Source: a virus
Virus record (IMG/VR): IMGVR_UViG_3300033149_003588
Span: 1 to 64,000 of that record
DNA: 64,000 bases
Reading direction: 5' to 3' (one strand)
Part shown: in pieces, positions 1-64,000 of the stretch
How positions within the stretch are numbered: the stretch's first letter is position 1
Layout of the letters: each line of letters starts with the position of its first letter
The notes under the pieces: model-generated
Databases searched by the model: none
What the model saw: the letters and a program-made list of their open reading frames with translations, nothing else
Told to the model about the DNA's origin: nothing
Made by a program: the position numbers and the translations under genes

Positions 1-402
1 TGCTACCATACAAATCTCAGGAGTTTGTTCTCTCACATATCGGAGAGCAAAACCATTTCCTTTCACTGCTTCCAGACAGATTTCTGGGGTTTGTTCTCTT
101 ACAAATTGAAGGGCGAGACCATTTTGCCTTACAGCTTCTAAACAGATCTCTGGAGTTTGCTCTTTTACATAACAGAGAGCATGTGTATTCTCTTTTACTG
201 CTGCTAGACAAATCTCAGGTGTTTGCCTCTCCACATACCGAAGGGCATCTCCATCCTGTTTCACTGCTTCTAGGGCTTCACTCCCTTTTAGATTTATTAT
301 CTGATTACGCTTAGTTCCTGTATACTCCAGGAACTCCTTGAGAATAATCCTCTTTCCAGTCTGTAACTTGTGATCAATCTGTACTTCTTTGATGTTACCC
401 AT
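1..402 (-). CDS. DUF4116-like repeat protein, C-terminus cut by window edge
   Basis: First member, in map order, of a tandem family of four. The ATG at 402 follows a strong GGAGGAG site, and the frame stays open to base 1, so the C-terminus is missing. A conserved head (starts MGNIKEVQIDHKL) of about 45 residues precedes 22-residue repeats built on QTPEIC-x-xAV-K-x-NG-x-AL-x-YV, each with one Cys. The repeat resembles the Pfam family DUF4116, whose function is unknown. By analogy with other short helical repeats it may be a binding scaffold. Its start codon overlaps the stop of the mini-ORF at 395-463. Confidence 0.85.
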   Translation of the reverse strand, partial: MGNIKEVQIDHKLQTGKRIILKEFLEYTGTKRNQIINLKGSEALEAVKQDGDALRYVERQTPEICLAAVKENTHALCYVKEQTPEICLEAVRQNGLALQFVREQTPEICLEAVKGNGFALRYVREQTPEICMVA

Positions 403-463
403 TTCTCCTCCTTAGATTTAGGTTAATTGGTCCCATTCCGATTCTCCTGCCGATTACATTCAT
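395..463 (-). CDS. Leader mini-ORF, 22 codons, coupled to the DUF4116 gene at 402
   Basis: An AAAGGAGGTTAT ribosome site is followed by ATG and an open frame (begins MNVIGRR, ends LRRRNG) whose TAA lies just inside the downstream gene, so the downstream GGAGGAG site and start are read through by leader ribosomes. Two further leaders at 1396 and 2062 encode nearly the same peptide. This suggests translational coupling or a small conserved peptide. That it is translated is inference. Confidence 0.55.
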   Translation of the reverse strand: MNVIGRRIGMGPINLNLRRRNG

Positions 464-476
464 ATAACCTCCTTTA

Positions 477-1403
477 TTATTTATGATAAGTAAATACACC
501 ACGGTTTACATATTGAATAGCATGCTTATTTTGCCTTACTGCTGTTATACAGATTTCGGGGGTTTGCTCTTTTACAAACTGAAGAGCAAGACCATCCTCT
601 TTCACTGCTTCTAAACATATTTCGGGAGTCTGCTTTTCCACATATTGTAAAGCACGGCCATTTTGTTTTACTGCCTCTAGGCAAATCTCTGGAGTTTGTT
701 CCCCCACATAACAAAGAGCACGTCCATCTCCTCTTACTGCTGCTAAACACAACTCTGAGGTTTGATTTCTTACATAGTAAAGAGCAAATACATTCTGTTT
801 TATGGCTTCTAAACAAATCTCGGGAGTTTGCTCTTTTACATATCGAAGGGCATAGCCATCTTCCTTCACCGCCTCTAAACAAATCTCAAAAGTTTGCTTC
901 TCTACATATTGGAGAGCAAAACCATTTTGTTTTACTGCTGTTATACAGATTTCAGGGGTTTGCTCTCTTACAAATTGAAGAGCGAGACCACCTTGTTTTA
1001 CGGCTTCTAAACAAATCTCGGGAGTCTGTTCTCTTACGAATTGGAGAACATCTCTATCATTTTCCACTGCTGCTAGACAAATCTCAGGAGTCTGTTTTCT
1101 TACATACACAAGGGCAAACCCAGTATCCTTCACTGCCTCTAAACAAATCCCGGGAGTCTGATCTTTTACAAATTTAAGGGCATCCCCATTCTCCTTTACT
1201 GCTGCTAGGCAAATCTCAGGGGTCTGCTTCTCTACATGCTGAAGTCTATATCCATTTTGTTTTACTGCCTTTAGAGCTTTGTCTCCCTTCAAATTTCTTA
1301 TCTGATCATATCTAACACCCACATACTCCAAGAATTCCTTGAGGGTAATCCTCTTTCCAGTCTGTAACTTGTGGTCGATTTGCACCCTTTTAATGTCATC
1401 CAT
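477..1403 (-). CDS. DUF4116-like repeat protein, 308 aa
   Basis: Same architecture as its neighbours: an N-terminal head of about 45 residues (MDDIKRVQIDHKL...LKEFLEYVG) followed by eleven 22-residue repeats of the QTPEICLEAVKQNG type. Each repeat keeps one Cys and alternates acidic and basic polar positions, as in a two-helix solenoid. The start at 1403 is fixed by a GGAGGAG site and the family-wide head. It lies between family members at 1-402 and 1458-2069 in one transcription unit. Function is unknown. The repeats are diverged but in frame, with no sign of decay. Confidence 0.85.
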   Translation of the reverse strand: MDDIKRVQIDHKLQTGKRITLKEFLEYVGVRYDQIRNLKGDKALKAVKQNGYRLQHVEKQTPEICLAAVKENGDALKFVKDQTPGICLEAVKDTGFALVYVRKQTPEICLAAVENDRDVLQFVREQTPEICLEAVKQGGLALQFVREQTPEICITAVKQNGFALQYVEKQTFEICLEAVKEDGYALRYVKEQTPEICLEAIKQNVFALYYVRNQTSELCLAAVRGDGRALCYVGEQTPEICLEAVKQNGRALQYVEKQTPEICLEAVKEDGLALQFVKEQTPEICITAVRQNKHAIQYVNRGVFTYHK

Positions 1404-1461
1404 TTCTCCTCCTTAGATTTAGGTTGATTGATTCTCTAGTCCTCCCGCCGATTACATTCAT
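1396..1461 (-). CDS. Leader mini-ORF, 21 codons, coupled to the DUF4116 gene at 1403
   Basis: ATG at 1461 overlaps the TGA stop of the 1458-2069 gene (ATGA), with AAGGAGG upstream. The peptide starts MNVIGGRTRES and ends LNLRRRNG. Its TGA falls inside the first codons of the gene starting at 1403. A chain of overlaps thus links upstream gene, leader and downstream gene, consistent with translational coupling. Confidence 0.55.
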   Translation of the reverse strand: MNVIGGRTRESINLNLRRRNG

Positions 1462-2069
1462 GTGACCTCCTTATTATTTTCTGGTAAAAATATACTAGAG
1501 TCTATATATCGGATAGCACGTTTATCTTCTTTTACTGCTTCTACGCAAATCTCAGGGGTCTGCCTTTCTATATAACGAAGAATATTTCCATTTTGCCTCA
1601 CTGCCTCTAAACAAATTTCAGGAGTTTGTTTTTCTACAAATCGGAGAGCATCACTATTCTGTTTTACCGCTGCTAAACAAATCTCAGAAGTTTGCTTCTT
1701 TACATACTGGAGAGTATCCCCATTCTGTTTTACAGCTTCTAAACAGATTTCTGGGGTCTGTTCTTTTACATAACAGAGAGCACGTGCATTCTGTTTTACT
1801 GCTGCTAGACAAATCTCAGGAGTCTGTTCTCTCACATATGGAAGAGCAAGACCGTTCTGTTTTACTGCCACTAGACAAATCTCGGGAATTTGCTTCTTTA
1901 TATACTGGAGAGCACGCCCATCCTGTTTTACTGCTGCTAGAGCTATGCTCCCCCTCAGGTTTTTCATGTGATTACGCTCAGCCCCTGTATATTCCAGGAA
2001 CTCCTTGAGAGTAATCCCCTTTCCAGTCTGTAACTTGTGATCGATTTGCACTTTTTTAATGTTATCCAT
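1458..2069 (-). CDS. DUF4116-like repeat protein, short form, 203 aa
   Basis: Conserved head (MDNIKKVQIDHKL) followed by six 22-residue QTPEIC-type repeats, about half the number in the flanking paralogues. The head is nearly identical to that of the gene at 2140-3219, which implies recent tandem duplication with gain or loss of repeats. The start at 2069 has a GGAGGAG site and is entered by the mini-ORF at 2062-2127. The last codons (KEVT-stop) are encoded over the ribosome site of the next leader. Function unknown. Confidence 0.85.
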   Translation of the reverse strand: MDNIKKVQIDHKLQTGKGITLKEFLEYTGAERNHMKNLRGSIALAAVKQDGRALQYIKKQIPEICLVAVKQNGLALPYVREQTPEICLAAVKQNARALCYVKEQTPEICLEAVKQNGDTLQYVKKQTSEICLAAVKQNSDALRFVEKQTPEICLEAVRQNGNILRYIERQTPEICVEAVKEDKRAIRYIDSSIFLPENNKEVT

Positions 2070-2127
2070 TTCTCCTCCTTAGATTAAGGTTAATTGATTC
2101 TCTAGTTCTCCCATTGATTACGTTCAT
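2062..2127 (-). CDS. Leader mini-ORF, 21 codons, coupled to the DUF4116 gene at 2069
   Basis: AAGGAGGCCAT precedes ATG at 2127. The peptide starts MNVINGRTRES and ends LNLRRRNG, differing from the 1396-1461 leader at one residue. Its TAA lies inside the first codons of the downstream gene. Conservation of peptide and overlap across three copies argues against chance, although part of it simply reflects duplicated DNA. Confidence 0.55.
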   Translation of the reverse strand: MNVINGRTRESINLNLRRRNG

Positions 2128-2139
2128 ATGGCCTCCTTA

Positions 2140-3219
2140 TTATTTTCTGGTAAATACCCCAGGATCTACATATTGAATAGCACGTTTATTTCCTTTTACT
2201 GCTTCTATACAGATCTCAGGGGTTTGCTCCTTTATGTAACGAAGAGTATTCCCATTTCGCCTCACTGCTTCTAAACAAATCTCGGGAGTTTGTTCATCTA
2301 CAAATTGGAGAGCATCACTATTCTCTTTTACTGCTGCTAGACAAATCTCAGGAGTCTGTTCTATTACATATTGAAGAGCAAGACCATATTCTTTCACTGC
2401 TGCTAGACAAATCTCAGGAGTCTGTTCTATTACATATTGAAGAGCATAGCCATCTCTTTTCACTGCTTCTAAGCAAATCTCGGGAGTTTGTTCTTTTACA
2501 AACTGAAGGGTATATCCATTTCGTTTTACAGCTTCTAGACAAATCTCGGGAGTCTGCTCTCTTACAAATTGGAGAATAAGCTCTTCTTCATTGACCATCT
2601 CTGCACAAATTTGTCTTACCGCTGCCAGGCAAATTTCTGGGGTTTGTTCCTCTACATACTGAAGAGAACGCACATCTTGTTTTACTGCTTCTAAACAGAT
2701 CTCTGGGGTCTGTTCCTTTACATACCGGAGAATACGCCCATTCTGTTTCACTGCTTCCATGCAGATCTCGGGAGTCTGCTTTTTTACAAATTGGAGAGCA
2801 TGACTATTCTGTTTCACTGCTTCCATGCAGATCTCGGGAGTCTGCTTTTTTACAAATTGGAGAACTAGTCCATCCTGCCTTACAGCTTCTAAACAAATCT
2901 CAGGAGTTTGCTTTTTTGCATAGGGGAGACGGATCGCCCTTTGTTTCACCGCTTCCATACAAATCTCGGGGGTTTGTTCCTTGACATAACCAAGAGCACG
3001 ACTATCCTTTTTCACCGCCTCCATGCAAATCTCAGGAGTCTGCTCCCTTACATACTGAAGGTCAAGACCATTTTGTTCTACTGCCTTTAGAGCCCTGTCT
3101 CCCTTTAGATTTCTTATCTGATTACGTTTAGTTCCTGTATATTCCAGGAACTCCTTGAGAGTAATCCCCTTTCCAGTTTGTAATTTGTGATCGATCTGCA
3201 CCTTTTTGATGTTATCCAT
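2140..3219 (-). CDS. DUF4116-like repeat protein, long form, 359 aa
   Basis: Longest complete paralogue, with a head of about 45 residues and thirteen QTPEIC-type repeats. One repeat near residue 200 has an eight-residue insertion (contains MVNEEEL) that breaks the 22-residue period. The start at 3219 has GGAGGAG at good distance. Unlike the three other copies there is no leader mini-ORF, because the upstream gene ends only about 29 bp away. It is the first-transcribed member of the family and may be the founder. Function is unknown; the regular one-Cys-per-repeat ladder is notable. Confidence 0.85.
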   Translation of the reverse strand: MDNIKKVQIDHKLQTGKGITLKEFLEYTGTKRNQIRNLKGDRALKAVEQNGLDLQYVREQTPEICMEAVKKDSRALGYVKEQTPEICMEAVKQRAIRLPYAKKQTPEICLEAVRQDGLVLQFVKKQTPEICMEAVKQNSHALQFVKKQTPEICMEAVKQNGRILRYVKEQTPEICLEAVKQDVRSLQYVEEQTPEICLAAVRQICAEMVNEEELILQFVREQTPEICLEAVKRNGYTLQFVKEQTPEICLEAVKRDGYALQYVIEQTPEICLAAVKEYGLALQYVIEQTPEICLAAVKENSDALQFVDEQTPEICLEAVRRNGNTLRYIKEQTPEICIEAVKGNKRAIQYVDPGVFTRK

Positions 3220-3248
3220 TTCTCCTCCTTAGATTTGGGTATTCTCCA

Positions 3249-3803
3249 CTAAGCAGTCTTCTTAGATGCGACAAATGCTCTAAGATCAGCTATTTGCTGT
3301 TTAATGTTCTTCTTTTGATCATCTGTCAATCTTGAACTATAGATATCCAGGACACCCTCAAGATGATCAATCTGATTCTCGACCCTGGTAGTGTCGAACC
3401 CCTTAAGCTTTGCTTTTGCGCGACGCTTACTAGCACGACTGGCCTTCATACAGGCTGGGCACATTCCGCACTGTTTTACATCTCCAGGATGGCGCATATG
3501 AATCTCTGTATGCCCCTCGGCGAATATCTGAGTACCTATAATTTTGTGCCCAGCCGTCACATTATGAGAGTCATTAAACATTACGCCACGCACTACAACC
3601 ACTTCTCCATCAACCACATCCCACTCTGACATCCCTAGACAAACACATGGAATGTCAGGTATTAATTGTGGATTTTTCTTCATGGTCACCTCCTTCGGTT
3701 GAGATTTAACTTTCTTGGTTACCTTCTGGGTTGTCTTCTTCATGACCACCTCCTTTGGTTGAGAATTAGTTCTCTTGGTTGCCTTTTGGACTGTCTTCTT
3801 CAT
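3249..3803 (-). CDS. Cys-cluster protein with triplicated start region
   Basis: Up to 184 aa. The N-terminus is Lys-rich and repeated (QPKEV-MKK), because the ribosome site and ATG are part of a 60-bp tandem repeat. In-frame ATGs at 3803, 3743 and 3683 each have their own AAGGAGGT site, so three nested products are possible. The core (about residue 45 on) has CVCLGMSEWDV, then KQCGMCPACMKASR, a C-x2-C-x2-C cluster followed by a basic stretch, and a helical C-terminus. It is clearly paralogous to the protein at 6593-7078 (shared GM-x-x-WDV, G-x-xIIG, C-x-AC-KAS). The cluster suggests metal binding. Function unknown. Confidence 0.75.
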   Translation of the reverse strand: MKKTVQKATKRTNSQPKEVVMKKTTQKVTKKVKSQPKEVTMKKNPQLIPDIPCVCLGMSEWDVVDGEVVVVRGVMFNDSHNVTAGHKIIGTQIFAEGHTEIHMRHPGDVKQCGMCPACMKASRASKRRAKAKLKGFDTTRVENQIDHLEGVLDIYSSRLTDDQKKNIKQQIADLRAFVASKKTA

Positions 3804-3815
3804 GGTCACCTCCTT
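3681..3815 (-). repeat. 60-bp tandem repeat carrying ribosome site and ATG
   Basis: Two full 60-bp units (3681-3740 and 3741-3800) and the beginning of a third (from 3801) read CATGGTCACCTCCTT on the plus strand, i.e. AAGGAGGTGACCATG on the coding strand. The period is a multiple of three, so each copy adds 20 in-frame residues and an extra initiation site to the gene at 3249-3803. Units differ at several bases, so this is not a fresh sequencing artefact. Confidence 0.85.
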
Positions 3816-3824
3816 ATTATGTTT

Positions 3825-5387
3825 TTATATCCGGTGCTCTATCATCGGTATAACATAGCCGAATGGAGGATGGAAATCCCTATCACCCTCTTCAGCTATA
3901 ATCCATATAACCTGAGCTGGATATGGATGTTGTAACTCATCTATATCACCTATACCACCATCAGTAAAGATGATATGAATATCCGCATCTTTGATAATAC
4001 TATTATCAGATGCGAAATATGGCGCAAACATGGTGCCACCCCTACCCTGGGCATAGCTTAACCCGTCACCCTTATTGTACTTATCTATCGCCTGTACCGC
4101 AGCATCTAGATGTACTATATGCAACTCGGTTGATATGGCGCAGATATCATCCAACATAGCACCAATCTGCTCAAGCTGATGCTTAGACATAGAACAACTG
4201 GTATCTACCGCAATGCAAATATTAGGCACTAACTCATTGATAGTGCCAGGGAAGCCACGCCCATACCTCCGACTGTACCGTGTGGTTGTGTTCCGTCTAA
4301 CTGGAGATAACACCGAGCATATGGTATGCATAAGTGCCTTCCTCCAGTCTATGCTATGCTCTTTGGCTATCTGGTCTAACATTTCTGTTAAACCCCCTGG
4401 AGTGTCACCTATAGCCTTGAGTTTCTGGGCAACATTATTAGCAGTTCCCCTGGTTAAATCCCATTCATCTTGATCCTTGGGATCTCCATGCGTATCAATG
4501 ATGCCTTTGTCTTTGAATTTCTTCCACCTACCATCGACCCCACCATTGCCATCGGACTGTCCATCACCAGACTGTTTGCCGCCAGATTGTTTATCACCAG
4601 ACTGTTTATCACCAGATTGCCCATCACCAGACTGTTTATCACCAGATTGCCCATCACCAGATTGCTTGCTGCCAGATTGCCCACCACTAGACCCACCACT
4701 TCCACATGTACCATCACAGGGGGCACCCAAGAGATCACTATAAGCTTCCAGAATTTGTTTTATCTGGGGCTTATTCTGATTCTTGTTGATTAGATCATAA
4801 TACTCTAGCATTGAGAGATTCTTGGGAAAGCCAAACGTCTCTGGGAGTAACACACCATCTGGAAATTCGATAGTGCAATCTTGTTTGATAGCACTAACAT
4901 ATTGCCCCACTTTACTCCCATATTCTGGGAACCCCCTTATCATGCAATTCACAGCTAGATCAGCAGCCATATTTCTCTTCAGAGGATCCATGTTTCTATA
5001 GGCAGTACAGAAGTGCTGGCATATAAAATGAAGATACTCATGTGTGAGCACGCATATGGCCTCTCCGATGGTTAGTGAATTAAGGAATCCGGGATGAACC
5101 CCTATCTCTGCTCTACCCCCATATGTGGGATAAATACCCATGGTAGGTATACTATGTCCCTCTGGTGAAGACAATCTATCCCTCCCTATTATTTTCTTGC
5201 TAATAAGGTCAGCCACAGGATAGATCCATCGGAACGCACATCTTGTAGCATAAGAAACCACATCCAATATCTGGCTAAGCTCGTTGAGATCATGCCGGGA
5301 TAGTTTCTCATTCATCTTGTTCTCACCTCCTTGATTAGAATTTGCGTGTGTCCCACGATTTTTGGTATGATCCTTGTTACTACTCAT
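3825..5387 (-). CDS. VWA-like protein with N-terminal HExxH putative metallopeptidase domain (DUF2201-type)
   Basis: 520 aa. The N-terminal domain has LTHEYLHFICQHF (HExxH zinc motif, near residue 115). A low-complexity linker of QSGDKQSGDG-type repeats follows (about residues 232-280). The C-terminal VWA domain keeps the metal-site residues: DTSCSMS, a GGT and FTDGG. This layout matches DUF2201-type proteins encoded beside MoxR ATPases. The start overlaps the stop of the upstream ATPase (ATGA), which implies coupling; a second start at 5315 has its own GGAGGTG site. Family knowledge suggests a MoxR-VWA remodelling pair. Whether the metallopeptidase-like domain is active is unknown. Confidence 0.85.
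   Translation of the reverse strand: MSSNKDHTKNRGTHANSNQGGENKMNEKLSRHDLNELSQILDVVSYATRCAFRWIYPVADLISKKIIGRDRLSSPEGHSIPTMGIYPTYGGRAEIGVHPGFLNSLTIGEAICVLTHEYLHFICQHFCTAYRNMDPLKRNMAADLAVNCMIRGFPEYGSKVGQYVSAIKQDCTIEFPDGVLLPETFGFPKNLSMLEYYDLINKNQNKPQIKQILEAYSDLLGAPCDGTCGSGGSSGGQSGSKQSGDGQSGDKQSGDGQSGDKQSGDKQSGGKQSGDGQSDGNGGVDGRWKKFKDKGIIDTHGDPKDQDEWDLTRGTANNVAQKLKAIGDTPGGLTEMLDQIAKEHSIDWRKALMHTICSVLSPVRRNTTTRYSRRYGRGFPGTINELVPNICIAVDTSCSMSKHQLEQIGAMLDDICAISTELHIVHLDAAVQAIDKYNKGDGLSYAQGRGGTMFAPYFASDNSIIKDADIHIIFTDGGIGDIDELQHPYPAQVIWIIAEEGDRDFHPPFGYVIPMIEHRI
4555..4700 (-). repeat. Short in-frame repeats encoding a Gln-Ser-Gly-Asp linker
   Basis: Tandem 18-bp-type units read on the plus strand as ATCACCAGATTG and variants. 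They encode QSGDKQ/QSGDGQ repeats between the metallopeptidase-like and VWA domains. Such arrays change length readily, so the linker length is probably variable among relatives. Confidence 0.7.
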
Positions 5388-6580
5388 TTTGCATCGTCCT
5401 CCTTAGTTAAGGTTTGTATACGCTTTGTAATACTAGAAGCACGATCAAATATCTTGTCGTGAGAAACGACAATCTTATACAAGTATTCTTTTTCAGACAT
5501 ACGTGCAAAGATACTTGATGTGCTCTCAACCTGCAGAATGTCCATTAGATTAGCTAGGTTTGTGCAAAACACATCCCTAGACAACCATTTCTTGCGGGAT
5601 ACCTTTATCTGGACATCTTTCCCATCCTTTTTGATATCAGCTGACGTTACACCAACAATCCAATCAGCGATTCTACCTGCTATCAGGGTAAGAGCATCTG
5701 GTCTCTTCTTCCACTTTTTCACTATCTCTGGATTAGATAGTATTGCCTCAGCAGTGGGTAACACGCCGATATTTAATACACCATCTATGATACTCGCACC
5801 CTCGGTACCGATATGTGCGGATATGAACCGCCTTAACAATGTTAGCTCGTTCTTAGACAGCCCAGGATCAATACGAATGTCCATACCTTTTATTACGGTG
5901 CCGAGTTTATCCAATGTTCTAGCGGTACATAATCCCTGCCCAACCATGTTGGGATTATGCCTTACAGCATCACGTATCACCTGATGGTGCCCCCTCTGGG
6001 CAGCATACTTGCACCAGACTTCGGCATCAAAGGCTATTTCAAACCATATCATCCTGGTAGCCTGGGCTATATCCATGTCTGCTACATGATACCTTTCTTC
6101 CCCCCAGCTTGGATTGCTAGTACACACGATCATCCACCCACGCGGTAACTCCCAAGAAATAGTCCTACCAAACTGCAATAACTGCATTACAGCTTGCATG
6201 ATATACCTATTCGCTCTGGTAATATCATCGAGCACCAGTATACCACCATCATACTTGGCGAATTCCTCCGTGAATTGAGGAGGCAAGAATACTGTCACAT
6301 TGTCACGCCTATCTGGCATGCCAATCATATCGCCTGCCTCTTGCCATTCACCTACTGGGAGAACCAATACACCGAAGGTCTTTTGATTCCCCAGAGATTC
6401 GTCAATTTCGTGAGCTACCTGAGAACATATGGCAGTTTTACCCACGCCAGCAGGTCCCACTATATTGAGCGTGATGAAATCGCTGCCGAATTTCCCATCC
6501 ATTACAGCCCGCGCCATGTCAGTGATGATATCGTGTGCTTCTTCGATGTTAATCGTTGGCGGGCTAACTTTTCTCTCCAT
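5384..6580 (-). CDS. MoxR-family AAA+ ATPase
   Basis: 398 aa. Walker A GPAGVGKTAICSQV lies near residue 46; Walker B GGILVLDDITRAN and a sensor-1 region (MIVCTSNPSWGEERY) follow in the order expected of MoxR/RavA-type AAA+ proteins. The TSNP and the Tyr/Asp-rich stretch after it fit this family. It is translationally linked to the VWA protein downstream (4-bp overlap), the classic MoxR-VWA pairing, so it probably acts as a chaperone that remodels a target recruited by the VWA partner. ATG at 6580 follows AAGGAGGCATC. In a phage the client could be a virion component or a host complex. Unknown. Confidence 0.85.
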   Translation of the reverse strand: MERKVSPPTINIEEAHDIITDMARAVMDGKFGSDFITLNIVGPAGVGKTAICSQVAHEIDESLGNQKTFGVLVLPVGEWQEAGDMIGMPDRRDNVTVFLPPQFTEEFAKYDGGILVLDDITRANRYIMQAVMQLLQFGRTISWELPRGWMIVCTSNPSWGEERYHVADMDIAQATRMIWFEIAFDAEVWCKYAAQRGHHQVIRDAVRHNPNMVGQGLCTARTLDKLGTVIKGMDIRIDPGLSKNELTLLRRFISAHIGTEGASIIDGVLNIGVLPTAEAILSNPEIVKKWKKRPDALTLIAGRIADWIVGVTSADIKKDGKDVQIKVSRKKWLSRDVFCTNLANLMDILQVESTSSIFARMSEKEYLYKIVVSHDKIFDRASSITKRIQTLTKEDDAK

Positions 6581-6592
6581 GATGCCTCCTTT

Positions 6593-7078
6593 TTATTGGG
6601 TGACGTTTTCGAGTTCCTGGAGATATTTCTCCAGGGTTTTACGCGTTTTCTGACTAATTTTTCCTTTTAGCACCCCCTTTACTCTTTGGATTTCTTCTTG
6701 ACGATGTACCACCGACAAATTCCGTAACTTCCTTTTGGCATTTCGCCTACTCTTCTCACTCGCCTTCTGGCATGCCTTACACTGCCCTGTCTGGAATAAA
6801 TCTTGGGCATAGATCATCCTGGTATCTTCATGCCCTGGAGCATTGATACGTTGTCCAATAATCTCATACCCATGATTTTTAGCAGGATAATGAATAAACT
6901 TTACACCCTGCTTAACATAAAGCTCAGGCTGACCATCTTTACCAATTCTAACATCCCAGATAGTCATGCCAGGACAGGTGATCTCAATCGAGCGATCACT
7001 CTTGGTGTGGTTCCACCTGAATTTAGGGCCGCCCCAACGACCAGGCGAACCACGATTTACACCATTTTTCTTGATCAT
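6593..7078 (-). CDS. Cys-cluster protein, paralogue of the 3249-3803 protein
   Basis: 161 aa from ATG 7078 (MIKKNGVNRG), chosen because AAGGAGGTAAG sits directly upstream. An upstream GTG at 7126 in the same frame has no such site. The core resembles the 3249-3803 protein: GM-x-IWDV, GYEIIG, then TGQCKACQKASEKSRR with a C-x2-C pair, followed by a basic, helical tail. The two paralogues bracket the MoxR and VWA genes, so they may be partners or clients of that pair. The loss of one Cys relative to the paralogue is notable. Function unknown. Confidence 0.75.
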   Translation of the reverse strand: MIKKNGVNRGSPGRWGGPKFRWNHTKSDRSIEITCPGMTIWDVRIGKDGQPELYVKQGVKFIHYPAKNHGYEIIGQRINAPGHEDTRMIYAQDLFQTGQCKACQKASEKSRRNAKRKLRNLSVVHRQEEIQRVKGVLKGKISQKTRKTLEKYLQELENVTQ

Positions 7079-7079
7079 C

Positions 7080-7139
7080 TTACCTCCTTGGATTTTGGGT
7101 AATCGATTTCCCAGCCCCCTCCACACTGATTAAATTCAT
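7080..7139 (-). CDS. Leader mini-ORF, 19 codons, before the 6593-7078 gene
   Basis: AAGGAGGACT precedes ATG at 7139. The peptide begins MNLISVEGAGKS and ends QNPRR, with TAA one base before the downstream ATG. The two Arg codons are the AGGAGG of the downstream ribosome site. The layout is the same as the leaders in the DUF4116 array. Expression is unproven. Confidence 0.45.
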   Translation of the reverse strand: MNLISVEGAGKSITQNPRR

Positions 7140-7196
7140 AGTCCTCCTTAGTTATTAGATTAGTGTTTCTCACAAGAATACAAGGTAATGATACCT

Positions 7197-7553
7197 CTAT
7201 TCCTTGTGAATAATCGTTATACCGAGCTCATGGGCATACTGAAGCTCGTATATCCTAAACACCCGCTTATAGTAAGATATATCAGCTTCCACTTGCGCAA
7301 GCTCCAGCTTGATATCGGCCACCTTTTGAGGTAGGCCAGTCTTAATGAGCTCCTCTTGTACATATGCCTTCCTCATTTCGGCATTTTTGAGATCTGGCAT
7401 CTGAGACGCTGCAAGTATTGCCACATACTCACGTTGAGAGATTTTTATCTCTTCACCGAAGATGTGGTTACGCAGTTTAGCCGCTTCTTCCAGCGACTTC
7501 TTGAGATTGTCAGCAGTGTCGATTAGCATCTGATTGAAACTCTTCTCGGCCAT
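7197..7553 (-). CDS. Hypothetical helical protein, 118 aa
   Basis: MAEKSFNQ start at 7553 has an AAGGAGG site. The sequence is charged and predicted by eye to be mostly alpha-helical (long LKKSLEEAAKLRN and KLELAQVEADISYYKR stretches), without Cys clusters, signal peptide or membrane segment. It lies in the accessory block between the Cys-cluster gene and a very basic small protein, in the same direction with a leader region between. No family recognised. It could be a small coiled-coil adaptor. Confidence 0.7.
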   Translation of the reverse strand: MAEKSFNQMLIDTADNLKKSLEEAAKLRNHIFGEEIKISQREYVAILAASQMPDLKNAEMRKAYVQEELIKTGLPQKVADIKLELAQVEADISYYKRVFRIYELQYAHELGITIIHKE

Positions 7554-7614
7554 TTTGCCTCCTTAGATTTTGATTAAATAGTTTCCTGGTCTCCACCATA
7601 CTGATTAGATTCAT
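7510..7614 (-). CDS. Leader mini-ORF overlapping the 7197-7553 gene
   Basis: AAGGAGGTCT precedes ATG at 7614. The peptide begins MNLISMVETRK, resembling the MNLIS start of the 7080-7139 leader. It runs through the downstream ribosome site and start, and ends at a TGA inside the gene after 34 codons. The shared MN-[VL]-I start is the main support. Confidence 0.4.
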   Translation of the reverse strand: MNLISMVETRKLFNQNLRRQNGREEFQSDANRHC

Positions 7615-7629
7615 AGACCTCCTTGATTA

Positions 7630-7800
7630 TTAAATCGAGGTATTATTCTTTACCCACCTGTACTTCATTTGCCCACGGCGACCTCGAACTTTATATTTTC
7701 TCGGTGCCTTATCTGCCCTCTTGATTTTATTATTGTGCCTCCTTCTTTGGTGAGTGTGCTTTCTCTTAGACCGTTGTGGCCGTCTACCTCTCTTACTCAT
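7630..7800 (-). CDS. Small very basic protein, 56 aa
   Basis: Start MSKRGRRPQRSKRK at 7800, chosen for its AAGGAGGAAGAA site; the same frame extends upstream to 7845 without one. More than a third of residues are Arg or Lys, and His is frequent, so nucleic-acid binding or RNA/ribosome association is likely. There are no hydrophobic segments. An untagged short frame (7797-7856) ends on its start codon in the leader fashion. No family recognised. Confidence 0.65.
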   Translation of the reverse strand: MSKRGRRPQRSKRKHTHQRRRHNNKIKRADKAPRKYKVRGRRGQMKYRWVKNNTSI

Positions 7801-7902
7801 TTCTTCCTCCTTAGGTTTAAATATTGGTTTTCTGCCCATCTGCACTCGCCCCCCATGATAGCCGCAGACTTTGCGTTTCTTTTGTACCTCCTTTAATTTT
7901 TT

Positions 7903-7949
7903 AATTTTATCACTATACTCACCACCCTTGTTTATTCATTCGCCTCCTT
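7903..7949 (-). repeat. 47-bp direct repeat, copy 1
   Basis: Identical by eye to 8737-8783. On the coding strand it reads AAGGAGGCGA, ATG, five codons (NKQGW), TGA and an AT-rich tail ending GTGATAAAATT. In this copy the reading frame forms the last residues of the 57-aa protein at 7919-8092, and the tail lies in the gap before the 7630-7800 gene. Confidence 0.85.
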
Positions 7950-8092
7950 CGTCTTAAGTAATACTTCCTCCGTAACCACCTTCGGATCTTCCCCCATGGA
8001 AGAACGACATATATTATCACTAGCCACACACCGATTAATACTGCCCAAGAACAGACCGATTGGGCCAGTGACATCTCACCGGTGATAATCAT
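7919..8092 (-). CDS. Membrane microprotein with polybasic tail, 57 aa
   Basis: ATG at 8092 has AAAGGAGGTGAT just upstream, formed by the last codons of the preceding gene. A single hydrophobic segment (about residues 13-32, SVCSWAVLIGVW...VVLP) is followed by a strongly basic tail with five consecutive Arg and the end MNKQGW. It fits a single-pass inner-membrane protein with a cytoplasmic positive C-terminus. The tail is encoded by the 47-bp direct repeat shared with 8737-8783. Function unknown; a small host-envelope effector is possible. Confidence 0.65.
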   Translation of the reverse strand: MIITGEMSLAQSVCSWAVLIGVWLVIIYVVLPWGKIRRWLRRKYYLRRRRRMNKQGW

Positions 8093-8093
8093 A

Positions 8094-8276
8094 TCACCTC
8101 CTTTCGTTGAACATATCTACGACATCAACGTCTGCATCAACTTCTATATAATCAGTCATACAACTGACATAGAAGTTATCCTCAGAGTCAATATCATCTT
8201 CGATATGCTTTAATTGTGTGGCACTAAGGCTTACACAATAGGCGAGTGAGTCTACATCATAGTACACCCTTTCCAC
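8094..8276 (-). CDS. Small acidic protein, about 60 aa
   Basis: GTG at 8276 is eight bases from AAAGGAGG; an in-frame GTG at 8285 would sit on that site. The product is rich in Asp and Glu (DDIDSEDNF, EVDADVDVVDMF) with two Cys, and has no membrane segment. Its final codons ERR-stop overlap the ribosome site of the downstream microprotein, so the two are probably co-translated. Small acidic phage proteins often mimic DNA or bind host basic proteins, but nothing specific supports that here. Confidence 0.6.
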   Translation of the reverse strand: MERVYYDVDSLAYCVSLSATQLKHIEDDIDSEDNFYVSCMTDYIEVDADVDVVDMFNERR

Positions 8277-8315
8277 TTTATTCACCTCCTTTCATATGGT
8301 TAAAGATGAAAAATC

Positions 8316-8657
8316 CTATTTCCTTATGGCTGATTGGGTAGTTCTCAGGACTTTCATATCCCAAGAACCATGACCGGTGTCAAAGAGTACCACTGGCTCT
8401 GGAATATAAACATCACCGGCTGGCTGGATCGTAATCACAGTACCTTCCTGGTCATCATGATCAACACTGATCTCAACACTTAATATAGGAGTGCCGTTTA
8501 TACCGGTTACCCAACTCCTCGTCCATTCGCCACATGTAGAGGGGTAGAGACCACATATAACAGTCTTAGTCTCCTCGATAGATATATCGACTGTCAATGC
8601 GCCCACCCCATACATCGCGTTGCCTTGGACTACGATTAGTGTTCTTTCGTTTTTCAT
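8316..8657 (-). CDS. Hypothetical beta-rich protein, 113 aa
   Basis: MKNERTLIVVQGNAMYG start at 8657 follows GGAGGAGAA. Alternating hydrophobic and polar residues (VDISIEETKTVICG, ILSVEISVDHDD) suggest a beta-sandwich. There is no signal peptide. It is preceded by a 16-codon leader (8667-8717). No family recognised. Confidence 0.65.
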   Translation of the reverse strand: MKNERTLIVVQGNAMYGVGALTVDISIEETKTVICGLYPSTCGEWTRSWVTGINGTPILSVEISVDHDDQEGTVITIQPAGDVYIPEPVVLFDTGHGSWDMKVLRTTQSAIRK

Positions 8658-8666
8658 TTCTCCTCC

Positions 8667-8717
8667 TTAGATTTTGGTTAACTGATTCCCCACTCTCCAC
8701 ACAAATTGTTTCGCCAT
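8667..8717 (-). CDS. Leader mini-ORF, 16 codons, before the 8316-8657 gene
   Basis: AAGGAGGCCT precedes ATG at 8717. The peptide MAKQFVWRVGNQLTKI ends in TAA just before the downstream GGAGGAG. It shares position and the AATCTAAGGAGG junction with the other leaders, but not their peptide sequence. Confidence 0.4.
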   Translation of the reverse strand: MAKQFVWRVGNQLTKI

Positions 8718-8736
8718 AGGCCTCCTTCATGTCTTA

Positions 8737-8783
8737 AATTTTATCACTATACTCACCACCCTTGTTTATTCATTCGCCTCCTT
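8737..8783 (-). repeat. 47-bp direct repeat, copy 2 with free-standing mini-ORF
   Basis: Second copy of the repeat at 7903-7949, here entirely intergenic. It provides AAGGAGGCGA, ATG and five codons (MNKQGW) before TGA. Retention of exactly this piece in two gaps suggests a functional leader or regulatory unit rather than a gene fragment. Confidence 0.8.
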
Positions 8784-8832
8784 TCATGATTAAATAGTTT
8801 ACACCAATCATGCAGGGTATTGTCAATATATC

Positions 8833-9045
8833 TTAACCTTCTACACTCTCATTGAGTAACCTGCAGGTTCGATGTGCATCATATCTTGCCCCGTGCACCG
8901 GATCACCAGGATCATCGGTATTGTGTGGATATTCGGGAAACACACAATAAACACTATGAGCAGCATCTCTCATCACGATTACATACGCATTGGGATATGC
9001 TTTTCTCCGAGACACGAAGAAGAAGTCATTGTGTTTCTTAGCCAC
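8833..9045 (-). CDS. Hypothetical protein, 70 aa
   Basis: GTG start at 9045 (MAKKHNDFFFVSRRK) lies six bases after AAGGAGGTGAT. The longer frame to 9090 would begin within the ribosome site and a repeated leader segment. The product contains VFPEYPHNTDD and HRTCRLL; no motif recognised. The repeat at 9057-9130 forms its upstream region. Confidence 0.55.
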   Translation of the reverse strand: MAKKHNDFFFVSRRKAYPNAYVIVMRDAAHSVYCVFPEYPHNTDDPGDPVHGARYDAHRTCRLLNESVEG

Positions 9046-9056
9046 TTTATCACCTC

Positions 9057-9130
9057 CTTCATGTTTAAGGTTAAGTCTACAGATAGGCACATTGGATATA
9101 TAAAGTAGTTATATAGGGAATACATGTATA
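9057..9130 (-). repeat. Leader direct repeat A, copy 1
   Basis: About 74 bp, matching 11175-11248 with few differences. It lies immediately upstream of the 8833-9045 gene and includes its ribosome-site edge plus an AT-rich block (TATATAACTACTTTATATA on the coding strand). The same block precedes the adenosine-deaminase-like gene. A shared promoter or leader is the likely role. Confidence 0.7.
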
Positions 9131-9131
9131 G

Positions 9132-9208
9132 GTACGAAGTAATTATATAAGGAATACGACTTTCACATAGATCATAATAATCCTGGGATCTTGGGTAATT
9201 CCTCATAT
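9132..9208 (-). repeat. Direct repeat B, copy 1 (gene-end fragment)
   Basis: 77 bp nearly identical to 9874-9950. In the other copy this DNA covers the last 12 codons and the downstream flank of the 9914-10147 gene. Here it has no gene attached, so it looks like a duplicated gene end, with repeat A joined directly to it. Confidence 0.7.
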
Positions 9209-9234
9209 CATTATAAATACCTCCTACAAAATTA

Positions 9235-9257
9235 TGGGCAGTTTAACGTCATGCCCA
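9235..9257 (-). terminator. Hairpin after the 9294-9734 gene, possible terminator
   Basis: On the coding strand TGGGCA, an 11-base loop and TGCCCA form a 6-bp GC-rich stem, followed by TAATTTTG. It lies 37 bp after the stop of the 9294-9734 gene. The weak T-run makes it a partial terminator or attenuator at best. Confidence 0.4.
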
Positions 9258-9293
9258 GGACAGTTACTGTAGTACCTCCTTAGTCGATTGTTC

Positions 9294-9734
9294 TTAATCA
9301 GTATAAAAACGAAGATAAGGAAGGTACATACGGAGGTCTACCATAGAGTTATAGTATAGCACTTCTACCTTGTGATCAGCAAAGCCAAACCACTCAACTA
9401 GTTGCTTCCAGTCAGCAGCCATATGGGATAACTTGTCAATCCATTCTTCTGTAGTCATGTCGTTGGGACAACACATATGACCATTTCTGGCTGCATCTAG
9501 TATCATATCAAGACCCCTAGCAATCATGCAAGTCAGGTAGTACTCAAATACTTTAGCATCGTCATAACCGCAACCGTAACGTGCACGTGCCACGTAATTC
9601 GGTATACGCTTAACCACTCTGCTGATACGCTGGAAGAATTTTGCTATCTTAGCAGCGGGCCTGATAATACCTAAGATAACTATCTCTGCTATCACGGTAA
9701 ACGGGATAGAAGCGATTTTGGCAAGCATGTTCAT
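9294..9734 (-). CDS. Hypothetical protein with hydrophobic N-terminus, 146 aa
   Basis: Start MNMLAKIASIPFTVIAEI at 9734 follows AAGGGGGTGAATA. Residues 8-25 are hydrophobic and followed by basic, amphipathic helices (KIAKFFQRISRVVKRI), suggesting membrane association. The C-terminal half contains MTTEEWIDKLSHMAADWK, a segment that resembles one seen in many phage proteins of unknown function. It lies between the two repeat-B copies, with a putative hairpin terminator after it. No enzymatic motif. Confidence 0.65.
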   Translation of the reverse strand: MNMLAKIASIPFTVIAEIVILGIIRPAAKIAKFFQRISRVVKRIPNYVARARYGCGYDDAKVFEYYLTCMIARGLDMILDAARNGHMCCPNDMTTEEWIDKLSHMAADWKQLVEWFGFADHKVEVLYYNSMVDLRMYLPYLRFYTD

Positions 9735-9873
9735 TATTCACCCCCTTCGTTGCCGTTAGATTGTTAAATAACCTCCTTTCGTTTTTACCGGTTATCCTAA
9801 CAAGCGTGAATTTATATATATGAAACGCAGTCCAAGTGGCAATTCTTGGATGCGGATTGTTGTCAAATTATAA

Positions 9874-9950
9874 GTACGAAGTAATTATATAAGGAATACG
9901 ACTTTCACATAGATCATAATAATCCTGGAATCTTAGGTAATTCCTCATAT
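9874..9950 (-). repeat. Direct repeat B, copy 2
   Basis: Covers the 3' end of the 9914-10147 gene and its downstream flank. It differs from 9132-9208 at only a couple of positions. The intact reading frame here marks it as the probable source copy. Confidence 0.7.
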
Positions 9951-10147
9951 TGTATAGCGCGAATTAACTTTTCCTTAAGTATAGCAGCACCCTTTTGACG
10001 CGCTCTCCTCAAAACCCAATTAGGCGGGTTGGGATTTTCTGGCCCATCATAGAAACAATAGAGTTCGCCATCGTAGAAAAATGACCACTTACTCCACTCC
10101 ATTGCTACTCCACTCGGGCCCGCTTCTAATACCTTGATGTCTTCCAT
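9914..10147 (-). CDS. Hypothetical protein, 77 aa
   Basis: Start MEDIKVLEAGPSG at 10147, with TAAGGAGTGTATC upstream. The protein is Trp/Tyr-rich in the first half (EWSKWSFFYDGELYCFYDG) with a basic helical second half. No motif recognised. Its last codons lie in repeat B. It stands just downstream of the adenosine-deaminase-like gene. Confidence 0.55.
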   Translation of the reverse strand: MEDIKVLEAGPSGVAMEWSKWSFFYDGELYCFYDGPENPNPPNWVLRRARQKGAAILKEKLIRAIQYEELPKIPGLL

Positions 10148-10216
10148 GATACACTCCTTATAGAATTTGGGTAATTTATTATAGGTACGTGGCTACAGGG
10201 AATTATTTACTAGAGA

Positions 10217-11164
10217 CTATATATGGCGCAGTGCCATATCAGCTAGTATATCAATAGGAATACCAGCATTCTCCAGTAACTCTAGATCATCAGCCATGCA
10301 TGTACCAAATACTCCGGCATCATCAGTACCAACAAGAATATCTATACCATGATCCAGAAATCTGTGTACATGATTCATATCCTCGATACTATTGAGAAGC
10401 ACATTGCTAACAGGACATACCTCGATAGCTATGCTGTTACCAGCAATGGCATCAAGAATGTCACGCGTAGCCTGTGTATTAATAGTACCCAGAACTAAGC
10501 CATGGCCAATACGATCAACGATATCTACGAGATACCAGAAATCCTGTATATATTTATCTAGCGGGATATCACATTCCTCACCCTGATGATAAAATATCAT
10601 CATCCCTCTCTCCTTCGCTAGAGCAAGCTGTTTTACCACTTTCTCCAATGGAAGTTGTACTGAGGCCCAGTCTACTGCATAGAAACCAGCATTAGCAGCA
10701 ATATCGAGCATGCTAGCAACCAGGTCATCACGATCTACAAACCTACTCCTGGATATCAAGAGTACAGGTCTGATTAGCATACTGGTTACATCACTACACC
10801 TTCTCACTGCTTTATAAAGATGACGTTCAACAGCCGAATACCAGCCATTGATATCGTCGTCCTTAGGAGGAGATGGTGGCGTAATACGGAGATCTGCTAT
10901 CCGTATACCCTGCTTAATCCACCAATCAACCACGCCCTCTAGTGCAGCATCGAAATGGTCTGCCTTATCAGCTATGCTAAAATATTGAGCATAAACTGAC
11001 AAGAAGCTACCGAGATCAACCACACTACTAACAGCTGTATCTATCTGGTCAACTAGAATATCAGTCAGCCTCGCGATAATTTCAGCCGGAGTAGTGCCAC
11101 CGAGATGAGCATGGAAGTCATAGGGATAAAGCTTGGTCGCCTCTCTCTGGAGTGGCTCTTTCAT
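10217..11164 (-). CDS. Adenosine/AMP deaminase-like metallohydrolase
   Basis: 315 aa. Metal- and substrate-site landmarks of the adenosine deaminase superfamily appear in order: YDFHAHLGG (HxH near residue 18), FYHQGEE (equivalent of HAGE), DRIGHGL, IEVCPVSN and VGTDDAG. Length is close to bacterial Add proteins (about 330-340). Expected chemistry is hydrolytic deamination of an adenine nucleoside or related purine in the cytosol. ATG at 11164 follows AAGGGGGTGAATA. Repeat A lies just upstream and may carry its promoter. In a phage, roles could include purine salvage or removal of adenine-based defence signals. The substrate cannot be told from sequence. Confidence 0.8.
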   Translation of the reverse strand: MKEPLQREATKLYPYDFHAHLGGTTPAEIIARLTDILVDQIDTAVSSVVDLGSFLSVYAQYFSIADKADHFDAALEGVVDWWIKQGIRIADLRITPPSPPKDDDINGWYSAVERHLYKAVRRCSDVTSMLIRPVLLISRSRFVDRDDLVASMLDIAANAGFYAVDWASVQLPLEKVVKQLALAKERGMMIFYHQGEECDIPLDKYIQDFWYLVDIVDRIGHGLVLGTINTQATRDILDAIAGNSIAIEVCPVSNVLLNSIEDMNHVHRFLDHGIDILVGTDDAGVFGTCMADDLELLENAGIPIDILADMALRHI

Positions 11165-11174
11165 TATTCACCCC

Positions 11175-11248
11175 CTTCATGTTTAGGGTTAGGTCTACAG
11201 ACAGGCACATTGGATATGTGAGGTAGTTATATAGAGAATACATGTATA
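11175..11248 (-). promoter_or_regulatory. Leader direct repeat A, copy 2
   Basis: Matches 9057-9130 and lies at the same distance upstream of a start codon. Both copies contain an AT-rich block (ATATAACTACC on the coding strand, TATATAACTACTTTATATA in the other copy). Two unrelated genes sharing this upstream DNA suggests a common promoter or translation leader. No clear -35/-10 pair was identified. Confidence 0.45.
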
Positions 11249-11321
11249 ATTCGAGAAAAATCTTCTTTGGATGGAGCATGCTACACTATGGAATACGTCT
11301 ATTGCTTTACTATTTCTTACC

Positions 11322-11409
11322 TTCCTGTTATCCTGGTACCTCCCTGTTATTTTTTTATTCCTGTTATCCTGGTACCTCCCTGTTATTTTTTTATTCCTGT
11401 TATCCTGGT
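11322..11409. repeat. 36-bp tandem repeat, about 2.4 copies
   Basis: The unit starts TTCCTGTTATCCTGGTA on the plus strand, with copies beginning at 11322, 11358 and 11394. Each full unit contains CCTGTTAT twice, so there is a shorter internal repeat. It lies in non-coding DNA. Read on either strand it gives only low-complexity peptides. Confidence 0.85.
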
Positions 11410-11536
11410 ATTATATTTTAATATATACCCCTTTTTCTATCTCTTTTTTTTCTTCCTTTATACTTTATAAAAAAATATGTACTCATGTTTCCTCTATCAT
11501 TTCAATCTAAATACTACCTAACATACTTTTCTCTTT

Positions 11537-11616
11537 CCCCACGTCCATAAAAACACACCCTAGCGGGATGGGAAGAAGCCCCACTCGTCCCCACTGAGGT
11601 AAATATTGTCCCCACT
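11537..11616. repeat. Iteron-like CCCCAC motifs with helical spacing
   Basis: CCCCACT begins at 11579, 11589 and 11610, and CCCCACG at 11537. Two copies are extended as GTCCCCACT. Spacings of 10 and 21 bp put three sites on one face of the helix, as expected for cooperative protein binding. The surrounding DNA is very AT-rich, so these GC boxes stand out. Confidence 0.5.
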
Positions 11617-11779
11617 TATAATTATGTACGATATCAGATAATTCTAAGAAAAATAGAAAATTTAAAGATAGGTAGAATTAAATTAGATTATAATATAGGT
11701 ATGTTTAATAGGTAAGAGAATTACTTATCTGGAATACGAGGGATCGTTCCAAATATAATTTAATGAATATCGATTATTT

Positions 11780-12031
11780 TTATTTATCATATACAAACAT
11801 ACAATTATCTCCGAATTCCCATTTTATATGGTCCTTCTCTAACTCTGGATATAATATACGAAGTTTGATCCAAAATAGATAATCCAGGTATTCTGCTTCA
11901 CATGCACACTTGGCAGCCTTATTATATCCAAATGGAAGAGCAGCATATACTTTCATTAAACGTCTATACGCATTACTCTCTAATTTAATCTTTATGATTT
12001 CTTGTGGGACATCATATCTCTTTTTATTCAT
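11780..12031 (-). CDS. Hypothetical protein, 83 aa
   Basis: Start MNKKRYDVPQEII at 12031 with AAGGGAGTATAAA upstream. The protein is mixed charge, with Cys at CACEAEYLDYLFW and CMFVYDK. It is the last gene of the AT-rich block before the 615-bp gap. No family recognised and no membrane segment. Confidence 0.6.
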   Translation of the reverse strand: MNKKRYDVPQEIIKIKLESNAYRRLMKVYAALPFGYNKAAKCACEAEYLDYLFWIKLRILYPELEKDHIKWEFGDNCMFVYDK

Positions 12032-12078
12032 TTTATACTCCCTTAATATAATCCTACGCTGATATTACTATATCCAAA

Positions 12079-12294
12079 TCAGCAACTATCTGGTGGAAAC
12101 ATAATATCAGCATCATAACTAAGCAACTGTTGATTTTCATTATCTACTGGAATATATAGATTTTTAAAAGCCCAATCCTCACACAAGTATTGCCTTCCAT
12201 TAATACTAGTAATGAGCCACCCATTAATAATTCCTTCATAATTAGTTACTCTTATAGCATCTACTATCGTCGATTCCCTGCGAAATTTAGCCAT
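12079..12294 (-). CDS. Small phage protein of the 'YRKKPVxVEA'-like family
   Basis: 71 aa, start MAKFRRESTIVDAIRVTN at 12294 with AAGGGAGGTATATATT. The beginning (FRRESTIVDAIRVT) and centre (WLITSINGRQYLCEDWAF) match the layout of a widespread small phage protein of unknown function: a basic start followed by V-x-A-I/V-x-x-T, then a W-I/L-I-T strand and YPC-like turn. Similarity is by eye. No enzymatic role is proposed. Confidence 0.6.
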   Translation of the reverse strand: MAKFRRESTIVDAIRVTNYEGIINGWLITSINGRQYLCEDWAFKNLYIPVDNENQQLLSYDADIMFPPDSC

Positions 12295-12308
12295 AATATA
12301 TACCTCCC

Positions 12309-12887
12309 TTATTTTATTCCTTTTTTCTTAAGATAAATATTAACCAATGCTAAAAATGTTGTTATATCTTCTTCGGATTCTAATATACTTGGCATTTGCG
12401 GGTGTCTTAATGCCCACCTTATGCCGCGATCTATCCAATACGAATTCGGTTTTATACCCCACAATCCTCGTCTATGTCGTCTAGCCTTAACTTCTGCCTT
12501 GACTAGATTCAACATTATAGAATCATTATATGAATATTTTACATATGCATATGCATAACCATCAGAAATGATCTTTTCATTGTATAGCTTTCCATCTATA
12601 TAAACATATCCTAATAGTCTGCCAAAAACATCAAGCGAATCATCTGCTAGCTGCAGATCTATAATTTTGCCTTCTAATGCATTCTGAGTATATCGATATG
12701 CTTCTTGACCATAATACTGAACGTCTTTTCTTGGGTCTTTAGTCTCTGGGGTATCAACACCTACAAGTCTTACTCTTTTTTTATCGTCAAGTATAAAGGT
12801 GTCACCATCTATAACTCTTACCACAGTTACCATACGTCCTAATGTTATTATAACAAATAGAAAAAATATTACCATAAATCTATTCAT
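12309..12887 (-). CDS. Exported thermonuclease (staphylococcal nuclease domain)
   Basis: 192 aa. A hydrophobic N-terminus (MNRFMVIFFLFVIITLG) looks like a signal peptide or anchor. It is followed by an SNase fold: VIDGDTFIL, KRVRLVGVDTPET (Arg, Asp and Glu of the catalytic set) and DVFGRLLGYVYI (second Arg). The second half has YAYAYVKY and RRGLWG as in the family. Expected activity is Ca2+-dependent cleavage of DNA or RNA at or outside the membrane. It could degrade competing phage DNA at entry, or host DNA after lysis. ATG at 12887 follows a GGAGGTATT site. Confidence 0.88.
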   Translation of the reverse strand: MNRFMVIFFLFVIITLGRMVTVVRVIDGDTFILDDKKRVRLVGVDTPETKDPRKDVQYYGQEAYRYTQNALEGKIIDLQLADDSLDVFGRLLGYVYIDGKLYNEKIISDGYAYAYVKYSYNDSIMLNLVKAEVKARRHRRGLWGIKPNSYWIDRGIRWALRHPQMPSILESEEDITTFLALVNIYLKKKGIK

Positions 12888-12959
12888 AATACCTCCAGGC
12901 CAATATTACTATGAGTAATCTACGTGTTATCATGGTATCACCCAAATAATATATGCATG

Positions 12960-13490
12960 TTATTCTTGTACTTCCTCAATAGGCACTAATATAAGTGCTA
13001 TATAATTTTTAGATAAGAGGTTTTTAATTAATTTCTCGGCCCCACGTGTGTAAAATGGAGCATCATAACAAACGATTTTATTAATACCCACATGTAACAA
13101 CTCTAATATGCATTCTTTACATGGCGGGCCACAACTGCAATATAATGTGCCCCCCCTAACCGACACACCCATATCGATAGCATTCAGTATGGCAGCACGC
13201 TCGGCATGTACAGCCCAACACATATCTATTTTCTTACCATGACTATCTTTATTATCACGATAGCGCGGACAAACACTACTTCTTCTGAATCTGCCAGATA
13301 GTATTTGACCATCATCTGACCTATAACTACAATCTGGTAATGGTAATGGCGGACCATTGTATCCACTCGATATTATTTTGCCATTTTTAACAATGATAGC
13401 ACCTATATGACGCGATAAACATCTACTGTTCTGAGATATGGCCCTTGCAATCTGTAAATATGTAATATCTTGTTTTGTATACTTTGCCAT
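12960..13490 (-). CDS. Deoxycytidylate (dCMP) deaminase family protein
   Basis: 176 aa. Zinc-site motifs are complete: WAVHAERAAILNA (HAE) and CSCGPPCKECI (PCxxC). The N-terminal SRHIGAIIVKNGKIISSGYNG and the insert with additional Cys (DCSYR, SVCPRYRD) match ComEB/dCMP deaminase proteins of phages, whose insert binds a second zinc and the dCTP/dTTP effector. It supplies dUMP for thymidylate synthesis in the cytosol. The upstream sugar gene ends 4 bp away, so it is part of the same operon. Confidence 0.88.
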   Translation of the reverse strand: MAKYTKQDITYLQIARAISQNSRCLSRHIGAIIVKNGKIISSGYNGPPLPLPDCSYRSDDGQILSGRFRRSSVCPRYRDNKDSHGKKIDMCWAVHAERAAILNAIDMGVSVRGGTLYCSCGPPCKECILELLHVGINKIVCYDAPFYTRGAEKLIKNLLSKNYIALILVPIEEVQE

Positions 13491-13494
13491 CGAC

Positions 13495-14361
13495 CTACTC
13501 CTCTATTATATAATTAGCATGCTTATATAATTCACTATGATTACATATCCATTCTCTTAGTTCTGCTAACATCGTTGAATATGACGACACTACGTATTTC
13601 AATAATTTCCTGGTATCTACCATACTCTTATCACACACGGGCACAGCAACTGACTTAATATCCACATTCATCTTATTAAATGTATGCTGGATTATCCTTA
13701 ATAAATCGTCCTTACGTATAGTGAATGGAGATACCAGATGATATAATCCAGTAATATCCGGTTGCTGTATAAACTTATCTATGCATTTGGCCAACTCAAG
13801 TGTTGTAATCCCAGTCCATAATGCATTATGATATCCAGTTACAGTAGACTGTTGTTTCATAAACCAATGAAATAAACCAGTACCATTTTTCTTAAGTTCC
13901 GGCCCTATTATAGATAGTCTAAGGGTTAGATCTTTGTTATTTATAACTTCACCCAGGGCTTTAGTTTTGCCATACCAATCATCGGCATTGGGTATATCTT
14001 GTTCATCATAATATCCGCGAGACCCATTCCAAATACAGTCTGTCGAGAGATGTATAAGTTTTATTTCTGTATCGCTTAATATTTCTTCTAAAAGATGAGG
14101 GAAAAATGAATTAACATATACTGCCCTTGCACGCTGCTGTTCTGCTGCACCAGTGAGTACCCCAATACAGTTAATAACAATCATAGGTGATTCAGATAAT
14201 ATTGCCTGCCCGATCTCCTTTTTCGATGCTTCTTCAATATCCATAACAATATCAGCATTGTTGCGCGCTAGAGTTATTATATCATAACTAGTTTCCTCCT
14301 TTAAATACATACTAATCATATGTCCAGCCATACCATTTGATCCTAATACTAATATCTTCAT
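13495..14361 (-). CDS. dTDP-4-dehydrorhamnose reductase-like (RmlD-type) sugar-nucleotide reductase
   Basis: 288 aa, extended short-chain dehydrogenase fold. The NAD(P) motif GSNGMAG is at residue 8, STDCIWNG follows near the middle, and DDWYGKTKALGE has the catalytic Tyr-x3-Lys. Length and pattern fit RmlD/RfbD reductases, which finish dTDP-deoxysugars. Its start overlaps the stop of the upstream epimerase gene by 4 bp. With the RmlC-like cupin and glycosyltransferases it forms a sugar-synthesis module. The exact sugar is unknown, and RmlA and RmlB are not visible here, so the host may supply the precursor. Confidence 0.8.
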   Translation of the reverse strand: MKILVLGSNGMAGHMISMYLKEETSYDIITLARNNADIVMDIEEASKKEIGQAILSESPMIVINCIGVLTGAAEQQRARAVYVNSFFPHLLEEILSDTEIKLIHLSTDCIWNGSRGYYDEQDIPNADDWYGKTKALGEVINNKDLTLRLSIIGPELKKNGTGLFHWFMKQQSTVTGYHNALWTGITTLELAKCIDKFIQQPDITGLYHLVSPFTIRKDDLLRIIQHTFNKMNVDIKSVAVPVCDKSMVDTRKLLKYVVSSYSTMLAELREWICNHSELYKHANYIIEE

Positions 14362-15299
14362 CTTATACCCACCTCTGATAAATGTTTAAAGTTAATATAA
14401 TTACTGGCTAGTGGATTTTTTAATCTCGTGCTCTCTAGTAATTCCTTCAATTCTTTAATTCCCTCATCCATAGTTATATGCGGACAAAATCCCAAATCTT
14501 TTTTAGCCTTACTACTAGATACTCTATAATTACGGTTATCCTCAAACTTAGTATTAGTTATAATCATCTCTAGATCATGATAATATGTTGCTATCAGATC
14601 ACCTAATTCTCTGATAGTAACATTATTCGAGTGTATATTATATATCCCAGTCATATTAGATTTTATACTATTAATAATAGTCCTGGCTACATCTCTAACA
14701 TGTATCAATGGACGATATTGACGCCCGCCAAATATATGTATCTTATTATATATTGATGCGTGCATAACTAGTGTATTAAGTACAAGGTCTGCCCTAATCC
14801 TTGCAAACTGATCACTAATCCCGAATAATGTCCCAAGTCTGAATATTAGTGAATTTGGATACTCTGATAATATTTCTTCAGCCCATAATTTCGTCTGAGC
14901 ATAATGAGATAATGGATTCACTTCTGATTTCTCATCTAACAGAGTATTAGATGCACCATATACAGAACAACTACTTATAAATATTATTCTACCATTAAAA
15001 TTATTGATTAACCATTGTATGGTGTCTGTATTAATCTCTTTAGCAATATCTTTATTTAATGCACAGGCCTGATCACCAACTAGAGCTGCTAACCATATAA
15101 CTACGTCAGCCCATTCTAAATATTTATGCATTTTGTTAGTATCTCTAATATCACCATATATAAATGGCACAGCCTTTCTATAGTCTCTCTCATATACAAG
15201 ACTATCATATACTAGTATATCATGATCCGATGAACCTGCCAGTAAATCCGTAACAGCACCGCCTAAATATCCCGCTCCACCTGTTATAAGAATATTCAT
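14358..15299 (-). CDS. NAD-dependent nucleotide-sugar epimerase/dehydratase
   Basis: 313 aa from ATG 15299 (MNILITGGAGYLGG), chosen for AAAGGA eight bases upstream; a second ATG three codons earlier sits on that site. GGAGYLGG is the NAD loop, SSCSVYGAS supplies the catalytic Ser, and SHYAQTKLWAEE has Tyr-x3-Lys. RPLIHVRDVART is typical of GalE/GMD-like enzymes. Expected role is epimerisation, dehydration or reduction of a nucleotide sugar in the cytosol. It overlaps genes on both sides by 4 bp. Confidence 0.82.
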   Translation of the reverse strand: MNILITGGAGYLGGAVTDLLAGSSDHDILVYDSLVYERDYRKAVPFIYGDIRDTNKMHKYLEWADVVIWLAALVGDQACALNKDIAKEINTDTIQWLINNFNGRIIFISSCSVYGASNTLLDEKSEVNPLSHYAQTKLWAEEILSEYPNSLIFRLGTLFGISDQFARIRADLVLNTLVMHASIYNKIHIFGGRQYRPLIHVRDVARTIINSIKSNMTGIYNIHSNNVTIRELGDLIATYYHDLEMIITNTKFEDNRNYRVSSSKAKKDLGFCPHITMDEGIKELKELLESTRLKNPLASNYINFKHLSEVGIR

Positions 15300-15562
15300 A
15301 ATATGCATCCTTTCTTAACTATGGAACAAACAAATAAAATAGTCCACATTATGCCCATTAATATATTTGATACAGCTATCCAGGGCATTTTTATTAAAAA
15401 GAATACTATTGCTACTGTAAACACTCCTGCTGCCATTAATGATGATGTAATCGGATTCGTATCTCTACGCCCTCTGATTGAATCTATAACCTGTGGTATT
15501 AATATCACTGCAAATAAAAACCCTATAATAGCTACAATTACATCTGCAAGATCTCTGGACAC
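15296..15562 (-). CDS. Three-helix PQ-loop (SemiSWEET-like) membrane protein
   Basis: 88 aa from GTG 15562, set by AAAGGAG six bases upstream and by overlap with the stop of the cupin gene. Three hydrophobic helices are separated by short loops. The first contains FAVILIPQVIDSI with the Pro-Gln pair of PQ-loop/MtN3 proteins, whose half-transporters (SemiSWEET) are about 85-100 aa and dimerise to move sugars. Its location between sugar-modifying enzymes supports a link to glycan precursors. It could also be a small flippase or anchor. Transport activity is inference. Confidence 0.6.
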   Translation of the reverse strand: MSRDLADVIVAIIGFLFAVILIPQVIDSIRGRRDTNPITSSLMAAGVFTVAIVFFLIKMPWIAVSNILMGIMWTILFVCSIVKKGCIL

Positions 15563-16002
15563 TATCTCTCCTTTATCTCCCAGCAATCCCATTTATCTTT
15601 AGACCACCTGTAATCATCGTCCTTACTTTCTTTAAGTGTACATGTCGAGAAGAATATGAGCTTAGTATCTACTGTCAAAGTTTTAAATCCATTAGCGTAT
15701 CCTGGTGGTATATATAATATAGCTGGCTTTTTAGATGACAGTATGTATATATCTGGTACTATATAACTAGGATCATCAAAATCATCTATCTTAACTATAC
15801 CAATCATTGCGACACCGTCCACAACCATAACATATTTAGCCTCATTCTTATGTCCGTGCCATGCTCGCACGAATCCAACTTGATGATTGGTAACTGTATA
15901 AAATCTTTTTATGGGTGACATGTTGAAATCATTAACAAATCCCAACTCCCCCCTACCATCTACGAACAGGCTGCCCTCAATTAGTTTTGGATTATCGTCC
16001 AT
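15562..16002 (-). CDS. RmlC-like sugar 3,5-epimerase (cupin)
   Basis: 146 aa from ATG 16002 (MDDNPKLIEGSLFVDGRG). The same frame extends to 16098, but relatives start near LIEG and the extra 32 residues look non-conserved. FVRAWHGHKNEAKYVMVV and YIPPGYANGF are the substrate-pocket strands of dTDP-4-dehydrorhamnose 3,5-epimerase-like and WxcM/FdtA-like cupins. The catalytic His of RmlC would lie in WHGH. It probably epimerises or isomerises a 4-keto nucleotide sugar made by the neighbouring enzymes. Confidence 0.75.
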   Translation of the reverse strand: MDDNPKLIEGSLFVDGRGELGFVNDFNMSPIKRFYTVTNHQVGFVRAWHGHKNEAKYVMVVDGVAMIGIVKIDDFDDPSYIVPDIYILSSKKPAILYIPPGYANGFKTLTVDTKLIFFSTCTLKESKDDDYRWSKDKWDCWEIKER

Positions 16003-16103
16003 TGTTATACCCCATTCACCAGTGTAATTCACTTTAAACATCAAATATCTAGCAATCCTCTCATTTGTATCGGAAAATTTGCGTTTTTTAAATACCATAC
16101 GTT

Positions 16104-16123
16104 ATTCTATTGCATAATAGAAT
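16104..16123. other. Perfect 8-bp hairpin between sugar genes
   Basis: ATTCTATT and AATAGAAT are separated by GCAT in the gap after the glycosyltransferase stop. It is AT-rich with no T-run, so a terminator is unlikely. It may stabilise or process the mRNA. Confidence 0.4.
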
Positions 16124-16127
16124 AGCT

Positions 16128-17819
16128 CTAATCATTATAAATATATCGTATAATATTAGAAATAGTATTGTTCATTTGATTATAATTCTTATCTGTCACA
16201 AATGCTTCAAATTCATGGGACTTCTTGAAATCCTCGTGCCAACGAAAACCTATGATATCCTCAGATATAGAAGAAAGGACATCAATATTATCATCATACA
16301 TCATATCCTCCAGGCGGTCATGCTGATCGAGATAGCAAACACTATTGATTGGAATTTGTATTGAATTTAATTCCTTAAATTGTTGCTGGATATAGTTATT
16401 ATCTGGGAAATGTTTATCAAGAATCACAGCACCAGTATTTTGGTGTTTTTGAGGATCCAATCCCCTCACCACAAGGGTATAAATGTGTGCAAAAAATGGA
16501 GACAGTCCAGATGACATAAGAAACCCAACCATATTTTTACGTGCATTTGTTTTTTGATCTCTATACCTGCATAGCCCTATATCAATACCCTTATTGATAT
16601 CTTTATTAATGGATAAATTTTCTATCGAATTTACATACAATATATCCATATCTGACCACACACCCCCTGTTGTTGCAAGCACTATCCACCTTATTATATC
16701 AGATTTTATATTCTCAGGAATATTGTTAGAAAGACGATAAGCAGTCATGTCATGTTGCTTTATCTCTACACCAAGATCTAATAGTCTTTCTCGATAATCT
16801 AGCTCTAAACAAGTCGATGAATCACAGTGTAATGATGCGTTTTCATCAATATATGGAAATTTAGGGCAATGGAATACCATCCTCCAGTCAGGATTATACT
16901 TTCTAAAGGAACACAAAGTAAGGTACCTAAGAAATGACAATTTTGCTCCACCCCAATAAAAATGAGCAATCCTAGGAATTTTAGCAAGTCTCCAATTTCC
17001 ATATGGTATTTTATTGCTATTACGTAAAGTATCAATTAGGGGTATTACACTTTCTATCTGTCCCCAATTTTTCTCGGTATTTCTTTCAATTTGATCAATC
17101 CTCTCATCTAGCAATGACATATTGTACAACCATTTCATCTTAACATCAGGATCATGATAATGTAGTCTGGGATGATATAAATGAACAGCTAAACTATCTG
17201 TGTCTACAAAGTGACACCCATATCTTTCTAGCCTTTGTATTATATCGCGATCCTCGGCTGCAAAACCTATAAAATCCTCATCATATCCACCCACAGCCAA
17301 AAATGCATCTTTATGCATGGCCATTAAAAAAGGAAGTCTATTATTAAGGGGCGGTAACTCATGGGCCAATTCTTTCAACTGCTGAATTTGATCAACTCCT
17401 AGAGAAATGACAGATTTTAAAAAGTCCCCCGATCGATCATCTCTACCAGTAGGACTTACTAATGCCATATGATCATGTTCTACAACATCAGCGAGTGTAT
17501 CTATTACATTATCTAGGTGATACATCTCAGCGCAAGACAATATAATGATATCACCTGTCGCTTGCTTTACACCGATATTTAGAGCAAATCCGGGCATACG
17601 AAGCATGTCTTTACCCTGTAAATTACGTTGTCCAGTGAATATATATTTAATATTTAGTTTTTGCGCATATCTCTTTGTTATATTTTCAGTCTCGTCCTCT
17701 ATGCCATCATTTAAAACTATAATTTCATATGGATGTGTTATACCATGTTTATATATAGACTCCAATCCTAGATTTAAAAGCTGAGAACGTTTATAAGAGG
17801 TTATAATAATTGATATCAT
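16128..17819 (-). CDS. Two-domain glycosyltransferase, GT2 plus GT32-like
   Basis: 563 aa from ATG 17819 (MISIIITSYKRSQ), with a GGGGTGAC site; the frame extends to 17879 without support and would overlap the upstream gene. Residues 1-230 form a GT2 domain: IIVLNDGIEDETENI, then GGYDEDFIGFAAEDRD with the ED acid. Residues about 270-560 form a GT32/Gly_transf_sug domain: KIPRIAHFYWGG, then TTGGVWSDMDILY with the DxD metal motif. One chain could add two sugars in sequence or combine a chain starter and extender. The target may be a virion protein or a host glycan. Confidence 0.82.
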   Translation of the reverse strand: MISIIITSYKRSQLLNLGLESIYKHGITHPYEIIVLNDGIEDETENITKRYAQKLNIKYIFTGQRNLQGKDMLRMPGFALNIGVKQATGDIIILSCAEMYHLDNVIDTLADVVEHDHMALVSPTGRDDRSGDFLKSVISLGVDQIQQLKELAHELPPLNNRLPFLMAMHKDAFLAVGGYDEDFIGFAAEDRDIIQRLERYGCHFVDTDSLAVHLYHPRLHYHDPDVKMKWLYNMSLLDERIDQIERNTEKNWGQIESVIPLIDTLRNSNKIPYGNWRLAKIPRIAHFYWGGAKLSFLRYLTLCSFRKYNPDWRMVFHCPKFPYIDENASLHCDSSTCLELDYRERLLDLGVEIKQHDMTAYRLSNNIPENIKSDIIRWIVLATTGGVWSDMDILYVNSIENLSINKDINKGIDIGLCRYRDQKTNARKNMVGFLMSSGLSPFFAHIYTLVVRGLDPQKHQNTGAVILDKHFPDNNYIQQQFKELNSIQIPINSVCYLDQHDRLEDMMYDDNIDVLSSISEDIIGFRWHEDFKKSHEFEAFVTDKNYNQMNNTISNIIRYIYND

Positions 17820-17839
17820 AATGTCACCCCATTTATGTC

Positions 17840-18721
17840 TTAAACACATGAATCCACCAATTGCAATGTACCATCCCAATCATCTAATTTATCAGAAAAA
17901 ACTAAATAATCATTATATTGTTTGGATTGTGTCATTTCATAGAATTTATTTCCATTTATTATATCCCGCATATTCTGCAATCGCTCATTATAACTGTTAC
18001 CAGGTAAACTACCACCCCTATTACTTCCATAATATCCTATATGCATTTGCCTGTTCACCTCCGGTACAATGGTAAACATACCCTCTTCTATCATGGCAAT
18101 ATCTACCAATCTGCTAATTAGTCCAGCTTGCTCATTGTGCGCAAGGGATCTTCTATATTTATATATAGGATTATCGGCATACTTATTATTGATTTCCTGG
18201 ATGGTCTTGTGTCTATTATTAACGCTACCATAATATGCATCAGTTATGTACTGTTGTACATAGTGCATAAAAAAATTCTTATTAATCAATGTTCCAAGCG
18301 ACGAATACGCATGTGCCCTTCTAACTCGATGCACATCCCCATCATTATTCGAACTATATGATAATATAGCACTATAATGAGATGTATTCAACAATATATC
18401 CATGTACTGGAAAAAAGTCTTATGGATTAATACATCGTCTTCAATGTGTATTATATAATTATCTGCTATATCAAATGCTCTACACATACCCTTTAGTATG
18501 TTTTTACTAAGACCATATTTATGTTGCCTACTTATAATACGATGATCATATGGATATTTGTCTATTATATTAAGATTATCTTGAGAACTTCCATATTCGA
18601 CAACAAACAGTGTAGTAAATTCTCCAGGAATCATGTAGTGTTCTCTGGCAGCTATTTCATATTCAATAGAAATAGCTAACATCTCGGGACGATTATACAC
18701 TGGACGTAGTATTGTATTCAC
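17840..18721 (-). CDS. Glycosyltransferase (GT-A fold)
   Basis: About 293 aa from GTG 18721 (MNTILRPVYNRPEMLAIS); a TTG three codons earlier is the alternative. The N-terminus resembles a GT-A nucleotide-sugar fold, and YIIHIEDDVLIHKTFF has the EDD metal motif seen in GNT-I/GT2-like enzymes. The segment AHNEQAGLISRLVDI suggests the acceptor side. It overlaps the AAA ATPase gene by about 29 bp and precedes the two-domain glycosyltransferase, so it is likely co-expressed. Donor and acceptor unknown. Confidence 0.7.
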   Translation of the reverse strand: MNTILRPVYNRPEMLAISIEYEIAAREHYMIPGEFTTLFVVEYGSSQDNLNIIDKYPYDHRIISRQHKYGLSKNILKGMCRAFDIADNYIIHIEDDVLIHKTFFQYMDILLNTSHYSAILSYSSNNDGDVHRVRRAHAYSSLGTLINKNFFMHYVQQYITDAYYGSVNNRHKTIQEINNKYADNPIYKYRRSLAHNEQAGLISRLVDIAMIEEGMFTIVPEVNRQMHIGYYGSNRGGSLPGNSYNERLQNMRDIINGNKFYEMTQSKQYNDYLVFSDKLDDWDGTLQLVDSCV

Positions 18722-20081
18722 TCTTATCAAATCCTATTAATTCATTTTGTTTTATTTTGTGTACTATAGTCTCGGCTAATTTAATAGGATCACGTACATT
18801 AATTATTGGATTTTTTAACATTATTATAAATTTTTCGACCATTGCCATTGACATTCTGCCCTTCAATAATATATCAATTACTTTTTCCTGTGTACCTCGT
18901 TTCAATGATATATTATGAACATCCATGAATCTACTAATCTGGTCAGCATCTGGATTATCAAAAAAATAAGTTTCATCTATTCTTCCAGATTTCTGGATAA
19001 TAAAATCAGGGATTCGATCTGCATTACTTGTCGTTGCTATAAATAATAAATCATCAATTGTATTAACTCCTTCAAGTGTGTTATTTATTGCACTCTTTGA
19101 TACCGAAGAAAAGCCATAATCATCATCAAGAAGTAAATCTAAGTCTTCAGCATATATTAGAACAGGTTTATTGGAACTATTACCATATATAAAGTCATAT
19201 AAAGAATATATAGAAGTTTTATAACACTTCATTGTTACTGAATCTGCAAATGTCTTGGGCAATAAGATATTACTCCTATTATCAAGCCTATCACACATAT
19301 CATCATATGCCAACCCAAAATACTTAATAATAGTGCGAATTGTCATGGTTTTACCATTCCCTGATGGCCCCTCAAATAATATACCAAGTTTCCATGGTAA
19401 TTTTAATTCTTTTTTGTAAAGATCTTCTGACAATATAAAATTATTAATATAATTAAACAACTTTTCCTTGACACCAGTTCTTAGTATTAATTTATCCAAT
19501 ATGCCTTTAGATAATGTTATTCTTCTTTTCTCAAGCTTACAAACCCTATCATGCCATAACTGGATTATTTTGGTTAAAAAATCTAATATCTGCTTCTTGT
19601 ATTTTTTAACATTTGTGGGAAACACTAACACATCTATAGCACTAACATCACCACCCATAGTAGCTGTGCCACAAAAAACACTAACAAGGGGTATACCCTT
19701 CACCATAAACTTAATTACAGAATTTTGTGTCTTATCAGCATAATATATAAAATCAGGAATATCTTCATCATCTAAATTCAACCATCCATCTATCTTATTA
19801 TATAATCGTAAACTCCCGACAATTGGTTTCATTTGAACAAGGTCGGGATATAGTACATGTAATGTCAACATAAACTTGGCAAGCTGAGATATTACAACAT
19901 AACTCATCTCAACATCTTCAATTTCTTCATATTCTGTATAGAGAGCACCATTAATAAGCCATTGGGGTGATTGATCGCCCTTCATAATATAAGCGCGCTT
20001 ATATTGAATCAATCTATTAATATCTAAAGCAACATCTATAGCCTCTGCCACATCCTTGTTTTTCATTCTAGGTACTATCAA
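18693..20081 (-). CDS. AAA ATPase, BCS1/katanin-like
   Basis: Up to 462 aa (TTG at 20081 with AGGGGC; the ATG at 20066 is equally possible). The N-terminal 210 residues are unrecognised. Then come GILFEGPSGNGKTMTIRTII (Walker A), VLIYAEDLDLLLDD (Walker B), FIATTSNADRIPD (sensor 1) and KSGRIDETYFFDNPD with the arginine-finger region of classical AAA domains. Such proteins unfold or remodel client proteins as hexamers. It sits between a secreted protein and the glycosyltransferases. A client is not evident; virion assembly or host-complex remodelling are options. Confidence 0.8.
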   Translation of the reverse strand: MIVPRMKNKDVAEAIDVALDINRLIQYKRAYIMKGDQSPQWLINGALYTEYEEIEDVEMSYVVISQLAKFMLTLHVLYPDLVQMKPIVGSLRLYNKIDGWLNLDDEDIPDFIYYADKTQNSVIKFMVKGIPLVSVFCGTATMGGDVSAIDVLVFPTNVKKYKKQILDFLTKIIQLWHDRVCKLEKRRITLSKGILDKLILRTGVKEKLFNYINNFILSEDLYKKELKLPWKLGILFEGPSGNGKTMTIRTIIKYFGLAYDDMCDRLDNRSNILLPKTFADSVTMKCYKTSIYSLYDFIYGNSSNKPVLIYAEDLDLLLDDDYGFSSVSKSAINNTLEGVNTIDDLLFIATTSNADRIPDFIIQKSGRIDETYFFDNPDADQISRFMDVHNISLKRGTQEKVIDILLKGRMSMAMVEKFIIMLKNPIINVRDPIKLAETIVHKIKQNELIGFDKSEYNTTSSV

Positions 20082-20089
20082 AACAGCCC

Positions 20090-20803
20090 CTATTCGATAT
20101 CATTATGAAAATTATGTATTATACCAACCCCAATAAAACCACATTCATCTACGTACCCACCAGACAACCCCATACCCCAATTATCACCAATATAATATGA
20201 TATGCAACAATCAATATAATAACTTGTATTACTAGTAACCAGATCATGACGCATACTACCGCTTATTGCCACCATCGATTTATTTACTAATTTAGGTACC
20301 CATTCAGTATTAAAATGTTGTACTACCCTATGATGACCATTATAATCATAAATCACTGAATAACGTATATATATATGTTTGAATGTACGTATAAATATGC
20401 TGGATGATTCCATAAACGGGAACGTCCTTGCCATTGTGGCAAACCCAACACCTACATGAAATCTATTAACATCTATATTATATAACTTCTCATATCCTAT
20501 ATCAGATATGATAAAAATAGATGGATTGTGATGATATATAGTAACACCAGGATATAGTGAAATATCGGTAAACACATCACTTAAATGTCTGGCATTCATA
20601 TATGCAGATATTGATTTAACACATATATCAATACTATTAGCAGTGTATGCTCCCATACCACCACTATATGAACACGAGAGAGATAAATTCTCATGTGGAA
20701 TAAGCCCAGCAGCAATTAATTTACCAAGATTTGGATCATCCGCATTAACAATAGTGCTGAGTATAATAAACAACATCACCATAGTGAAAATCATTAATTT
20801 CAT
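20090..20803 (-). CDS. Exported protein of unknown function, 237 aa
   Basis: A clear signal peptide (MKLMIFTMVMLFIILSTIVNA) with likely cleavage before DDPN. The mature part is beta-rich with many Tyr, His and Ser residues. It ends in a Gly-rich stretch (YIGDNWGMGLSGGYVDECGF), reminiscent of small outer-membrane or periplasmic barrels. It is coded between the AAA ATPase and the first tail-tip genes. It may alter the host envelope, for example receptor masking or superinfection exclusion. That role is inference. Confidence 0.6.
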   Translation of the reverse strand: MKLMIFTMVMLFIILSTIVNADDPNLGKLIAAGLIPHENLSLSCSYSGGMGAYTANSIDICVKSISAYMNARHLSDVFTDISLYPGVTIYHHNPSIFIISDIGYEKLYNIDVNRFHVGVGFATMARTFPFMESSSIFIRTFKHIYIRYSVIYDYNGHHRVVQHFNTEWVPKLVNKSMVAISGSMRHDLVTSNTSYYIDCCISYYIGDNWGMGLSGGYVDECGFIGVGIIHNFHNDIE

Positions 20804-20810
20804 AGTGCTC

Positions 20811-21419
20811 CTAGTTAATAGAAGTAATTAATATCTTAAGAAATAACCAATCACCCAAATATGGAGAAATAGATGCCTCGGGAGATATCTTAACTCCCAA
20901 TTTTAGATAGGAATCAGGAGCTATATCACAAAGCTCTATCGGGGAACTCAAGCTAAGACTTTGAAATGTGCCATCGTTCACATTATACTCAAGCGATATG
21001 TGTTCAAGCGCATCTTCTGAATTATTATTATAAGGGACAAACCACAACCTCAACCCAGATGCGACTGTAGCAGTCGGGTTAGCCATTTCATTCCATATGT
21101 AAAAATATTTTATCCTGTCCTCACCGATACTAACAAAATCAGCAAATGCTGCAAAATTATTCGCTAATTCTGGGCAAATTACCCTAGTATTGGCAGCCAG
21201 AAATGATGCACCCACTTCTTCAGTTAACTCAATTATATTGGTATTCTTATCAACACTATTAATAACCCTAGTAACAATATTAGTATCATCTTTAAATTGC
21301 AGCGTGAAACCAGCTACCAATCTCGTAATTCTATCTAACTCAAATTGAGTATCAGTGGCATCTAAATTACTTTGTAAAACAAATGGAGCGGTAACCCTTA
21401 TAATTATACTATTATTCAT
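20811..21419 (-). CDS. Putative tail/fibre structural protein, 202 aa
   Basis: Start MNNSIIIRVTAPFVLQSN at 21419, immediately downstream (2 bp) of the 684-aa gene. Beta-rich, without Cys. Phrases such as FELDRITRLVAGFTLQFKDD and TYNVND-like strands recall the 'IG-EDS' linker style of tail tip proteins. A similar strand phrase (SITLNGVDGDSNTLVVSDIEG) occurs in the upstream 684-aa protein. Placed in the tail block by context only. Confidence 0.5.
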   Translation of the reverse strand: MNNSIIIRVTAPFVLQSNLDATDTQFELDRITRLVAGFTLQFKDDTNIVTRVINSVDKNTNIIELTEEVGASFLAANTRVICPELANNFAAFADFVSIGEDRIKYFYIWNEMANPTATVASGLRLWFVPYNNNSEDALEHISLEYNVNDGTFQSLSLSSPIELCDIAPDSYLKLGVKISPEASISPYLGDWLFLKILITSIN

Positions 21420-21420
21420 A

Positions 21421-23475
21421 TTATCCTGCTCCTATCTCTATATCTCCAGATGCCACAACGCTTTGTGTGGGATCCCATTCTTCACGCCAATCTTTCTTAT
21501 TTTGGAATATATATATCATCGGGTGTTCCCTCTTATCTTCAACCCATAATACATGTGTTATCGCATTAACCTGCGGAGGCAGGGTAGATACGGTATAATG
21601 GCCAGGATTAAAATATAAAAATATCGTAACATGTCCCATGGGAGATTGGTATCCCATAGCCTCGGCAACCTTCTGATTAAATCTTAACGAATTCCTAATA
21701 GCATCCTCTATAATCAAGTTGTTAGCTGCCTGTGAATCATAATATCCCCAATCTATAGGCAAACGTTGTACCCAATATGCATCCCACCATACCATGTCCT
21801 GAAAATGAAACGGTATACCACTCGCACTATAAAATATGACCCAATAGTAAGCTACAAATCCCACGTGAAAATATGCCATCTTAGGCCTAGCAAATACTGA
21901 CATTCTTGCAGTTTCACCACGATTAGTTAACATTAGTGGGTAATTATATGCAGGATCTGCCATAGTGCCCGGTTTACCAATGCCATCTGATTCTTCTACA
22001 TACTCAAACATACTAAAAACCCTATCATTATCACCCTCATTAATTAACGAATTAACTGCTGATCGAGGTATATACATAGCTCTGGCCAATTCAGTCGCAC
22101 ATGTTATCTCACTATATTTACTAAGTTTTACACCAATTGGTTCATCAAAATAAACCACATTACCCTCAATGTCTGACACCACGAGAGTATTAGAATCCCC
22201 ATCAACTCCGTTCAATGTTATAGACATGCCGATAGCCAGTTCACCCGTTCCCCTGCCACCAAGATCCCCATCAGTAACCGTACCAGGAGCAGAAGCATCT
22301 AATATAATATAATTTTGCGCGGGATTAGCCGCGGCTGCCAGCCTTAACCCACTTGCCCGCTCTCTAAACAATTGTGGATCTATACTTTTTACTATATATT
22401 CATCACTTTCGGTTGCCTTACTACCAATGGTAAACTTATCGAAATCAAGATCATAATATCTTTCATCCGCTTTCATAATAAAATATAATGCCATGGGTTG
22501 ATGCATCGGTATATTAATTTCAATAGGAGCATATTTTACCAATTTATCTATAACACCATGTTCTTCTGGAGTAATTATTTCACTACCTTCATAGTGTCTC
22601 AACAAAAAATTATCAAATATATAACCACACTTTAAATATTTGATTAGTGCGCCCAAATTAGTCCTATATACTCTATTATGTATATCACCCAAATTAGTAT
22701 CATAAGCATTCATCATTTTATCTAATGCACCACGAGTATCAATAGCACTATCGACATCACCCTCCTGTACCAATATATCCGCTTTATTCAATAATGATAC
22801 TACAGTCAAAATCTTATGCGGTTGGATTATGGTTTCTTGTCCATAATCAGTGCATCGATAAAATGTATCTCTTGTGGCAAATGCAAAATAATGCGGAATA
22901 AGCCAACTATCCTCTTCCCAGCTATTTAAAACAACATTATCACCTATTAGTGGACTAGAAATTTTACATGGATGGTCATTATTCACTACACATAATGCAA
23001 AATACATTCTACTCATATGTATCTGCTTATTAAGTATGGGCAACTTATGTTCCGACATTAACATATTATAATTGTAATTGTGTGGCATCCACCTATTTAT
23101 GCTATTATAATATTCTTGTAACGAGGATTTATATGTATTATAGCAATACCTATGATATACTGTATCGCCAACACTATAATAATAGTCATAATCAGCCCCG
23201 ATAACTGCAGCATCACCTGATGATTCATCATCTGCCAATCTATCTTCACAATCATGAGCTGTATTCTCCAATGTAAACCACAACATATACTTATTACCAT
23301 CCCAAGGGTTATCCCAGTATTGACTAGTACTTACGAAAAAATCCCAGGCAGATCGATCTACCCAACGTATGCCATCATTACCAGCATCAGGCATATATCC
23401 CCAGCCATCATACAATCTTACGATAGCACATATCTTCTGGTCATCAGCATCTGGTATTATAGTAAGCTGCTGCAT
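21421..23475 (-). CDS. Large putative tail structural protein, 684 aa
   Basis: Start MQQLTIIPDADDQKICAIV at 23475. Rich in Trp and Tyr, beta-rich with a few helical segments; no signal peptide and no membrane segment. An internal insert around residues 390-450 (YIILDASAPGTVTDGDL...) looks like a separate Ig-like linker domain shared with the 202-aa downstream protein. It is next to the hub-like protein at 23749-25680, so a distal tail or baseplate role is likely. No catalytic motif recognised. Confidence 0.55.
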   Translation of the reverse strand: MQQLTIIPDADDQKICAIVRLYDGWGYMPDAGNDGIRWVDRSAWDFFVSTSQYWDNPWDGNKYMLWFTLENTAHDCEDRLADDESSGDAAVIGADYDYYYSVGDTVYHRYCYNTYKSSLQEYYNSINRWMPHNYNYNMLMSEHKLPILNKQIHMSRMYFALCVVNNDHPCKISSPLIGDNVVLNSWEEDSWLIPHYFAFATRDTFYRCTDYGQETIIQPHKILTVVSLLNKADILVQEGDVDSAIDTRGALDKMMNAYDTNLGDIHNRVYRTNLGALIKYLKCGYIFDNFLLRHYEGSEIITPEEHGVIDKLVKYAPIEINIPMHQPMALYFIMKADERYYDLDFDKFTIGSKATESDEYIVKSIDPQLFRERASGLRLAAAANPAQNYIILDASAPGTVTDGDLGGRGTGELAIGMSITLNGVDGDSNTLVVSDIEGNVVYFDEPIGVKLSKYSEITCATELARAMYIPRSAVNSLINEGDNDRVFSMFEYVEESDGIGKPGTMADPAYNYPLMLTNRGETARMSVFARPKMAYFHVGFVAYYWVIFYSASGIPFHFQDMVWWDAYWVQRLPIDWGYYDSQAANNLIIEDAIRNSLRFNQKVAEAMGYQSPMGHVTIFLYFNPGHYTVSTLPPQVNAITHVLWVEDKREHPMIYIFQNKKDWREEWDPTQSVVASGDIEIGAG

Positions 23476-23510
23476 TTATTATGTACTTATCTTAATACTA
23501 ATCAATTAAA

Positions 23511-23738
23511 TTAGATTTCTGAGTATCCACGGTTTGTTATGGTAGTAATTATGCCACCCTGGTTATACATTGATGTATCAATAGAACTACCCTTAGTATC
23601 CCTAACATAACCAAATGGGTCACATATATAACCATTGGATATGTGTCTTTGTCTAATCCCGCCCAATCTTTTGGCTATCTCTCTGGCCATTTTCTGTATA
23701 GCCATAACCAGTCTTGCATCAGCATCTGCTGTTTTCAT
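23511..23738 (-). CDS. Small protein in tail cluster, 75 aa
   Basis: ATG at 23738 (MKTADADARLVMAIQ) has GTGAGGTGATT upstream; an in-frame GTG at 23744 lies inside that site. A basic helix (KMAREIAKRLGGIRQRH) is followed by a Gly/Tyr-rich tail. It is 10 bp downstream of the hub-like gene. Unknown; perhaps a small tail-tip linker. Confidence 0.5.
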   Translation of the reverse strand: MKTADADARLVMAIQKMAREIAKRLGGIRQRHISNGYICDPFGYVRDTKGSSIDTSMYNQGGIITTITNRGYSEI

Positions 23739-23748
23739 AATCACCTCA

Positions 23749-25680
23749 CTATAAATAACGTCTAAAAGTTATTATGTTTACTGAAGTAGAGCTTGATAAG
23801 TCTACATTGTATTGCATGCCACCACCACCACTGCTGCCCATGTAATGTAAAGCAAGTGTTGGCTCACGCAGTTTGTAAACAGTCTCTTCATAGGTGGTGT
23901 CCAACCTCATTCTTATTGCATCAACTAATTCTCTGACATCATGCATATTTAACATATCGGTATCAACAGTGTATATTCTATTATTAAATGGATTAATGGT
24001 AATATCCAAAATCTTTCTTCTGGCTGGGTCCTTCATAGCGTCTAACTCTATCTGCATATCTGCATGTGATATAAATTCAGTTTCAAATATATCAAAATCT
24101 TGAACAATACCATCATATCCAGAGACCACCTTTATAAACCCATGTTTACATCTTACAAATTTCTCGGTAACATCCTTTATCGTTACCCAATGTAACATAT
24201 TAGTTGTTAAACCAGCAGTAATATAATCATATGATTCCACCGATTTATTCACAACTTCCACAGATTTTAATTTACCACTCTCCAGAGGTTTAATACCAAC
24301 CACATATCCATTAATAATATTATGCTGTTCTGATATCCACCCCTTGTTATAATGGATAGTTTTGTGTGTACCCCAGGTATCTTCGGGTACAGTAATTCTC
24401 CTATAGCTATATAAACTTTCTTCTTCTCTTATTTTCATAAAACTTAGCGCAATACCATCAGCACTTTTCAATTTTACTAATTGATATATTGTTTTCTCAA
24501 TGGAATACGGCTTGCCTAATCCAGTATATTTATAGCAAACTATTTCCTTGAATATCGGACCAATACTTGAATAATACCCATCAGGCGCATCGTCAAGAAC
24601 ACTGCCAACACGCTCGTCACCACTATTAGACATAAATTGACCGAATAAAGATGTTGCTATAGTACCTGTGGTATCTGATAATCCTACAATTGGTTTATCA
24701 GACCACACAGTAGTAGTTACCCTTACTGGATATTCCTTATCATCATACTTATCATAATATAACTCTGTAATAGTGCGGGTCCAATTATGAACAAAAGCAT
24801 CTTCACCCTTCCATGGTGCCTTGATTTTCACAGTGGATACCACCATACCACTATCTATTGTATGATTAGCCTCAAGATGTATGGGTGTATTCCGGTCCCA
24901 TATAGCCCTATCGCTATGAAAAGGACTATTAACAAACTCTTCATCTAGACTTAAAAATCCATTTACAATAAGCCTACCATAAGGATTCTTTTTATCTACC
25001 AACCTAGTATCTAGTTGCTCTATAAACTTATTACTTGTTATACTATAGATACCATCTGCTTCGTCTTCACCTGGCATAGTAATCTGTAAAACATGTACTC
25101 CATCACTAAGTATTACAGGATTATACATGCTACACAGTGTCTCAATGGCATTTACCAGTGTCATTGTAGAATCAAACCTAAATTCTCGTACATCAAATGC
25201 AGGCAATGTATATATTATAGTAACATTAATACCACATATATCGGCAAGATCATCAATTATTTGATCAGATCTCCATCCACCAGCACCATATGATGATGTA
25301 GTCTGTTTCCAATGTATTACGGGTCTCTCCTCTTCATTATCTTCCTCATCATTAAATACCATATAATCCTCAGGATTGACTGGTGACGATATCCAAATAT
25401 GTGTTCTTGATGGTGCGCTTGTCTCTATGTCATGTACTAATCTAGATGTCGCATTAATACTATAAGTGATATCAACGGCAGATTCTGATTCACTTATCTC
25501 AGTTATAATACATGGTATACCACCAATTGTAATGGCATCACCAACCGTTGGACGATTCTTAAGACCATTAACAACAATATCAAAACCTATTTGTTCGGGG
25601 GTTTTACTAATATTAACTGATTTTACTAGTGGTAAACCCGAGCTAGGTAATACTATTTCTTGTAGTGTTTTCTCATTCAT
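23749..25680 (-). CDS. Putative baseplate hub / tail-tip protein, 643 aa
   Basis: The N-terminal third alternates beta strands, then WRSDQIIDDLADICGINVTI, DSTMTLVNAIETLC and VHVLQITMPGE. This order (short strand domain, I-x-DLA-x-x-x-GI, helix before a strand) is typical of gp27/gpD-like hub proteins to which fibres and a tail lysin attach. The rest is beta-rich. It lies distal to the tape measure in gene order, between small proteins and a repeat-rich fibre. Call rests on layout rather than a signature. Confidence 0.5.
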   Translation of the reverse strand: MNEKTLQEIVLPSSGLPLVKSVNISKTPEQIGFDIVVNGLKNRPTVGDAITIGGIPCIITEISESESAVDITYSINATSRLVHDIETSAPSRTHIWISSPVNPEDYMVFNDEEDNEEERPVIHWKQTTSSYGAGGWRSDQIIDDLADICGINVTIIYTLPAFDVREFRFDSTMTLVNAIETLCSMYNPVILSDGVHVLQITMPGEDEADGIYSITSNKFIEQLDTRLVDKKNPYGRLIVNGFLSLDEEFVNSPFHSDRAIWDRNTPIHLEANHTIDSGMVVSTVKIKAPWKGEDAFVHNWTRTITELYYDKYDDKEYPVRVTTTVWSDKPIVGLSDTTGTIATSLFGQFMSNSGDERVGSVLDDAPDGYYSSIGPIFKEIVCYKYTGLGKPYSIEKTIYQLVKLKSADGIALSFMKIREEESLYSYRRITVPEDTWGTHKTIHYNKGWISEQHNIINGYVVGIKPLESGKLKSVEVVNKSVESYDYITAGLTTNMLHWVTIKDVTEKFVRCKHGFIKVVSGYDGIVQDFDIFETEFISHADMQIELDAMKDPARRKILDITINPFNNRIYTVDTDMLNMHDVRELVDAIRMRLDTTYEETVYKLREPTLALHYMGSSGGGGMQYNVDLSSSTSVNIITFRRYL

Positions 25681-25688
25681 TGTGGCAC

Positions 25689-27590
25689 CTAATATAAATG
25701 ACAGTACATATTTATATCCTTATATATATATAAGTAATCTACACAAATAATTCTAAGTGTTGTTTGAGCCTTCAATTCTTCTAGTTCAAAATATCCCTCA
25801 ACAATTCTAGAAGTATCAATAGCTAGATCACCACATGCTTCCACATGAGTAAATGTCTCTATTTTAAATTCGAATGTTCCTTCGCATTCGTCACTGGTTT
25901 CATCACCACTTATATAGATCATATCAACATCAAAATAAGCTACTGCTGCGACACCCTGTATTATACTTATATCTATAAATCCTTCGTTATCATTAAGAGC
26001 ATTATCAAGATATATGTCTATATCTATGTATTCATGGCCAGCATCATAATATACGTCTATAAACTCATCAACATCCCTGGTATCCAAATAAATGCCAATA
26101 TCCTCAAAGGCATCATTAGGAATACCAAGTATTATATTGATATCCTTAAACGCTTCATTCTCTAAATATGCATACAAAACAGTGTCACAATATGGCTTGT
26201 CATGACAATAATATATATTTATATCTATAGCATGTGCGGACAACCATGTTATATCTATATCAGACGCTACTACATCTGCTTCGGGCATGCACGATACGAA
26301 TTTAATCTCATGTTCATAGCCATAGACAAAATTGCGCTCACCTATTAAAGTGTCAAAACTAATATCTAATATACCACCAGCCGATTTAATATCATCATCA
26401 AATACTGGAATAAATTTAGCTTCAAATTGCCCACCATATACAATATTTACATCATTATAAATACCTACCGCATATAAACCAACATTATTAGTATCATCTC
26501 CAGCATCAAATACTATTTTAACACCAGTAACTAATTGTTTATGTATGCCAAATGATATCCATTCGCCATGTGCATATTTATTACTAACAACCGGGTTGAC
26601 CATAAGTGAATCTGTTTCGCTCACAAATATGTCATTTACCTTCGCATATATAATATTTATAGGTTTCCACGAATCAGTATTGTATGGCATAACATAAATC
26701 GTGAAATCGTTAGCAGCATATACCTCGTGGAATCTGAATTCTATAGTATTAATATACTTGGCCTGGTCGAACACACATTCTAATTCGTGTGCCCATGTAT
26801 CGTTAGATAACCAATATGTATCACTATCCCTATTTATATATCTACATTCATCATGGTTCAATAGTAAATTGTTAACTCGATGCTCAGGATCCTCACTAGT
26901 GGCAGATATTGTGGTTAGCGGTACAATAGACTCACGTGATTTGTTTTTACATGCAGCTATTAAACTAATGTCTTCCCAAAACATGTTCATCGCACCAGAT
27001 AATACTAGTGTCTCACTATATAATGGCTCAGACATAACAGTATCATCAAGTGCAATTGCCTCTATATGTGTGGGTATAAATGAACCTATATTTGTTAACT
27101 TGTATACATTATAAAAATATGGTTGTATAAATTCTAATTCTATATCCTTATAATTATATATAGGTGGGAAATCTAATAATATATCTTTATACTCTAAATC
27201 TGTGACAGTTATGACTATATCAACGTCAGAATATGCTATATTAGACCCATTAAAATATATATCAGTGTCATCATATGATGCGCCAACTACAGACAAAAAT
27301 ACATTGGTATCTTCAACAGAAGTTGTTTCCAATGTAAGTATAATACCAGTATCACTTGCACCAGCTTCAAAGAAGCCTGGAATTATCAATCGCGCATACT
27401 CATCTATACTAACTGTACTTGCAGCATAAATGATCTTGCCATATTCAGCAATACCAACTCCACTGGGTAATACTATACGCGCATATTCTAAATATTCAGT
27501 AATACCAGGTATTACTATACGTCCATACTCGACGCGTTCACTATGCGCGAGAATCGTAATTCTTGCATATTCCTCAGCATATGGAGCCAT
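25689..27590 (-). CDS. Repeat-rich tail fibre/adhesin protein, 633 aa
   Basis: Starts with at least five tandem EYARI/EYGRIVIPG-type strand repeats (residues 1-75). Strands like YKDILLDF and YSDVDIVI follow, then a discoidin-like segment (about residues 250-390: FDQAKYINTIEFRFHE, VTGVKIVFDAGDD) and a second set of FIDVYYD/YIDIDIYLD repeats. Such arrays build stiff beta shafts with carbohydrate-binding modules. The same Y-x-D-I/V motif occurs in proteins at 28184, 29205 and 46405. Likely host-receptor contact. Repeated ends may recombine. Confidence 0.6.
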   Translation of the reverse strand: MAPYAEEYARITILAHSERVEYGRIVIPGITEYLEYARIVLPSGVGIAEYGKIIYAASTVSIDEYARLIIPGFFEAGASDTGIILTLETTSVEDTNVFLSVVGASYDDTDIYFNGSNIAYSDVDIVITVTDLEYKDILLDFPPIYNYKDIELEFIQPYFYNVYKLTNIGSFIPTHIEAIALDDTVMSEPLYSETLVLSGAMNMFWEDISLIAACKNKSRESIVPLTTISATSEDPEHRVNNLLLNHDECRYINRDSDTYWLSNDTWAHELECVFDQAKYINTIEFRFHEVYAANDFTIYVMPYNTDSWKPINIIYAKVNDIFVSETDSLMVNPVVSNKYAHGEWISFGIHKQLVTGVKIVFDAGDDTNNVGLYAVGIYNDVNIVYGGQFEAKFIPVFDDDIKSAGGILDISFDTLIGERNFVYGYEHEIKFVSCMPEADVVASDIDITWLSAHAIDINIYYCHDKPYCDTVLYAYLENEAFKDINIILGIPNDAFEDIGIYLDTRDVDEFIDVYYDAGHEYIDIDIYLDNALNDNEGFIDISIIQGVAAVAYFDVDMIYISGDETSDECEGTFEFKIETFTHVEACGDLAIDTSRIVEGYFELEELKAQTTLRIICVDYLYIYKDINMYCHLY

Positions 27591-27597
27591 TTATATT

Positions 27598-28173
27598 TTA
27601 ACTATCATTATTCCCATTAAATACTAAATCAACGTCACCACCCCATGCTACCCTAAAATATGTATACGCCGAAATCTTCATTACACCGGTTCTAACAATA
27701 GATTCTGGCATAGTGCCATCCGTGCGAACCTGAAATATGTATGCTCTCGGACCATCGGAGGCACCCACTCTAACATAGCTATCCATGTGTACATCTATCG
27801 ATGTTGCCCAAGGTGTCCACTCAGTAACAATAATAGGAACATTACTACTAAAGTTAATAGCTTGCCTAAATTCTATATAACTCGAACCACCTTGAACTTC
27901 AATACCACTCTCATTTTTAGTATCACGTGTTATACTCATCTCATATAATCTAATGCCTTCTATTCCTTGATATATAACGAATGTTACCATATCTTCACTG
28001 GGTGAATCGATGGGCGCATCTAATAATATTTCACCATCAGAATCTGGGGTTATACCATTTAATGGGTATGCACCATGATACAAAGAAAGCCCAGATTCTT
28101 CATCAAGTATATTAATGTAGACTGTATTATCTAATATATCACTGGCATACTCAGCATCATAATAATTTGGCAT
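27598..28173 (-). CDS. Putative tail protein, 191 aa
   Basis: Start MPNYYDAEYASDILDNTVYI at 28173 after TAAGGAGGAGATA, one of the stronger sites in this AT-rich block. Beta-rich with few charged helices, no Cys. Contains the SLYHGAYPLNGI and SYVRVGASDGPR turns. Between two fibre-like genes; structural role inferred from position. Confidence 0.5.
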   Translation of the reverse strand: MPNYYDAEYASDILDNTVYINILDEESGLSLYHGAYPLNGITPDSDGEILLDAPIDSPSEDMVTFVIYQGIEGIRLYEMSITRDTKNESGIEVQGGSSYIEFRQAINFSSNVPIIVTEWTPWATSIDVHMDSYVRVGASDGPRAYIFQVRTDGTMPESIVRTGVMKISAYTYFRVAWGGDVDLVFNGNNDS

Positions 28174-28183
28174 TATCTCCTCC

Positions 28184-29215
28184 TTATATTATATTAACCA
28201 TTATATTTATATCACTATGTGTCAACTCCGATAAATATAGGACATTATCTATTATGTTTATTATCTTATAGGCTCCACCATAATTATCAAACGTGATCCA
28301 TGTACCAATCACTAAATCATCAGGGACTTCATCAACAATGACCTCATGATCAGAACCATCCTCCCACCCTGCAACATGAGCTACAATATCTTTTTGACCT
28401 AATGGATTGTACCCAGCTGTTGATAGTGCTCGAAGTATTTGAATATTATCTATTAACGATCCGCCCAATACTCCACTTAATTCTTCTCTAGTACTATCAG
28501 GATGAGTAATCGCTACCCTAAAATTTCCCGTAACTACAAAAACCTCTTGATAATTGACTATATTAATAATAGCATCTATGTCATGATAACTACTTGTATA
28601 TTTAGAATAAAAACAGAAATCAATATCATTATAAAAATACTCATTGTCATTACTATATAATAAATCAGTATCTCTATGGCTGATTTCTAAACTACCCCCG
28701 AATGGAGCATTCTCTAAATATATATCTATATCATGTGTAGTACCAATATTAGCATACCCAACAACAATATCAAGTTTATATATGTGTGTATCTAAACCAG
28801 CGTTTAATGTAGTATAACCGTCCCCTCTAAATCGCAATAATCTATTACCAGGAGTAATCTTGATCCATCTTTGAATAGAAAGATCAAGGTTAAATTTATT
28901 TAATTCCACTGTCATGGCAGTCCACTCGTCAGATAGCTCATATGTAATTATACCAATAGTGCCCAATGGGCTATCCGGCATTCCATCACTATCAGAATAT
29001 ATATCACATATAGCATCAGAATATACGTTAGGCGCATTTTTCATGTAAACAGTTATCGATAATAAAATACTTGAGTCTATTATTGGTAATTTAACATATG
29101 CAGCCTCATCTAATGCAAAAGTACCACCAGAAGATGCCGAGATAAACTGAGGCTCTCCCCAAGCGCCCTCGATATGAGTATCCAAATCTATATTATGTTC
29201 AGAATTAAATATCAT
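28184..29215 (-). CDS. Tail fibre-like protein with choice-of-anchor-type N-terminus, 343 aa
   Basis: The first half (VKLPIIDSSILLSITVY, ICDIYSDSDGMPDSPLG) resembles carbohydrate-binding beta-sandwiches that contain an 'SDS-D-G-x-P' calcium-like loop. The second half has strand repeats HDIDIYLENAPF, YNDIDFCFYS and YHDIDAIINI shared with other tail genes here. Overlaps the next gene's stop by 11 bp. Likely part of the adsorption apparatus. Confidence 0.55.
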   Translation of the reverse strand: MIFNSEHNIDLDTHIEGAWGEPQFISASSGGTFALDEAAYVKLPIIDSSILLSITVYMKNAPNVYSDAICDIYSDSDGMPDSPLGTIGIITYELSDEWTAMTVELNKFNLDLSIQRWIKITPGNRLLRFRGDGYTTLNAGLDTHIYKLDIVVGYANIGTTHDIDIYLENAPFGGSLEISHRDTDLLYSNDNEYFYNDIDFCFYSKYTSSYHDIDAIINIVNYQEVFVVTGNFRVAITHPDSTREELSGVLGGSLIDNIQILRALSTAGYNPLGQKDIVAHVAGWEDGSDHEVIVDEVPDDLVIGTWITFDNYGGAYKIINIIDNVLYLSELTHSDINIMVNII

Positions 29216-29840
29216 ACGGAATACATGATAAGATGGTATCAGTTTTGGATACTACTCTATAATGTCTACCAGTCTGCATTAACCAAATTACAGTACCGTT
29301 ACACACACCCATAGTAGTATCTAGATATATTTCTACACGGTCATTTTGTGATATAGCTATATCAATAACATGGAGAGGCGTAACAGCTTTATCAGTTTCA
29401 TCAATAACATTAACCTCTATACCATTATTTTGAATACCTGGCAAAATTGCTTGAATTTTTACATTACTATGCATAATGGCATGAGCATGTATCCTATCAA
29501 ACTCCCATTCGGACCCAAAACAAATATTGATATCATTATATGCTATAGTCTCATCAATAACATCGGCACTACCGCCAATAATTAGTCTGCGCGCCGAAGT
29601 AAACTCTACCACTGGGAAATCTGTCCTATATATTATCGTTGTATCTTCTGACGCTGATGGATAATCAGTACCATCAAAATAAAGAATTATATCTTCATAT
29701 GAGTCAACTACCGATAATCCCAAATGCGCGTTTAAATATGTATATGCTAGTGTTGTCGAAACATAATCTATTATATCAACACCATTAGCATCATGGCCTA
29801 TACATAGTATACAGTCGGTATCTTCGTAATGTAGACCCAT
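29205..29840 (-). CDS. Tail fibre-like protein, 211 aa, N-terminus shared with the 46405 protein
   Basis: Start MGLHYEDTDCILCIGHDANG at 29840. The segment CIGHDANGVDIIDYV matches IIGHNSSGVDVIHVV in the 591-aa protein at 46405-48168, indicating duplicated modules. YEDIILYFDGTDY and YNDINICFGSEWE are Y-x-D-I strand repeats. It follows a 141-bp gap with a small hairpin. Structural role inferred. Confidence 0.55.
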   Translation of the reverse strand: MGLHYEDTDCILCIGHDANGVDIIDYVSTTLAYTYLNAHLGLSVVDSYEDIILYFDGTDYPSASEDTTIIYRTDFPVVEFTSARRLIIGGSADVIDETIAYNDINICFGSEWEFDRIHAHAIMHSNVKIQAILPGIQNNGIEVNVIDETDKAVTPLHVIDIAISQNDRVEIYLDTTMGVCNGTVIWLMQTGRHYRVVSKTDTILSCIPYDI

Positions 29841-29938
29841 TAGAATTTACTATTAATGTAATTAAATATATTTTGTACTACGACACAACATAATACAAAA
29901 TATACTCTTGTAGCATTCTATTATGTTTGTATATTAAA

Positions 29939-29953
29939 CTTGCATTAAGCAAG
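29939..29953 (-). terminator. Small hairpin after the 29982-33161 gene, weak terminator
   Basis: Coding strand CTTGC, TTAAT, GCAAG followed by TTTAATA, 29 bp past the stop of the 1059-aa gene. Only 5 bp of stem, so weak. The remaining gap to 29841 is AT-rich and may hold a promoter, but no convincing pair of boxes was seen. Confidence 0.35.
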
Positions 29954-29981
29954 ATATATGGTAAGATATTTTGAGGTGCCA

Positions 29982-32900
29982 TCATAAAACATCACCATCT
30001 ATATCAACTAGTGATGTGCTTGAAAGCGCTGGGGTAGAAGCATCATTATATTGACGAAGAAAACTCATCGCATTCCAATTAAACAAACAGACACCAGCAT
30101 CTGTTCCCGTGGTTGCCACACCAATAATCCCATTTCTACTGTGTAACTCTGACCACCTGCTTCGAACATTATCAGCTGACATAATGGTATTGGATAATCT
30201 TACTTGATATGGCATCTTTTTGACATAACTAGACTCCCCTATCACATTGGTAGGACAATAATCAGTCTTAATACAGTGACCCAATGCTCCACCAGTACTA
30301 TTAAGTGCGCCAATACTGCTAATACTGGTACTATCAACTAATCGCCCATTGTGATATAATTTTATATCACCGGAACTATCCCAGGTAACGACAATATACA
30401 TTAACCCATACCCATATGACTCGGTTCCATTCCTAAATATGCCCCCATTATAAAGTCTATGCGTATTTAAAACCTCGAAATTACTATTATCTTTATAATA
30501 AATTACATATACCCTATGACCAATTAATGTACTATGTCCAGTTAAACTAGTTTCTACAGTACCAAACGGCATTAAACAATATATATTAACAGCCTTCGAT
30601 CCTAGCCTGAAAAGAGTCAGGAGTTGCTCAGTGCTATCATTGGCGATGTTAGATGCCCTCCTACCTATCCACTCAATAGATCCCGAAGACGGTATTGAAT
30701 AGCCAGATGGTATTATCCATTCTTCTTGAAAACAAATGCCACCCATACCATGTCTGGTTTTACTAATTTGTTTTACACTAGAACTACTAGACAAAGTAAG
30801 ATCAAGAGAATTGCCCGATTGGTCATGTATGGTATAAAAATATTTATCACTATCAGATACATAACGAGCCCCATCGAACCTCCATAAAGCCTGGGTATCT
30901 GTAGTATTGGGCAACACCCTTCTCATATTTGTAAACCGTGCATTATCTGACACTACAGAAGCCACAGGATTATCACCATCTATATCACCACACAACTCAG
31001 AATCAGTAACAGTAACATCATAGTTTTTAAGAATAATACCAGCCCCAATCATCCTATATGTTATACTTCTGGGCATAACCAGCGCCTTGTCAGTTTCAGA
31101 GGTTAATGTGAGTTCACTACTTTCCTCAATAAGAGTTATTCCGTCACTCTGATATATGGCTATTTTAAATGTAGTATCACTATATGTAATTTTAACAACA
31201 ATGCGATCACCACCATTATAAAATACCCAATCATTATATGCTGGCTCACTATCAACCCAGGTACCACTAGTAGCATTCCAATATCTCGTGGTGCCATCTG
31301 ATATTTTGTGATATATGCGCATATAATCATTCTTCTCATCAGCCCCGCTTCCATACCAACGAAGCTCAAAAACTGTAGAAAAATGTGTTGCCTGCGGCCA
31401 TAGATGATGACCAAGTCTAAGTTTCCGATCTCTATCTGAATACTGTGTGTCAATATCAAATGTAATTACACCACGCGTAGGAACAATGTAATAGCTAACA
31501 TTCCATTCATTCCATGGAAATGTTCTATTAGGGGCATCAGAATATATATATGGGCCATAATGCTCGCCATGCGAGCAAGCATGATTTAATTCTAATAATA
31601 TAACACCCTGGTCTGTCGATAACAATGCGCCAATAGAATTATATAAGTTTTCTATAGTGCAGATCTTATGTACATAAAATTTACCAACATTCGCTGGTAA
31701 CCACCCTATCTTCTGATATGCACCCATATGTTCTAAATAAGTCATTGTAAAATTATCAGCACTAATAGTATCATATGCATGCTTGTACCATATAATATTA
31801 AGATCTCGATGTTCAGCGGCTGTATCACCACCAAGAGCTATAATCATTATAGGAAGCATGGCAGCGTCAACTTTAAGAATATCAAAACCGCCAGATAAAT
31901 GAATGGCATCTATATGTGCGTCACCAGATATCGGAGTATATAAATTATTTTTAGAACTATAATTATTACCTGTAGTACGATCATTGGTTATAAGATCAAC
32001 ATACACATTACCAGCTGCAATGTATTCTATATTATCATATATTCTCATATGTATACATCTTATATGGGCATTACCAACAGTTACATCGTTATAGCTTGAC
32101 CAAGATATTGTATCATTCCTTTCACTAAAATCTGATGTAGTAGATTCTTGTTCAGAGGTACCTATTACAAAAAACGCGTCATTCCTCATATCAATAATGC
32201 GTATCCCACCAGTTTCTGTACCAATAGAAATTACTCCATTAGCTGCAGAAATACACTTCATGCCACCATCTAATACATAGTCAGAACCAGTTTCAAATCT
32301 CATCCACAAACTGTTATCTTGAGCATCAATAATATCAAGCCCACCACTAGACAAAATAAGAAACGCAACGGTCGGAAATACACCGGATATATTTTGCCAA
32401 CTAGCAATATCATCCGGAGAATCCTTTACACCATTTGTATATTTGAATCCATCGGAAGCATATCCAGAAAATTTATATCCACGAAACCCATATATGTAGT
32501 CTATATTAACTACTGAAGTAATCTCGGACCCCCACCCCTTCACACCTAATAATATATTATTCTCATTAGTTGCATCTGTAATCCATACAGTAGAGTCGCT
32601 AAGTATCTCCTCGCCATCCCTATATACCGTGACAACATGATTAACTTTATCAAAATCAATTCGGTATTCTGGCATTTCTGTGGGATAACAATCAGTGGAA
32701 ACAACATTAACACCAGTAGCACCATTAACGATTGATATCTTGCCCTCAGTCCATATAATATACACACACTTAGTACCACTGTAATATGCTAATCTAAATC
32801 CACCGCTATTATATGATGTTGGTTCATTAATATTAAGAGCAACAGCACGAAATTTTATAACTATTGAAAATAAATCTTGGTTTTCTAATAACTCTTTCTT

Positions 32901-33161
32901 AATACTAGCTTCGCCAGACTGTGCTGTAGTTAAATAATAATAGGAATCTTCTAAATATACATCACCATCACCAACCTTAGATATGGTCCAATACTCACTC
33001 GGATCTATGGTGCAATCGCATGTAAGCAAGTAAGGTCTATCACTATATGACATACTAGTAGGGTTGCCCCAAGCCTCCGATCTTATATCATAACTCTGAA
33101 CATCTATCACTGAATCGCTTACCAAATGACCACTAGCCACACTTAATTGTGCATTAGGCAT
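29982..33161 (-). CDS. Large tail fibre/adhesin with LamG-like domains, 1059 aa
   Basis: Multi-domain beta protein. An N-terminal LamG/concanavalin-like domain (about residues 50-230) contains VVTVYRDGEEILSD. The central domain (about 240-620) has repeats of the IIDAQDNSLWMRF / GIRIIDMRNDAFFVIG kind, like propeller blades. Two more LamG-like domains follow, the last (about 800-1030) with LWRFDGARY and DIKLYHNGRLVDS. The HNGRLV turn and F-x-R-x-GS pattern are typical of glycan-binding jelly rolls. Probable receptor-binding fibre. Confidence 0.65.
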   Translation of the reverse strand: MPNAQLSVASGHLVSDSVIDVQSYDIRSEAWGNPTSMSYSDRPYLLTCDCTIDPSEYWTISKVGDGDVYLEDSYYYLTTAQSGEASIKKELLENQDLFSIVIKFRAVALNINEPTSYNSGGFRLAYYSGTKCVYIIWTEGKISIVNGATGVNVVSTDCYPTEMPEYRIDFDKVNHVVTVYRDGEEILSDSTVWITDATNENNILLGVKGWGSEITSVVNIDYIYGFRGYKFSGYASDGFKYTNGVKDSPDDIASWQNISGVFPTVAFLILSSGGLDIIDAQDNSLWMRFETGSDYVLDGGMKCISAANGVISIGTETGGIRIIDMRNDAFFVIGTSEQESTTSDFSERNDTISWSSYNDVTVGNAHIRCIHMRIYDNIEYIAAGNVYVDLITNDRTTGNNYSSKNNLYTPISGDAHIDAIHLSGGFDILKVDAAMLPIMIIALGGDTAAEHRDLNIIWYKHAYDTISADNFTMTYLEHMGAYQKIGWLPANVGKFYVHKICTIENLYNSIGALLSTDQGVILLELNHACSHGEHYGPYIYSDAPNRTFPWNEWNVSYYIVPTRGVITFDIDTQYSDRDRKLRLGHHLWPQATHFSTVFELRWYGSGADEKNDYMRIYHKISDGTTRYWNATSGTWVDSEPAYNDWVFYNGGDRIVVKITYSDTTFKIAIYQSDGITLIEESSELTLTSETDKALVMPRSITYRMIGAGIILKNYDVTVTDSELCGDIDGDNPVASVVSDNARFTNMRRVLPNTTDTQALWRFDGARYVSDSDKYFYTIHDQSGNSLDLTLSSSSSVKQISKTRHGMGGICFQEEWIIPSGYSIPSSGSIEWIGRRASNIANDSTEQLLTLFRLGSKAVNIYCLMPFGTVETSLTGHSTLIGHRVYVIYYKDNSNFEVLNTHRLYNGGIFRNGTESYGYGLMYIVVTWDSSGDIKLYHNGRLVDSTSISSIGALNSTGGALGHCIKTDYCPTNVIGESSYVKKMPYQVRLSNTIMSADNVRSRWSELHSRNGIIGVATTGTDAGVCLFNWNAMSFLRQYNDASTPALSSTSLVDIDGDVL

Positions 33162-33177
33162 ATTACAATCTCCTATT

Positions 33178-35262
33178 TTAACTAGCTACTACAGCCCAGC
33201 ATAATATTTTCGCTGTTTTATCACCTGCTGATATATCAGTAGCATGAAATCTTGTGTATAAATATGCATAGTCACCAGCTGCAACATTGGATAATGTTAA
33301 AGTAGTGCCAACTCCATACCATGTGCTCCCATCTGTAGAGATTTCTATACTATCATCAGCATCTGTATTATCATCCTTTATTATAGTGCAATAAATATCA
33401 GCCACATTAGCTGTATTATTATAAACTCTTACTGGCTCTGCCTCATTGGTTATCCCCACGTATGACTCATAAAGATAATTGACTGTGGTATATATATTTT
33501 GATCCACCGCAAACGCCATATTATATCTCAGTGTAATACAATCGGCATCATATATTCGGGTTGCATCGGAATCCACCAAACTACTTAGTATTCTTTGCAC
33601 AGTACCATATTCTCTGGTACTAAATGTAAACGTGTCACCAACAACCCATTCATTGGGAGCATCATAATATATAATGAATGTTATAGCACCATTATCATTA
33701 GTATACTCGATATTAGATGTGACCTCTGCAGTTTGTACGCCAGATATCGACCCTGTCACCCTAAACTTTGCTACATTAGCACCACCACCGACTATACATT
33801 CAACAGTCCAATCTTCAGTATCAACTAGCTCATTTTCTAATATTATATCTGACATATATCCACTGCCCACATTATCATCAGCAGCTACTGGCGATGTTGC
33901 AGTGGCCACCCTATCCATAGCTATGTCGACATCATTAATACCACGTATGGCTATATAATCGCCTGCCATAACCCTTAAGGGAGTGGCTAACTTGATAGAA
34001 TAGTCATAATATCCAACATGAGGTTCTATACTCTCAGTCATCGACCTACCTATTATATTAAGATAGTCACCCTCATCTCGTAATACAAAAACTTCAAATA
34101 TAGCAGATTCATGCACATGTGCATACATACCTATTCCATATATATAACCATTGGTTGATACAGGAATAGTGCGCTCGATCCATATATAATTATTAACATT
34201 GACACTATTTGATCTTGCTACTACGGCATTGCCAGCCAACACATTAAAATCTGATGGCTTAAATAATATATAGTCCTCGTCAGATAATATCTCGATCTCT
34301 GCTGGACTAATATTACGCGTAACGTCTCCATTTGATATCTCAATTTTTACATATTTGGCTCCCTGAGCAAGCTCAAAATCATACCTATATATATTAGCAG
34401 TAGCATCAACAAGTGACTCATTATAAGTAGAAAATTCTAGCCAGCTCGAATCATCATCAGATAGATAGACAGACAAATCACTCAGGTCATTCAATCTTTC
34501 ACAATATACTCTAATATCTGATAAATATGTAAAATTATCAAATTCTATGTGTGTTATTAATTGACCATGCTCTATACCGGTTAACCTCATGCCAACCTTA
34601 GTATTAGCATCACCATAGTCACCAGACCATATAGATGATTCAGTATCACTTTGTACATCCATGGAAATATAAATACCCAAATCAGTATTGTCAGGACAAC
34701 ATACAGACATGTGTTGTACTGTTGATGAATCAATATCACCAACTCGTGTTATATATAATCCTATGAGTACATCTGGATCTATAGCTCTATTTATATTAAA
34801 ATCTTGTAACTTTGTCTGTCCCTGGTATACTTTAACATGCCCAAGATCATCTTCAGCAATATAATGAATAGTACTACCATCTATTGTAAAATATTTAATT
34901 TTAACATTGATTTCTCTATATATTCCATCTGTATCCACAGATGCATACATATCTGCACCCACGAAATTACAAAACAAGGATAAAGTAACCTTCTTAAGAA
35001 TGCCATCAGATGAAGATATATAATCAGTAGCAGGTCCCAATATAAAGGTTTTATTTTTAGGGACTAAATTATTATCTGCTATACCATATATTGCCGGTGC
35101 GTCCCCTATAATGGGTGCTATTTCTACAGCGCCTACATCCACATCAATAGTTGTATTGGTAACAGCGTTATGTAGTGCATCAAGATCACTTTCTGATAAT
35201 GACGCACTACCCCCACCGTCTGTCCAAGTACCGGTCAATCCAATATTATAATTATTGCTCAT
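33178..35262 (-). CDS. Large tail/fibre protein with discoidin-like segment, 694 aa
   Basis: ATG 35262 (MSNNYNIGLTGTWTDGG) is chosen because GGGGAAGCAT precedes it; the frame extends to 35295 over the end of the previous gene. About residues 240-330 (LSDIRVYCERL, ARGAKYVKIEI-like LAQGAKYVKIEIS) look like an F5/8-type (discoidin) carbohydrate module. The C-terminal part (ISTDGSTWYGVGTTLTLS) is Ig-like. No helices of length. It lies next to the LamG protein and probably forms the same tail appendage. Confidence 0.6.
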   Translation of the reverse strand: MSNNYNIGLTGTWTDGGGSASLSESDLDALHNAVTNTTIDVDVGAVEIAPIIGDAPAIYGIADNNLVPKNKTFILGPATDYISSSDGILKKVTLSLFCNFVGADMYASVDTDGIYREINVKIKYFTIDGSTIHYIAEDDLGHVKVYQGQTKLQDFNINRAIDPDVLIGLYITRVGDIDSSTVQHMSVCCPDNTDLGIYISMDVQSDTESSIWSGDYGDANTKVGMRLTGIEHGQLITHIEFDNFTYLSDIRVYCERLNDLSDLSVYLSDDDSSWLEFSTYNESLVDATANIYRYDFELAQGAKYVKIEISNGDVTRNISPAEIEILSDEDYILFKPSDFNVLAGNAVVARSNSVNVNNYIWIERTIPVSTNGYIYGIGMYAHVHESAIFEVFVLRDEGDYLNIIGRSMTESIEPHVGYYDYSIKLATPLRVMAGDYIAIRGINDVDIAMDRVATATSPVAADDNVGSGYMSDIILENELVDTEDWTVECIVGGGANVAKFRVTGSISGVQTAEVTSNIEYTNDNGAITFIIYYDAPNEWVVGDTFTFSTREYGTVQRILSSLVDSDATRIYDADCITLRYNMAFAVDQNIYTTVNYLYESYVGITNEAEPVRVYNNTANVADIYCTIIKDDNTDADDSIEISTDGSTWYGVGTTLTLSNVAAGDYAYLYTRFHATDISAGDKTAKILCWAVVAS

Positions 35263-35273
35263 ATGCTTCCCCG

Positions 35274-35858
35274 CTATAACAAGCTTTTGGGACAACGTAA
35301 ATTCTTAAAATCGAACACTTCATGAGAAAGCTTCATCCTGAATATATTGTCAAGCATTATTAATATTTTATTACTAATAATATTGTGATATATTACAATA
35401 GAAGTTCCCCAATTATTAATTACCATCCCATATACTTGCGCACTGGGTTTATGTTCAGGGCACCCACCCACCAAATCTGCCTCGGCTTCATAATATCTCC
35501 ATATCTGATTAATTTCTTCATGTTTAGTAAGCCGTATAACATCAATGTCTTTAACAGATATGCGTAGCATATTGCTATCATTATCTATGGTCGTGGGTTC
35601 AGACGTGGGCCTAAATGTCATTACATCGGCCACAGTGCCATGAGTTACGATACCAAGTATTACATCGTCGTTATCTCTAACAAGTGTACCTGCTGCACCA
35701 TCAAACACTCTAAATCCGTGCTTTGATGGAATAATAATCTCTACCTTGTCATCTATATCAAATGATATACTTTCGATGTCTTGAATGGATTTAACATTGC
35801 CAGACCACCCATCTTCTTCCGTAATAATCGAGCCATCTTTCATATCAAGTTTCCACAT
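35274..35858 (-). CDS. Putative tail protein, 194 aa
   Basis: Start MWKLDMKDGSIITEEDGW at 35858 follows AAGGAGAGACAAGTA. Beta-rich first two thirds, with a terminal helical part (IISNKILIMLDNIFRMK). The internal phrase GTVADVMTFRPTSEP is unusual. Position between the fibre proteins and small membrane genes suggests a distal tail or fibre-attachment role. Not recognised further. Confidence 0.5.
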   Translation of the reverse strand: MWKLDMKDGSIITEEDGWSGNVKSIQDIESISFDIDDKVEIIIPSKHGFRVFDGAAGTLVRDNDDVILGIVTHGTVADVMTFRPTSEPTTIDNDSNMLRISVKDIDVIRLTKHEEINQIWRYYEAEADLVGGCPEHKPSAQVYGMVINNWGTSIVIYHNIISNKILIMLDNIFRMKLSHEVFDFKNLRCPKSLL

Positions 35859-35882
35859 TACTTGTCTCTCCTTATAAGAATA

Positions 35883-36287
35883 TTATTTTAAACGACTAAA
35901 CGGCATCACTTCAGTCATCACAATCGGTTTCATGTCCTCATCAAACCAAGAATGAGAACGAAAAACCCAGCGATTTAGCACATACACTGTAAGAATAATT
36001 AGCGAATCGATGATAGGATTAATAACCCAACTTAGTGGCCAGCCAACTTTAATTACAGACATAACAATTGTCTTGGCCCACTTAAACTTGTCCTGTTTCA
36101 TAATAAGATCCTGGACCACACAGGCTTCTTCCACCTCAATAACAACTGATTTAATTAAATTAAATATTTCTATGACCCCATCCAAGAAACCGCGTATCGA
36201 ACGTATCTTGCCAACACCTTCGAATACCACCTTATATATATCGCAGATCTCTTTAAACCATTTTTCTAAAGCTTGTGCCCTGGTCAT
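35883..36287 (-). CDS. Membrane-associated protein, holin candidate, 134 aa
   Basis: Residues 1-65 form charged amphipathic helices, followed by a hydrophobic stretch (WPLSWVINPIIDSLIILTVYVL, about residues 90-112) that may cross the membrane once. The C-terminus is soluble. ATG 36287 lies in an overlap with the preceding short gene. It could be a holin or tail-tip membrane protein, but it lacks a typical holin layout. Confidence 0.45.
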   Translation of the reverse strand: MTRAQALEKWFKEICDIYKVVFEGVGKIRSIRGFLDGVIEIFNLIKSVVIEVEEACVVQDLIMKQDKFKWAKTIVMSVIKVGWPLSWVINPIIDSLIILTVYVLNRWVFRSHSWFDEDMKPIVMTEVMPFSRLK

Positions 36288-36508
36288 GATTGCCCCTTCC
36301 TTTCAGCCCTTATAGATAATATGGTCTTTCTAAGTGATAGGGCTAGTTTTTTTATATTACCCAGTCCATTCCGAGCTCTAGTACTTGCTGCCCGGTTATT
36401 CTCATTAACATAGTCTATAGTATCATTAACTACTTCCTGCATTATTCTCGCCATCTCTTCAATACCATTCATTAACTCTTCTTCTAATTCTGTAATTTGA
36501 TTATCCAT
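36284..36508 (-). CDS. Small basic helical protein, histone H1-like pattern, 74 aa
   Basis: Start MDNQITELEEELMNG at 36508 after CAAGGAGTAAAA. The first half is acidic. The second half (NNRAASTRARNGLGNIKK, then LRKTILSIRAERKG) recalls the N-A-x-R-A-R-K repeats of small histone H1-like phage proteins. It could bind DNA or another tail protein. Overlaps the next gene by 4 bp. Confidence 0.5.
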   Translation of the reverse strand: MDNQITELEEELMNGIEEMARIMQEVVNDTIDYVNENNRAASTRARNGLGNIKKLALSLRKTILSIRAERKGQS

Positions 36509-36531
36509 TTTTACTCCTTGATTATCATATA

Positions 36532-36741
36532 TTATTTCCTACACCCCTCACATCCTTTTTTACTTAATACATATGCTCTTACATTCATTATTTTTGCATT
36601 TATATCACGGAATAAAGCTATAGCGCGCGCTATCTGTACATTAGAATTATCAGATTTTGTCTCTATCGAGGGAATCAACAATCCCAGCTCATCAATAGAA
36701 GCTCTAATATTCTTTAGTATTTCCTGGTAATTACAAGTCAT
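36532..36741 (-). CDS. Small helical protein with C-terminal Cys pair, 69 aa
   Basis: ATG 36741 (MTCNYQEILKNIRASIDE). The pattern ARAIALFRDINAKIMNVRAY resembles the neighbouring 74-aa protein, so the two may be diverged paralogues. It ends SKKGCEGCRK, with Cys-x2-Cys. No function recognised. Confidence 0.5.
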   Translation of the reverse strand: MTCNYQEILKNIRASIDELGLLIPSIETKSDNSNVQIARAIALFRDINAKIMNVRAYVLSKKGCEGCRK

Positions 36742-36750
36742 ATACACTGC

Positions 36751-37380
36751 CTATACCCATGTATAGCGGAATGTAAAACGACATTGATACTGTGCCGGTG
36801 GCAAATGCTCTCCCGTATAAAACACACATGCTAGTGTCTGTTCACCTGCGCTGCCAAATCCTGAGGATATCTCAAGATACTGGGTATCTCCCTGCATACT
36901 TTGCCATGTGTCTGATGTAACTTCTGCACCATCCTTACCATCTGTAGGTGATGGCTCACCCGCCCCACTACTAGACAATGACGCCTTTAAATAACTAGTA
37001 TTCTTCCCAATGCTTTCATTCCAAGTATCCTCAGTACCATTCAATAGGGCTGATTCGTGTGTTCTAGCCCCAGAATCATAGCAAGTAATTCTTGGAGCGC
37101 TTGCACATGCGCCGGACCATATCACTTTGAACATATTTACATTCGAATATGTTCCATAAGTATTTATACGATAGTAATCTCCACTAGACCCTATCCATAC
37201 TTCTTCTATCTCTGCAGTACCAGTTACGGGTCTCTGTTGATTTGGAATAGTTGTCATCCCAGACGTTCCACCTGTACCGCACAGTACAATGCGTTCACCT
37301 GAAGCACCCTCAATAGTTCTCCAGTTAGGAACATCTTCTGTACCAATATTACCCTGGACTGTTATAGTTGGTTGTGCCAT
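36751..37380 (-). CDS. Putative tail protein, 209 aa
   Basis: Start MAQPTITVQGNIGTEDVPNW at 37380 follows TAAGGAGGAAATA. Ser/Thr/Gly-rich, beta-rich, with Cys residues in TCYDSGART and LACVFYTGE. The C-terminal QYQCRFTFRYTWV suggests the end of a beta sandwich. Directly downstream of a 304-aa protein of similar type. Likely a virion surface or tail-tip protein. Confidence 0.5.
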   Translation of the reverse strand: MAQPTITVQGNIGTEDVPNWRTIEGASGERIVLCGTGGTSGMTTIPNQQRPVTGTAEIEEVWIGSSGDYYRINTYGTYSNVNMFKVIWSGACASAPRITCYDSGARTHESALLNGTEDTWNESIGKNTSYLKASLSSSGAGEPSPTDGKDGAEVTSDTWQSMQGDTQYLEISSGFGSAGEQTLACVFYTGEHLPPAQYQCRFTFRYTWV

Positions 37381-37436
37381 ATTTCCTCCTTATATTTTTA
37401 TACTATATATAGTTTGCATTTGATTTAATTACTATT

Positions 37437-38351
37437 TCAAACCTCATATCCCCAACACTTTATCCTAAATGACCGAGGATTTAATTCTACTGTTGCTGAA
37501 TCCGATATATTCGTCCTAATCCAAAAGAAAACCTCTCCACTGCTCGTTATAACACCCGTAGACTGTCCCACTTCTGTTATATTTTTCGTCGTATTCGAAT
37601 AAGCCAATGGCGTACCCTCTGAATCTAGTGCAGATTGTATATATTGATAACCATCTGCTATCGTAATTATTGCAATATCGTCATCCGTTACATTGCTCCC
37701 AAACGCAACACTAATACCACTAACAATATTGTCATACATAGTACCATCTAGTGCAGCATTTTCTTGCATCAAAAACCCATTTGAATATATATCTGCAGTA
37801 GCCGGGCTCCCTGGTGTATAATTATCTATTGTAATATTATATGTACCAGGTAATATTGTATCGGTAGGATCAATTATCCCAGCGACCAATTCCCCACTAG
37901 TCAGGTTCACATAATATGCGTCTGGCAATACTCTCAATTGGGCACCTATCACCGTACGGCTAGAATCGTTAAATACCTTTAATCTCAATCCATCGCCAGT
38001 ACCAGCAAGCACTAATCCTAAATCTAAATCCTCATGTACTACAATTTGTACCATATCACCATTACTAGCACCAGCATGAAATACCATATCAAAACACGCA
38101 ACTTCATTAATCGTTTCACTATCTATAATAATAGTAAATGCCCTCGCATCATGAGGATTATTATATGCATTAGGACATGATATAGTGGCAACGGCAGTAT
38201 CACCACTAACATTACTAATTGTTATATCATAAGTACCAGCCAGCAAATCTCCGCGGGCACCATTAATACAGGATATTGCTGGTGTGCCAACAGTATTAGT
38301 AAACGTTACTGTCTGTGTGTTGTTATCTATATCTTTAATAATTAATGGCAT
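37437..38351 (-). CDS. Putative distal tail protein, 304 aa
   Basis: Start MPLIIKDIDNNTQTVTFTN at 38351, four bases after the tape measure stop. Two similar halves (LLAGTYDITISNVSGDTAVA and ILPGTYNITIDNYTPGSPAT) indicate an internally duplicated beta domain. In siphophages the position after the tape measure is usually held by the distal tail protein, but sequence alone does not prove that. Confidence 0.5.
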   Translation of the reverse strand: MPLIIKDIDNNTQTVTFTNTVGTPAISCINGARGDLLAGTYDITISNVSGDTAVATISCPNAYNNPHDARAFTIIIDSETINEVACFDMVFHAGASNGDMVQIVVHEDLDLGLVLAGTGDGLRLKVFNDSSRTVIGAQLRVLPDAYYVNLTSGELVAGIIDPTDTILPGTYNITIDNYTPGSPATADIYSNGFLMQENAALDGTMYDNIVSGISVAFGSNVTDDDIAIITIADGYQYIQSALDSEGTPLAYSNTTKNITEVGQSTGVITSSGEVFFWIRTNISDSATVELNPRSFRIKCWGYEV

Positions 38352-38354
38352 ATC

Positions 38355-41300
38355 CTAGTCACCACTAATCGGTAAATTAGTTGTTGTTATATGTAACTCC
38401 GTAGCACCGAGTTGATTGCCTCGTTCATCTTTTAATATGATTTCTGCGGAGCCAGTAATATTTATATCATTTGTATATTGGGCAACAAGATTTTTCACTG
38501 CATTGGCTAATTCGATATTAGATTCAGATTGTTCAGATATTGAATGAATTAATTCAGGCATATCATTCAATTTATTTAATGCTTCTTCCCTGCCTATACC
38601 AATAGCAGGAGGAAGTTGCTTACGTATAGTCTGAGTGGCCTCATCAATTACCTTGCTCAATTTTTCAGCGGCCTCCCCAAATTTAATTCCTTCAGTAGCT
38701 TTTTTAAAAGCCTCACTAGTAAAAATATCTTGAAATACACCTATTGTTTTTTCTAAGCCTGGTATTACGTCGGCAAAGTGTTTTGCCGCCAAATCTAATG
38801 AATCTGCTACCGAGGCGCCTTGTGCAAACGCACCAGTTAATAGAAACGTTGCATCATGCATTTTATCTATGACGGGCTTGGCAACATCTTCATATACTGC
38901 GCGTAAATTAACTAGATATTGTGCTTGCTTGCCCAACTTAGTAGTACCAGTAATTTCAAGTATATCGGCAACTGCAAGCATGTCTCTTTTAATGTCATCC
39001 ATCGGCATCCCAAGCTCAAATCCGCGCTCATAAACCTCAGATAATGCAGACAATAATGATTGACCACGCTCAATTATATGTTCACCTAACATGGGGTCAC
39101 CAAATATATTTTTCTCCATTACCTCTCTGGCTCGATCCCCCATGGTAGCAAACTCTTTAATGGGAGTACCCATTATAGCTTCAAATGCTTGCCTTTTTTC
39201 TTCTAATTGCATTATTAATGTTTCATATTCATAGAATGGATCTTCAAAACCCGGGAACAACTTACCAGTAATATATCCCTTTGCCTTTCTAACAAGCCCT
39301 ATAATCTCGGCCATCGTATCATGCGTCTTAATAACAACAGTAAGTACTGCATTATAGGCATTAGCAAGTGTTTTCGCAGCCTCTGTTCGCTTTTTAGTTA
39401 TCTCGGCAAAGCTTTCTTCTGCCGCTCTGATTTCAGCTAATTTTTCTGATTCTTCATCTAAAAGTCGCCCACGTTCTGCTTCATGTTTTAAAACGTCATT
39501 CTGCCTATCAGCTATCGTTGCCACTTGCTTACCATATTTAACATAGCCCTGAACTATTTCTGCAACACTAATACCTATCTTCCCATGAGCTGTACCAACA
39601 TTTTGAAGCGCCTGTCCATGCTCTTCGTATATGCGTTTAAGTTCTCGTCCCATTGCTAAATTAGCTTTTTGCCTTCTGGTAATACCCATCCCTATCTGGC
39701 CCACCTCATGACTCGTATATGCAATCATAGCCTCATTATAATTAAAAAGCTTGGGATCTATGCCTCTTAAATTTTTATTCATACTTTCCCAAATGTCAGC
39801 CATCATTTTGGCATCGCGCTCAGAAAAATCTATGCCAAATTCAACACGACCCCAATCCTTGACAGCCCTGTGAAATTCATCATATGTAGCTTGAGCATCT
39901 TTTTCATCTATCTCTACTTCAGCATCAATCTCTAATTGTCTCTCTCTAATCCTCGATAAATCTTTGTGTAATTTTTCTATGGTCTCTGGTATACCCTTTA
40001 TCTCGTCCTTATAGGTTTTAAGAGTTATAATAGCACCAATAACCTCATCAACCCCAAGTGCTGCCATCCAATCTGATATTTTGGCACCGCTAAGCGCAGT
40101 TTGAATATTTTTTATCTCTGACGTAATGCTTCGCCAAAACTTCACCATTTGTGCTCTTTGCTTTGGAAGATCCAAATAAGTAAATAATGCAATTAGCGTC
40201 CGGGCTATTGTTTCTTGTTGTCTAAGGGACGATATCCCGGGCACATCATGAAGACTAACAAGTGCCCTTTGTAATATATTAATCTGGTTAACAGCTGTTC
40301 CAGTTACTATCCGGGGTTCAACCTCCATCATCTGCTCATACTCACGTTGAAATCCCTGAAATTGCATCGTAAACCTGCTAAATCCTAGCTTAAACTTTTC
40401 TGCGATATTGAAGCCACCCTGAAAAATCCCTCCCCTCTCTTGGCGTATTAATATATCATACATATCATCCATAGACTTGCCCAATACCTTAGAAGCAGCA
40501 ACTACTTTAGAAAATTCTTCGGGAGTCATCCCCATTAGTATTCTTCGTCTTTCTAAAGGAATAAGCTTCGTATCGCCTATCGTCTTCTTTAATACGGCTG
40601 CTTCTTCTTCGGCATTTTTAAATCCTCGCTTAACTGCAGCAAGGTCTTCTTTCATCTTTTTAATAGTGTCAGATTCTTTCTTGGAATAGTAACTCCATAT
40701 ACCAAAGGCAATGCGCAATGCAGCCATAAATATAACCATCTTGCCTAAAGACCATAATATAGCATTAAATGCTTTCACTACGCCCCAGGCACCAGTTGCA
40801 AGAATACCTAATGTACGTTTGAAATATTCCATGCCTTTACCCTTGGCAACATGGATCATCATTTGATCAACTTCTTGCCAGGCACTTACTATATTAGATA
40901 TCGGTTGCAAAAATTCCTTAGCAGCTGCTCTCATCTCCTGCATCGGTTTAATAGATTTTTGAGTAGCAACTCTAAGTTCTAACATTTTGTTTCTTACACC
41001 TTCAGCTGCCCTCCGAATATCCTCTTGGGCCTTGACAGGGTCATCAGCTGTTCTCTGTGCCTCTATCGCCTTATCATAGTCATCTATGGCTTCTGCCAAT
41101 GCTTTATAACCAACCTTGAATTCCGGACTAAGTTCACCTATAGCCTTAAATGCCGTATCAGTTACCATGGCACGTATATTACTTATAGTATCCTCAATCT
41201 TTATGAACCCTTTGGTATCTATACCCTCCCCAAGTCTGGTTATATATTTACCCATTAATTGATAATTAGTAGACGCACTAGTTATATTTTTAATAATATT

Positions 41301-43454
41301 ATCTAGAAACCCTCGCAAATGCGCAGACATGTCACTAACGCGCATCCCCATCTTAGTAAATATATCATTAATACTTTCAGCCTCAGTTTTTATAGATTTT
41401 ACATAATCCCTGTATTCTTTCGTTCCCTTCGTCGGCATGGGCTTAGATAATAATTCTTGTATTTTTTTAGTATGCTCCATTGCCTCATCTAAACCCTCTG
41501 GCATCATATCAAGTCTCTCATACATAGAACCAAATAATCTACTTAATACTTCCGGAGCACCCTCAGCACCTAAAACCTTGCCAAATATACCACCGGCAGC
41601 TGTAATCTTATCTTGTAAAGCAGTAATCTCTTTCATGTAGTCCTGGGGGGTACCACCCATAAATGCTGCTATCTGTTCTTTATTAACTGGCATAAACCTG
41701 CCGGTAAGTGTCATACCCAATTGAGATCTAAGTTTTTTACCCCTTGCAAAATTAATGATACCCTGCCATCCTCCTACAAAGCCACTCTTAATACCCTTAG
41801 CAACACCTCCAGCAATTTCTCTAGTGAGCCCCCATGTCACACGATTAACAAAATCACTATATAAATCGGGACCCAAAAGTCTAGACATCTTTGTACCTTC
41901 ACGGAATAACCTAGACTCACCTAATGGTCTGGGTTTTCTTTTAAATATGGTATCCCAGAATCTGGGCATCTCACTTACTTCGGCCATCATACCACGTATA
42001 GCAGGTTCGGCAGATCTAATGTACTCAGCACCCATATGCTCCATACCAATACCACCAGCTATCTTGGCAATTCTGCTTAATGTTGTCTTATCAATTTTCC
42101 CCTTAAATCCCTTCTTAGCAACATCATACATGGACCTTCTATAATTCATTAGTGCATCATAGGTCTCAGCTTCTGCAGATATCTCAAGTTGTTGTTCCAA
42201 GAACGCCCCAATAGCAGCACCCCTGCCACCAACAGTTGGTCCGCCCCGACCAGCACCAGTAAGAAAACCACGTCCTAGCCCCGCAAGTGTCGGTGACATT
42301 CTACCAAGACCAGACAATGCAATCTTAAGCTTATCAGTAGCAGCAGTCCATTTTTCTACACCAAATACAGCAGTCCCCATATAATTAGTTAAACGAGCCA
42401 TAAATGCCAAAAATCCCACAAGCATAACACCCTTCAAAAGCATTGTAAATCCCTTTAACGGCGAAATTAATAATCCAAGAGCAATTACAATACTAAACAA
42501 TATACTCTGTAGTTTAACAAGCCATTTTATCACTAATTGCATCATAGGAGACGAAACGATTTCGTATAAAAGTTCCCATAATTTAGATAAATTATTATAT
42601 AAATCCTGGAATCCTGGAGCAGCTGCTGCACCTATGGACTGGATTATTTTTTCACGAATACGACTAAATCTTTCCCATCCAAGTAGATTCTCTTCCAACA
42701 ACATAGATTGTATGCCTTGATATGATAATCCTTGTTTAACCATCTCATTAAATACCGCTTGTTCTTTGGCAGTATTATCTAATTCCCTAGCGGTCTTCCC
42801 AAGCCTTCGTGCCGCAGAATTAAGTACCTGATCTAATCTAAAGTTTACACCGATATTATCTAATATATTAGGATTTAACTGACGGAATCCACGTGACACT
42901 AATTGTATAGCATCATTAAAATCATATCCCATAACTCTGCTACCATCTTTGACTTGTTTAATAAATGTTTCTATCTGTTCAGTAGACAATGATGTACCAA
43001 GCAATCTCATAGTACCCTGCATTAAATCCATCTTCTTGGTAGTAGCGTCAACATTGCGCTCGATCATCGATAGAATGCTAGACACATTTCTACCAGTAGT
43101 CATCGATATATGTTCTATCGATTTTTGCAATACCATCATTTTGCGTGCTCTGCTTTCAGCATAAGCAAAAAAACCGCCCAGAACTCCCTGTAATGTTAGT
43201 ATTTTTCTTTGTAAACGACGTATAGGCCTGATAGTAAATCTTGTAAGTAGTCGATCGAATGATCGGATATCTTGCTTTAAATCATTAGATACACTTCCAA
43301 ATATTTGTCCTAGTTTATGAGCATGTCGCCTGGCATTTTTCTCGTTGCGTAGCATAGCACCACGAGAGGCTATTTCAAGTTCCTCAGCGTAATGTTGCAT
43401 AGCTTCTATACCCTCAGGATATATCGATCCTTCAAATATTTCTCTGCCTGGCAT
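38355..43454 (-). CDS. Tape measure protein, 1699 aa
   Basis: By far the longest gene and almost wholly helical with coiled-coil stretches. Hydrophobic segments occur near residues 310-350 (SILFSIVIALGLLIS, MLLKGVMLVGFLAFM) and about 890-915 (MVIFMAALRIAFGIW), as in tape measures that insert into the host membrane. Tape measure length scales with tail length; 1699 residues imply a long tail, on the order of 250 nm by the usual 1.5 Angstrom per residue. ATG 43454 follows GAGGGAAGG and lies inside the end of the chaperone gene. It acts as ruler and DNA channel factor. Confidence 0.92.
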   Translation of the reverse strand: MPGREIFEGSIYPEGIEAMQHYAEELEIASRGAMLRNEKNARRHAHKLGQIFGSVSNDLKQDIRSFDRLLTRFTIRPIRRLQRKILTLQGVLGGFFAYAESRARKMMVLQKSIEHISMTTGRNVSSILSMIERNVDATTKKMDLMQGTMRLLGTSLSTEQIETFIKQVKDGSRVMGYDFNDAIQLVSRGFRQLNPNILDNIGVNFRLDQVLNSAARRLGKTARELDNTAKEQAVFNEMVKQGLSYQGIQSMLLEENLLGWERFSRIREKIIQSIGAAAAPGFQDLYNNLSKLWELLYEIVSSPMMQLVIKWLVKLQSILFSIVIALGLLISPLKGFTMLLKGVMLVGFLAFMARLTNYMGTAVFGVEKWTAATDKLKIALSGLGRMSPTLAGLGRGFLTGAGRGGPTVGGRGAAIGAFLEQQLEISAEAETYDALMNYRRSMYDVAKKGFKGKIDKTTLSRIAKIAGGIGMEHMGAEYIRSAEPAIRGMMAEVSEMPRFWDTIFKRKPRPLGESRLFREGTKMSRLLGPDLYSDFVNRVTWGLTREIAGGVAKGIKSGFVGGWQGIINFARGKKLRSQLGMTLTGRFMPVNKEQIAAFMGGTPQDYMKEITALQDKITAAGGIFGKVLGAEGAPEVLSRLFGSMYERLDMMPEGLDEAMEHTKKIQELLSKPMPTKGTKEYRDYVKSIKTEAESINDIFTKMGMRVSDMSAHLRGFLDNIIKNITSASTNYQLMGKYITRLGEGIDTKGFIKIEDTISNIRAMVTDTAFKAIGELSPEFKVGYKALAEAIDDYDKAIEAQRTADDPVKAQEDIRRAAEGVRNKMLELRVATQKSIKPMQEMRAAAKEFLQPISNIVSAWQEVDQMMIHVAKGKGMEYFKRTLGILATGAWGVVKAFNAILWSLGKMVIFMAALRIAFGIWSYYSKKESDTIKKMKEDLAAVKRGFKNAEEEAAVLKKTIGDTKLIPLERRRILMGMTPEEFSKVVAASKVLGKSMDDMYDILIRQERGGIFQGGFNIAEKFKLGFSRFTMQFQGFQREYEQMMEVEPRIVTGTAVNQINILQRALVSLHDVPGISSLRQQETIARTLIALFTYLDLPKQRAQMVKFWRSITSEIKNIQTALSGAKISDWMAALGVDEVIGAIITLKTYKDEIKGIPETIEKLHKDLSRIRERQLEIDAEVEIDEKDAQATYDEFHRAVKDWGRVEFGIDFSERDAKMMADIWESMNKNLRGIDPKLFNYNEAMIAYTSHEVGQIGMGITRRQKANLAMGRELKRIYEEHGQALQNVGTAHGKIGISVAEIVQGYVKYGKQVATIADRQNDVLKHEAERGRLLDEESEKLAEIRAAEESFAEITKKRTEAAKTLANAYNAVLTVVIKTHDTMAEIIGLVRKAKGYITGKLFPGFEDPFYEYETLIMQLEEKRQAFEAIMGTPIKEFATMGDRAREVMEKNIFGDPMLGEHIIERGQSLLSALSEVYERGFELGMPMDDIKRDMLAVADILEITGTTKLGKQAQYLVNLRAVYEDVAKPVIDKMHDATFLLTGAFAQGASVADSLDLAAKHFADVIPGLEKTIGVFQDIFTSEAFKKATEGIKFGEAAEKLSKVIDEATQTIRKQLPPAIGIGREEALNKLNDMPELIHSISEQSESNIELANAVKNLVAQYTNDINITGSAEIILKDERGNQLGATELHITTTNLPISGD

Positions 43455-43881
43455 CCTTCCCTCGATCTTTTAGTATCTTTTTACACAATACAGCCCTAAA
43501 TAAATCTTCTTTGGCTGCAACATTGTATCCATCATATCTTATATTATTATTATCTAGTAATTCTTTGAGCGCTTCAACATCGCCCTCTGGAAACCCAAGT
43601 GTATTCTTAATTAATTGTTTATCTAATCCCCTGAATCCTTTTATTCCAAACGTATCCCTACTGTCACCCTTATTATCTTTTTTATCGTCTTCACTACCAC
43701 CCAACATAGCAATCCAGAATTCGGCCTGTTGTAACTGCTTATTTAAAGAATATACATAAAACGATGTAACCTGGTCAATTGTTAATGCTAATGCTCTATC
43801 TATATCATAATTATACGCATGTATAATCTCTAGAATTATTAAACCTAATATTTGTTTGACAGCAAATAATGTCTGACCCAC
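43432..43881 (-). CDS. Tail assembly chaperone, second ORF (gpGT-like)
   Basis: 149 aa from GTG 43881, whose G is the last base of the preceding gene's TAG stop. It is in the -1 frame relative to that gene, in the classic chaperone position just before the tape measure. It contains SEDDKKDNKG followed by helices. Phages usually make a frameshift fusion of the two. Here CCCCAAAG lies about 12 bases before the stop as a possible slip site, but AGAGG before GTG also allows independent initiation. Confidence 0.65.
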   Translation of the reverse strand: MGQTLFAVKQILGLIILEIIHAYNYDIDRALALTIDQVTSFYVYSLNKQLQQAEFWIAMLGGSEDDKKDNKGDSRDTFGIKGFRGLDKQLIKNTLGFPEGDVEALKELLDNNNIRYDGYNVAAKEDLFRAVLCKKILKDRGKDARQRNI

Positions 43882-44375
43882 TAATCCTCTTTGGGGATGT
43901 CGAGATTCGTAATCTTCGGACTTGATATTTGGGGTGTGCCTCGTATTTGTTTGAAAATATCGAAGCCTACACCCAAATCTAAAAAATTTAGTTCATATAC
44001 CACCTTAGCCGCATATATAGCCTCCGAAATAGTTATAGTGCCAACTATCTGATCTGAAGATAAATCTATACCATCATGCTGAGCAAGAATATCACCTATG
44101 TTCTCTTTAATTATATCTATAAAGGTCAATTCTGGGCATTGTGGTATGGTATCTGCTTGTCCATCTTTGGCATCTCTATACCGTGTATAGGCATCCCAAT
44201 AGTCGAATATACTATCAACCATGGCACCAATATTCTTAATCAAATCTAACACTATACCTATTGGAAGTGGTTTAATATAATAAGACTTACCACCAATTAA
44301 TATTTCTGATGCCTCTTTTCTAATATCTTCTAGTGTTATCGTCCCCAATAACTCCTTAATTTTTTCCTTGTCCAT
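43881..44375 (-). CDS. Tail assembly chaperone, first ORF (gpG-like)
   Basis: 164 aa, start MDKEKIKELLGTITLEDI at 44375 with AAGGAGATACA. Mixed helical with an acidic C-terminus (ITNLDIPKED) right at the frameshift candidate. Positioned between the tail tube and second ORF, as for gpG of lambda. It binds and guards the tape measure before tube polymerisation. Confidence 0.65.
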   Translation of the reverse strand: MDKEKIKELLGTITLEDIRKEASEILIGGKSYYIKPLPIGIVLDLIKNIGAMVDSIFDYWDAYTRYRDAKDGQADTIPQCPELTFIDIIKENIGDILAQHDGIDLSSDQIVGTITISEAIYAAKVVYELNFLDLGVGFDIFKQIRGTPQISSPKITNLDIPKED

Positions 44376-44416
44376 TGTATCTCCTTATCTCATATATTTA
44401 TATACATTTACTAATC

Positions 44417-44524
44417 TTATTTATTAAACAAGACTAGAATAGTTAATACAACCAGCACTATAATCATTAGAGCAAGAAATTGGCTGTCGCCAAGGAATGC
44501 CTTGATTTCCTCATATATTTTCAT
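44417..44524 (-). CDS. Single-pass membrane microprotein, 35 aa
   Basis: ATG 44524 (MKIYEEIKAFLGDSQ) then a hydrophobic helix (FLALMIIVLVVLTILVLF) and NK. It fills the gap between the tail chaperone and the tail tube hairpin. No strong ribosome site was seen, so translation is uncertain. It could be a small lysis-related or host-membrane peptide. Confidence 0.4.
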   Translation of the reverse strand: MKIYEEIKAFLGDSQFLALMIIVLVVLTILVLFNK

Positions 44525-44544
44525 ATGTCATCATGTACTACAAT

Positions 44545-44570
44545 GATAATAGGGGACAAACCCTATCATC
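44545..44570 (-). terminator. Hairpin after the tail tube gene
   Basis: Coding strand GATGATAGGG and CCCTATTATC form a 10-bp stem with one G.U around a 6-base loop, 14 bp past the tail tube stop. There is no strong T-run. It probably attenuates transcription or protects the abundant tube mRNA. Confidence 0.45.
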
Positions 44571-44583
44571 ACTAATCTAATAA

Positions 44584-45369
44584 TTAACTAGGTGCTTCAA
44601 CCTTTTCAATTGTAATATCATAGGTTACCCAATCTGTTTTGCTCTCTCTTTTTTCAAGGGAAGTGATAATACCAGTAAGACTCTGGGTAACAGGAGTATC
44701 TGCTGGCAACATACTGGTAGCAGTAAGTTTTACTTCTCCGCCAATAGCTATACCAGTGTCAGGTGTAACAGCTTCAATATAAGCAGTTTCTCCACTAACG
44801 CCACTGGGAATCTCACCTTCGAATGTAGCAGTCATGGTCTTGGTTAACCTAACACCTCTAATGCCAACAACCTGAATAAGCGGATCATTATAAACGCCAG
44901 TACCACTAACACGTTCTACTTCATCAACATCCAGTCTCTCAGTATAAGTGGCAGTTGTCATGGGGCCAAGCAGACCATACGCAGGACATGCATCCGAAGT
45001 AAATGCCGTTAATTCGTTAGCAGTGCCACATTCACCGCTAGCATAAAGGGTATATGCAGCTCTAAATTGCACATCGTCTTCTCGATTCCACGTGATTTCT
45101 CGTTCATTTAAGAACCAACTCACAGTGCCAAGAAATTCTGTGGGATCAAATCCTCCAGAAGTAAATGTATCTGTATCCGGGACGCCATCAAGAGCATCAT
45201 ATGTACAATCTGCAGTGATATTGATTTTTTGAACAGCTTCTACATCTTGTACAAGAATATGCTGTGTTGGATCACCAAATTCGTGCCTAAGCACATCAAC
45301 ATTGGCAGACACAGTAAGATCTATAACTCCTCCATCTGTACCAAAGGCTAGGCCATCTATCACGGGCAT
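44584..45369 (-). CDS. Major tail (tube) protein
   Basis: 261 aa, start MPVIDGLAFGTDGGVIDLTV at 45369 after GAAGGAGGTTATTAT, one of the strongest sites in the block, fitting high expression. Beta-rich, with a long central section and the C-terminal VTQSLTGIITSLEKRESKTD...VTYDITIEK, characteristic of tube subunits where the last strands close the barrel. It is followed by a hairpin and the chaperones, and preceded by completion proteins, the standard order in long-tailed phages. Confidence 0.8.
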   Translation of the reverse strand: MPVIDGLAFGTDGGVIDLTVSANVDVLRHEFGDPTQHILVQDVEAVQKINITADCTYDALDGVPDTDTFTSGGFDPTEFLGTVSWFLNEREITWNREDDVQFRAAYTLYASGECGTANELTAFTSDACPAYGLLGPMTTATYTERLDVDEVERVSGTGVYNDPLIQVVGIRGVRLTKTMTATFEGEIPSGVSGETAYIEAVTPDTGIAIGGEVKLTATSMLPADTPVTQSLTGIITSLEKRESKTDWVTYDITIEKVEAPS

Positions 45370-45393
45370 AATAACCTCCTTCTATTATCTATA

Positions 45394-45876
45394 CTACTCT
45401 ATTGAAACAGTTTGACAAAATACCAATCTAACAAGTATGTGACCACACCAACAATTATATCTATCACCTAATCTACCTCTATTTAAAACAGAAAAACCAA
45501 GAGTACCAACAGCATCACCATCTGGTACCGTAGAACCCTCCTCACGCCTAAATCCAGGATATCTATCGTATTCCACAATAACATTGTTAGGATCATCATT
45601 TACAAAAATCTCTGTAACTTTATCTAGAGCTTCATAAAGCGGCCAAATATATCGATATTCTTCTTGCTTCATAAAGACCAAAATATCAAAAGAACTATTA
45701 ATACCCCTATCCTCCCCACTAATAACACCCATATTAATAGACATCCACTTGTTAATCTTGGTCTTGTCAAACTTGGCATCACCCATATCCAATTCCCAAT
45801 CGGGCATATGACTAGATATGATATACCCTAGATTTTCCAATAAATTTCTATAGCTTAACTTATTATTAAGAGCCAT
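45394..45876 (-). CDS. Tail terminator/completion protein candidate, 160 aa
   Basis: ATG 45876 (MALNNKLSYRNLLENLG); a GTG at 45888 is the alternative. Mixed alpha/beta with IFVNDDPNNVIVEYDR, similar in layout to tail terminator proteins, which cap the tube. Directly upstream of the tail tube gene, where such proteins are normally coded. No invariant motif. Confidence 0.55.
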   Translation of the reverse strand: MALNNKLSYRNLLENLGYIISSHMPDWELDMGDAKFDKTKINKWMSINMGVISGEDRGINSSFDILVFMKQEEYRYIWPLYEALDKVTEIFVNDDPNNVIVEYDRYPGFRREEGSTVPDGDAVGTLGFSVLNRGRLGDRYNCWCGHILVRLVFCQTVSIE

Positions 45877-45931
45877 GATAATATCCACATATAGAACACT
45901 TATTATAATAATACATTGTGAATGTCCTCAT

Positions 45932-46348
45932 CTAATCAAAATCAATGCTACGACAATATGCAACATAATTACCCATAGGACTAGGAACAATCCTATATAT
46001 ACGTAATGTCACAATCGCCTCATCGGACTTTCCGATTAAAATACCTTCTACATCAAGATGCTCACCAACATATATTGCTTCACGCGTGGTAATTAACCAG
46101 TCCCCACTCTGTATTAGTCCTCCGCTCTTATCTATGTCCTCTAAACTAGTAGCGGCTATATCACAATCCATGGTTACACTGGCATCTTCAAATGTGGGTT
46201 CTATTCCAGCAGCAGGATCACCAGCATCAATTATGGTTTTACGCTTTACAATGACTTCTGGATTACCATGAATACTTCGTGATAATTCCCAGACAATGCG
46301 CTCGGCTCTAATTAAATTATTTATTTGTGCCTGTGTAAACCCACTCAA
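45932..46348 (-). CDS. Head-tail connector / neck protein candidate, 138 aa
   Basis: Start MSGFTQAQINNLIRAERIVW at 46348. A short helical start, then beta strands (VIVKRKTIIDAGDPAAGIEP, GDWLITTREAIYVGEHLDVEG) consistent with a head-closure or neck fold. Position between the large 587-aa protein and the tail terminator fits. No signature residues. Confidence 0.5.
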   Translation of the reverse strand: MSGFTQAQINNLIRAERIVWELSRSIHGNPEVIVKRKTIIDAGDPAAGIEPTFEDASVTMDCDIAATSLEDIDKSGGLIQSGDWLITTREAIYVGEHLDVEGILIGKSDEAIVTLRIYRIVPSPMGNYVAYCRSIDFD

Positions 46349-46404
46349 TATATATCCCCATAAATTCCAATATAGTCTTCCATCTTAAACTAGTCTTATA
46401 ATAT

Positions 46405-48168
46405 CTAATCATCAGGCAAAATAATTATATCGTCATCATAATCACCTATCTGCCAATCATCATACCAACGATTCGTTACATCAATACTATGAATATTATC
46501 AAGTAGCTCTCCATACTCCTCAATGTGCCATTCAATAGTGTCAAAGAAATCAACATCACACACTGGCGGGGCATTAGTCCATAGTCCTTTATCTTCCAAT
46601 TTCCCTTGAATATTTCGTTTAAATTTCTTATCATAATAATTGTCAAATATTTGTCTAATACGTCTTAATATTTTAGATGACATTAAACTAGTAATTTGAG
46701 TATTGTCCTCAGTTCCAAATATAGGCACCAGTATATAATTAGATAATACAGCTATTAATGCATATGCTGCGGCTATTTTAATAATCCACAAGACATCGAG
46801 CGAGTCATTATACGTAAGATATATGTCCTCCCAATCAGTAACAATTGCAGCAGCAAAATCTAAAGCATCCAGTAGTGCCCGATCGGTAGTAAAATCAGCA
46901 CATTCACCAAGTTCACGTTTCAACATCATAATCAGCCATGAAGTAGTAACCCTAGTACTTAAGCATGCAGACAATAACAAATCACTAAATGACACAGCAG
47001 AAATGTATAATGTTATATCAGGAGATTCCAACCCTACATTGCCATCAACTCCAAGCGCACTCAATATATCTGGCGCATCATAATATATACGTATCATATC
47101 ACAACCATTATGGGTATCATAATATAATTTACTACCATTATAAACAAAAAGATAGGGAGTATATGTATCTACATCGTATCTTATCTCAAAATCTCTATAC
47201 TGTTCATAATCAGAACCATGATCAGTTTCTACTGTTATGGTTCTTTCTAATTCATCATACGCAGCTATATCCCAATGATAGGGAGGATATTGCCTCCAAT
47301 AAGGAATCGGATAGTTCTGACACGATTGTATATAGCATCCACCTCTATATTGTCTTTTTACCCTACGTAGAGGCATTCCGTCTTCCCTATATCCACCAGG
47401 CCCTAATAAATTCCCCCACGATATGCCAAATCTATATTCATCTGGTGACACCCAACCATAATCGTCATCCCACATTTCCCATTGATCAATAGTATATACT
47501 CTATTACCTGGCACTAATTCTGGATGTAGCTCAATACATCTACGCTCATCAATATCACCGTCAGTGTCAGGGGCAAATATATCACCGCCATCACCCCAAT
47601 CAACACCACCAGCACCACCTCCACCACCCATACCACCTCCTCCAATAGGACACCAATCACCATTACCACCCCCCTCCCAATCTTCTGGACTATTAGGATC
47701 TATATCAATCCAACCACTAAATGTATTATAAAAATGAAATAATATATTAGTATCACTATAGACAGTCTCTGGTTGAATACTTTCAAACTCTACATATATG
47801 TCATGGTGTGATACTGTAAGTGCTATTACTTTATGATAAATATTAACATCATAACAATTAACCGCAGTCGCAGGATAATAGATATTAGCATCATTATAGC
47901 TTAATATGCTTTGGCCAAACTGTACATCTACATCATAATAACCAGGAACACTTACCGGTAAGTAAACATCTATATCATCGTAGCCCTCTATTATATCACA
48001 ATGTGCTTCTATAACAATATCGTGATATACCTCAGTCTGAAAAAATATATCAATACTTGTTTCACTATCATAGCAACACAGGGCAGCAGTTATAGCGGTA
48101 TCACTGTAATCCGTAACCACGTGGATTACATCAACACCGCTAGAATTATGTCCTATTATTATGTGCAT
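46405..48168 (-). CDS. Large virion protein with Y-x-D-I repeats and Gly-rich linker, 587 aa
   Basis: ATG 48168 (MHIIIGHNSSGVDVIHV); an in-frame TTG at 48180 is less likely. Residues 1-150 contain strand repeats YHDIVIEA, YDDIDVYLP, YYDVDVQFG, YNDANIYYP and CYDVNIYHK. A Gly-rich linker follows (about 185-200), and then a mixed domain with LERTITVETDHGSDYEQYRD. The N-terminus is related to the fibre protein at 29205. Finding fibre-type repeats in the neck region suggests head- or collar-mounted appendages (whiskers). Confidence 0.6.
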   Translation of the reverse strand: MHIIIGHNSSGVDVIHVVTDYSDTAITAALCCYDSETSIDIFFQTEVYHDIVIEAHCDIIEGYDDIDVYLPVSVPGYYDVDVQFGQSILSYNDANIYYPATAVNCYDVNIYHKVIALTVSHHDIYVEFESIQPETVYSDTNILFHFYNTFSGWIDIDPNSPEDWEGGGNGDWCPIGGGGMGGGGGAGGVDWGDGGDIFAPDTDGDIDERRCIELHPELVPGNRVYTIDQWEMWDDDYGWVSPDEYRFGISWGNLLGPGGYREDGMPLRRVKRQYRGGCYIQSCQNYPIPYWRQYPPYHWDIAAYDELERTITVETDHGSDYEQYRDFEIRYDVDTYTPYLFVYNGSKLYYDTHNGCDMIRIYYDAPDILSALGVDGNVGLESPDITLYISAVSFSDLLLSACLSTRVTTSWLIMMLKRELGECADFTTDRALLDALDFAAAIVTDWEDIYLTYNDSLDVLWIIKIAAAYALIAVLSNYILVPIFGTEDNTQITSLMSSKILRRIRQIFDNYYDKKFKRNIQGKLEDKGLWTNAPPVCDVDFFDTIEWHIEEYGELLDNIHSIDVTNRWYDDWQIGDYDDDIIILPDD

Positions 48169-48232
48169 GTTTATATACAAATGGCGCTCATTACAAGCGC
48201 CAATCAGTGTTAGTAAGTACTTTTATAAACTA

Positions 48233-48421
48233 CTATTTGCCCAAGAATTTGGCAGAAATTTGTTTTAATCTTTTTAAATACTTCCTCCATGATTGAGGCA
48301 CGCCACCCATTAATGGATATCTAGAAGGCAACACCTTGGTATTTATACCCACCGAGTGAGGCATTTCAACAGTACTCATTAGCTCTTGAATATGTTCTTT
48401 ATTCACAATAGGTATAATCAT
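48233..48421 (-). CDS. CTS-tagged small head protein, 62 aa
   Basis: Begins MIIPIVNKEHIQE, a longer version of the shared tag with the likely cut after IQE. The remainder ends in basic residues (RKYLKRLKQISAKFLGK). Overlaps the next CTS gene by 4 bp (ATGA), so co-translated. Probably targeted to the prohead interior and trimmed by the phage protease, then packaged or ejected. Specific role unknown. Confidence 0.65.
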   Translation of the reverse strand: MIIPIVNKEHIQELMSTVEMPHSVGINTKVLPSRYPLMGGVPQSWRKYLKRLKQISAKFLGK

Positions 48422-48747
48422 TTTATATTTCTAATCTGTTTGAGTATATTTTTACCAAGCTTTTTATATGTCTTGCCAAGATTAATACGATGAGCTATCT
48501 TCTGGGTTAATATAGGGATCCTGTTACCCAAATATTTCTGGTGAAACATGGGTTCACTAATACTTTTCCCACTATAAAATCTGCCCAGCATAGTACCTAT
48601 ATATTTCTCTCTATTAGTCCATCTTTTAAGTGGAGATTTTATCACTGCAAGCGCACCAGCCACAGGATCACCACCACCCATATATGTAGCATATCTCCTC
48701 AACGAGCCTGGCAGCCTTTCCTGTATACTCATAATTGGAATAATCAT
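48418..48747 (-). CDS. CTS-tagged basic head protein, 109 aa
   Basis: Begins MIIPIMSIQE with a predicted cut before RLPG. The mature part is rich in Arg, Lys and Gly (RRYATYMGGGDP, KTYKKLGKNILKQIRNIK), suiting DNA neutralisation inside the capsid or ejection. The start at 48747 lies 24 bp downstream of the tmRNA-like RNA. Unknown function beyond the tag. Confidence 0.7.
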   Translation of the reverse strand: MIIPIMSIQERLPGSLRRYATYMGGGDPVAGALAVIKSPLKRWTNREKYIGTMLGRFYSGKSISEPMFHQKYLGNRIPILTQKIAHRINLGKTYKKLGKNILKQIRNIK

Positions 48748-48770
48748 AATATTGTTATCATTAGATATAA

Positions 48771-48847
48771 TGGAGGTGTGGGCATCGAAGCCCAGTCCAT
48801 GAATTACCTATATAAGGTCTTAATTCATGTCGAAACCTTTCACCCCC
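48771..48847 (-). ncRNA. Minimal tmRNA-like RNA: tRNA-like domain without messenger part, 77 nt
   Basis: Lies wholly within the 111-bp gap 48748-48858. Coding strand order: 7-bp acceptor stem (GGGGGUG/CACCUCC) with G3.U70 wobble and discriminator A, the alanyl-tRNA synthetase identity set; AAA then GGUUUCGAC, the hallmark D-loop of tmRNA; an 8-bp helix (CAUGAAUU/AAUUCAUG) plus 4 bp capped by a small loop in place of the tag ORF and pseudoknots; GGAC; then a T-arm of 5 bp (UGGGC/GCCCA) with loop UUCGAU. CCA is not encoded. Loop is 6 nt, one short of the usual 7. Chance occurrence of all these together is unlikely. It is not an att-type ssrA fragment, since both ends of the tRNA-like domain are present. 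Confidence 0.75.
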
Positions 48848-48858
48848 ATACTTGTATA

Positions 48859-49671
48859 CTATATTGCACTGTACCACCATTTACTATAAGTAGTAACAAG
48901 ATCATCCTCTGTCTCGTGACTACCAATTTTATATTGCGTACTATCTATCCCCGTATCTCTTTCCACATCATATTGTACACTTGTAAAGTCCGCCACCGCT
49001 GATTCTTCTATCTTTCGCCAATATACTACACCATCTATAATCTCACGATACATACGCTGCTGCTCTCTTTCCCAATGAGAATCGAATACCCTTATGGCAT
49101 CCATAATTTTTGTACTTAAATTTCCTGCGCCAATATTTGATCCAGGTTGACTTATACTAGGAATTAATAACCACTGATTTAATATTATCTGATAACAATG
49201 TCTCACGGCTCTATTGGTCAACCAACTTATATCCCACTTATTTAATTCAGATAAATCTGATGGAATTTCTTTAACATCAGCTTCTGAGTGCATAAGGGCA
49301 TCCCCGATTGCAGCACTTGATAATGAATCTGCCAAAGGGCCCAACTGTCTTATAACTCTACCTAATAAACTATTACCCGTGTCCTCTTCTACTATAAATA
49401 TTCTTTCAAATGTGGTATCACCAGCGGTCCATATATCTTTGTATATACCAGCAGTGTTGATTGTTATAGTAATAGTATATTGACCAATTATGACCTCAGT
49501 AATGTCAGAAACATTAAGTGATATATCTGTATATTCTACCCAACCAGTTTCACCATCTAAATGATATATAGCAACATCAGTAAATCCAGGGTTATACAGT
49601 TCACCATCTTGATTATATGTAACCAAAGTTAGAGTTATAGGCTCGTCTATCGTATTATTATAACGACTCAC
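48859..49671 (-). CDS. Putative head completion/neck protein, 270 aa
   Basis: Start MSRYNNTIDEPITLTLVTYN at 49671. The N-terminal 95 residues are an Ig-like beta domain (ITITINTAGIYKDIWTAGD), followed by helical and mixed parts (LSELNKWDISWLTNRAVRH). Position in the head-tail junction segment suggests a connector. The Ig-like domain could act as an external decoration. Not matched to a family by eye. Confidence 0.5.
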   Translation of the reverse strand: MSRYNNTIDEPITLTLVTYNQDGELYNPGFTDVAIYHLDGETGWVEYTDISLNVSDITEVIIGQYTITITINTAGIYKDIWTAGDTTFERIFIVEEDTGNSLLGRVIRQLGPLADSLSSAAIGDALMHSEADVKEIPSDLSELNKWDISWLTNRAVRHCYQIILNQWLLIPSISQPGSNIGAGNLSTKIMDAIRVFDSHWEREQQRMYREIIDGVVYWRKIEESAVADFTSVQYDVERDTGIDSTQYKIGSHETEDDLVTTYSKWWYSAI

Positions 49672-49704
49672 AGTCCATTCTCCCTAAATCTACATGATAA
49701 CCCA

Positions 49705-49971
49705 TTATAAACGTGGTCTTTTTGCCTTTAAGTATATCTGTCCTATATTTTTATATATTTTCCCAGCATCTGTGCCCACATTTCGAGCTGCCATATAACC
49801 ATAGAATTTCTTCTTCAATAATTTGGCTACATGTGGATTCTTGATATTGCCAAATGACGGAAGTATGAGGGCGTATTTACCACCATACGACGGGCTAGAT
49901 ATTAATTTCCTAAACATACCCATAACAGCAGACGGTGGAGTTTCTTGAATATGTATAATAGGTATCAACAC
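49705..49971 (-). CDS. CTS-tagged basic head protein, 88 aa
   Basis: Begins MLIPIIHIQE, cut predicted before TPPS. The mature part is Lys-rich (LLKKKFYGYMAARNVG, IYLKAKRPRL), fully basic, no membrane segment. The start codon overlaps the stop of the neighbouring CTS gene by one base. A packaged DNA-associated protein is likely. Confidence 0.68.
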   Translation of the reverse strand: MLIPIIHIQETPPSAVMGMFRKLISSPSYGGKYALILPSFGNIKNPHVAKLLKKKFYGYMAARNVGTDAGKIYKNIGQIYLKAKRPRL

Positions 49972-50198
49972 TACGACTTCCTCTTCTTACCTAGACCCTT
50001 TCCTTCGCCCTCACCAAAACCGGGACCCTCTTCACACGGCTCAGTGTTCTTATTTCTTCTCAGACCACCAGGCATACCTTTACCCTTGCCTGCTCCGGCC
50101 TTCTGTCCATAAATTACTGATTTTCCTCTACCACGTCTGAATAATCTGGCAAATAGATCACCAATTTTCGTTTCCTGAATTATAATCGGTATTACCAT
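49971..50198 (-). CDS. CTS-tagged Gly/Arg-rich head protein, 75 aa
   Basis: Start MVIPIIIQE at 50198 (a second ATG one codon earlier lies nearer the GGAGGA site). Cut predicted before TKIG. The mature part is a low-complexity Gly, Lys and Arg run (RRGRGKSVIYGQKAGAGKGK and onward), suited to DNA compaction. Its start overlaps the stop of the lytic transglycosylase, so translation is coupled. Confidence 0.65.
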   Translation of the reverse strand: MVIPIIIQETKIGDLFARLFRRGRGKSVIYGQKAGAGKGKGMPGGLRRNKNTEPCEEGPGFGEGEGKGLGKKRKS

Positions 50199-50827
50199 CA
50201 TTCCTCCATCTTTCTATATGATTTTTTAAACTTGCGTTTTCTTATCCATTTTTTATAGGCTGCTTTAGCTTTATTTATATACCCGTGCGGTACTACATCA
50301 TCCTTATATGTGCCAGAATTATAACCATCAAATATATCATCTATACTTTTAGGATTATACTTAAGCACCCTGTTATTCAAAAACTTAATCACATAAATAA
50401 TGGCAATCTCATCATTATCTAGTTCCTCTGGTGTGCCACGAAATCCTAATTCCCAGGCAACAACAAATAATATTTGCCATGATGAATAGCTTTTTGCAGC
50501 GGCTCTTCCGAACCTCTTCACTAAATCTCGAACTTGTTTAGATTTCTTATAATAATACCCACCTTTATAATATGATTTTTCAAAAAGTGGCTTTGTATTT
50601 TTACCATAATTGCTTTCGACGCATGCTATAGCCTTCAATAATATCTCTGGATCAACATTGATTCTTTTCAAATTTCTTAGATGTGGGGCATATTCCTCAA
50701 TTAGCAACCCCAGTCTATTCTGCCTGGTTGTTGCTGCTACCCACCGTCGCATTTTTATAGTTTCAAGCATTTTATTTAAATTCCAGTGCAATATAATATA
50801 TCTCCATGTTTCGACAATAACATTCAA
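50198..50827 (-). CDS. Lytic transglycosylase (SLT/goose-type lysozyme fold)
   Basis: 209 aa (start uncertain: ATG 50827, 50770 or later). IACVESNYGKN carries the catalytic Glu of the lysozyme-like SLT fold. SYSSWQILFVVAWELGF corresponds to the S-x-G-x-x-Q-I block, and DGYNSGTYKDD plus the Y-x-x-K helix end complete the pattern. It would cut peptidoglycan between MurNAc and GlcNAc. Sitting inside the CTS cluster rather than beside lysis genes, it is probably a virion-carried enzyme used during DNA entry. It has no CTS tag of its own. Confidence 0.72.
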   Translation of the reverse strand: MNVIVETWRYIILHWNLNKMLETIKMRRWVAATTRQNRLGLLIEEYAPHLRNLKRINVDPEILLKAIACVESNYGKNTKPLFEKSYYKGGYYYKKSKQVRDLVKRFGRAAAKSYSSWQILFVVAWELGFRGTPEELDNDEIAIIYVIKFLNNRVLKYNPKSIDDIFDGYNSGTYKDDVVPHGYINKAKAAYKKWIRKRKFKKSYRKMEE

Positions 50828-50883
50828 ATTATTTTATATCGTAGAATTCTTAAATATGCCCCACATGTAATCATCTGATTATA

Positions 50884-51318
50884 CTATTTATTTTTCTTCT
50901 TGAATGTTTTAGCGCCCTTCTTTAACGTCCCAAACAAATCACTAACTGAGCCCCATGCCTTTAATACATCTTTAACTGCCTCAACTGCTTCTTGATACTC
51001 TTTAATAATGGCTACCCGTTCTTCTTTGGTTATTTTCTTATCTTCAAGTGCTCCTATGGCTGATACCCCAACCTCTTGAGCTGCAATAATAGCTTCACCA
51101 ACCTCCTTCATCAGTACACAAACACCAAGAATAATAGTTTTAACCTTGACAAATATTACTGCAACAGCGCTAATACCTAGAACAATGGCAATAATCCAAT
51201 TTATCAGTGACCATTGATCTATTCCTGGTATTAGATCTTCTATACCATCGGCCATGATGGTAGTCGTCGATACTGTCAATAATAACAATATCATATAAAT
51301 TAGTGTACTCCATTTCAT
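50884..51318 (-). CDS. Membrane protein with signal-like N-terminus, 144 aa
   Basis: MKWSTLIYMILLLLTVSTTTIMA resembles a signal peptide or first membrane helix. A second hydrophobic segment follows (INWIIAIVLGISAVAVIFVKV, about residues 39-59), then charged helices (IKEYQEAVEAVKDVLKAWG) and a basic end FKKKNK. ATG 51318 follows AAGGAAGGATAAT. Possible holin or ejection-channel component; the layout of two helices with a basic C-terminus fits either. Confidence 0.5.
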   Translation of the reverse strand: MKWSTLIYMILLLLTVSTTTIMADGIEDLIPGIDQWSLINWIIAIVLGISAVAVIFVKVKTIILGVCVLMKEVGEAIIAAQEVGVSAIGALEDKKITKEERVAIIKEYQEAVEAVKDVLKAWGSVSDLFGTLKKGAKTFKKKNK

Positions 51319-51332
51319 ATTATCCTTCCTTT

Positions 51333-51962
51333 CTATGGTGTCGATCTCAACATCTCATCAGAATACGACACATTAAATATTGGCACACCATTTTGGATAG
51401 AATTATAAGAAATATCCTTTATTCCAGTAATCCCGCCCAATGCTGTCAAAATAGTAGGTAATTTAGTTATCAATATAAGATCATTTTTATAGTCAATAGT
51501 CTCCGAAATTAATATCTTGGGTACTTCCATTTCAACAATGCCGCCTACATCTACAAATGATAATACGCCAATATTCTTGTCAAATCTAGACAATGGCATG
51601 GGATCATGAACATTATCTAAAAATGTAGCATCACTACCAATCTCATTTAATGTAAAACTCCTTATATAACTAATATCAATACTATCATTGCTCTCAACAA
51701 CCAGACTATAATCATATGTCAAATCCTGTATAAGGGTAGTCGCGCTATCTTCTACTATATTAATGGCTTTATCAACAGATAATGCAACCAATTCATCTCT
51801 AATTGATTCAATATCAAATATTGTCAGATATCGCATATACCACACAGTTACAACTATATTACACGCAACTTGTCTTACAATATTGCCATCTATCGTATGT
51901 GTCTCGCTATAGTGGGGCTTTATATACTCAAATTTGTAATATGTTTTACAAGGATTGGCCAT
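51333..51962 (-). CDS. Hypothetical virion-region protein, 209 aa
   Basis: Start MANPCKTYYKFEYIKPHYSE at 51962. Mixed beta/alpha with strands such as VVTVWYMRYLTIFDIES and VGGIVEMEVPKILISE. No motif, signal or membrane segment recognised. It lies between the phosphoesterase and the membrane protein gene. Confidence 0.5.
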   Translation of the reverse strand: MANPCKTYYKFEYIKPHYSETHTIDGNIVRQVACNIVVTVWYMRYLTIFDIESIRDELVALSVDKAINIVEDSATTLIQDLTYDYSLVVESNDSIDISYIRSFTLNEIGSDATFLDNVHDPMPLSRFDKNIGVLSFVDVGGIVEMEVPKILISETIDYKNDLILITKLPTILTALGGITGIKDISYNSIQNGVPIFNVSYSDEMLRSTP

Positions 51963-51985
51963 TATAATTATGACAACAAAATAAT

Positions 51986-53176
51986 TTACATACTCACCCT
52001 ATAATCACCATCAGGATATATCCAGCATGCTATTAACCCCTTTGCAGGTGGCGCATAACCAAGTTCGCTACCATAACTGTCGAAATAATTTAAAAAAGAA
52101 CTACAAATGACAATGTATTGTTTTTTAATATCCAACGTAAAATCTATGGGATTTCTCACTATTCTATTCTTCTTTTTGTCTGTCGCATCATGCACATGAC
52201 CACTTAAAAAGAAACAACAATGCTCTGTAAACATTAACGGAGATAATGCCGCATTAAGTTTGCCCCCTTCAGATCTAGCACTAGAACGACCATGCCAAGC
52301 ATAAAATGTAAATGTGTGCTCCCCATATATTACATCTATAAATGCTGGTTCTCTGTAATAAGGAATTTCTAGTTTGCTAGCTATTACCTCACCCATATCT
52401 ATGCCAACACTATTTGCCGAACGTCTTTCGTGATTGCCTCTTACATATGCCAATATTTTATGTTGTATTGGTGCTAATTTAGATATCATCTGGGCAGCTT
52501 GCGCCTGTGGTGACATGGATTGTCTATATACTGAATCTGCAACACTATACTTAGAACTGTTTTCTATCATGTCCCCCAACAATATTACATACACACCATC
52601 CGTATCGGCAATCCATTTTATACTCGTATCAAATAGCTCTTCATCAAAACTCGGTTCAGCATAGTGGACATCACCAAGTGGTATGATTTTTACTTTATCA
52701 AGTTCAAGATCTGAAGATGGTAATTGTACTCTTAAGTATGGGCAATTATCATTTTCATTAATAAATAATTTAAACTTCCTTGGTATAAAATCTAAATGCT
52801 TATTAAATTCCTTGAGTAGTGCAACTACTTTCCCGGTTGATCTAGTATTAAATTTAAATACTTCATATCCAAGTACACTCCCCAATATCTTATCTACTTC
52901 TTCTTCATTAATCCCATATTTATTATATAGCGCACGATATGATAATGCCCTTAATTTTGCCCAGCCAATAAGCGTAGCATGATCTAATTCCTTGACACTT
53001 TTTCTGCTAGCTAGCATGCCTCTTATTGGAGTAAGCCCCATCGCCATAGCCTTATTATATACAGCGCTAGCTGTTCTTAGGGGTAACATATCTGCAATAT
53101 TATTCAAAGACAAAATACCCCAATTATCTCTTATTACATTTTCTTCATCTACTGTCCAACGTATATTACCAGCCAT
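51986..53176 (-). CDS. Calcineurin-like phosphoesterase with N-terminal SANT/HTH-like domain
   Basis: 396 aa. Residues 1-55 (RWTVDEENVIRDNWGILSLN, then RTASAVYNKAMAMGL) resemble a Myb/SANT-like helix domain of phage HTH proteins. The metallophosphoesterase core has the dinuclear-site motifs in order: LGDVHYAEP, LLGDMIENSS, VRGNHERRS, WHGRSS and SGHVHDA. Expected substrates are phosphodiesters, for example nucleic acid ends or cyclic nucleotides. A DNA-binding domain plus nuclease-type core suggests a nucleic-acid enzyme, like SbcD/Mre11-type proteins. Located in the head block, perhaps packaged. Confidence 0.78.
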   Translation of the reverse strand: MAGNIRWTVDEENVIRDNWGILSLNNIADMLPLRTASAVYNKAMAMGLTPIRGMLASRKSVKELDHATLIGWAKLRALSYRALYNKYGINEEEVDKILGSVLGYEVFKFNTRSTGKVVALLKEFNKHLDFIPRKFKLFINENDNCPYLRVQLPSSDLELDKVKIIPLGDVHYAEPSFDEELFDTSIKWIADTDGVYVILLGDMIENSSKYSVADSVYRQSMSPQAQAAQMISKLAPIQHKILAYVRGNHERRSANSVGIDMGEVIASKLEIPYYREPAFIDVIYGEHTFTFYAWHGRSSARSEGGKLNAALSPLMFTEHCCFFLSGHVHDATDKKKNRIVRNPIDFTLDIKKQYIVICSSFLNYFDSYGSELGYAPPAKGLIACWIYPDGDYRVSM

Positions 53177-53487
53177 TATCCACCTCTTTTAAAAAAATTG
53201 AGCAAATTGGCCAATCTACTTTTACCAATTTTGGTAAAATTAGCAGAATGTTTACCACGCGCGGACTTGACAATAGATTTAAGTCTTTTCCTCATGAATT
53301 CCCTAGAATCGAAGATAGTAACATTAGGATGCCTGTACTCATTTTTTAGAAAGCGACCTTGTTGTAGTAAACCGCCCATCCTGCCCGCGATATTTGACCG
53401 CTTTAAAAAATCAAGCCCACTGTCTCTTTCCTGCGTTATCGGAACAGCACAATGGGCACCAGAAATATTTACAATGGGCACTAACAT
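53176..53487 (-). CDS. CTS-tagged basic head protein with extended tag, 103 aa
   Basis: Begins MLVPIVNISGAH, then CAVPITQERDSG. The standard cut motif appears at ITQE rather than residue 10, so the propeptide is about 20 residues. The mature part is Arg/Lys-rich (FMRKRLKSIVKSARGKH). The stop shares one base with the ATG of the phosphoesterase gene. Tag variant is useful for defining the protease rule. Confidence 0.65.
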   Translation of the reverse strand: MLVPIVNISGAHCAVPITQERDSGLDFLKRSNIAGRMGGLLQQGRFLKNEYRHPNVTIFDSREFMRKRLKSIVKSARGKHSANFTKIGKSRLANLLNFFKRGG

Positions 53488-53504
53488 ATATTATTTACCC
53501 ACCA

Positions 53505-53843
53505 TTACCCAGACAATATGCCAATCATACTAACTACAATACTTATAGAAATATATAAAACCCCAAGCACTATATGAGTTCTCTTTAATACAAATCCTGT
53601 TTGCTCTCTCATGGCTTTCATAATATTGAGTTCTAATTTGTTGTTTTCTATTTGATCTCTTATTATTCTAAACTCGTCATCAATATTCTTCTGTTGACTA
53701 TTCATAAATTCTTTAACTTCATCAATACTCTTTACCACTGCTCCTATTTCTTTCCACATCTTGGTAATAATAATAGCAAGACGGCCCTCAATAAGCTTGC
53801 CATCATCATCATAGAGATTACTAAGATTATTATTATCTGCCAT
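53505..53843 (-). CDS. Coiled coil plus C-terminal membrane helix, holin/XhlA-like candidate, 112 aa
   Basis: Long charged helical stretch (IGAVVKSIDEVKEFMNSQQK, IRDQIENNKLELNIMK) followed by a membrane helix at the C-terminus (HIVLGVLYISISIVVSMIGIL). This layout resembles XhlA-type proteins that assist holins. It stands alone in the head block. It could also be a tail-anchored virion protein. Confidence 0.55.
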   Translation of the reverse strand: MADNNNLSNLYDDDGKLIEGRLAIIITKMWKEIGAVVKSIDEVKEFMNSQQKNIDDEFRIIRDQIENNKLELNIMKAMREQTGFVLKRTHIVLGVLYISISIVVSMIGILSG

Positions 53844-53852
53844 TATCGCTCA

Positions 53853-54140
53853 CTAATATTTAAATTTTTTATATGTGTCACTCGATTCCATAATCATCAT
53901 TGAAATAGAATGTTTTAGTTGTCTTATCGCATCAAGAAAAGCTTGCGGTTCAACCATGGCTTCAAGATTATAAAATCTTACAATATCTTCACGATTAACA
54001 TTTTCAAAAATAAATTCTGCCTTATTATTATTTAAAAGAGCCTTCTTAACACCTACATATTTGGCCCCGTTCAATAAATATAAATAGGCCGCCAAACAAA
54101 TATCGCTAGTCGTACCACTATGCTTATCATAATGAGGCAT
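53853..54140 (-). CDS. DUF5659-like protein, 95 aa
   Basis: ATG 54140 (MPHYDKHSGTTSDICLAAYL) is preferred because the frame upstream to 54215 lies in the end of the CTS gene. TSDICLAAYLYLLNGAKYVG is close to the DUF5659 domain (TSDLCLAAYL...), found in phages and unknown in function. AEFIFENVNREDIV follows. The C-terminus is helical. Confidence 0.6.
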   Translation of the reverse strand: MPHYDKHSGTTSDICLAAYLYLLNGAKYVGVKKALLNNNKAEFIFENVNREDIVRFYNLEAMVEPQAFLDAIRQLKHSISMMIMESSDTYKKFKY

Positions 54141-54150
54141 TATTGTGCCC

Positions 54151-54435
54151 CTATTCTTTCTTGAATGGCCCCAATCCCAGTCTCTTCTGAATGGCTTCTG
54201 CCTTTTTATATACATCAGGACGATTATGTTGACGAGCTCTCGTTTTAGCAGCGCTCAACATTCTACTAGATATATTCCCAGCCTTATCACGATAAGGATA
54301 TTTTCTATCAGATGGTGATAAAAACGAACTAGCAGGCATTTCTCGTCTCACAGCTGGACGATGAAGCCATTTCTTCCCTGATAACCTGGCTCTCGTAATT
54401 TTTTGCTCTTGTATATTCACAATAGGTATTAACAT
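54151..54435 (-). CDS. CTS-tagged basic head protein, 94 aa
   Basis: Begins MLIPIVNIQE, the textbook form of the tag, cut predicted before QKIT. The remainder is Arg/Lys-rich (RARLSGKKWLHRPAVRRE, KTRARQHNRPDVYKKAEAIQ) with no hydrophobic segment. DNA-associated internal head protein likely. Confidence 0.7.
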   Translation of the reverse strand: MLIPIVNIQEQKITRARLSGKKWLHRPAVRREMPASSFLSPSDRKYPYRDKAGNISSRMLSAAKTRARQHNRPDVYKKAEAIQKRLGLGPFKKE

Positions 54436-54488
54436 TAGAAAATCACCTCACTTATACAACCATAAAATTAATTTACTTTTCTTTTTCG

Positions 54489-54803
54489 TTATCTATATGG
54501 ATACACATATGGATATGGACGCATTTGTCTAGACAATTGAGGCTGACTACTCTGTTTCTTTATAGATCTTTTAGTAGCAATCTTCCCTCCTATCTTATAA
54601 CCAGTATACCCAGCCAGCGGCACAGTACTAACAGCAGCACCACCCATGACTTTCGCTAAAACAGGATGTTTTCTCACAAATGTGGTAATCTTAGGCCCTC
54701 CCATACGTGCAATAAGCTCACCCATGCCACGCATAGCATGTAATGCTCTACTCCTAAAAGAACCTATAGGAACTTCTTGAATATGTACAATGGGTATAAT
54801 CAC
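54489..54803 (-). CDS. CTS-tagged head protein with Gly-rich hydrophobic segment, 104 aa
   Basis: Begins MIIPIVHIQE (cut before VPIG). Then a basic region, a Gly/Ala-rich hydrophobic stretch (VMGGAAVSTVPLAGYTGYKI, about residues 52-71) and a basic tail with TKRSIKKQ. A membrane-spanning or pore-forming element after tag removal is plausible, as for ejection proteins. Confidence 0.68.
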   Translation of the reverse strand: MIIPIVHIQEVPIGSFRSRALHAMRGMGELIARMGGPKITTFVRKHPVLAKVMGGAAVSTVPLAGYTGYKIGGKIATKRSIKKQSSQPQLSRQMRPYPYVYPYR

Positions 54804-54812
54804 TATATAATT

Positions 54813-55163
54813 TTATATTATTTTAAATACTTTATTTTTTCTTTGTTTTTTTCTTAATTTTTCTATATTTTTTATAGCTCCCACACTGTTTGTGGGAATA
54901 GCAGCAATATCATGTGTGTCCACTCCCCTAATCTTTACATCTATAATATGTCTCTTGGGAATGCGACCCAATAAATAACCTGCCGGACCAGCCCCAAGAA
55001 CACCAAGTCCTAATACCTTTTTATATTTACGAGTAGTTTTCCCAGAAGCACCCAATGATTTTAATATAGCATGCCCCATTTTGCCAGGAATACTGCCAAT
55101 CCTATTCATAGCTTTTATCTTATTAAATATACTTTCTCTTATGTTGATAACCGGTATAAACAT
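54813..55163 (-). CDS. CTS-tagged head protein with Gly-rich hydrophobic segment, 116 aa
   Basis: Begins MFIPVINIRE; Arg instead of Gln in the cut motif, cut predicted before SIFN. It contains LGLGVLGAGPAGYLLGRI (about residues 50-67) followed by basic residues and a KIEKLRKKQ-like end (NIEKLRKKQRKNKVFKII). Closely resembles the 55197 protein at its C-terminus (KVFKII). Confidence 0.68.
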   Translation of the reverse strand: MFIPVINIRESIFNKIKAMNRIGSIPGKMGHAILKSLGASGKTTRKYKKVLGLGVLGAGPAGYLLGRIPKRHIIDVKIRGVDTHDIAAIPTNSVGAIKNIEKLRKKQRKNKVFKII

Positions 55164-55196
55164 ATTAATATAGTTTTCTGTATTTACTACATAAAT

Positions 55197-55424
55197 TTAT
55201 ATTATCTTAAATACTTTCCGTAGTAAATTAAGTTTAGTAGCATTAACACCAAATGGTTTGGTACTTCCCATTATAGCTCGTGATAATCTTTTACGTATAT
55301 TTAATCTCTTTGCTGCCTGAGCTAACTGCGCCATTACAAGCGGATCATGAACCCTCGGGATAGATTTAGCATAGGTGCCCCCAACCTCTTGTATAATCTT
55401 CGCATTTGCTATAGGTATCAACAC
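55197..55424 (-). CDS. CTS-tagged basic head protein, 75 aa
   Basis: Begins MLIPIANAKIIQE, an extended tag with cut before VGGT. The mature part is basic (RLNIRKRLSRAIMG) and ends LLRKVFKII, shared with the neighbouring 116-aa protein (KVFKII). Stop-start overlaps with the downstream paralogues show a co-translated string. Confidence 0.66.
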   Translation of the reverse strand: MLIPIANAKIIQEVGGTYAKSIPRVHDPLVMAQLAQAAKRLNIRKRLSRAIMGSTKPFGVNATKLNLLRKVFKII

Positions 55425-55768
55425 TATTTCTTTTTCTTTCCTAATTTTTCTCTTATCTTGGATTCAATTTTATATTTCTCAAGCCCACGCGCGTATTTTG
55501 TTTTAAGGTATGGCTGCAAAAGAGCAGAAAGCCCACCCAACGCGCCAGCACCAAAAGTAGCACCCATAAGACCCCTGGTAATTGCCTTGCTACCTTTGGG
55601 ACCGAAAAAACCCATTAGACCTCCCACACCACCCAATACGGCACCCCTCTTAAGCCCCGTATATGCTGCAGTAGGTCTTGTACGTATATATGCTAAACGA
55701 CGTTTATATTTTTGAATTTGTTTATCAGGATCATCCGCTTCCTGTATATTTACAATTGGTATAATCAT
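55424..55768 (-). CDS. CTS-tagged head protein with Gly-rich hydrophobic segment, 114 aa
   Basis: Begins MIIPIVNIQE (cut before ADDP). The mature part is basic at first (YKRRLAYIRTR), then a long Gly-rich hydrophobic stretch (LGGVGGLMGFFG, then GLMGATFGAGALGGLSALL, about residues 45-84), then KYKIESKIREKLGKKKK. This is the most membrane-like of the family and a strong candidate ejection/pore protein. Confidence 0.7.
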   Translation of the reverse strand: MIIPIVNIQEADDPDKQIQKYKRRLAYIRTRPTAAYTGLKRGAVLGGVGGLMGFFGPKGSKAITRGLMGATFGAGALGGLSALLQPYLKTKYARGLEKYKIESKIREKLGKKKK

Positions 55769-56295
55769 TATACGCTCTTCTTTTTCTTTTTATTTTTTCT
55801 AGACAACGCACCTAAACCATAACCAACACCATAACCACTGGCCGCATACCCCGCATAAGGTATAATAAAACCTAGCATATCATGGGGGTGTTTAGATCGC
55901 CACATCCAATTTTTAATTATTCGGGTACCCCTGCCACCATGAACCCTCGTTACATATTTTTTAATAGCGCTAGCACCACTCTCTTGTACTTTGCCCACCT
56001 TCATCGGTATTTTATGCTTACGACGTGTAGGAGACACCTTACGACGAGTCTTACGCGCTTTACCACCATGATACAAACCACTGAGACCCGCCATAGCAGC
56101 AGTATAATGCATTAGCGAACGTGAAAATCGGTCTTGATATGGATAACCCAATATCCACAAACTACGACGTGGATTAATAGATTTTGTATGTCCTATACTA
56201 AAATGCCCAAATAGATCAGGTTTCATAGCAATAGCACGTTTCCCAAATTTATAAAATCTACCAGCCTCGCTTATATGCAGAATAGGTATAACCAT
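55768..56295 (-). CDS. CTS-tagged head protein, longest of family, 175 aa
   Basis: Begins MVIPILHISE (Ser in the cut motif, cut before AGRF). Basic throughout (RRSLWILGYPYQDRFSR, KTRRKVSPTRRKHK), with a C-terminal Gly/Tyr-rich hydrophobic segment (FIIPYAGYAASGYGVGYGLG) and a Lys tail (KNKKKKKS). A rho-independent terminator precedes it at 56320-56348, so this gene and the CTS string after it may be a separate unit. Confidence 0.7.
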   Translation of the reverse strand: MVIPILHISEAGRFYKFGKRAIAMKPDLFGHFSIGHTKSINPRRSLWILGYPYQDRFSRSLMHYTAAMAGLSGLYHGGKARKTRRKVSPTRRKHKIPMKVGKVQESGASAIKKYVTRVHGGRGTRIIKNWMWRSKHPHDMLGFIIPYAGYAASGYGVGYGLGALSRKNKKKKKSV

Positions 56296-56319
56296 TGTGT
56301 GTCTGCTCCTTATTTAAAA

Positions 56320-56348
56320 GGGGTGCCAGATCTTACGCCTGGCACCCC
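56320..56348 (-). terminator. Rho-independent terminator upstream of the CTS string
   Basis: Perfect 10-bp stem on the coding strand (GGGGTGCCAG/CTGGCACCCC) with a 9-base loop, followed by TTTTAAATA. It lies between the histone-like gene and the 55768 gene, and would end or throttle transcription from the capsid operon. Strongest terminator seen in the window. Confidence 0.8.
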
Positions 56349-56418
56349 ATGTATTTCCAATTAATATAACCAACCCAGCGCAAGAAGACACAGACTACTA
56401 GTCTATATGAAAAATCAT

Positions 56419-56985
56419 CTACTTCTCGCCCTTCTTCTTCCTAATCTTCTTAAGTAGTGCAGCAGTACCAGCACCAGCACCAGCAAGACCAGTGCCCATA
56501 ATACCATAACCTACTTTTCTAGGATTCCTAAGCATAGCGTATAGGGGCTTTCTGGTTAAATTACCAACACTAAGTCCCGCCCTCTGAACACCACCATAGG
56601 CACCACGAGCACCGGCAGTAGCACCTTTGGCTATGCCCGCACCGGCTTTCTTTAGACCACCGTAAACACCAGTAGCACCTTTAGCTACACCACGAGCACC
56701 GGCGGCAACACCTTTAGCTACACCACGAGCACCAACGGTAGCACCTTTAGCTACACCACGAGCACCAACGGTAGCACCTTTAGCTACACCACGAGCACCA
56801 GCGGTAGCACCTTTAGCTATAGTTGCGCCGATTTTTCTTAAAAACGTAAGTATATTGGCACCGGCAGCTTCTTGAAGTGCTTCAACATCCAATTGACAGC
56901 CTGATAGTGATCCCTCCTGGATAACACCATCTTCATCAGCAGTGAACCACGATTCACCTATCCTAATAAGATAAACTCTAGACAT
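56419..56985 (-). CDS. Histone H1-like repeat head protein with prohead cleavage sites, 188 aa
   Basis: N-terminus MSRVYLIRIGESWFTADEDG then VIQE and EALQEAAG, three possible cut sites in the first 40 residues. Residues about 59-102 are four 11-residue repeats of GATVGARGVAK; a looser copy follows. The C-terminus has a Gly/Ala hydrophobic stretch (YGIMGTGLAGAGAGTAALL) and a Lys tail (KKIRKKKGEK). The repeat looks like a Lys/Arg/Ala histone tail that would condense DNA after maturation. Adjacent and co-oriented with the major capsid gene. Confidence 0.7.
   Translation of the reverse strand: MSRVYLIRIGESWFTADEDGVIQEGSLSGCQLDVEALQEAAGANILTFLRKIGATIAKGATAGARGVAKGATVGARGVAKGATVGARGVAKGVAAGARGVAKGATGVYGGLKKAGAGIAKGATAGARGAYGGVQRAGLSVGNLTRKPLYAMLRNPRKVGYGIMGTGLAGAGAGTAALLKKIRKKKGEK
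56680..56811 (-). repeat. 33-bp in-frame tandem repeat, four copies
   Basis: Encodes GATAGARGVAK-type units of the head protein. Copies differ at a few positions. The plus strand shows CTACACCACGAGCACC repeatedly. The period is a multiple of three, so gain or loss keeps the frame. Confidence 0.85.
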
Positions 56986-56994
56986 AATCTCTCC

Positions 56995-58089
56995 TTAAGA
57001 ATTATTAGATCCCTTATACCAGGGGCGATAATCAAGAATTATCTTACCCCAGATGTGACGAATTTTATAACGAATTTCATCGCGATTAAAAGCATTACCA
57101 CTAGTGCTATTCTCAACGTACATCTCCGGTTCCCTATGTCCTCTCAAGAAACCAACTTCGAGAGTATCATATTGTTTGGGATCTGCTATAAGATACCACT
57201 CATCAGAACCCAACCAATTGGAAATTCTAATTTCCAATTTACCACCGATTTGGAAAAAGTTTGGCTCGTTCGGAGTATGAGTTCTAGCAACACCATCGGT
57301 ATGATACATGTGCGTGCCAGGATCAATACCAGCAGCTGTAATGGTACCATCGGTAATCGGAACAGTTCTTGCATTGAGAACTTTTAGGACCCTAACTTCC
57401 TGTTCAGGACCAATAAGTAGATACCTCGGTGTCATACCAATAACATTCTCATTACGCAGGTCTTTCTGTGTTCTTATGGCTTTATAACCATCAGCTAGCT
57501 TAGCCTCAGTAATAACATTAACACCAGTATCTACATTACCATGATCTGACGCAAAAAGTGTCGCACCATCATAAATAGTGGGATTGCCAGTAATATAGGT
57601 TATGATGTCTTTATCAAGACTACGCTTGGCGGCCCTGCCCATCTTGATAGGTTGCTGCCTCAAAACATGTAGGTCGTCATTTATGATACATTCCCATGAG
57701 ATACCAAAAATGCGCCCGTACTTCTGAACATTATACTTAATCTCTTCTTCGGCGAGTGCACTATCTCTATATTCACCGTGCTCAATAACTGCCTCTAGAA
57801 GATCAGCTTCACTTACACGTTCCCTGTATTGATCTTTGAAATCATTAACATCATTAATTGCCGAAGCAAGATCCTGCCATGTGCTAGGGAGTTCCTTGTA
57901 TTCTTTGAGTAGTTGTTTAAACATCGTATTCCTAAGAATATAAGGAAAATCAGCAGAACTTGCAGCTTCTTGCAATAACAGATTGTAATGACCGCGTTCG
58001 ATCTCATCAAGAGCTATCTCTTGAATAGGAGTCAAATGGCCTTCATTTTCAGCCCTGAATTGCGTCGCCCATGTTTTAGGATCGTACAT
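56995..58089 (-). CDS. Major capsid protein (HK97 fold)
   Basis: 364 aa. The first 41 residues are charged and end HYNLLLQE before AASSADFPYILRN, matching the prohead-protease motif, so they are a removable delta domain; a further TPIQEIAL site lies within. The mature part has the features of Mu gpT-like/phage capsids: FKQLLKEYKELPSTWQDLAS, YGRIFGISWECIINDDL and NIAGRAAKRSLDKDI-type helices (KMGRAAKRSLDKDIITYI), DGATLFASDHGN and RYLLIGPEQE. Preceded by the DUF2190 gene and a hairpin. Expected to be the most abundant virion protein. Confidence 0.92.
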   Translation of the reverse strand: MYDPKTWATQFRAENEGHLTPIQEIALDEIERGHYNLLLQEAASSADFPYILRNTMFKQLLKEYKELPSTWQDLASAINDVNDFKDQYRERVSEADLLEAVIEHGEYRDSALAEEEIKYNVQKYGRIFGISWECIINDDLHVLRQQPIKMGRAAKRSLDKDIITYITGNPTIYDGATLFASDHGNVDTGVNVITEAKLADGYKAIRTQKDLRNENVIGMTPRYLLIGPEQEVRVLKVLNARTVPITDGTITAAGIDPGTHMYHTDGVARTHTPNEPNFFQIGGKLEIRISNWLGSDEWYLIADPKQYDTLEVGFLRGHREPEMYVENSTSGNAFNRDEIRYKIRHIWGKIILDYRPWYKGSNNS

Positions 58090-58169
58090 ATCATCCTCCT
58101 ATGATTTTCTTATATTGTATTGTTTTCTAATTAATAGTGATAATACCCTATCCATATTTCTTCAAAATT

Positions 58170-58211
58170 GGCTACCCCACAAGTTTAATGGGCACCTACT
58201 ATGGGGTAACC
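58170..58211 (-). terminator. Long-stem hairpin between decoration and capsid genes
   Basis: Coding strand GGTTACCCCA and TGGGGTAGCC form a 10-bp stem with one G.U around a 22-base loop, followed by AATTTTG. It lies between the DUF2190 stop and the capsid ATG, where transcript level often changes. It may be a partial terminator or an mRNA-stability element. Confidence 0.5.
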
Positions 58212-58233
58212 ATGTTAATAATGTCGAATATAC

Positions 58234-58611
58234 TTAAACCGCCCACTCCCTCAAGAGTATGATAGCTTCAGTATCAGCAGTAGTATAAGCAGCCGTAAAG
58301 CAACCTATTTCTACACCCGTAGTATTAACAACCTTGCTCTCGCCACTATCCCAATACGCAGTGCTCCAGGCTGCTACGGTACCAGTATCACTAGTAATAG
58401 AACAAGGAAGCGTCCAGCTACCACCACGGTATACTGCGCCAGTATCAGTAATATTGTATTCCTGCGAATCCGAACCCTTGGGCAGGATCTTACTCAAAGC
58501 AATACCGATTAATTCACCATCTAGCACAAGATCGCCACTATTAATAGTGTCGGTATCGCTCGGATTAGTATAATCTACAACCCTTCCATCCTTTACTTTA
58601 ATTTTGGCCAC
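58234..58611 (-). CDS. Capsid decoration protein (DUF2190-like)
   Basis: 125 aa, start MAKIKVKDGRVVDYTNPSDT at 58611 after TAGGAGGTTATTGT. The order VDYTN, INSGDLVLDGELIGIAL and VYRGGSWTLP follows DUF2190 (capsid cement) proteins: basic start, TN, SGD-x-V, G-x-LIGIA, then GG-x-W. Small beta-tulip trimers that lock the shell. Located between protease/scaffold and capsid genes, as usual. Confidence 0.75.
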   Translation of the reverse strand: MAKIKVKDGRVVDYTNPSDTDTINSGDLVLDGELIGIALSKILPKGSDSQEYNITDTGAVYRGGSWTLPCSITSDTGTVAAWSTAYWDSGESKVVNTTGVEIGCFTAAYTTADTEAIILLREWAV

Positions 58612-58655
58612 AATAACCTCCTATTATGATAGTTTCAAGTTCTTGTCACTAATAC

Positions 58656-60074
58656 CTAGGCTGTAGCCGTATCAGTTTCAAAACCAATATAAGCGGCAAG
58701 CCTTTTTTCGGGCGTGACTTCTTCATCATCACCAACTGTCACACCAACAGGCGGAGTCGCGAGCCCCTCGGTAATGTGCTGAATATAAGTAGCCTCGTCA
58801 TTAATTATGTCCACCATATCATCAACGGATTCACAAGCTAGCATAGCCGGGAAAATCCGTTCTTTAGATTCATCAGAAAGGTTACTCTCCTGAAGCAGCT
58901 GCTCAGCTAATCTAGTGGTCTCGTTCTTAACCACGCCATTGGTTAATTCCTCAATCTTGGCCCGAGTAGCAGCAATATCTTCATTCTGAGCGATTATAGT
59001 ATTAGTAAGCTGTTCAATAGTCTGCTGCTGCTCTAAGAATGCAGGATGCTGAGTAATGTCAATGAGCTGATCGCCTTCCTGAACTGGCTCAACACCAACC
59101 TGTTCAGTGTCTCCATACTCACCCTCATCATACTCATCCCCGTACTCATCTTCAACTATATAAACTTCATCAATATCAAGCCCCAAACTACCATCAGAAC
59201 TTTCCTGAATATAGTTTAAAATGGGGTCAAGCTGCATAATCTCGCCAGTCTCTTCATCCATAACATAACCATCGCTTTCCATAATGCTAACAAGATTAGT
59301 TATAAGCTCATCCCTTTCAGCAAGCTCAGCGTCATAATCAACCTTAGCATTAGTAATGATGGCTTCCACCAAATCGGGGCGCGATTCAGTAAGTTGTTCA
59401 ATGGTAACTTTATCTAGGCCTTCCATTGTAACCTCCTCAATGTTATTATCAATTATCTTCTTGTTGTCTATTCCACCATCAACATTGGTATTAATCATAC
59501 CTAATTCAGCCTCGGTCAAGCGCCTTATTTTACCGCCAGCAGAGGCCTCACTAACAAAATCAGCACACCTTACTGTATGTACATGCTGTACTACCTTTGT
59601 GGGTACACCATTAATATCTTTATCTTCTGTCTGGGCAATAATATCAATACTGATACCCAAGTCATCAAGAGCAGAATTGGCATGTAAATCTTTAATAAAA
59701 TTCTTAAAATCATCACGCACAAATTTAGCATCGGCCTCAATTACTTGTTTAGGACGTCCCATTATATCAACCCCGCCATCTGGATGATCTATAACCCTGG
59801 GATTCCTAATTAAAGCCACCCAATTATCAATGGGATGAGCAAGTCTACCTACATCATTGGGATCTTGATGATCTCTATACATCTTCTTACCGTCAAACAT
59901 CGGGGCCAATTGAGCAAGTATTTCAGGAGAATAATATATCCCTTGTTTGGATCTGCCCGATTCCATAAGAATAACAGTGGCGTCACTATCTTTATTAGAA
60001 CTAGCCTTTACTCGGCGGCCTAATCCGGCTTCTCTTATAAGATTTATATCATCGTTATTCATAAATCTGCTCAT
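58656..60074 (-). CDS. Prohead protease fused to scaffold protein
   Basis: About 472 aa from ATG 60074 (MSRFMNNDDINLIREAG). The N-terminal protease (to about residue 190) has MYRDHQDPNDVG (His), DLGISIDIIAQ (Ser) and HTVRCADFVSEASAGG, typical of herpes-like/S78-type capsid proteases. The rest is an acidic helical scaffold with LLQESNL, YIQESSDG and PVQEGDQ sites matching the cut rule, so it is probably degraded after assembly. N-terminal LIREAGLG may be its own trim site. This enzyme would cut the CTS tags of the small head proteins and the capsid delta domain. Confidence 0.85.
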   Translation of the reverse strand: MSRFMNNDDINLIREAGLGRRVKASSNKDSDATVILMESGRSKQGIYYSPEILAQLAPMFDGKKMYRDHQDPNDVGRLAHPIDNWVALIRNPRVIDHPDGGVDIMGRPKQVIEADAKFVRDDFKNFIKDLHANSALDDLGISIDIIAQTEDKDINGVPTKVVQHVHTVRCADFVSEASAGGKIRRLTEAELGMINTNVDGGIDNKKIIDNNIEEVTMEGLDKVTIEQLTESRPDLVEAIITNAKVDYDAELAERDELITNLVSIMESDGYVMDEETGEIMQLDPILNYIQESSDGSLGLDIDEVYIVEDEYGDEYDEGEYGDTEQVGVEPVQEGDQLIDITQHPAFLEQQQTIEQLTNTIIAQNEDIAATRAKIEELTNGVVKNETTRLAEQLLQESNLSDESKERIFPAMLACESVDDMVDIINDEATYIQHITEGLATPPVGVTVGDDEEVTPEKRLAAYIGFETDTATA

Positions 60075-60088
60075 TAAATAGTGTTTAA

Positions 60089-60745
60089 TCAACTAGATTC
60101 GTTCACATCTTCTTCTGTATTACCTATATCAGTAATCTGTTTGCGCAATAGCTCTATAAACTTGGTCACATCATCCTTATGCTTCAAAATAATAACTCTA
60201 TTAGGTGTAACCCACATACCATCTATCAATATTTTTTCATGAGGACCAGGATTTAATAAATGCTCAGATACGCTAAATACCGGATAATGTGCGGGACTAA
60301 GTATATGTTCTATAACATCATCTAACACGACATCACGAAGATTACCATTGTTATCACTAGTTTTAACCCCCATTATGCCAGACATATAAACATGAGCCAA
60401 CACTAATGGCCACAAATAAATTGGTATTTTATTAAGATCCACATCTAATAATGGTTTATCTAGCCTTTCATCAAGGTACTGACCCTTTATACCCTCTTGC
60501 GGTAAATCTGCTGCATTAGTCATAGATGTCTTCGATATCTCCCCAAGAGTCTTATCATCGCTAACCGCAGCTTCACATAGTGGATGTAAATCAACTGCCG
60601 ATATCAAAGAGCGAGCAAATAATATAGATTCTGTTACACGTTTTTTCTTATTCATATTATGCTTACTGTGTTTAACAAATTTGCGTGCAATATCGGGCTT
60701 TTGCGCCCACAAAAATCTACGTTGCTTCTCACTAACAAAAGGCAT
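60089..60745 (-). CDS. Head-region protein with 'SEKQRRFLWAxKP' N-terminus, 218 aa
   Basis: Start MPFVSEKQRRFLWAQKPDIA at 60745. This opening (S-E-K-Q-R-R-F-L-W/H-A-x-K-P-x-I-A) recurs in many small phage proteins of unknown function. The middle has LCEAAVSDDK, a possible protease site, and the C-terminal half is beta/alpha with EKILIDGMWVTPNRVIILK. Overlaps the protease gene. May be a head or portal accessory protein. Confidence 0.6.
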   Translation of the reverse strand: MPFVSEKQRRFLWAQKPDIARKFVKHSKHNMNKKKRVTESILFARSLISAVDLHPLCEAAVSDDKTLGEISKTSMTNAADLPQEGIKGQYLDERLDKPLLDVDLNKIPIYLWPLVLAHVYMSGIMGVKTSDNNGNLRDVVLDDVIEHILSPAHYPVFSVSEHLLNPGPHEKILIDGMWVTPNRVIILKHKDDVTKFIELLRKQITDIGNTEEDVNESS

Positions 60746-60826
60746 AATGTCGAATATGATATAACATAATTAAAACTATACTCTTTCATGGAAGACAAAC
60801 ACTATAATTATATATTATATTGCTAA

Positions 60827-63800
60827 TTACATCTTTGTTATTATGTGTTTAATCATCTCTAACTCCTCTTTTAATGCATTTAATACATCTTTGCTAAGAG
60901 GATATTCAGGATTTTGTAGAGTGTCGATTATTCTATTACCCCTATTGATAAGTAGTGCTTTTTTCAACTCCTCCTTACTAATCTTTCTTTTCCACCCACC
61001 GACACGCTTATACATAATACCATATCCCTTTCCAGCATCATCCAGCCATGCCCTAGATATCTGTTCGCTAGATAATTTCTTGGGTTTACCACGATATACC
61101 CTATCATGTGCATCAACATTAATATTCAATTTATCAATTAATTCTGGGTTATCACGAACCATGTCTATCAATGTATTAGTGGTGGCCCTATCATTTAATG
61201 TAATATCCACTATATCATGAGCTGCAGTATGTATATCATTAGCATGAGGCATCCTACGTAATGCACCAAAATCGTATCCGCTCATAAATATAGTATCTAA
61301 TGGATCCCATGGATTATAATAAAATAACTGCCATATAGTAAATTTTTCACCAGATTCAGTAGCTATGGGGGTAAGACCAATACGCCTAGCGTCAACAAAC
61401 GCATCACTCTGAAATACATAAGAACCAATTCTATATGTATTTTCAGTATTTGGGCGTCCTATGGGAATAGCTAATCGCATTATAGATTTAAATTGGGATA
61501 TATCAATGGGCATACCAAGCTGTGTTTCTATATCATGTCTAGCTTGTAAAACACTTTTCAAAAATTCTTGTGCTACTATAGAATATTCACTACTAGCTTC
61601 CATAGAATTAAATGAAAACGAGTTAATAACACCACCCAGAAAATCAGCACGATCACCAACATTTTTAACAGTGCCAATCCAGGGCTGTGCACCATGTATT
61701 CTTAGTGATGCATCAAGTAACAATCTACTGGGCATGTCAAGATCTGGATCTACATCAATACGAGTAAAGGCATTATTAACATTGGTTTCTACCCTAAATT
61801 TTATCGGAGCGGTACCCATATTTATATCTGCAAGTGCCGTGGCATCATCTATCCCTGCTTCTGCTGGCATATAAAATATCCTGCCATTCTGATAACAATA
61901 TCCAATCCATTTATGCTCGGTTATACCAGGCTGAGCGCCAGGGGCCCATGCGGTACCCAATATTAACTCACGTAATACGGTTTTCTTGCCAGTTACTGGA
62001 CTAATCACACTAGTATATGGACCACGCCACGCAGTCATAGTGAGACGTCCAATAACCTCGCGCGCCCTAGGAGTCAGTTTGCTCTTTATAAAATCTTGCC
62101 TAACAGTATCAAGTTTTCTCCATTGCCTAAGAAATTCTAATACACCAGGAGAACCAGTATTTTTCAATATGTCAACTAGTGACATATTCCAAAACTCAAG
62201 ATTGTGATCACTAACAGATATGTGACCAATCTTTTCTATTAATTTAGCTATTGCGGCACTTATCTTTTCTATATTGTTAGATACCCTGTCAGCAATATGG
62301 GCCGACATAGTACTCGTAATTTTCCATCTTAAATAAGATAATTCCTTTCCACCCAATTCACTAAATGATGGCCATTTATCAACAGCCCCCTTTAGTGGCA
62401 CACCACTAGGGTTAAACCCACCATATATCATATCATATATTTCCTTATTAGTATATAAACCTGTATCTTTCAACTCTTGTACAACTTTACCTACGGCCTC
62501 GACACCATAAAATTCCACACCACTAGGATCAGTATATAAATACTTGTCAAACAAAGCGATATTAAACGCTTCACATATCTTATCTTGCTCGGCATTCAGA
62601 ACAGACTTAATATCAAGTCCCAAAGAATCAACGAGTTCGGTTATAACCGAGTCAGCTGCTATTATACGTCCATTCACTATGTTCCTCGCCATAAGATCTA
62701 TGGCCATACTAATATCGCCAGACTCATAAAACATTTTTAGCGCGTCTTCAATTTCCCGAAGAGTTAATTCCTTGTGCCTTTCCGCAAGCTCTTCGGCACT
62801 AAGCCCTTCGTCACGATGTTCCTTAAATAAAGTAAACAATCTATCATATATATGATCGTGTGAAATACTACCCAATAAAACACGTATATCAGATGTCACA
62901 CCCCCATCTACCAATGAAACAGTATTATCTACTGCAATCTTTTGAATAGTCCGGACAATATCTGTGTTACCCTTGCTAAAATTTATCGCTGCATCAATAG
63001 AATCTGGTCCATACACAATTCTAGATATAAGACTTCTATTATATTTATCTTTAAACTCAGACCATAATTCGTCCCCACGTTTAACCGGCATAGCCTCCTT
63101 CCACTCATATATCTTATCATGGACAACCCGTGGAGATAACCCATTAGTAAATACCCCTTCCATATATAGTACACCATAATTAGAATTAACATTAAATCTG
63201 CCCCCCAAATCATCAGGCGAGGTTACAGCTAATTCAAACAAAGACTGCTGATATTCCACCTCACCAGCACTTCCAATCTTATCCCGTATTCTTGATAACC
63301 TTTTTCTATCTATCTCGACAGTAGAACGATTAGCCATTACAGCAGTGGGGAGGAATATTGGTGTATAAGTACACCTACATCTTCTATGACGTGGTAGAAC
63401 TGGCATTATGTGCCACTTTTCTTGTGGATAAATCTTGCCAGCATCAGCCAGGCAAACCGGACAAGTCATATTATCCATTACAACAGTAATCATAATGCCT
63501 TGCAATAAATCAGCATTGTCATTCATAAGCTGCTTTACAGCCGTGTTCACATATACACGCGCAAAATCCTGATATACAGCATATCTCCCAACCATCTTAT
63601 CTTTGCCACTATATTGCCCCCTCAATATACCATATATATTATCTTCTAATCTATTAAAATTAGTACCAAGATAGGCCTCTGGATTATTCTTAACCCTCAT
63701 TTCTAAATCATCAAGATCTTTATACATATCTAATAATAAACGCCTATCATAGTGTGACAATGTTAATTTATTATCTTTAAACCCAATCTTACTATATATC

Positions 63801-64000
63801 CTCCTCATCGTGGCCATAGTCTTACGATTATCAACAGTTACACCGATATCAGAATACATGGTATTAACAAGAGCCGAATTAGAAACTATAGTATCATGTA
63901 TACTCTTATCAATCTCACTAGACAATATACTGTTCCCAACTATCGAATCTATAACTTCCAAACCCCAATCATGCCCAATCCTCCCAAGTAATTTTTTAAT
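60827..64000 (-). CDS. SPP1 gp7/Mu gpF-like minor head protein with large C-terminal extension, N-terminus cut by window edge
   Basis: The frame stays open past a TTG at 63961 to base 64000, so the true start is outside. Near residue 170, TCPVCLADAGKIYPQEKWH...PVLPRHRRCRC is the zinc-ligand block of the SPP1 gp7/gpF head-morphogenesis family. The remaining 850 residues are helical and mixed (WRGPYTSVISPVTGKKT and so on), much longer than typical family members (250-450), so this is a fused or extended protein. It may act in portal-proximal assembly and DNA entry. The portal gene should lie upstream, beyond the window. Confidence 0.75.
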   Translation of the reverse strand: MKKLLGRIGHDWGLEVIDSIVGNSILSSEIDKSIHDTIVSNSALVNTMYSDIGVTVDNRKTMATMRRIYSKIGFKDNKLTLSHYDRRLLLDMYKDLDDLEMRVKNNPEAYLGTNFNRLEDNIYGILRGQYSGKDKMVGRYAVYQDFARVYVNTAVKQLMNDNADLLQGIMITVVMDNMTCPVCLADAGKIYPQEKWHIMPVLPRHRRCRCTYTPIFLPTAVMANRSTVEIDRKRLSRIRDKIGSAGEVEYQQSLFELAVTSPDDLGGRFNVNSNYGVLYMEGVFTNGLSPRVVHDKIYEWKEAMPVKRGDELWSEFKDKYNRSLISRIVYGPDSIDAAINFSKGNTDIVRTIQKIAVDNTVSLVDGGVTSDIRVLLGSISHDHIYDRLFTLFKEHRDEGLSAEELAERHKELTLREIEDALKMFYESGDISMAIDLMARNIVNGRIIAADSVITELVDSLGLDIKSVLNAEQDKICEAFNIALFDKYLYTDPSGVEFYGVEAVGKVVQELKDTGLYTNKEIYDMIYGGFNPSGVPLKGAVDKWPSFSELGGKELSYLRWKITSTMSAHIADRVSNNIEKISAAIAKLIEKIGHISVSDHNLEFWNMSLVDILKNTGSPGVLEFLRQWRKLDTVRQDFIKSKLTPRAREVIGRLTMTAWRGPYTSVISPVTGKKTVLRELILGTAWAPGAQPGITEHKWIGYCYQNGRIFYMPAEAGIDDATALADINMGTAPIKFRVETNVNNAFTRIDVDPDLDMPSRLLLDASLRIHGAQPWIGTVKNVGDRADFLGGVINSFSFNSMEASSEYSIVAQEFLKSVLQARHDIETQLGMPIDISQFKSIMRLAIPIGRPNTENTYRIGSYVFQSDAFVDARRIGLTPIATESGEKFTIWQLFYYNPWDPLDTIFMSGYDFGALRRMPHANDIHTAAHDIVDITLNDRATTNTLIDMVRDNPELIDKLNINVDAHDRVYRGKPKKLSSEQISRAWLDDAGKGYGIMYKRVGGWKRKISKEELKKALLINRGNRIIDTLQNPEYPLSKDVLNALKEELEMIKHIITKM

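What the first reader, a model, noticed from the sequence alone, without database searches (positions are those of the whole stretch)
48771..48847. A 77-nt tmRNA-like RNA that keeps only the tRNA-like domain
In a phage intergenic gap the coding strand folds as a tmRNA tRNA-like domain: 7-bp acceptor with G3.U70 and discriminator A (alanine identity), AAAGGUUUCGAC, GGAC before the T-arm and a UUCGAU T-loop. The whole messenger-like region and pseudoknots are replaced by one capped helix (CAUGAAUU/AAUUCAUG plus ACCU/AGGU). I do not know of a natural tmRNA reduced this far. If charged with alanine it could occupy SmpB, EF-Tu or stalled ribosomes without providing a tag, acting as a decoy of trans-translation, or it could deliver alanine elsewhere. 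The T-loop is one base short and CCA is not encoded.
Basis: partly seen in the sequence, partly recalled or inferred. Interest (0 to 1): 0.93.

Follow-up and report, generated by a model that had tools for sequence, protein, structure and literature searches.

The report
Phage tag-less tmRNA, tRNA-like domain only
This phage carries a tiny RNA gene that copies only the tRNA-like end of the bacterial ribosome-rescue RNA (tmRNA), probably to jam the host's rescue-and-tag system; one phage RNA of this kind was already reported, but the searches here show that many phages carry one.

Summary
Window 48771-48847 (minus strand), in a 111-bp gap between two phage structural-region genes, is a real tRNA-like-domain-only tmRNA. 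Rfam tmRNA scores it 55.2 bits (cut-off 47). A covariance model built from phage relatives without it scores it 67.8 bits, against 24.7 for the best tRNA. It has G3.U70, discriminator A, GGUUUCGAC, GGAC and a T-arm; the tag, pseudoknots and encoded CCA are absent. The T-loop is one base short, unlike nearly all relatives.

The novelty claim fails. Mycobacteriophage DS6A has a TLD-only tmRNA, such an RNA was shown to inhibit host tmRNA, and jakobid mitochondria and some plastids also lack the tag. The decoy reading is therefore the best supported, by precedent; it is untested for this phage.

New here: the DS6A-like form is widespread. At least 111 viral contigs (74 distinct sequences) and several unannotated cultured actinophages carry one, with strong covariation, invariant alanine identity and recurrent placement between the prohead protease and major capsid genes or before a DnaB-like helicase. 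In bacterial genomes only 2 of 117 pattern hits were real. No close relative of this phage was found. The host, transcript and biochemistry are unknown.

The parts
48771..48847 (-). TLD-only tmRNA gene, 77 nt (5' end at 48847)
   Evidence: RF00023 55.2 bits; family model R1 67.8 bits; fold z -4.27
48841..48847 (-). acceptor stem 5' strand GGGGGUG (G1, G2, G3 of G3.U70)
   Evidence: G1-C72, G2-C71 and G3.U70 in 74/74 class sequences
48829..48837 (-). stemless D-loop GGUUUCGAC (SmpB-contact region in known tmRNAs)
   Evidence: contact nucleotides U17, G19 from PMC8363625, numbering matched by hand
48822..48828 (-). helix 2 (H2) 5' strand AUGAAUU, pairs with 48799-48805 (plus C19-G50)
   Evidence: class covariation at this helix
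48806..48821 (-). cap that replaces the messenger region and pseudoknots: unpaired AAG then hairpin ACCU-UAUAU-AGGU
   Evidence: class keeps unpaired A8 A9 and C12 C13 in the cap
48799..48805 (-). helix 2 (H2) 3' strand AAUUCAU
48795..48798 (-). GGAC linker before the T-arm (its A corresponds to E. coli A334, an SmpB contact)
   Evidence: PMC8363625, numbering matched by hand
48779..48794 (-). T-arm UGGGC-UUCGAU-GCCCA, loop 6 nt instead of 7
   Evidence: 72 of 74 class members have 7 nt, one has 8, window alone has 6
48771..48778 (-). acceptor 3' strand CACCUCC (U70) and discriminator A73; CCA not encoded
48859..49671 (-). upstream gene, 270 aa, no family match; stop 11 nt before the RNA
48418..48747 (-). 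downstream gene, 109 aa, MIIPIMSIQE leader, no family match; start 23 nt after the RNA

Best explanation
It is a phage-encoded tmRNA stripped to its tRNA-like domain (DS6A type). Proposed mechanism: it is co-transcribed with the phage's late/structural genes and cut out like a tRNA (RNase P at the 5' end, host CCA addition at the 3' end). Host AlaRS can charge it with alanine through G3.U70/A73. Through its D-loop, GGAC and T-arm it binds host SmpB, and with EF-Tu it can enter stalled ribosomes. Having no resume codon, tag or stop, it cannot tag or release, so it competes with host tmRNA for SmpB and stalled ribosomes and damps trans-translation during infection. Shown here: gene, fold, family membership, identity elements, conservation across phages. 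Shown elsewhere for a similar RNA: inhibition of tmRNA in E. coli. Inferred: expression, processing, charging, SmpB binding and benefit for this phage.
For: RF00023 match over its cut-off and a family model that excluded it. In 74 distinct class sequences the search pattern left acceptor pairs, T-stem 3' side and cap free: G3.U70 and discriminator A in 74/74, H2 positions 1-6 paired 88-99% against 41-48% when partners are re-dealt; in 26 aligned relatives 97.3% of pair cells are paired, covariation score 0.639 against 0.126 shuffled and at most 0.121 when slid. The class is virus-borne: 111 of 120 pattern hits in viral contigs are real, 2 of 117 in bacterial genomes. No SmpB gene in the phage, so host SmpB must be the partner. 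No hidden mini-tag: none in the window; 27/74 against 20.7 shuffled (range 7-31) in the class. Precedent: PMC4131195, PMC11915505. Structures: TLD fragments bind SmpB, and with SmpB and EF-Tu bind the ribosome (PMC3022190, PMC8363625).
Against: No transcript or biochemistry for this phage. The T-loop lacks one base, and D-loop/T-loop contacts are needed for SmpB binding (PMC3968760), so this copy could be weak or altered. Covariation is for the class: no close relative of this phage was found. Mao et al. 2009 itself could not be read here. That a phage gains from blocking trans-translation is not demonstrated.
Confidence: 0.6

Rival explanations
1. Active tag-less rescue, as suggested for mitochondrial tmRNAs without a tag frame: the charged RNA with SmpB adds one alanine to the stalled chain and helps clear the ribosome without marking the protein for proteolysis, protecting phage proteins rather than blocking rescue.
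For: Alanine identity is invariant in the class, more than a mere SmpB sponge should need, since the inhibiting RNA worked whether or not chargeable (PMC4131195). Mitochondrial tag-less tmRNAs persist together with SmpB and are thought to help (PMC11915505).
Against: There is no stop codon or resume codon to release the chain; a similar RNA inhibited rather than replaced tmRNA in E. coli.
Confidence: 0.17
2. Cis-acting element: the tRNA-like fold is an RNase P site that cuts the polycistronic late mRNA and separates or stabilises the neighbouring messages (for instance before the capsid gene); the released RNA has little role of its own.
For: It lies in a short gap between co-directional genes, and relatives sit repeatedly about 115 nt upstream of the major capsid gene or shortly before a DnaB-like helicase gene.
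Against: A plain tRNA-like fold would do. The strict G3.U70, A73, GGUUUCGAC and GGAC are tmRNA-specific (D-loop and GGAC were required by the search pattern; G3.U70 and A73 were not). Other members lie in tRNA clusters or unrelated contexts.
Confidence: 0.12
3. A decaying passenger: a captured host tmRNA gene that lost its middle and is on the way out in this phage.
For: The T-loop is one base short, and some cultured relatives (Riptide, Alone3) look partly degraded.
Against: All stems of the window copy are fully paired, it keeps the class cap signature, and the class is maintained across many phages with compensatory changes.
Confidence: 0.07

Closest known systems
Mycobacterium phage DS6A tmRNA (TLD only; The tmRNA Website; Mao et al. 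2009; PMC4131195, PMC11915505)
   Same: Phage-borne tmRNA consisting of little more than the tRNA-like domain, no tag frame; a similar RNA inhibits host tmRNA in E. coli
   Different: DS6A's sequence is not in the collections here, so no direct comparison was possible. This copy is in a 37% GC, 145-kb phage with no recognisable close relative and has a 6-nt T-loop
Unannotated TLD-only genes of Streptomyces phages LuckySocke, pSt2308, BRock and of Pontimonas phage phiPsal1
   Same: Same architecture by model R1 (80-93 bits) and RF00023: 7-bp acceptor, G3.U70, GGAC, H2 plus capped hairpin
   Different: 7-nt T-loop, GC-rich stems; in tRNA clusters (Streptomyces phages) or between prohead protease and capsid gene (phiPsal1)
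Mitochondrial tmRNAs of jakobids (Jacob et al. 2004; Rfam RF02544) and ~65-bp plastid tmRNAs of Mallomonadaceae
   Same: tmRNA without a tag reading frame (PMC11915505)
   Different: Organellar; the mitochondrial ones are maintained alongside SmpB and are usually permuted
Full-length bacterial tmRNA (RF00023)
   Same: TLD sequence, alanine identity, H2 start
   Different: No messenger-like region, tag, stop codon or pseudoknots; 77 nt instead of 230-400

Membership tests
tmRNA (RF00023), tRNA-like domain | covariance score above the curated cut-off | tested here: met
   55.2 bits against 47
tmRNA (RF00023), tRNA-like domain | G3.U70 and discriminator A (alanine identity) | tested here: met
   also 74/74 in the class
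full tmRNA | messenger-like region with tag reading frame and stop | tested here: not met
   30-nt cap in place of the messenger region; no GCN...stop in the cap
full tmRNA | pseudoknots PK1-PK4 | tested here: not met
   absent; region deleted in the RF00023 alignment
TLD-only phage tmRNA (DS6A type) | phage-borne, little more than the TLD, no tag frame | tested here: met
TLD-only phage tmRNA (DS6A type) | sequence homology to the DS6A RNA itself | not tested
   DS6A record not found in the collections
TLD-only phage tmRNA (DS6A type) | inhibits host tmRNA when expressed | not testable with these tools
   reported for a similar RNA only (PMC4131195)
TLD-only phage tmRNA class defined here (model R1) | 7-nt T-loop | tested here: not met
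   6 nt; 72 of 74 have 7. A near-universal trait of the class, not a defining one: one other member has 8
tRNA | cloverleaf with D-stem and anticodon arm | tested here: not met
   ARAGORN finds no tRNA; RF00005 does not reach its cut-off; no D-stem in the fold
two-piece (permuted) tmRNA | permuted order of the two TLD halves | tested here: not met
   RF04321 only 13.2 bits against 47; halves are in standard order

The most novel reading that the evidence does not exclude
TLD-only tmRNAs are a common, independently maintained phage weapon against host trans-translation, placed in head-gene or replication operons so that the decoy rises with phage gene expression and keeps phage proteins or ribosomes out of the tagging pathway; this phage carries a divergent version with a shortened T-loop that may have altered SmpB or EF-Tu affinity.
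Probability: 0.45. Interest if true: 0.8.

Novelty: new member of a known kind. Interest (0 to 1): 0.55.

Why it matters
A single phage RNA of this kind (DS6A) was reported, and the 2025 tmRNA database lists only 9 standard-form tag-less sequences in all. The census here turns that curiosity into a family with at least 74 distinct sequences, cultured members with laboratory hosts (Streptomyces), covariation and fixed gene neighbourhoods. If the decoy role holds, RNA-based suppression of ribosome rescue would be a widespread phage strategy, testable at once in cultured phages, and a natural model for a trans-translation inhibitor.

Tried and rejected
Exact-pattern searches for the window's own RNA in viral contigs: none; 6 hits for its D-loop/H2 start were not TLD genes. 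Relatives of the neighbouring gene, capsid protein and presumed terminase in viral contigs: none; capsid tblastn only 29-32% to known phages, presumed terminase none. Permuted tmRNA rejected (13.2 bits). Hidden mini-tag rejected. Attachment-site remnant rejected by reasoning: an att site would carry one end of tmRNA, not both halves joined by a 30-nt cap. Sequencing error cannot be excluded for the missing T-loop base. Promoter/terminator scan uninformative. First MAFFT alignment with the window (A2) misaligned acceptors of members with longer linkers; replaced by A3 and by a motif-anchored count. DS6A not held; Mao 2009 and Jacob 2004 not held.

Full report
What is there. Rfam's tmRNA model (RF00023) matches end to end at 55.2 bits, over its curated cut-off of 47, with the whole messenger region taken as one deletion. 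It is the only Rfam hit at gathering level in the window and the only tmRNA in the 144,798-base virus record. The fold is 4.3 standard deviations below shuffles. The RNA fills most of a 111-bp gap between two co-directional genes (48859-49671 and 48418-48747), 11 and 23 nt from them. The surroundings are a phage structural region on one strand: major capsid (56995-58089), minor head protein (60827-63961), tape measure (38355-43454). The phage record encodes no detectable SmpB and no tRNA that ARAGORN finds in the 144 kb scanned.

Is it a kind? A pattern that fixes only GGNUUCGAC, an 18-48 nt gap and GGACNNGGNUUCGA, leaving acceptor, cap and T-stem partner free, was scanned over viral contigs. 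The same scan of 84,980 bacterial and archaeal genomes also stopped at its limit (117 hits); eight pass the pairing filter and only two of those are real TLD genes, both on Acidimicrobiales MAG contigs. Both scans were cut off, so these are proportions, not totals. Taking the failing hits as a yardstick for chance (9 against 115), TLD-only genes are several hundred times more frequent in viral than in cellular sequence. Cultured phages have them unannotated: Streptomyces phages LuckySocke, pSt2308 and BRock, with divergent copies in Alone3 and Riptide, and Pontimonas phage phiPsal1. One also sits on a phage-like Pseudonocardia plasmid. The named hosts are all Actinomycetota; the window's host is unknown.

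Covariation. Across 74 distinct sequences, anchored on the invariant motifs without alignment, H2 positions 1 to 6 pair in 88-99% of sequences against 41-48% when partners are re-dealt, with all Watson-Crick types used. On 26 aligned relatives without the window, 97.3% of 546 pair cells are paired; the covariation score is 0.639 against 0.126 shuffled and at most 0.121 with slid partners. Acceptor and T-stem pairing was a filter in selecting the sequences, so the independent evidence is H2 and the cap hairpin. G1-C72, G2-C71, G3.U70 and discriminator A occur in 74 of 74 (two pattern hits that failed these were set aside as false or damaged). The cap keeps two unpaired A's and a CC (A8 A9, C12 C13), which the window shares. 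Model R1, built without the window, scores the window 67.8 bits (E 1.6e-14) and the best tRNA 24.7. On RF00023 ten other loci with class members score 51.6 to 76 bits, so 55.2 is typical.

What is odd about this copy. The T-loop has 6 nt; of the other 73 distinct sequences, 72 have 7 and one has 8. From general tRNA structure (own knowledge), the missing base would be 59 or 60, which bulge out, so the U54-A58 pair and the contacts to the D-loop could survive; a sequencing indel is also possible. Lack of encoded CCA is normal for the class: most members do not encode it.

Context of relatives. Of the 74 sequences, 13 (phiPsal1 among them) lie about 115-300 nt upstream of an HK97-type major capsid gene, and in most of these the prohead protease gene lies just before; 10 lie about 100-450 nt upstream of a DnaB-like helicase gene. 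Others are in tRNA clusters. The window copy is in the structural region but about 8 kb past its capsid gene, in a phage whose capsid and presumed terminase proteins find no close relative.

Mechanism. Known biology (PMC3968760, PMC8363625, PMC3022190): the TLD carries the AlaRS, EF-Tu and SmpB sites; TLD fragments were crystallised with SmpB and on the ribosome; U17, G19 and A334 contact SmpB, and by hand alignment the window keeps U, G and A at these places. A tag-less RNA of this kind strongly inhibits tmRNA in E. coli, chargeable or not, perhaps through SmpB (PMC4131195; PMC11915505, citing Mao et al. 2009, which could not be read here). The most likely mechanism is therefore competition with host tmRNA for SmpB and stalled ribosomes. 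That charging identity is strictly kept although charging is not needed for inhibition is unexplained by pure titration; it may mean that ribosome occupation by Ala-TLD-SmpB, or a tag-less rescue, is part of the function.

Novelty. A natural TLD-only phage tmRNA is known (DS6A), as are tag-less organellar tmRNAs, so this is a new member of a known kind. What appears new is that the kind is widespread, structurally coherent and syntenic in phages. The literature library searched (9 searches) gave no report of this beyond DS6A and the 9 tag-less standard sequences of the 2025 database, but most subscription papers are not held.

Noticed in passing
L016, L004, L029, L039, L061, L072, L076, L087, L114, L123 and others; L005, L007, L018, L019, L024, L028, L034, L035, L046, L090: TLD-only genes in viral contigs sit repeatedly upstream of the HK97 major capsid gene (usually just after the prohead protease) or shortly upstream of a DnaB-like helicase gene. 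Why these two places is unexplained.
   Followed up: partly
cap of the TLD-only class, e.g. window 48806-48821: Beyond base pairing, the cap keeps unpaired A's on the 5' side and CC at the hairpin start in nearly all 30-nt members; no role is known.
   Followed up: partly
window 48418-48747, 49971-50201, 54151-54435, 54813-55163, 55424-55768, 55768-56295: A series of short, often basic proteins share an N-terminal leader of the form M-I-I-P-I-x-x-I-x-E, reminiscent of prohead-protease-cleaved capsid-targeting leaders of internal head proteins.
   Followed up: partly
L126:4931-8074 (genome 88931-92074): Phage anaerobic ribonucleotide reductase NrdD carrying an intein; with an NrdG-like gene next to it, it suggests an anaerobic host.
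   Followed up: no
L127:7635-8900 (genome 111635-112900): PurZ/PurA-like protein, 217 bits to PurZ, below the curated 300: possibly a 2-aminoadenine DNA pathway.
   Followed up: no
genome 64001-76702, minus strand (L125): A single open frame of over 4,200 codons next to the head genes.
   Followed up: no
window 477-3219 and genome 136436-142962: Many paralogous genes built of EQTPEICLEAVKQNG-type repeats near both ends of the record.
   Followed up: no
L091:5916-6012, minus strand: A Pistol ribozyme (50.7 bits) about 2 kb from a TLD-only tmRNA in another viral contig.
   Followed up: no
L255:7996-8074 (NZ_CP053567.1, Pseudonocardia plasmid with phage head genes): TLD-only tmRNA (82.6 bits), unannotated, on a phage-like plasmid.
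   Followed up: partly
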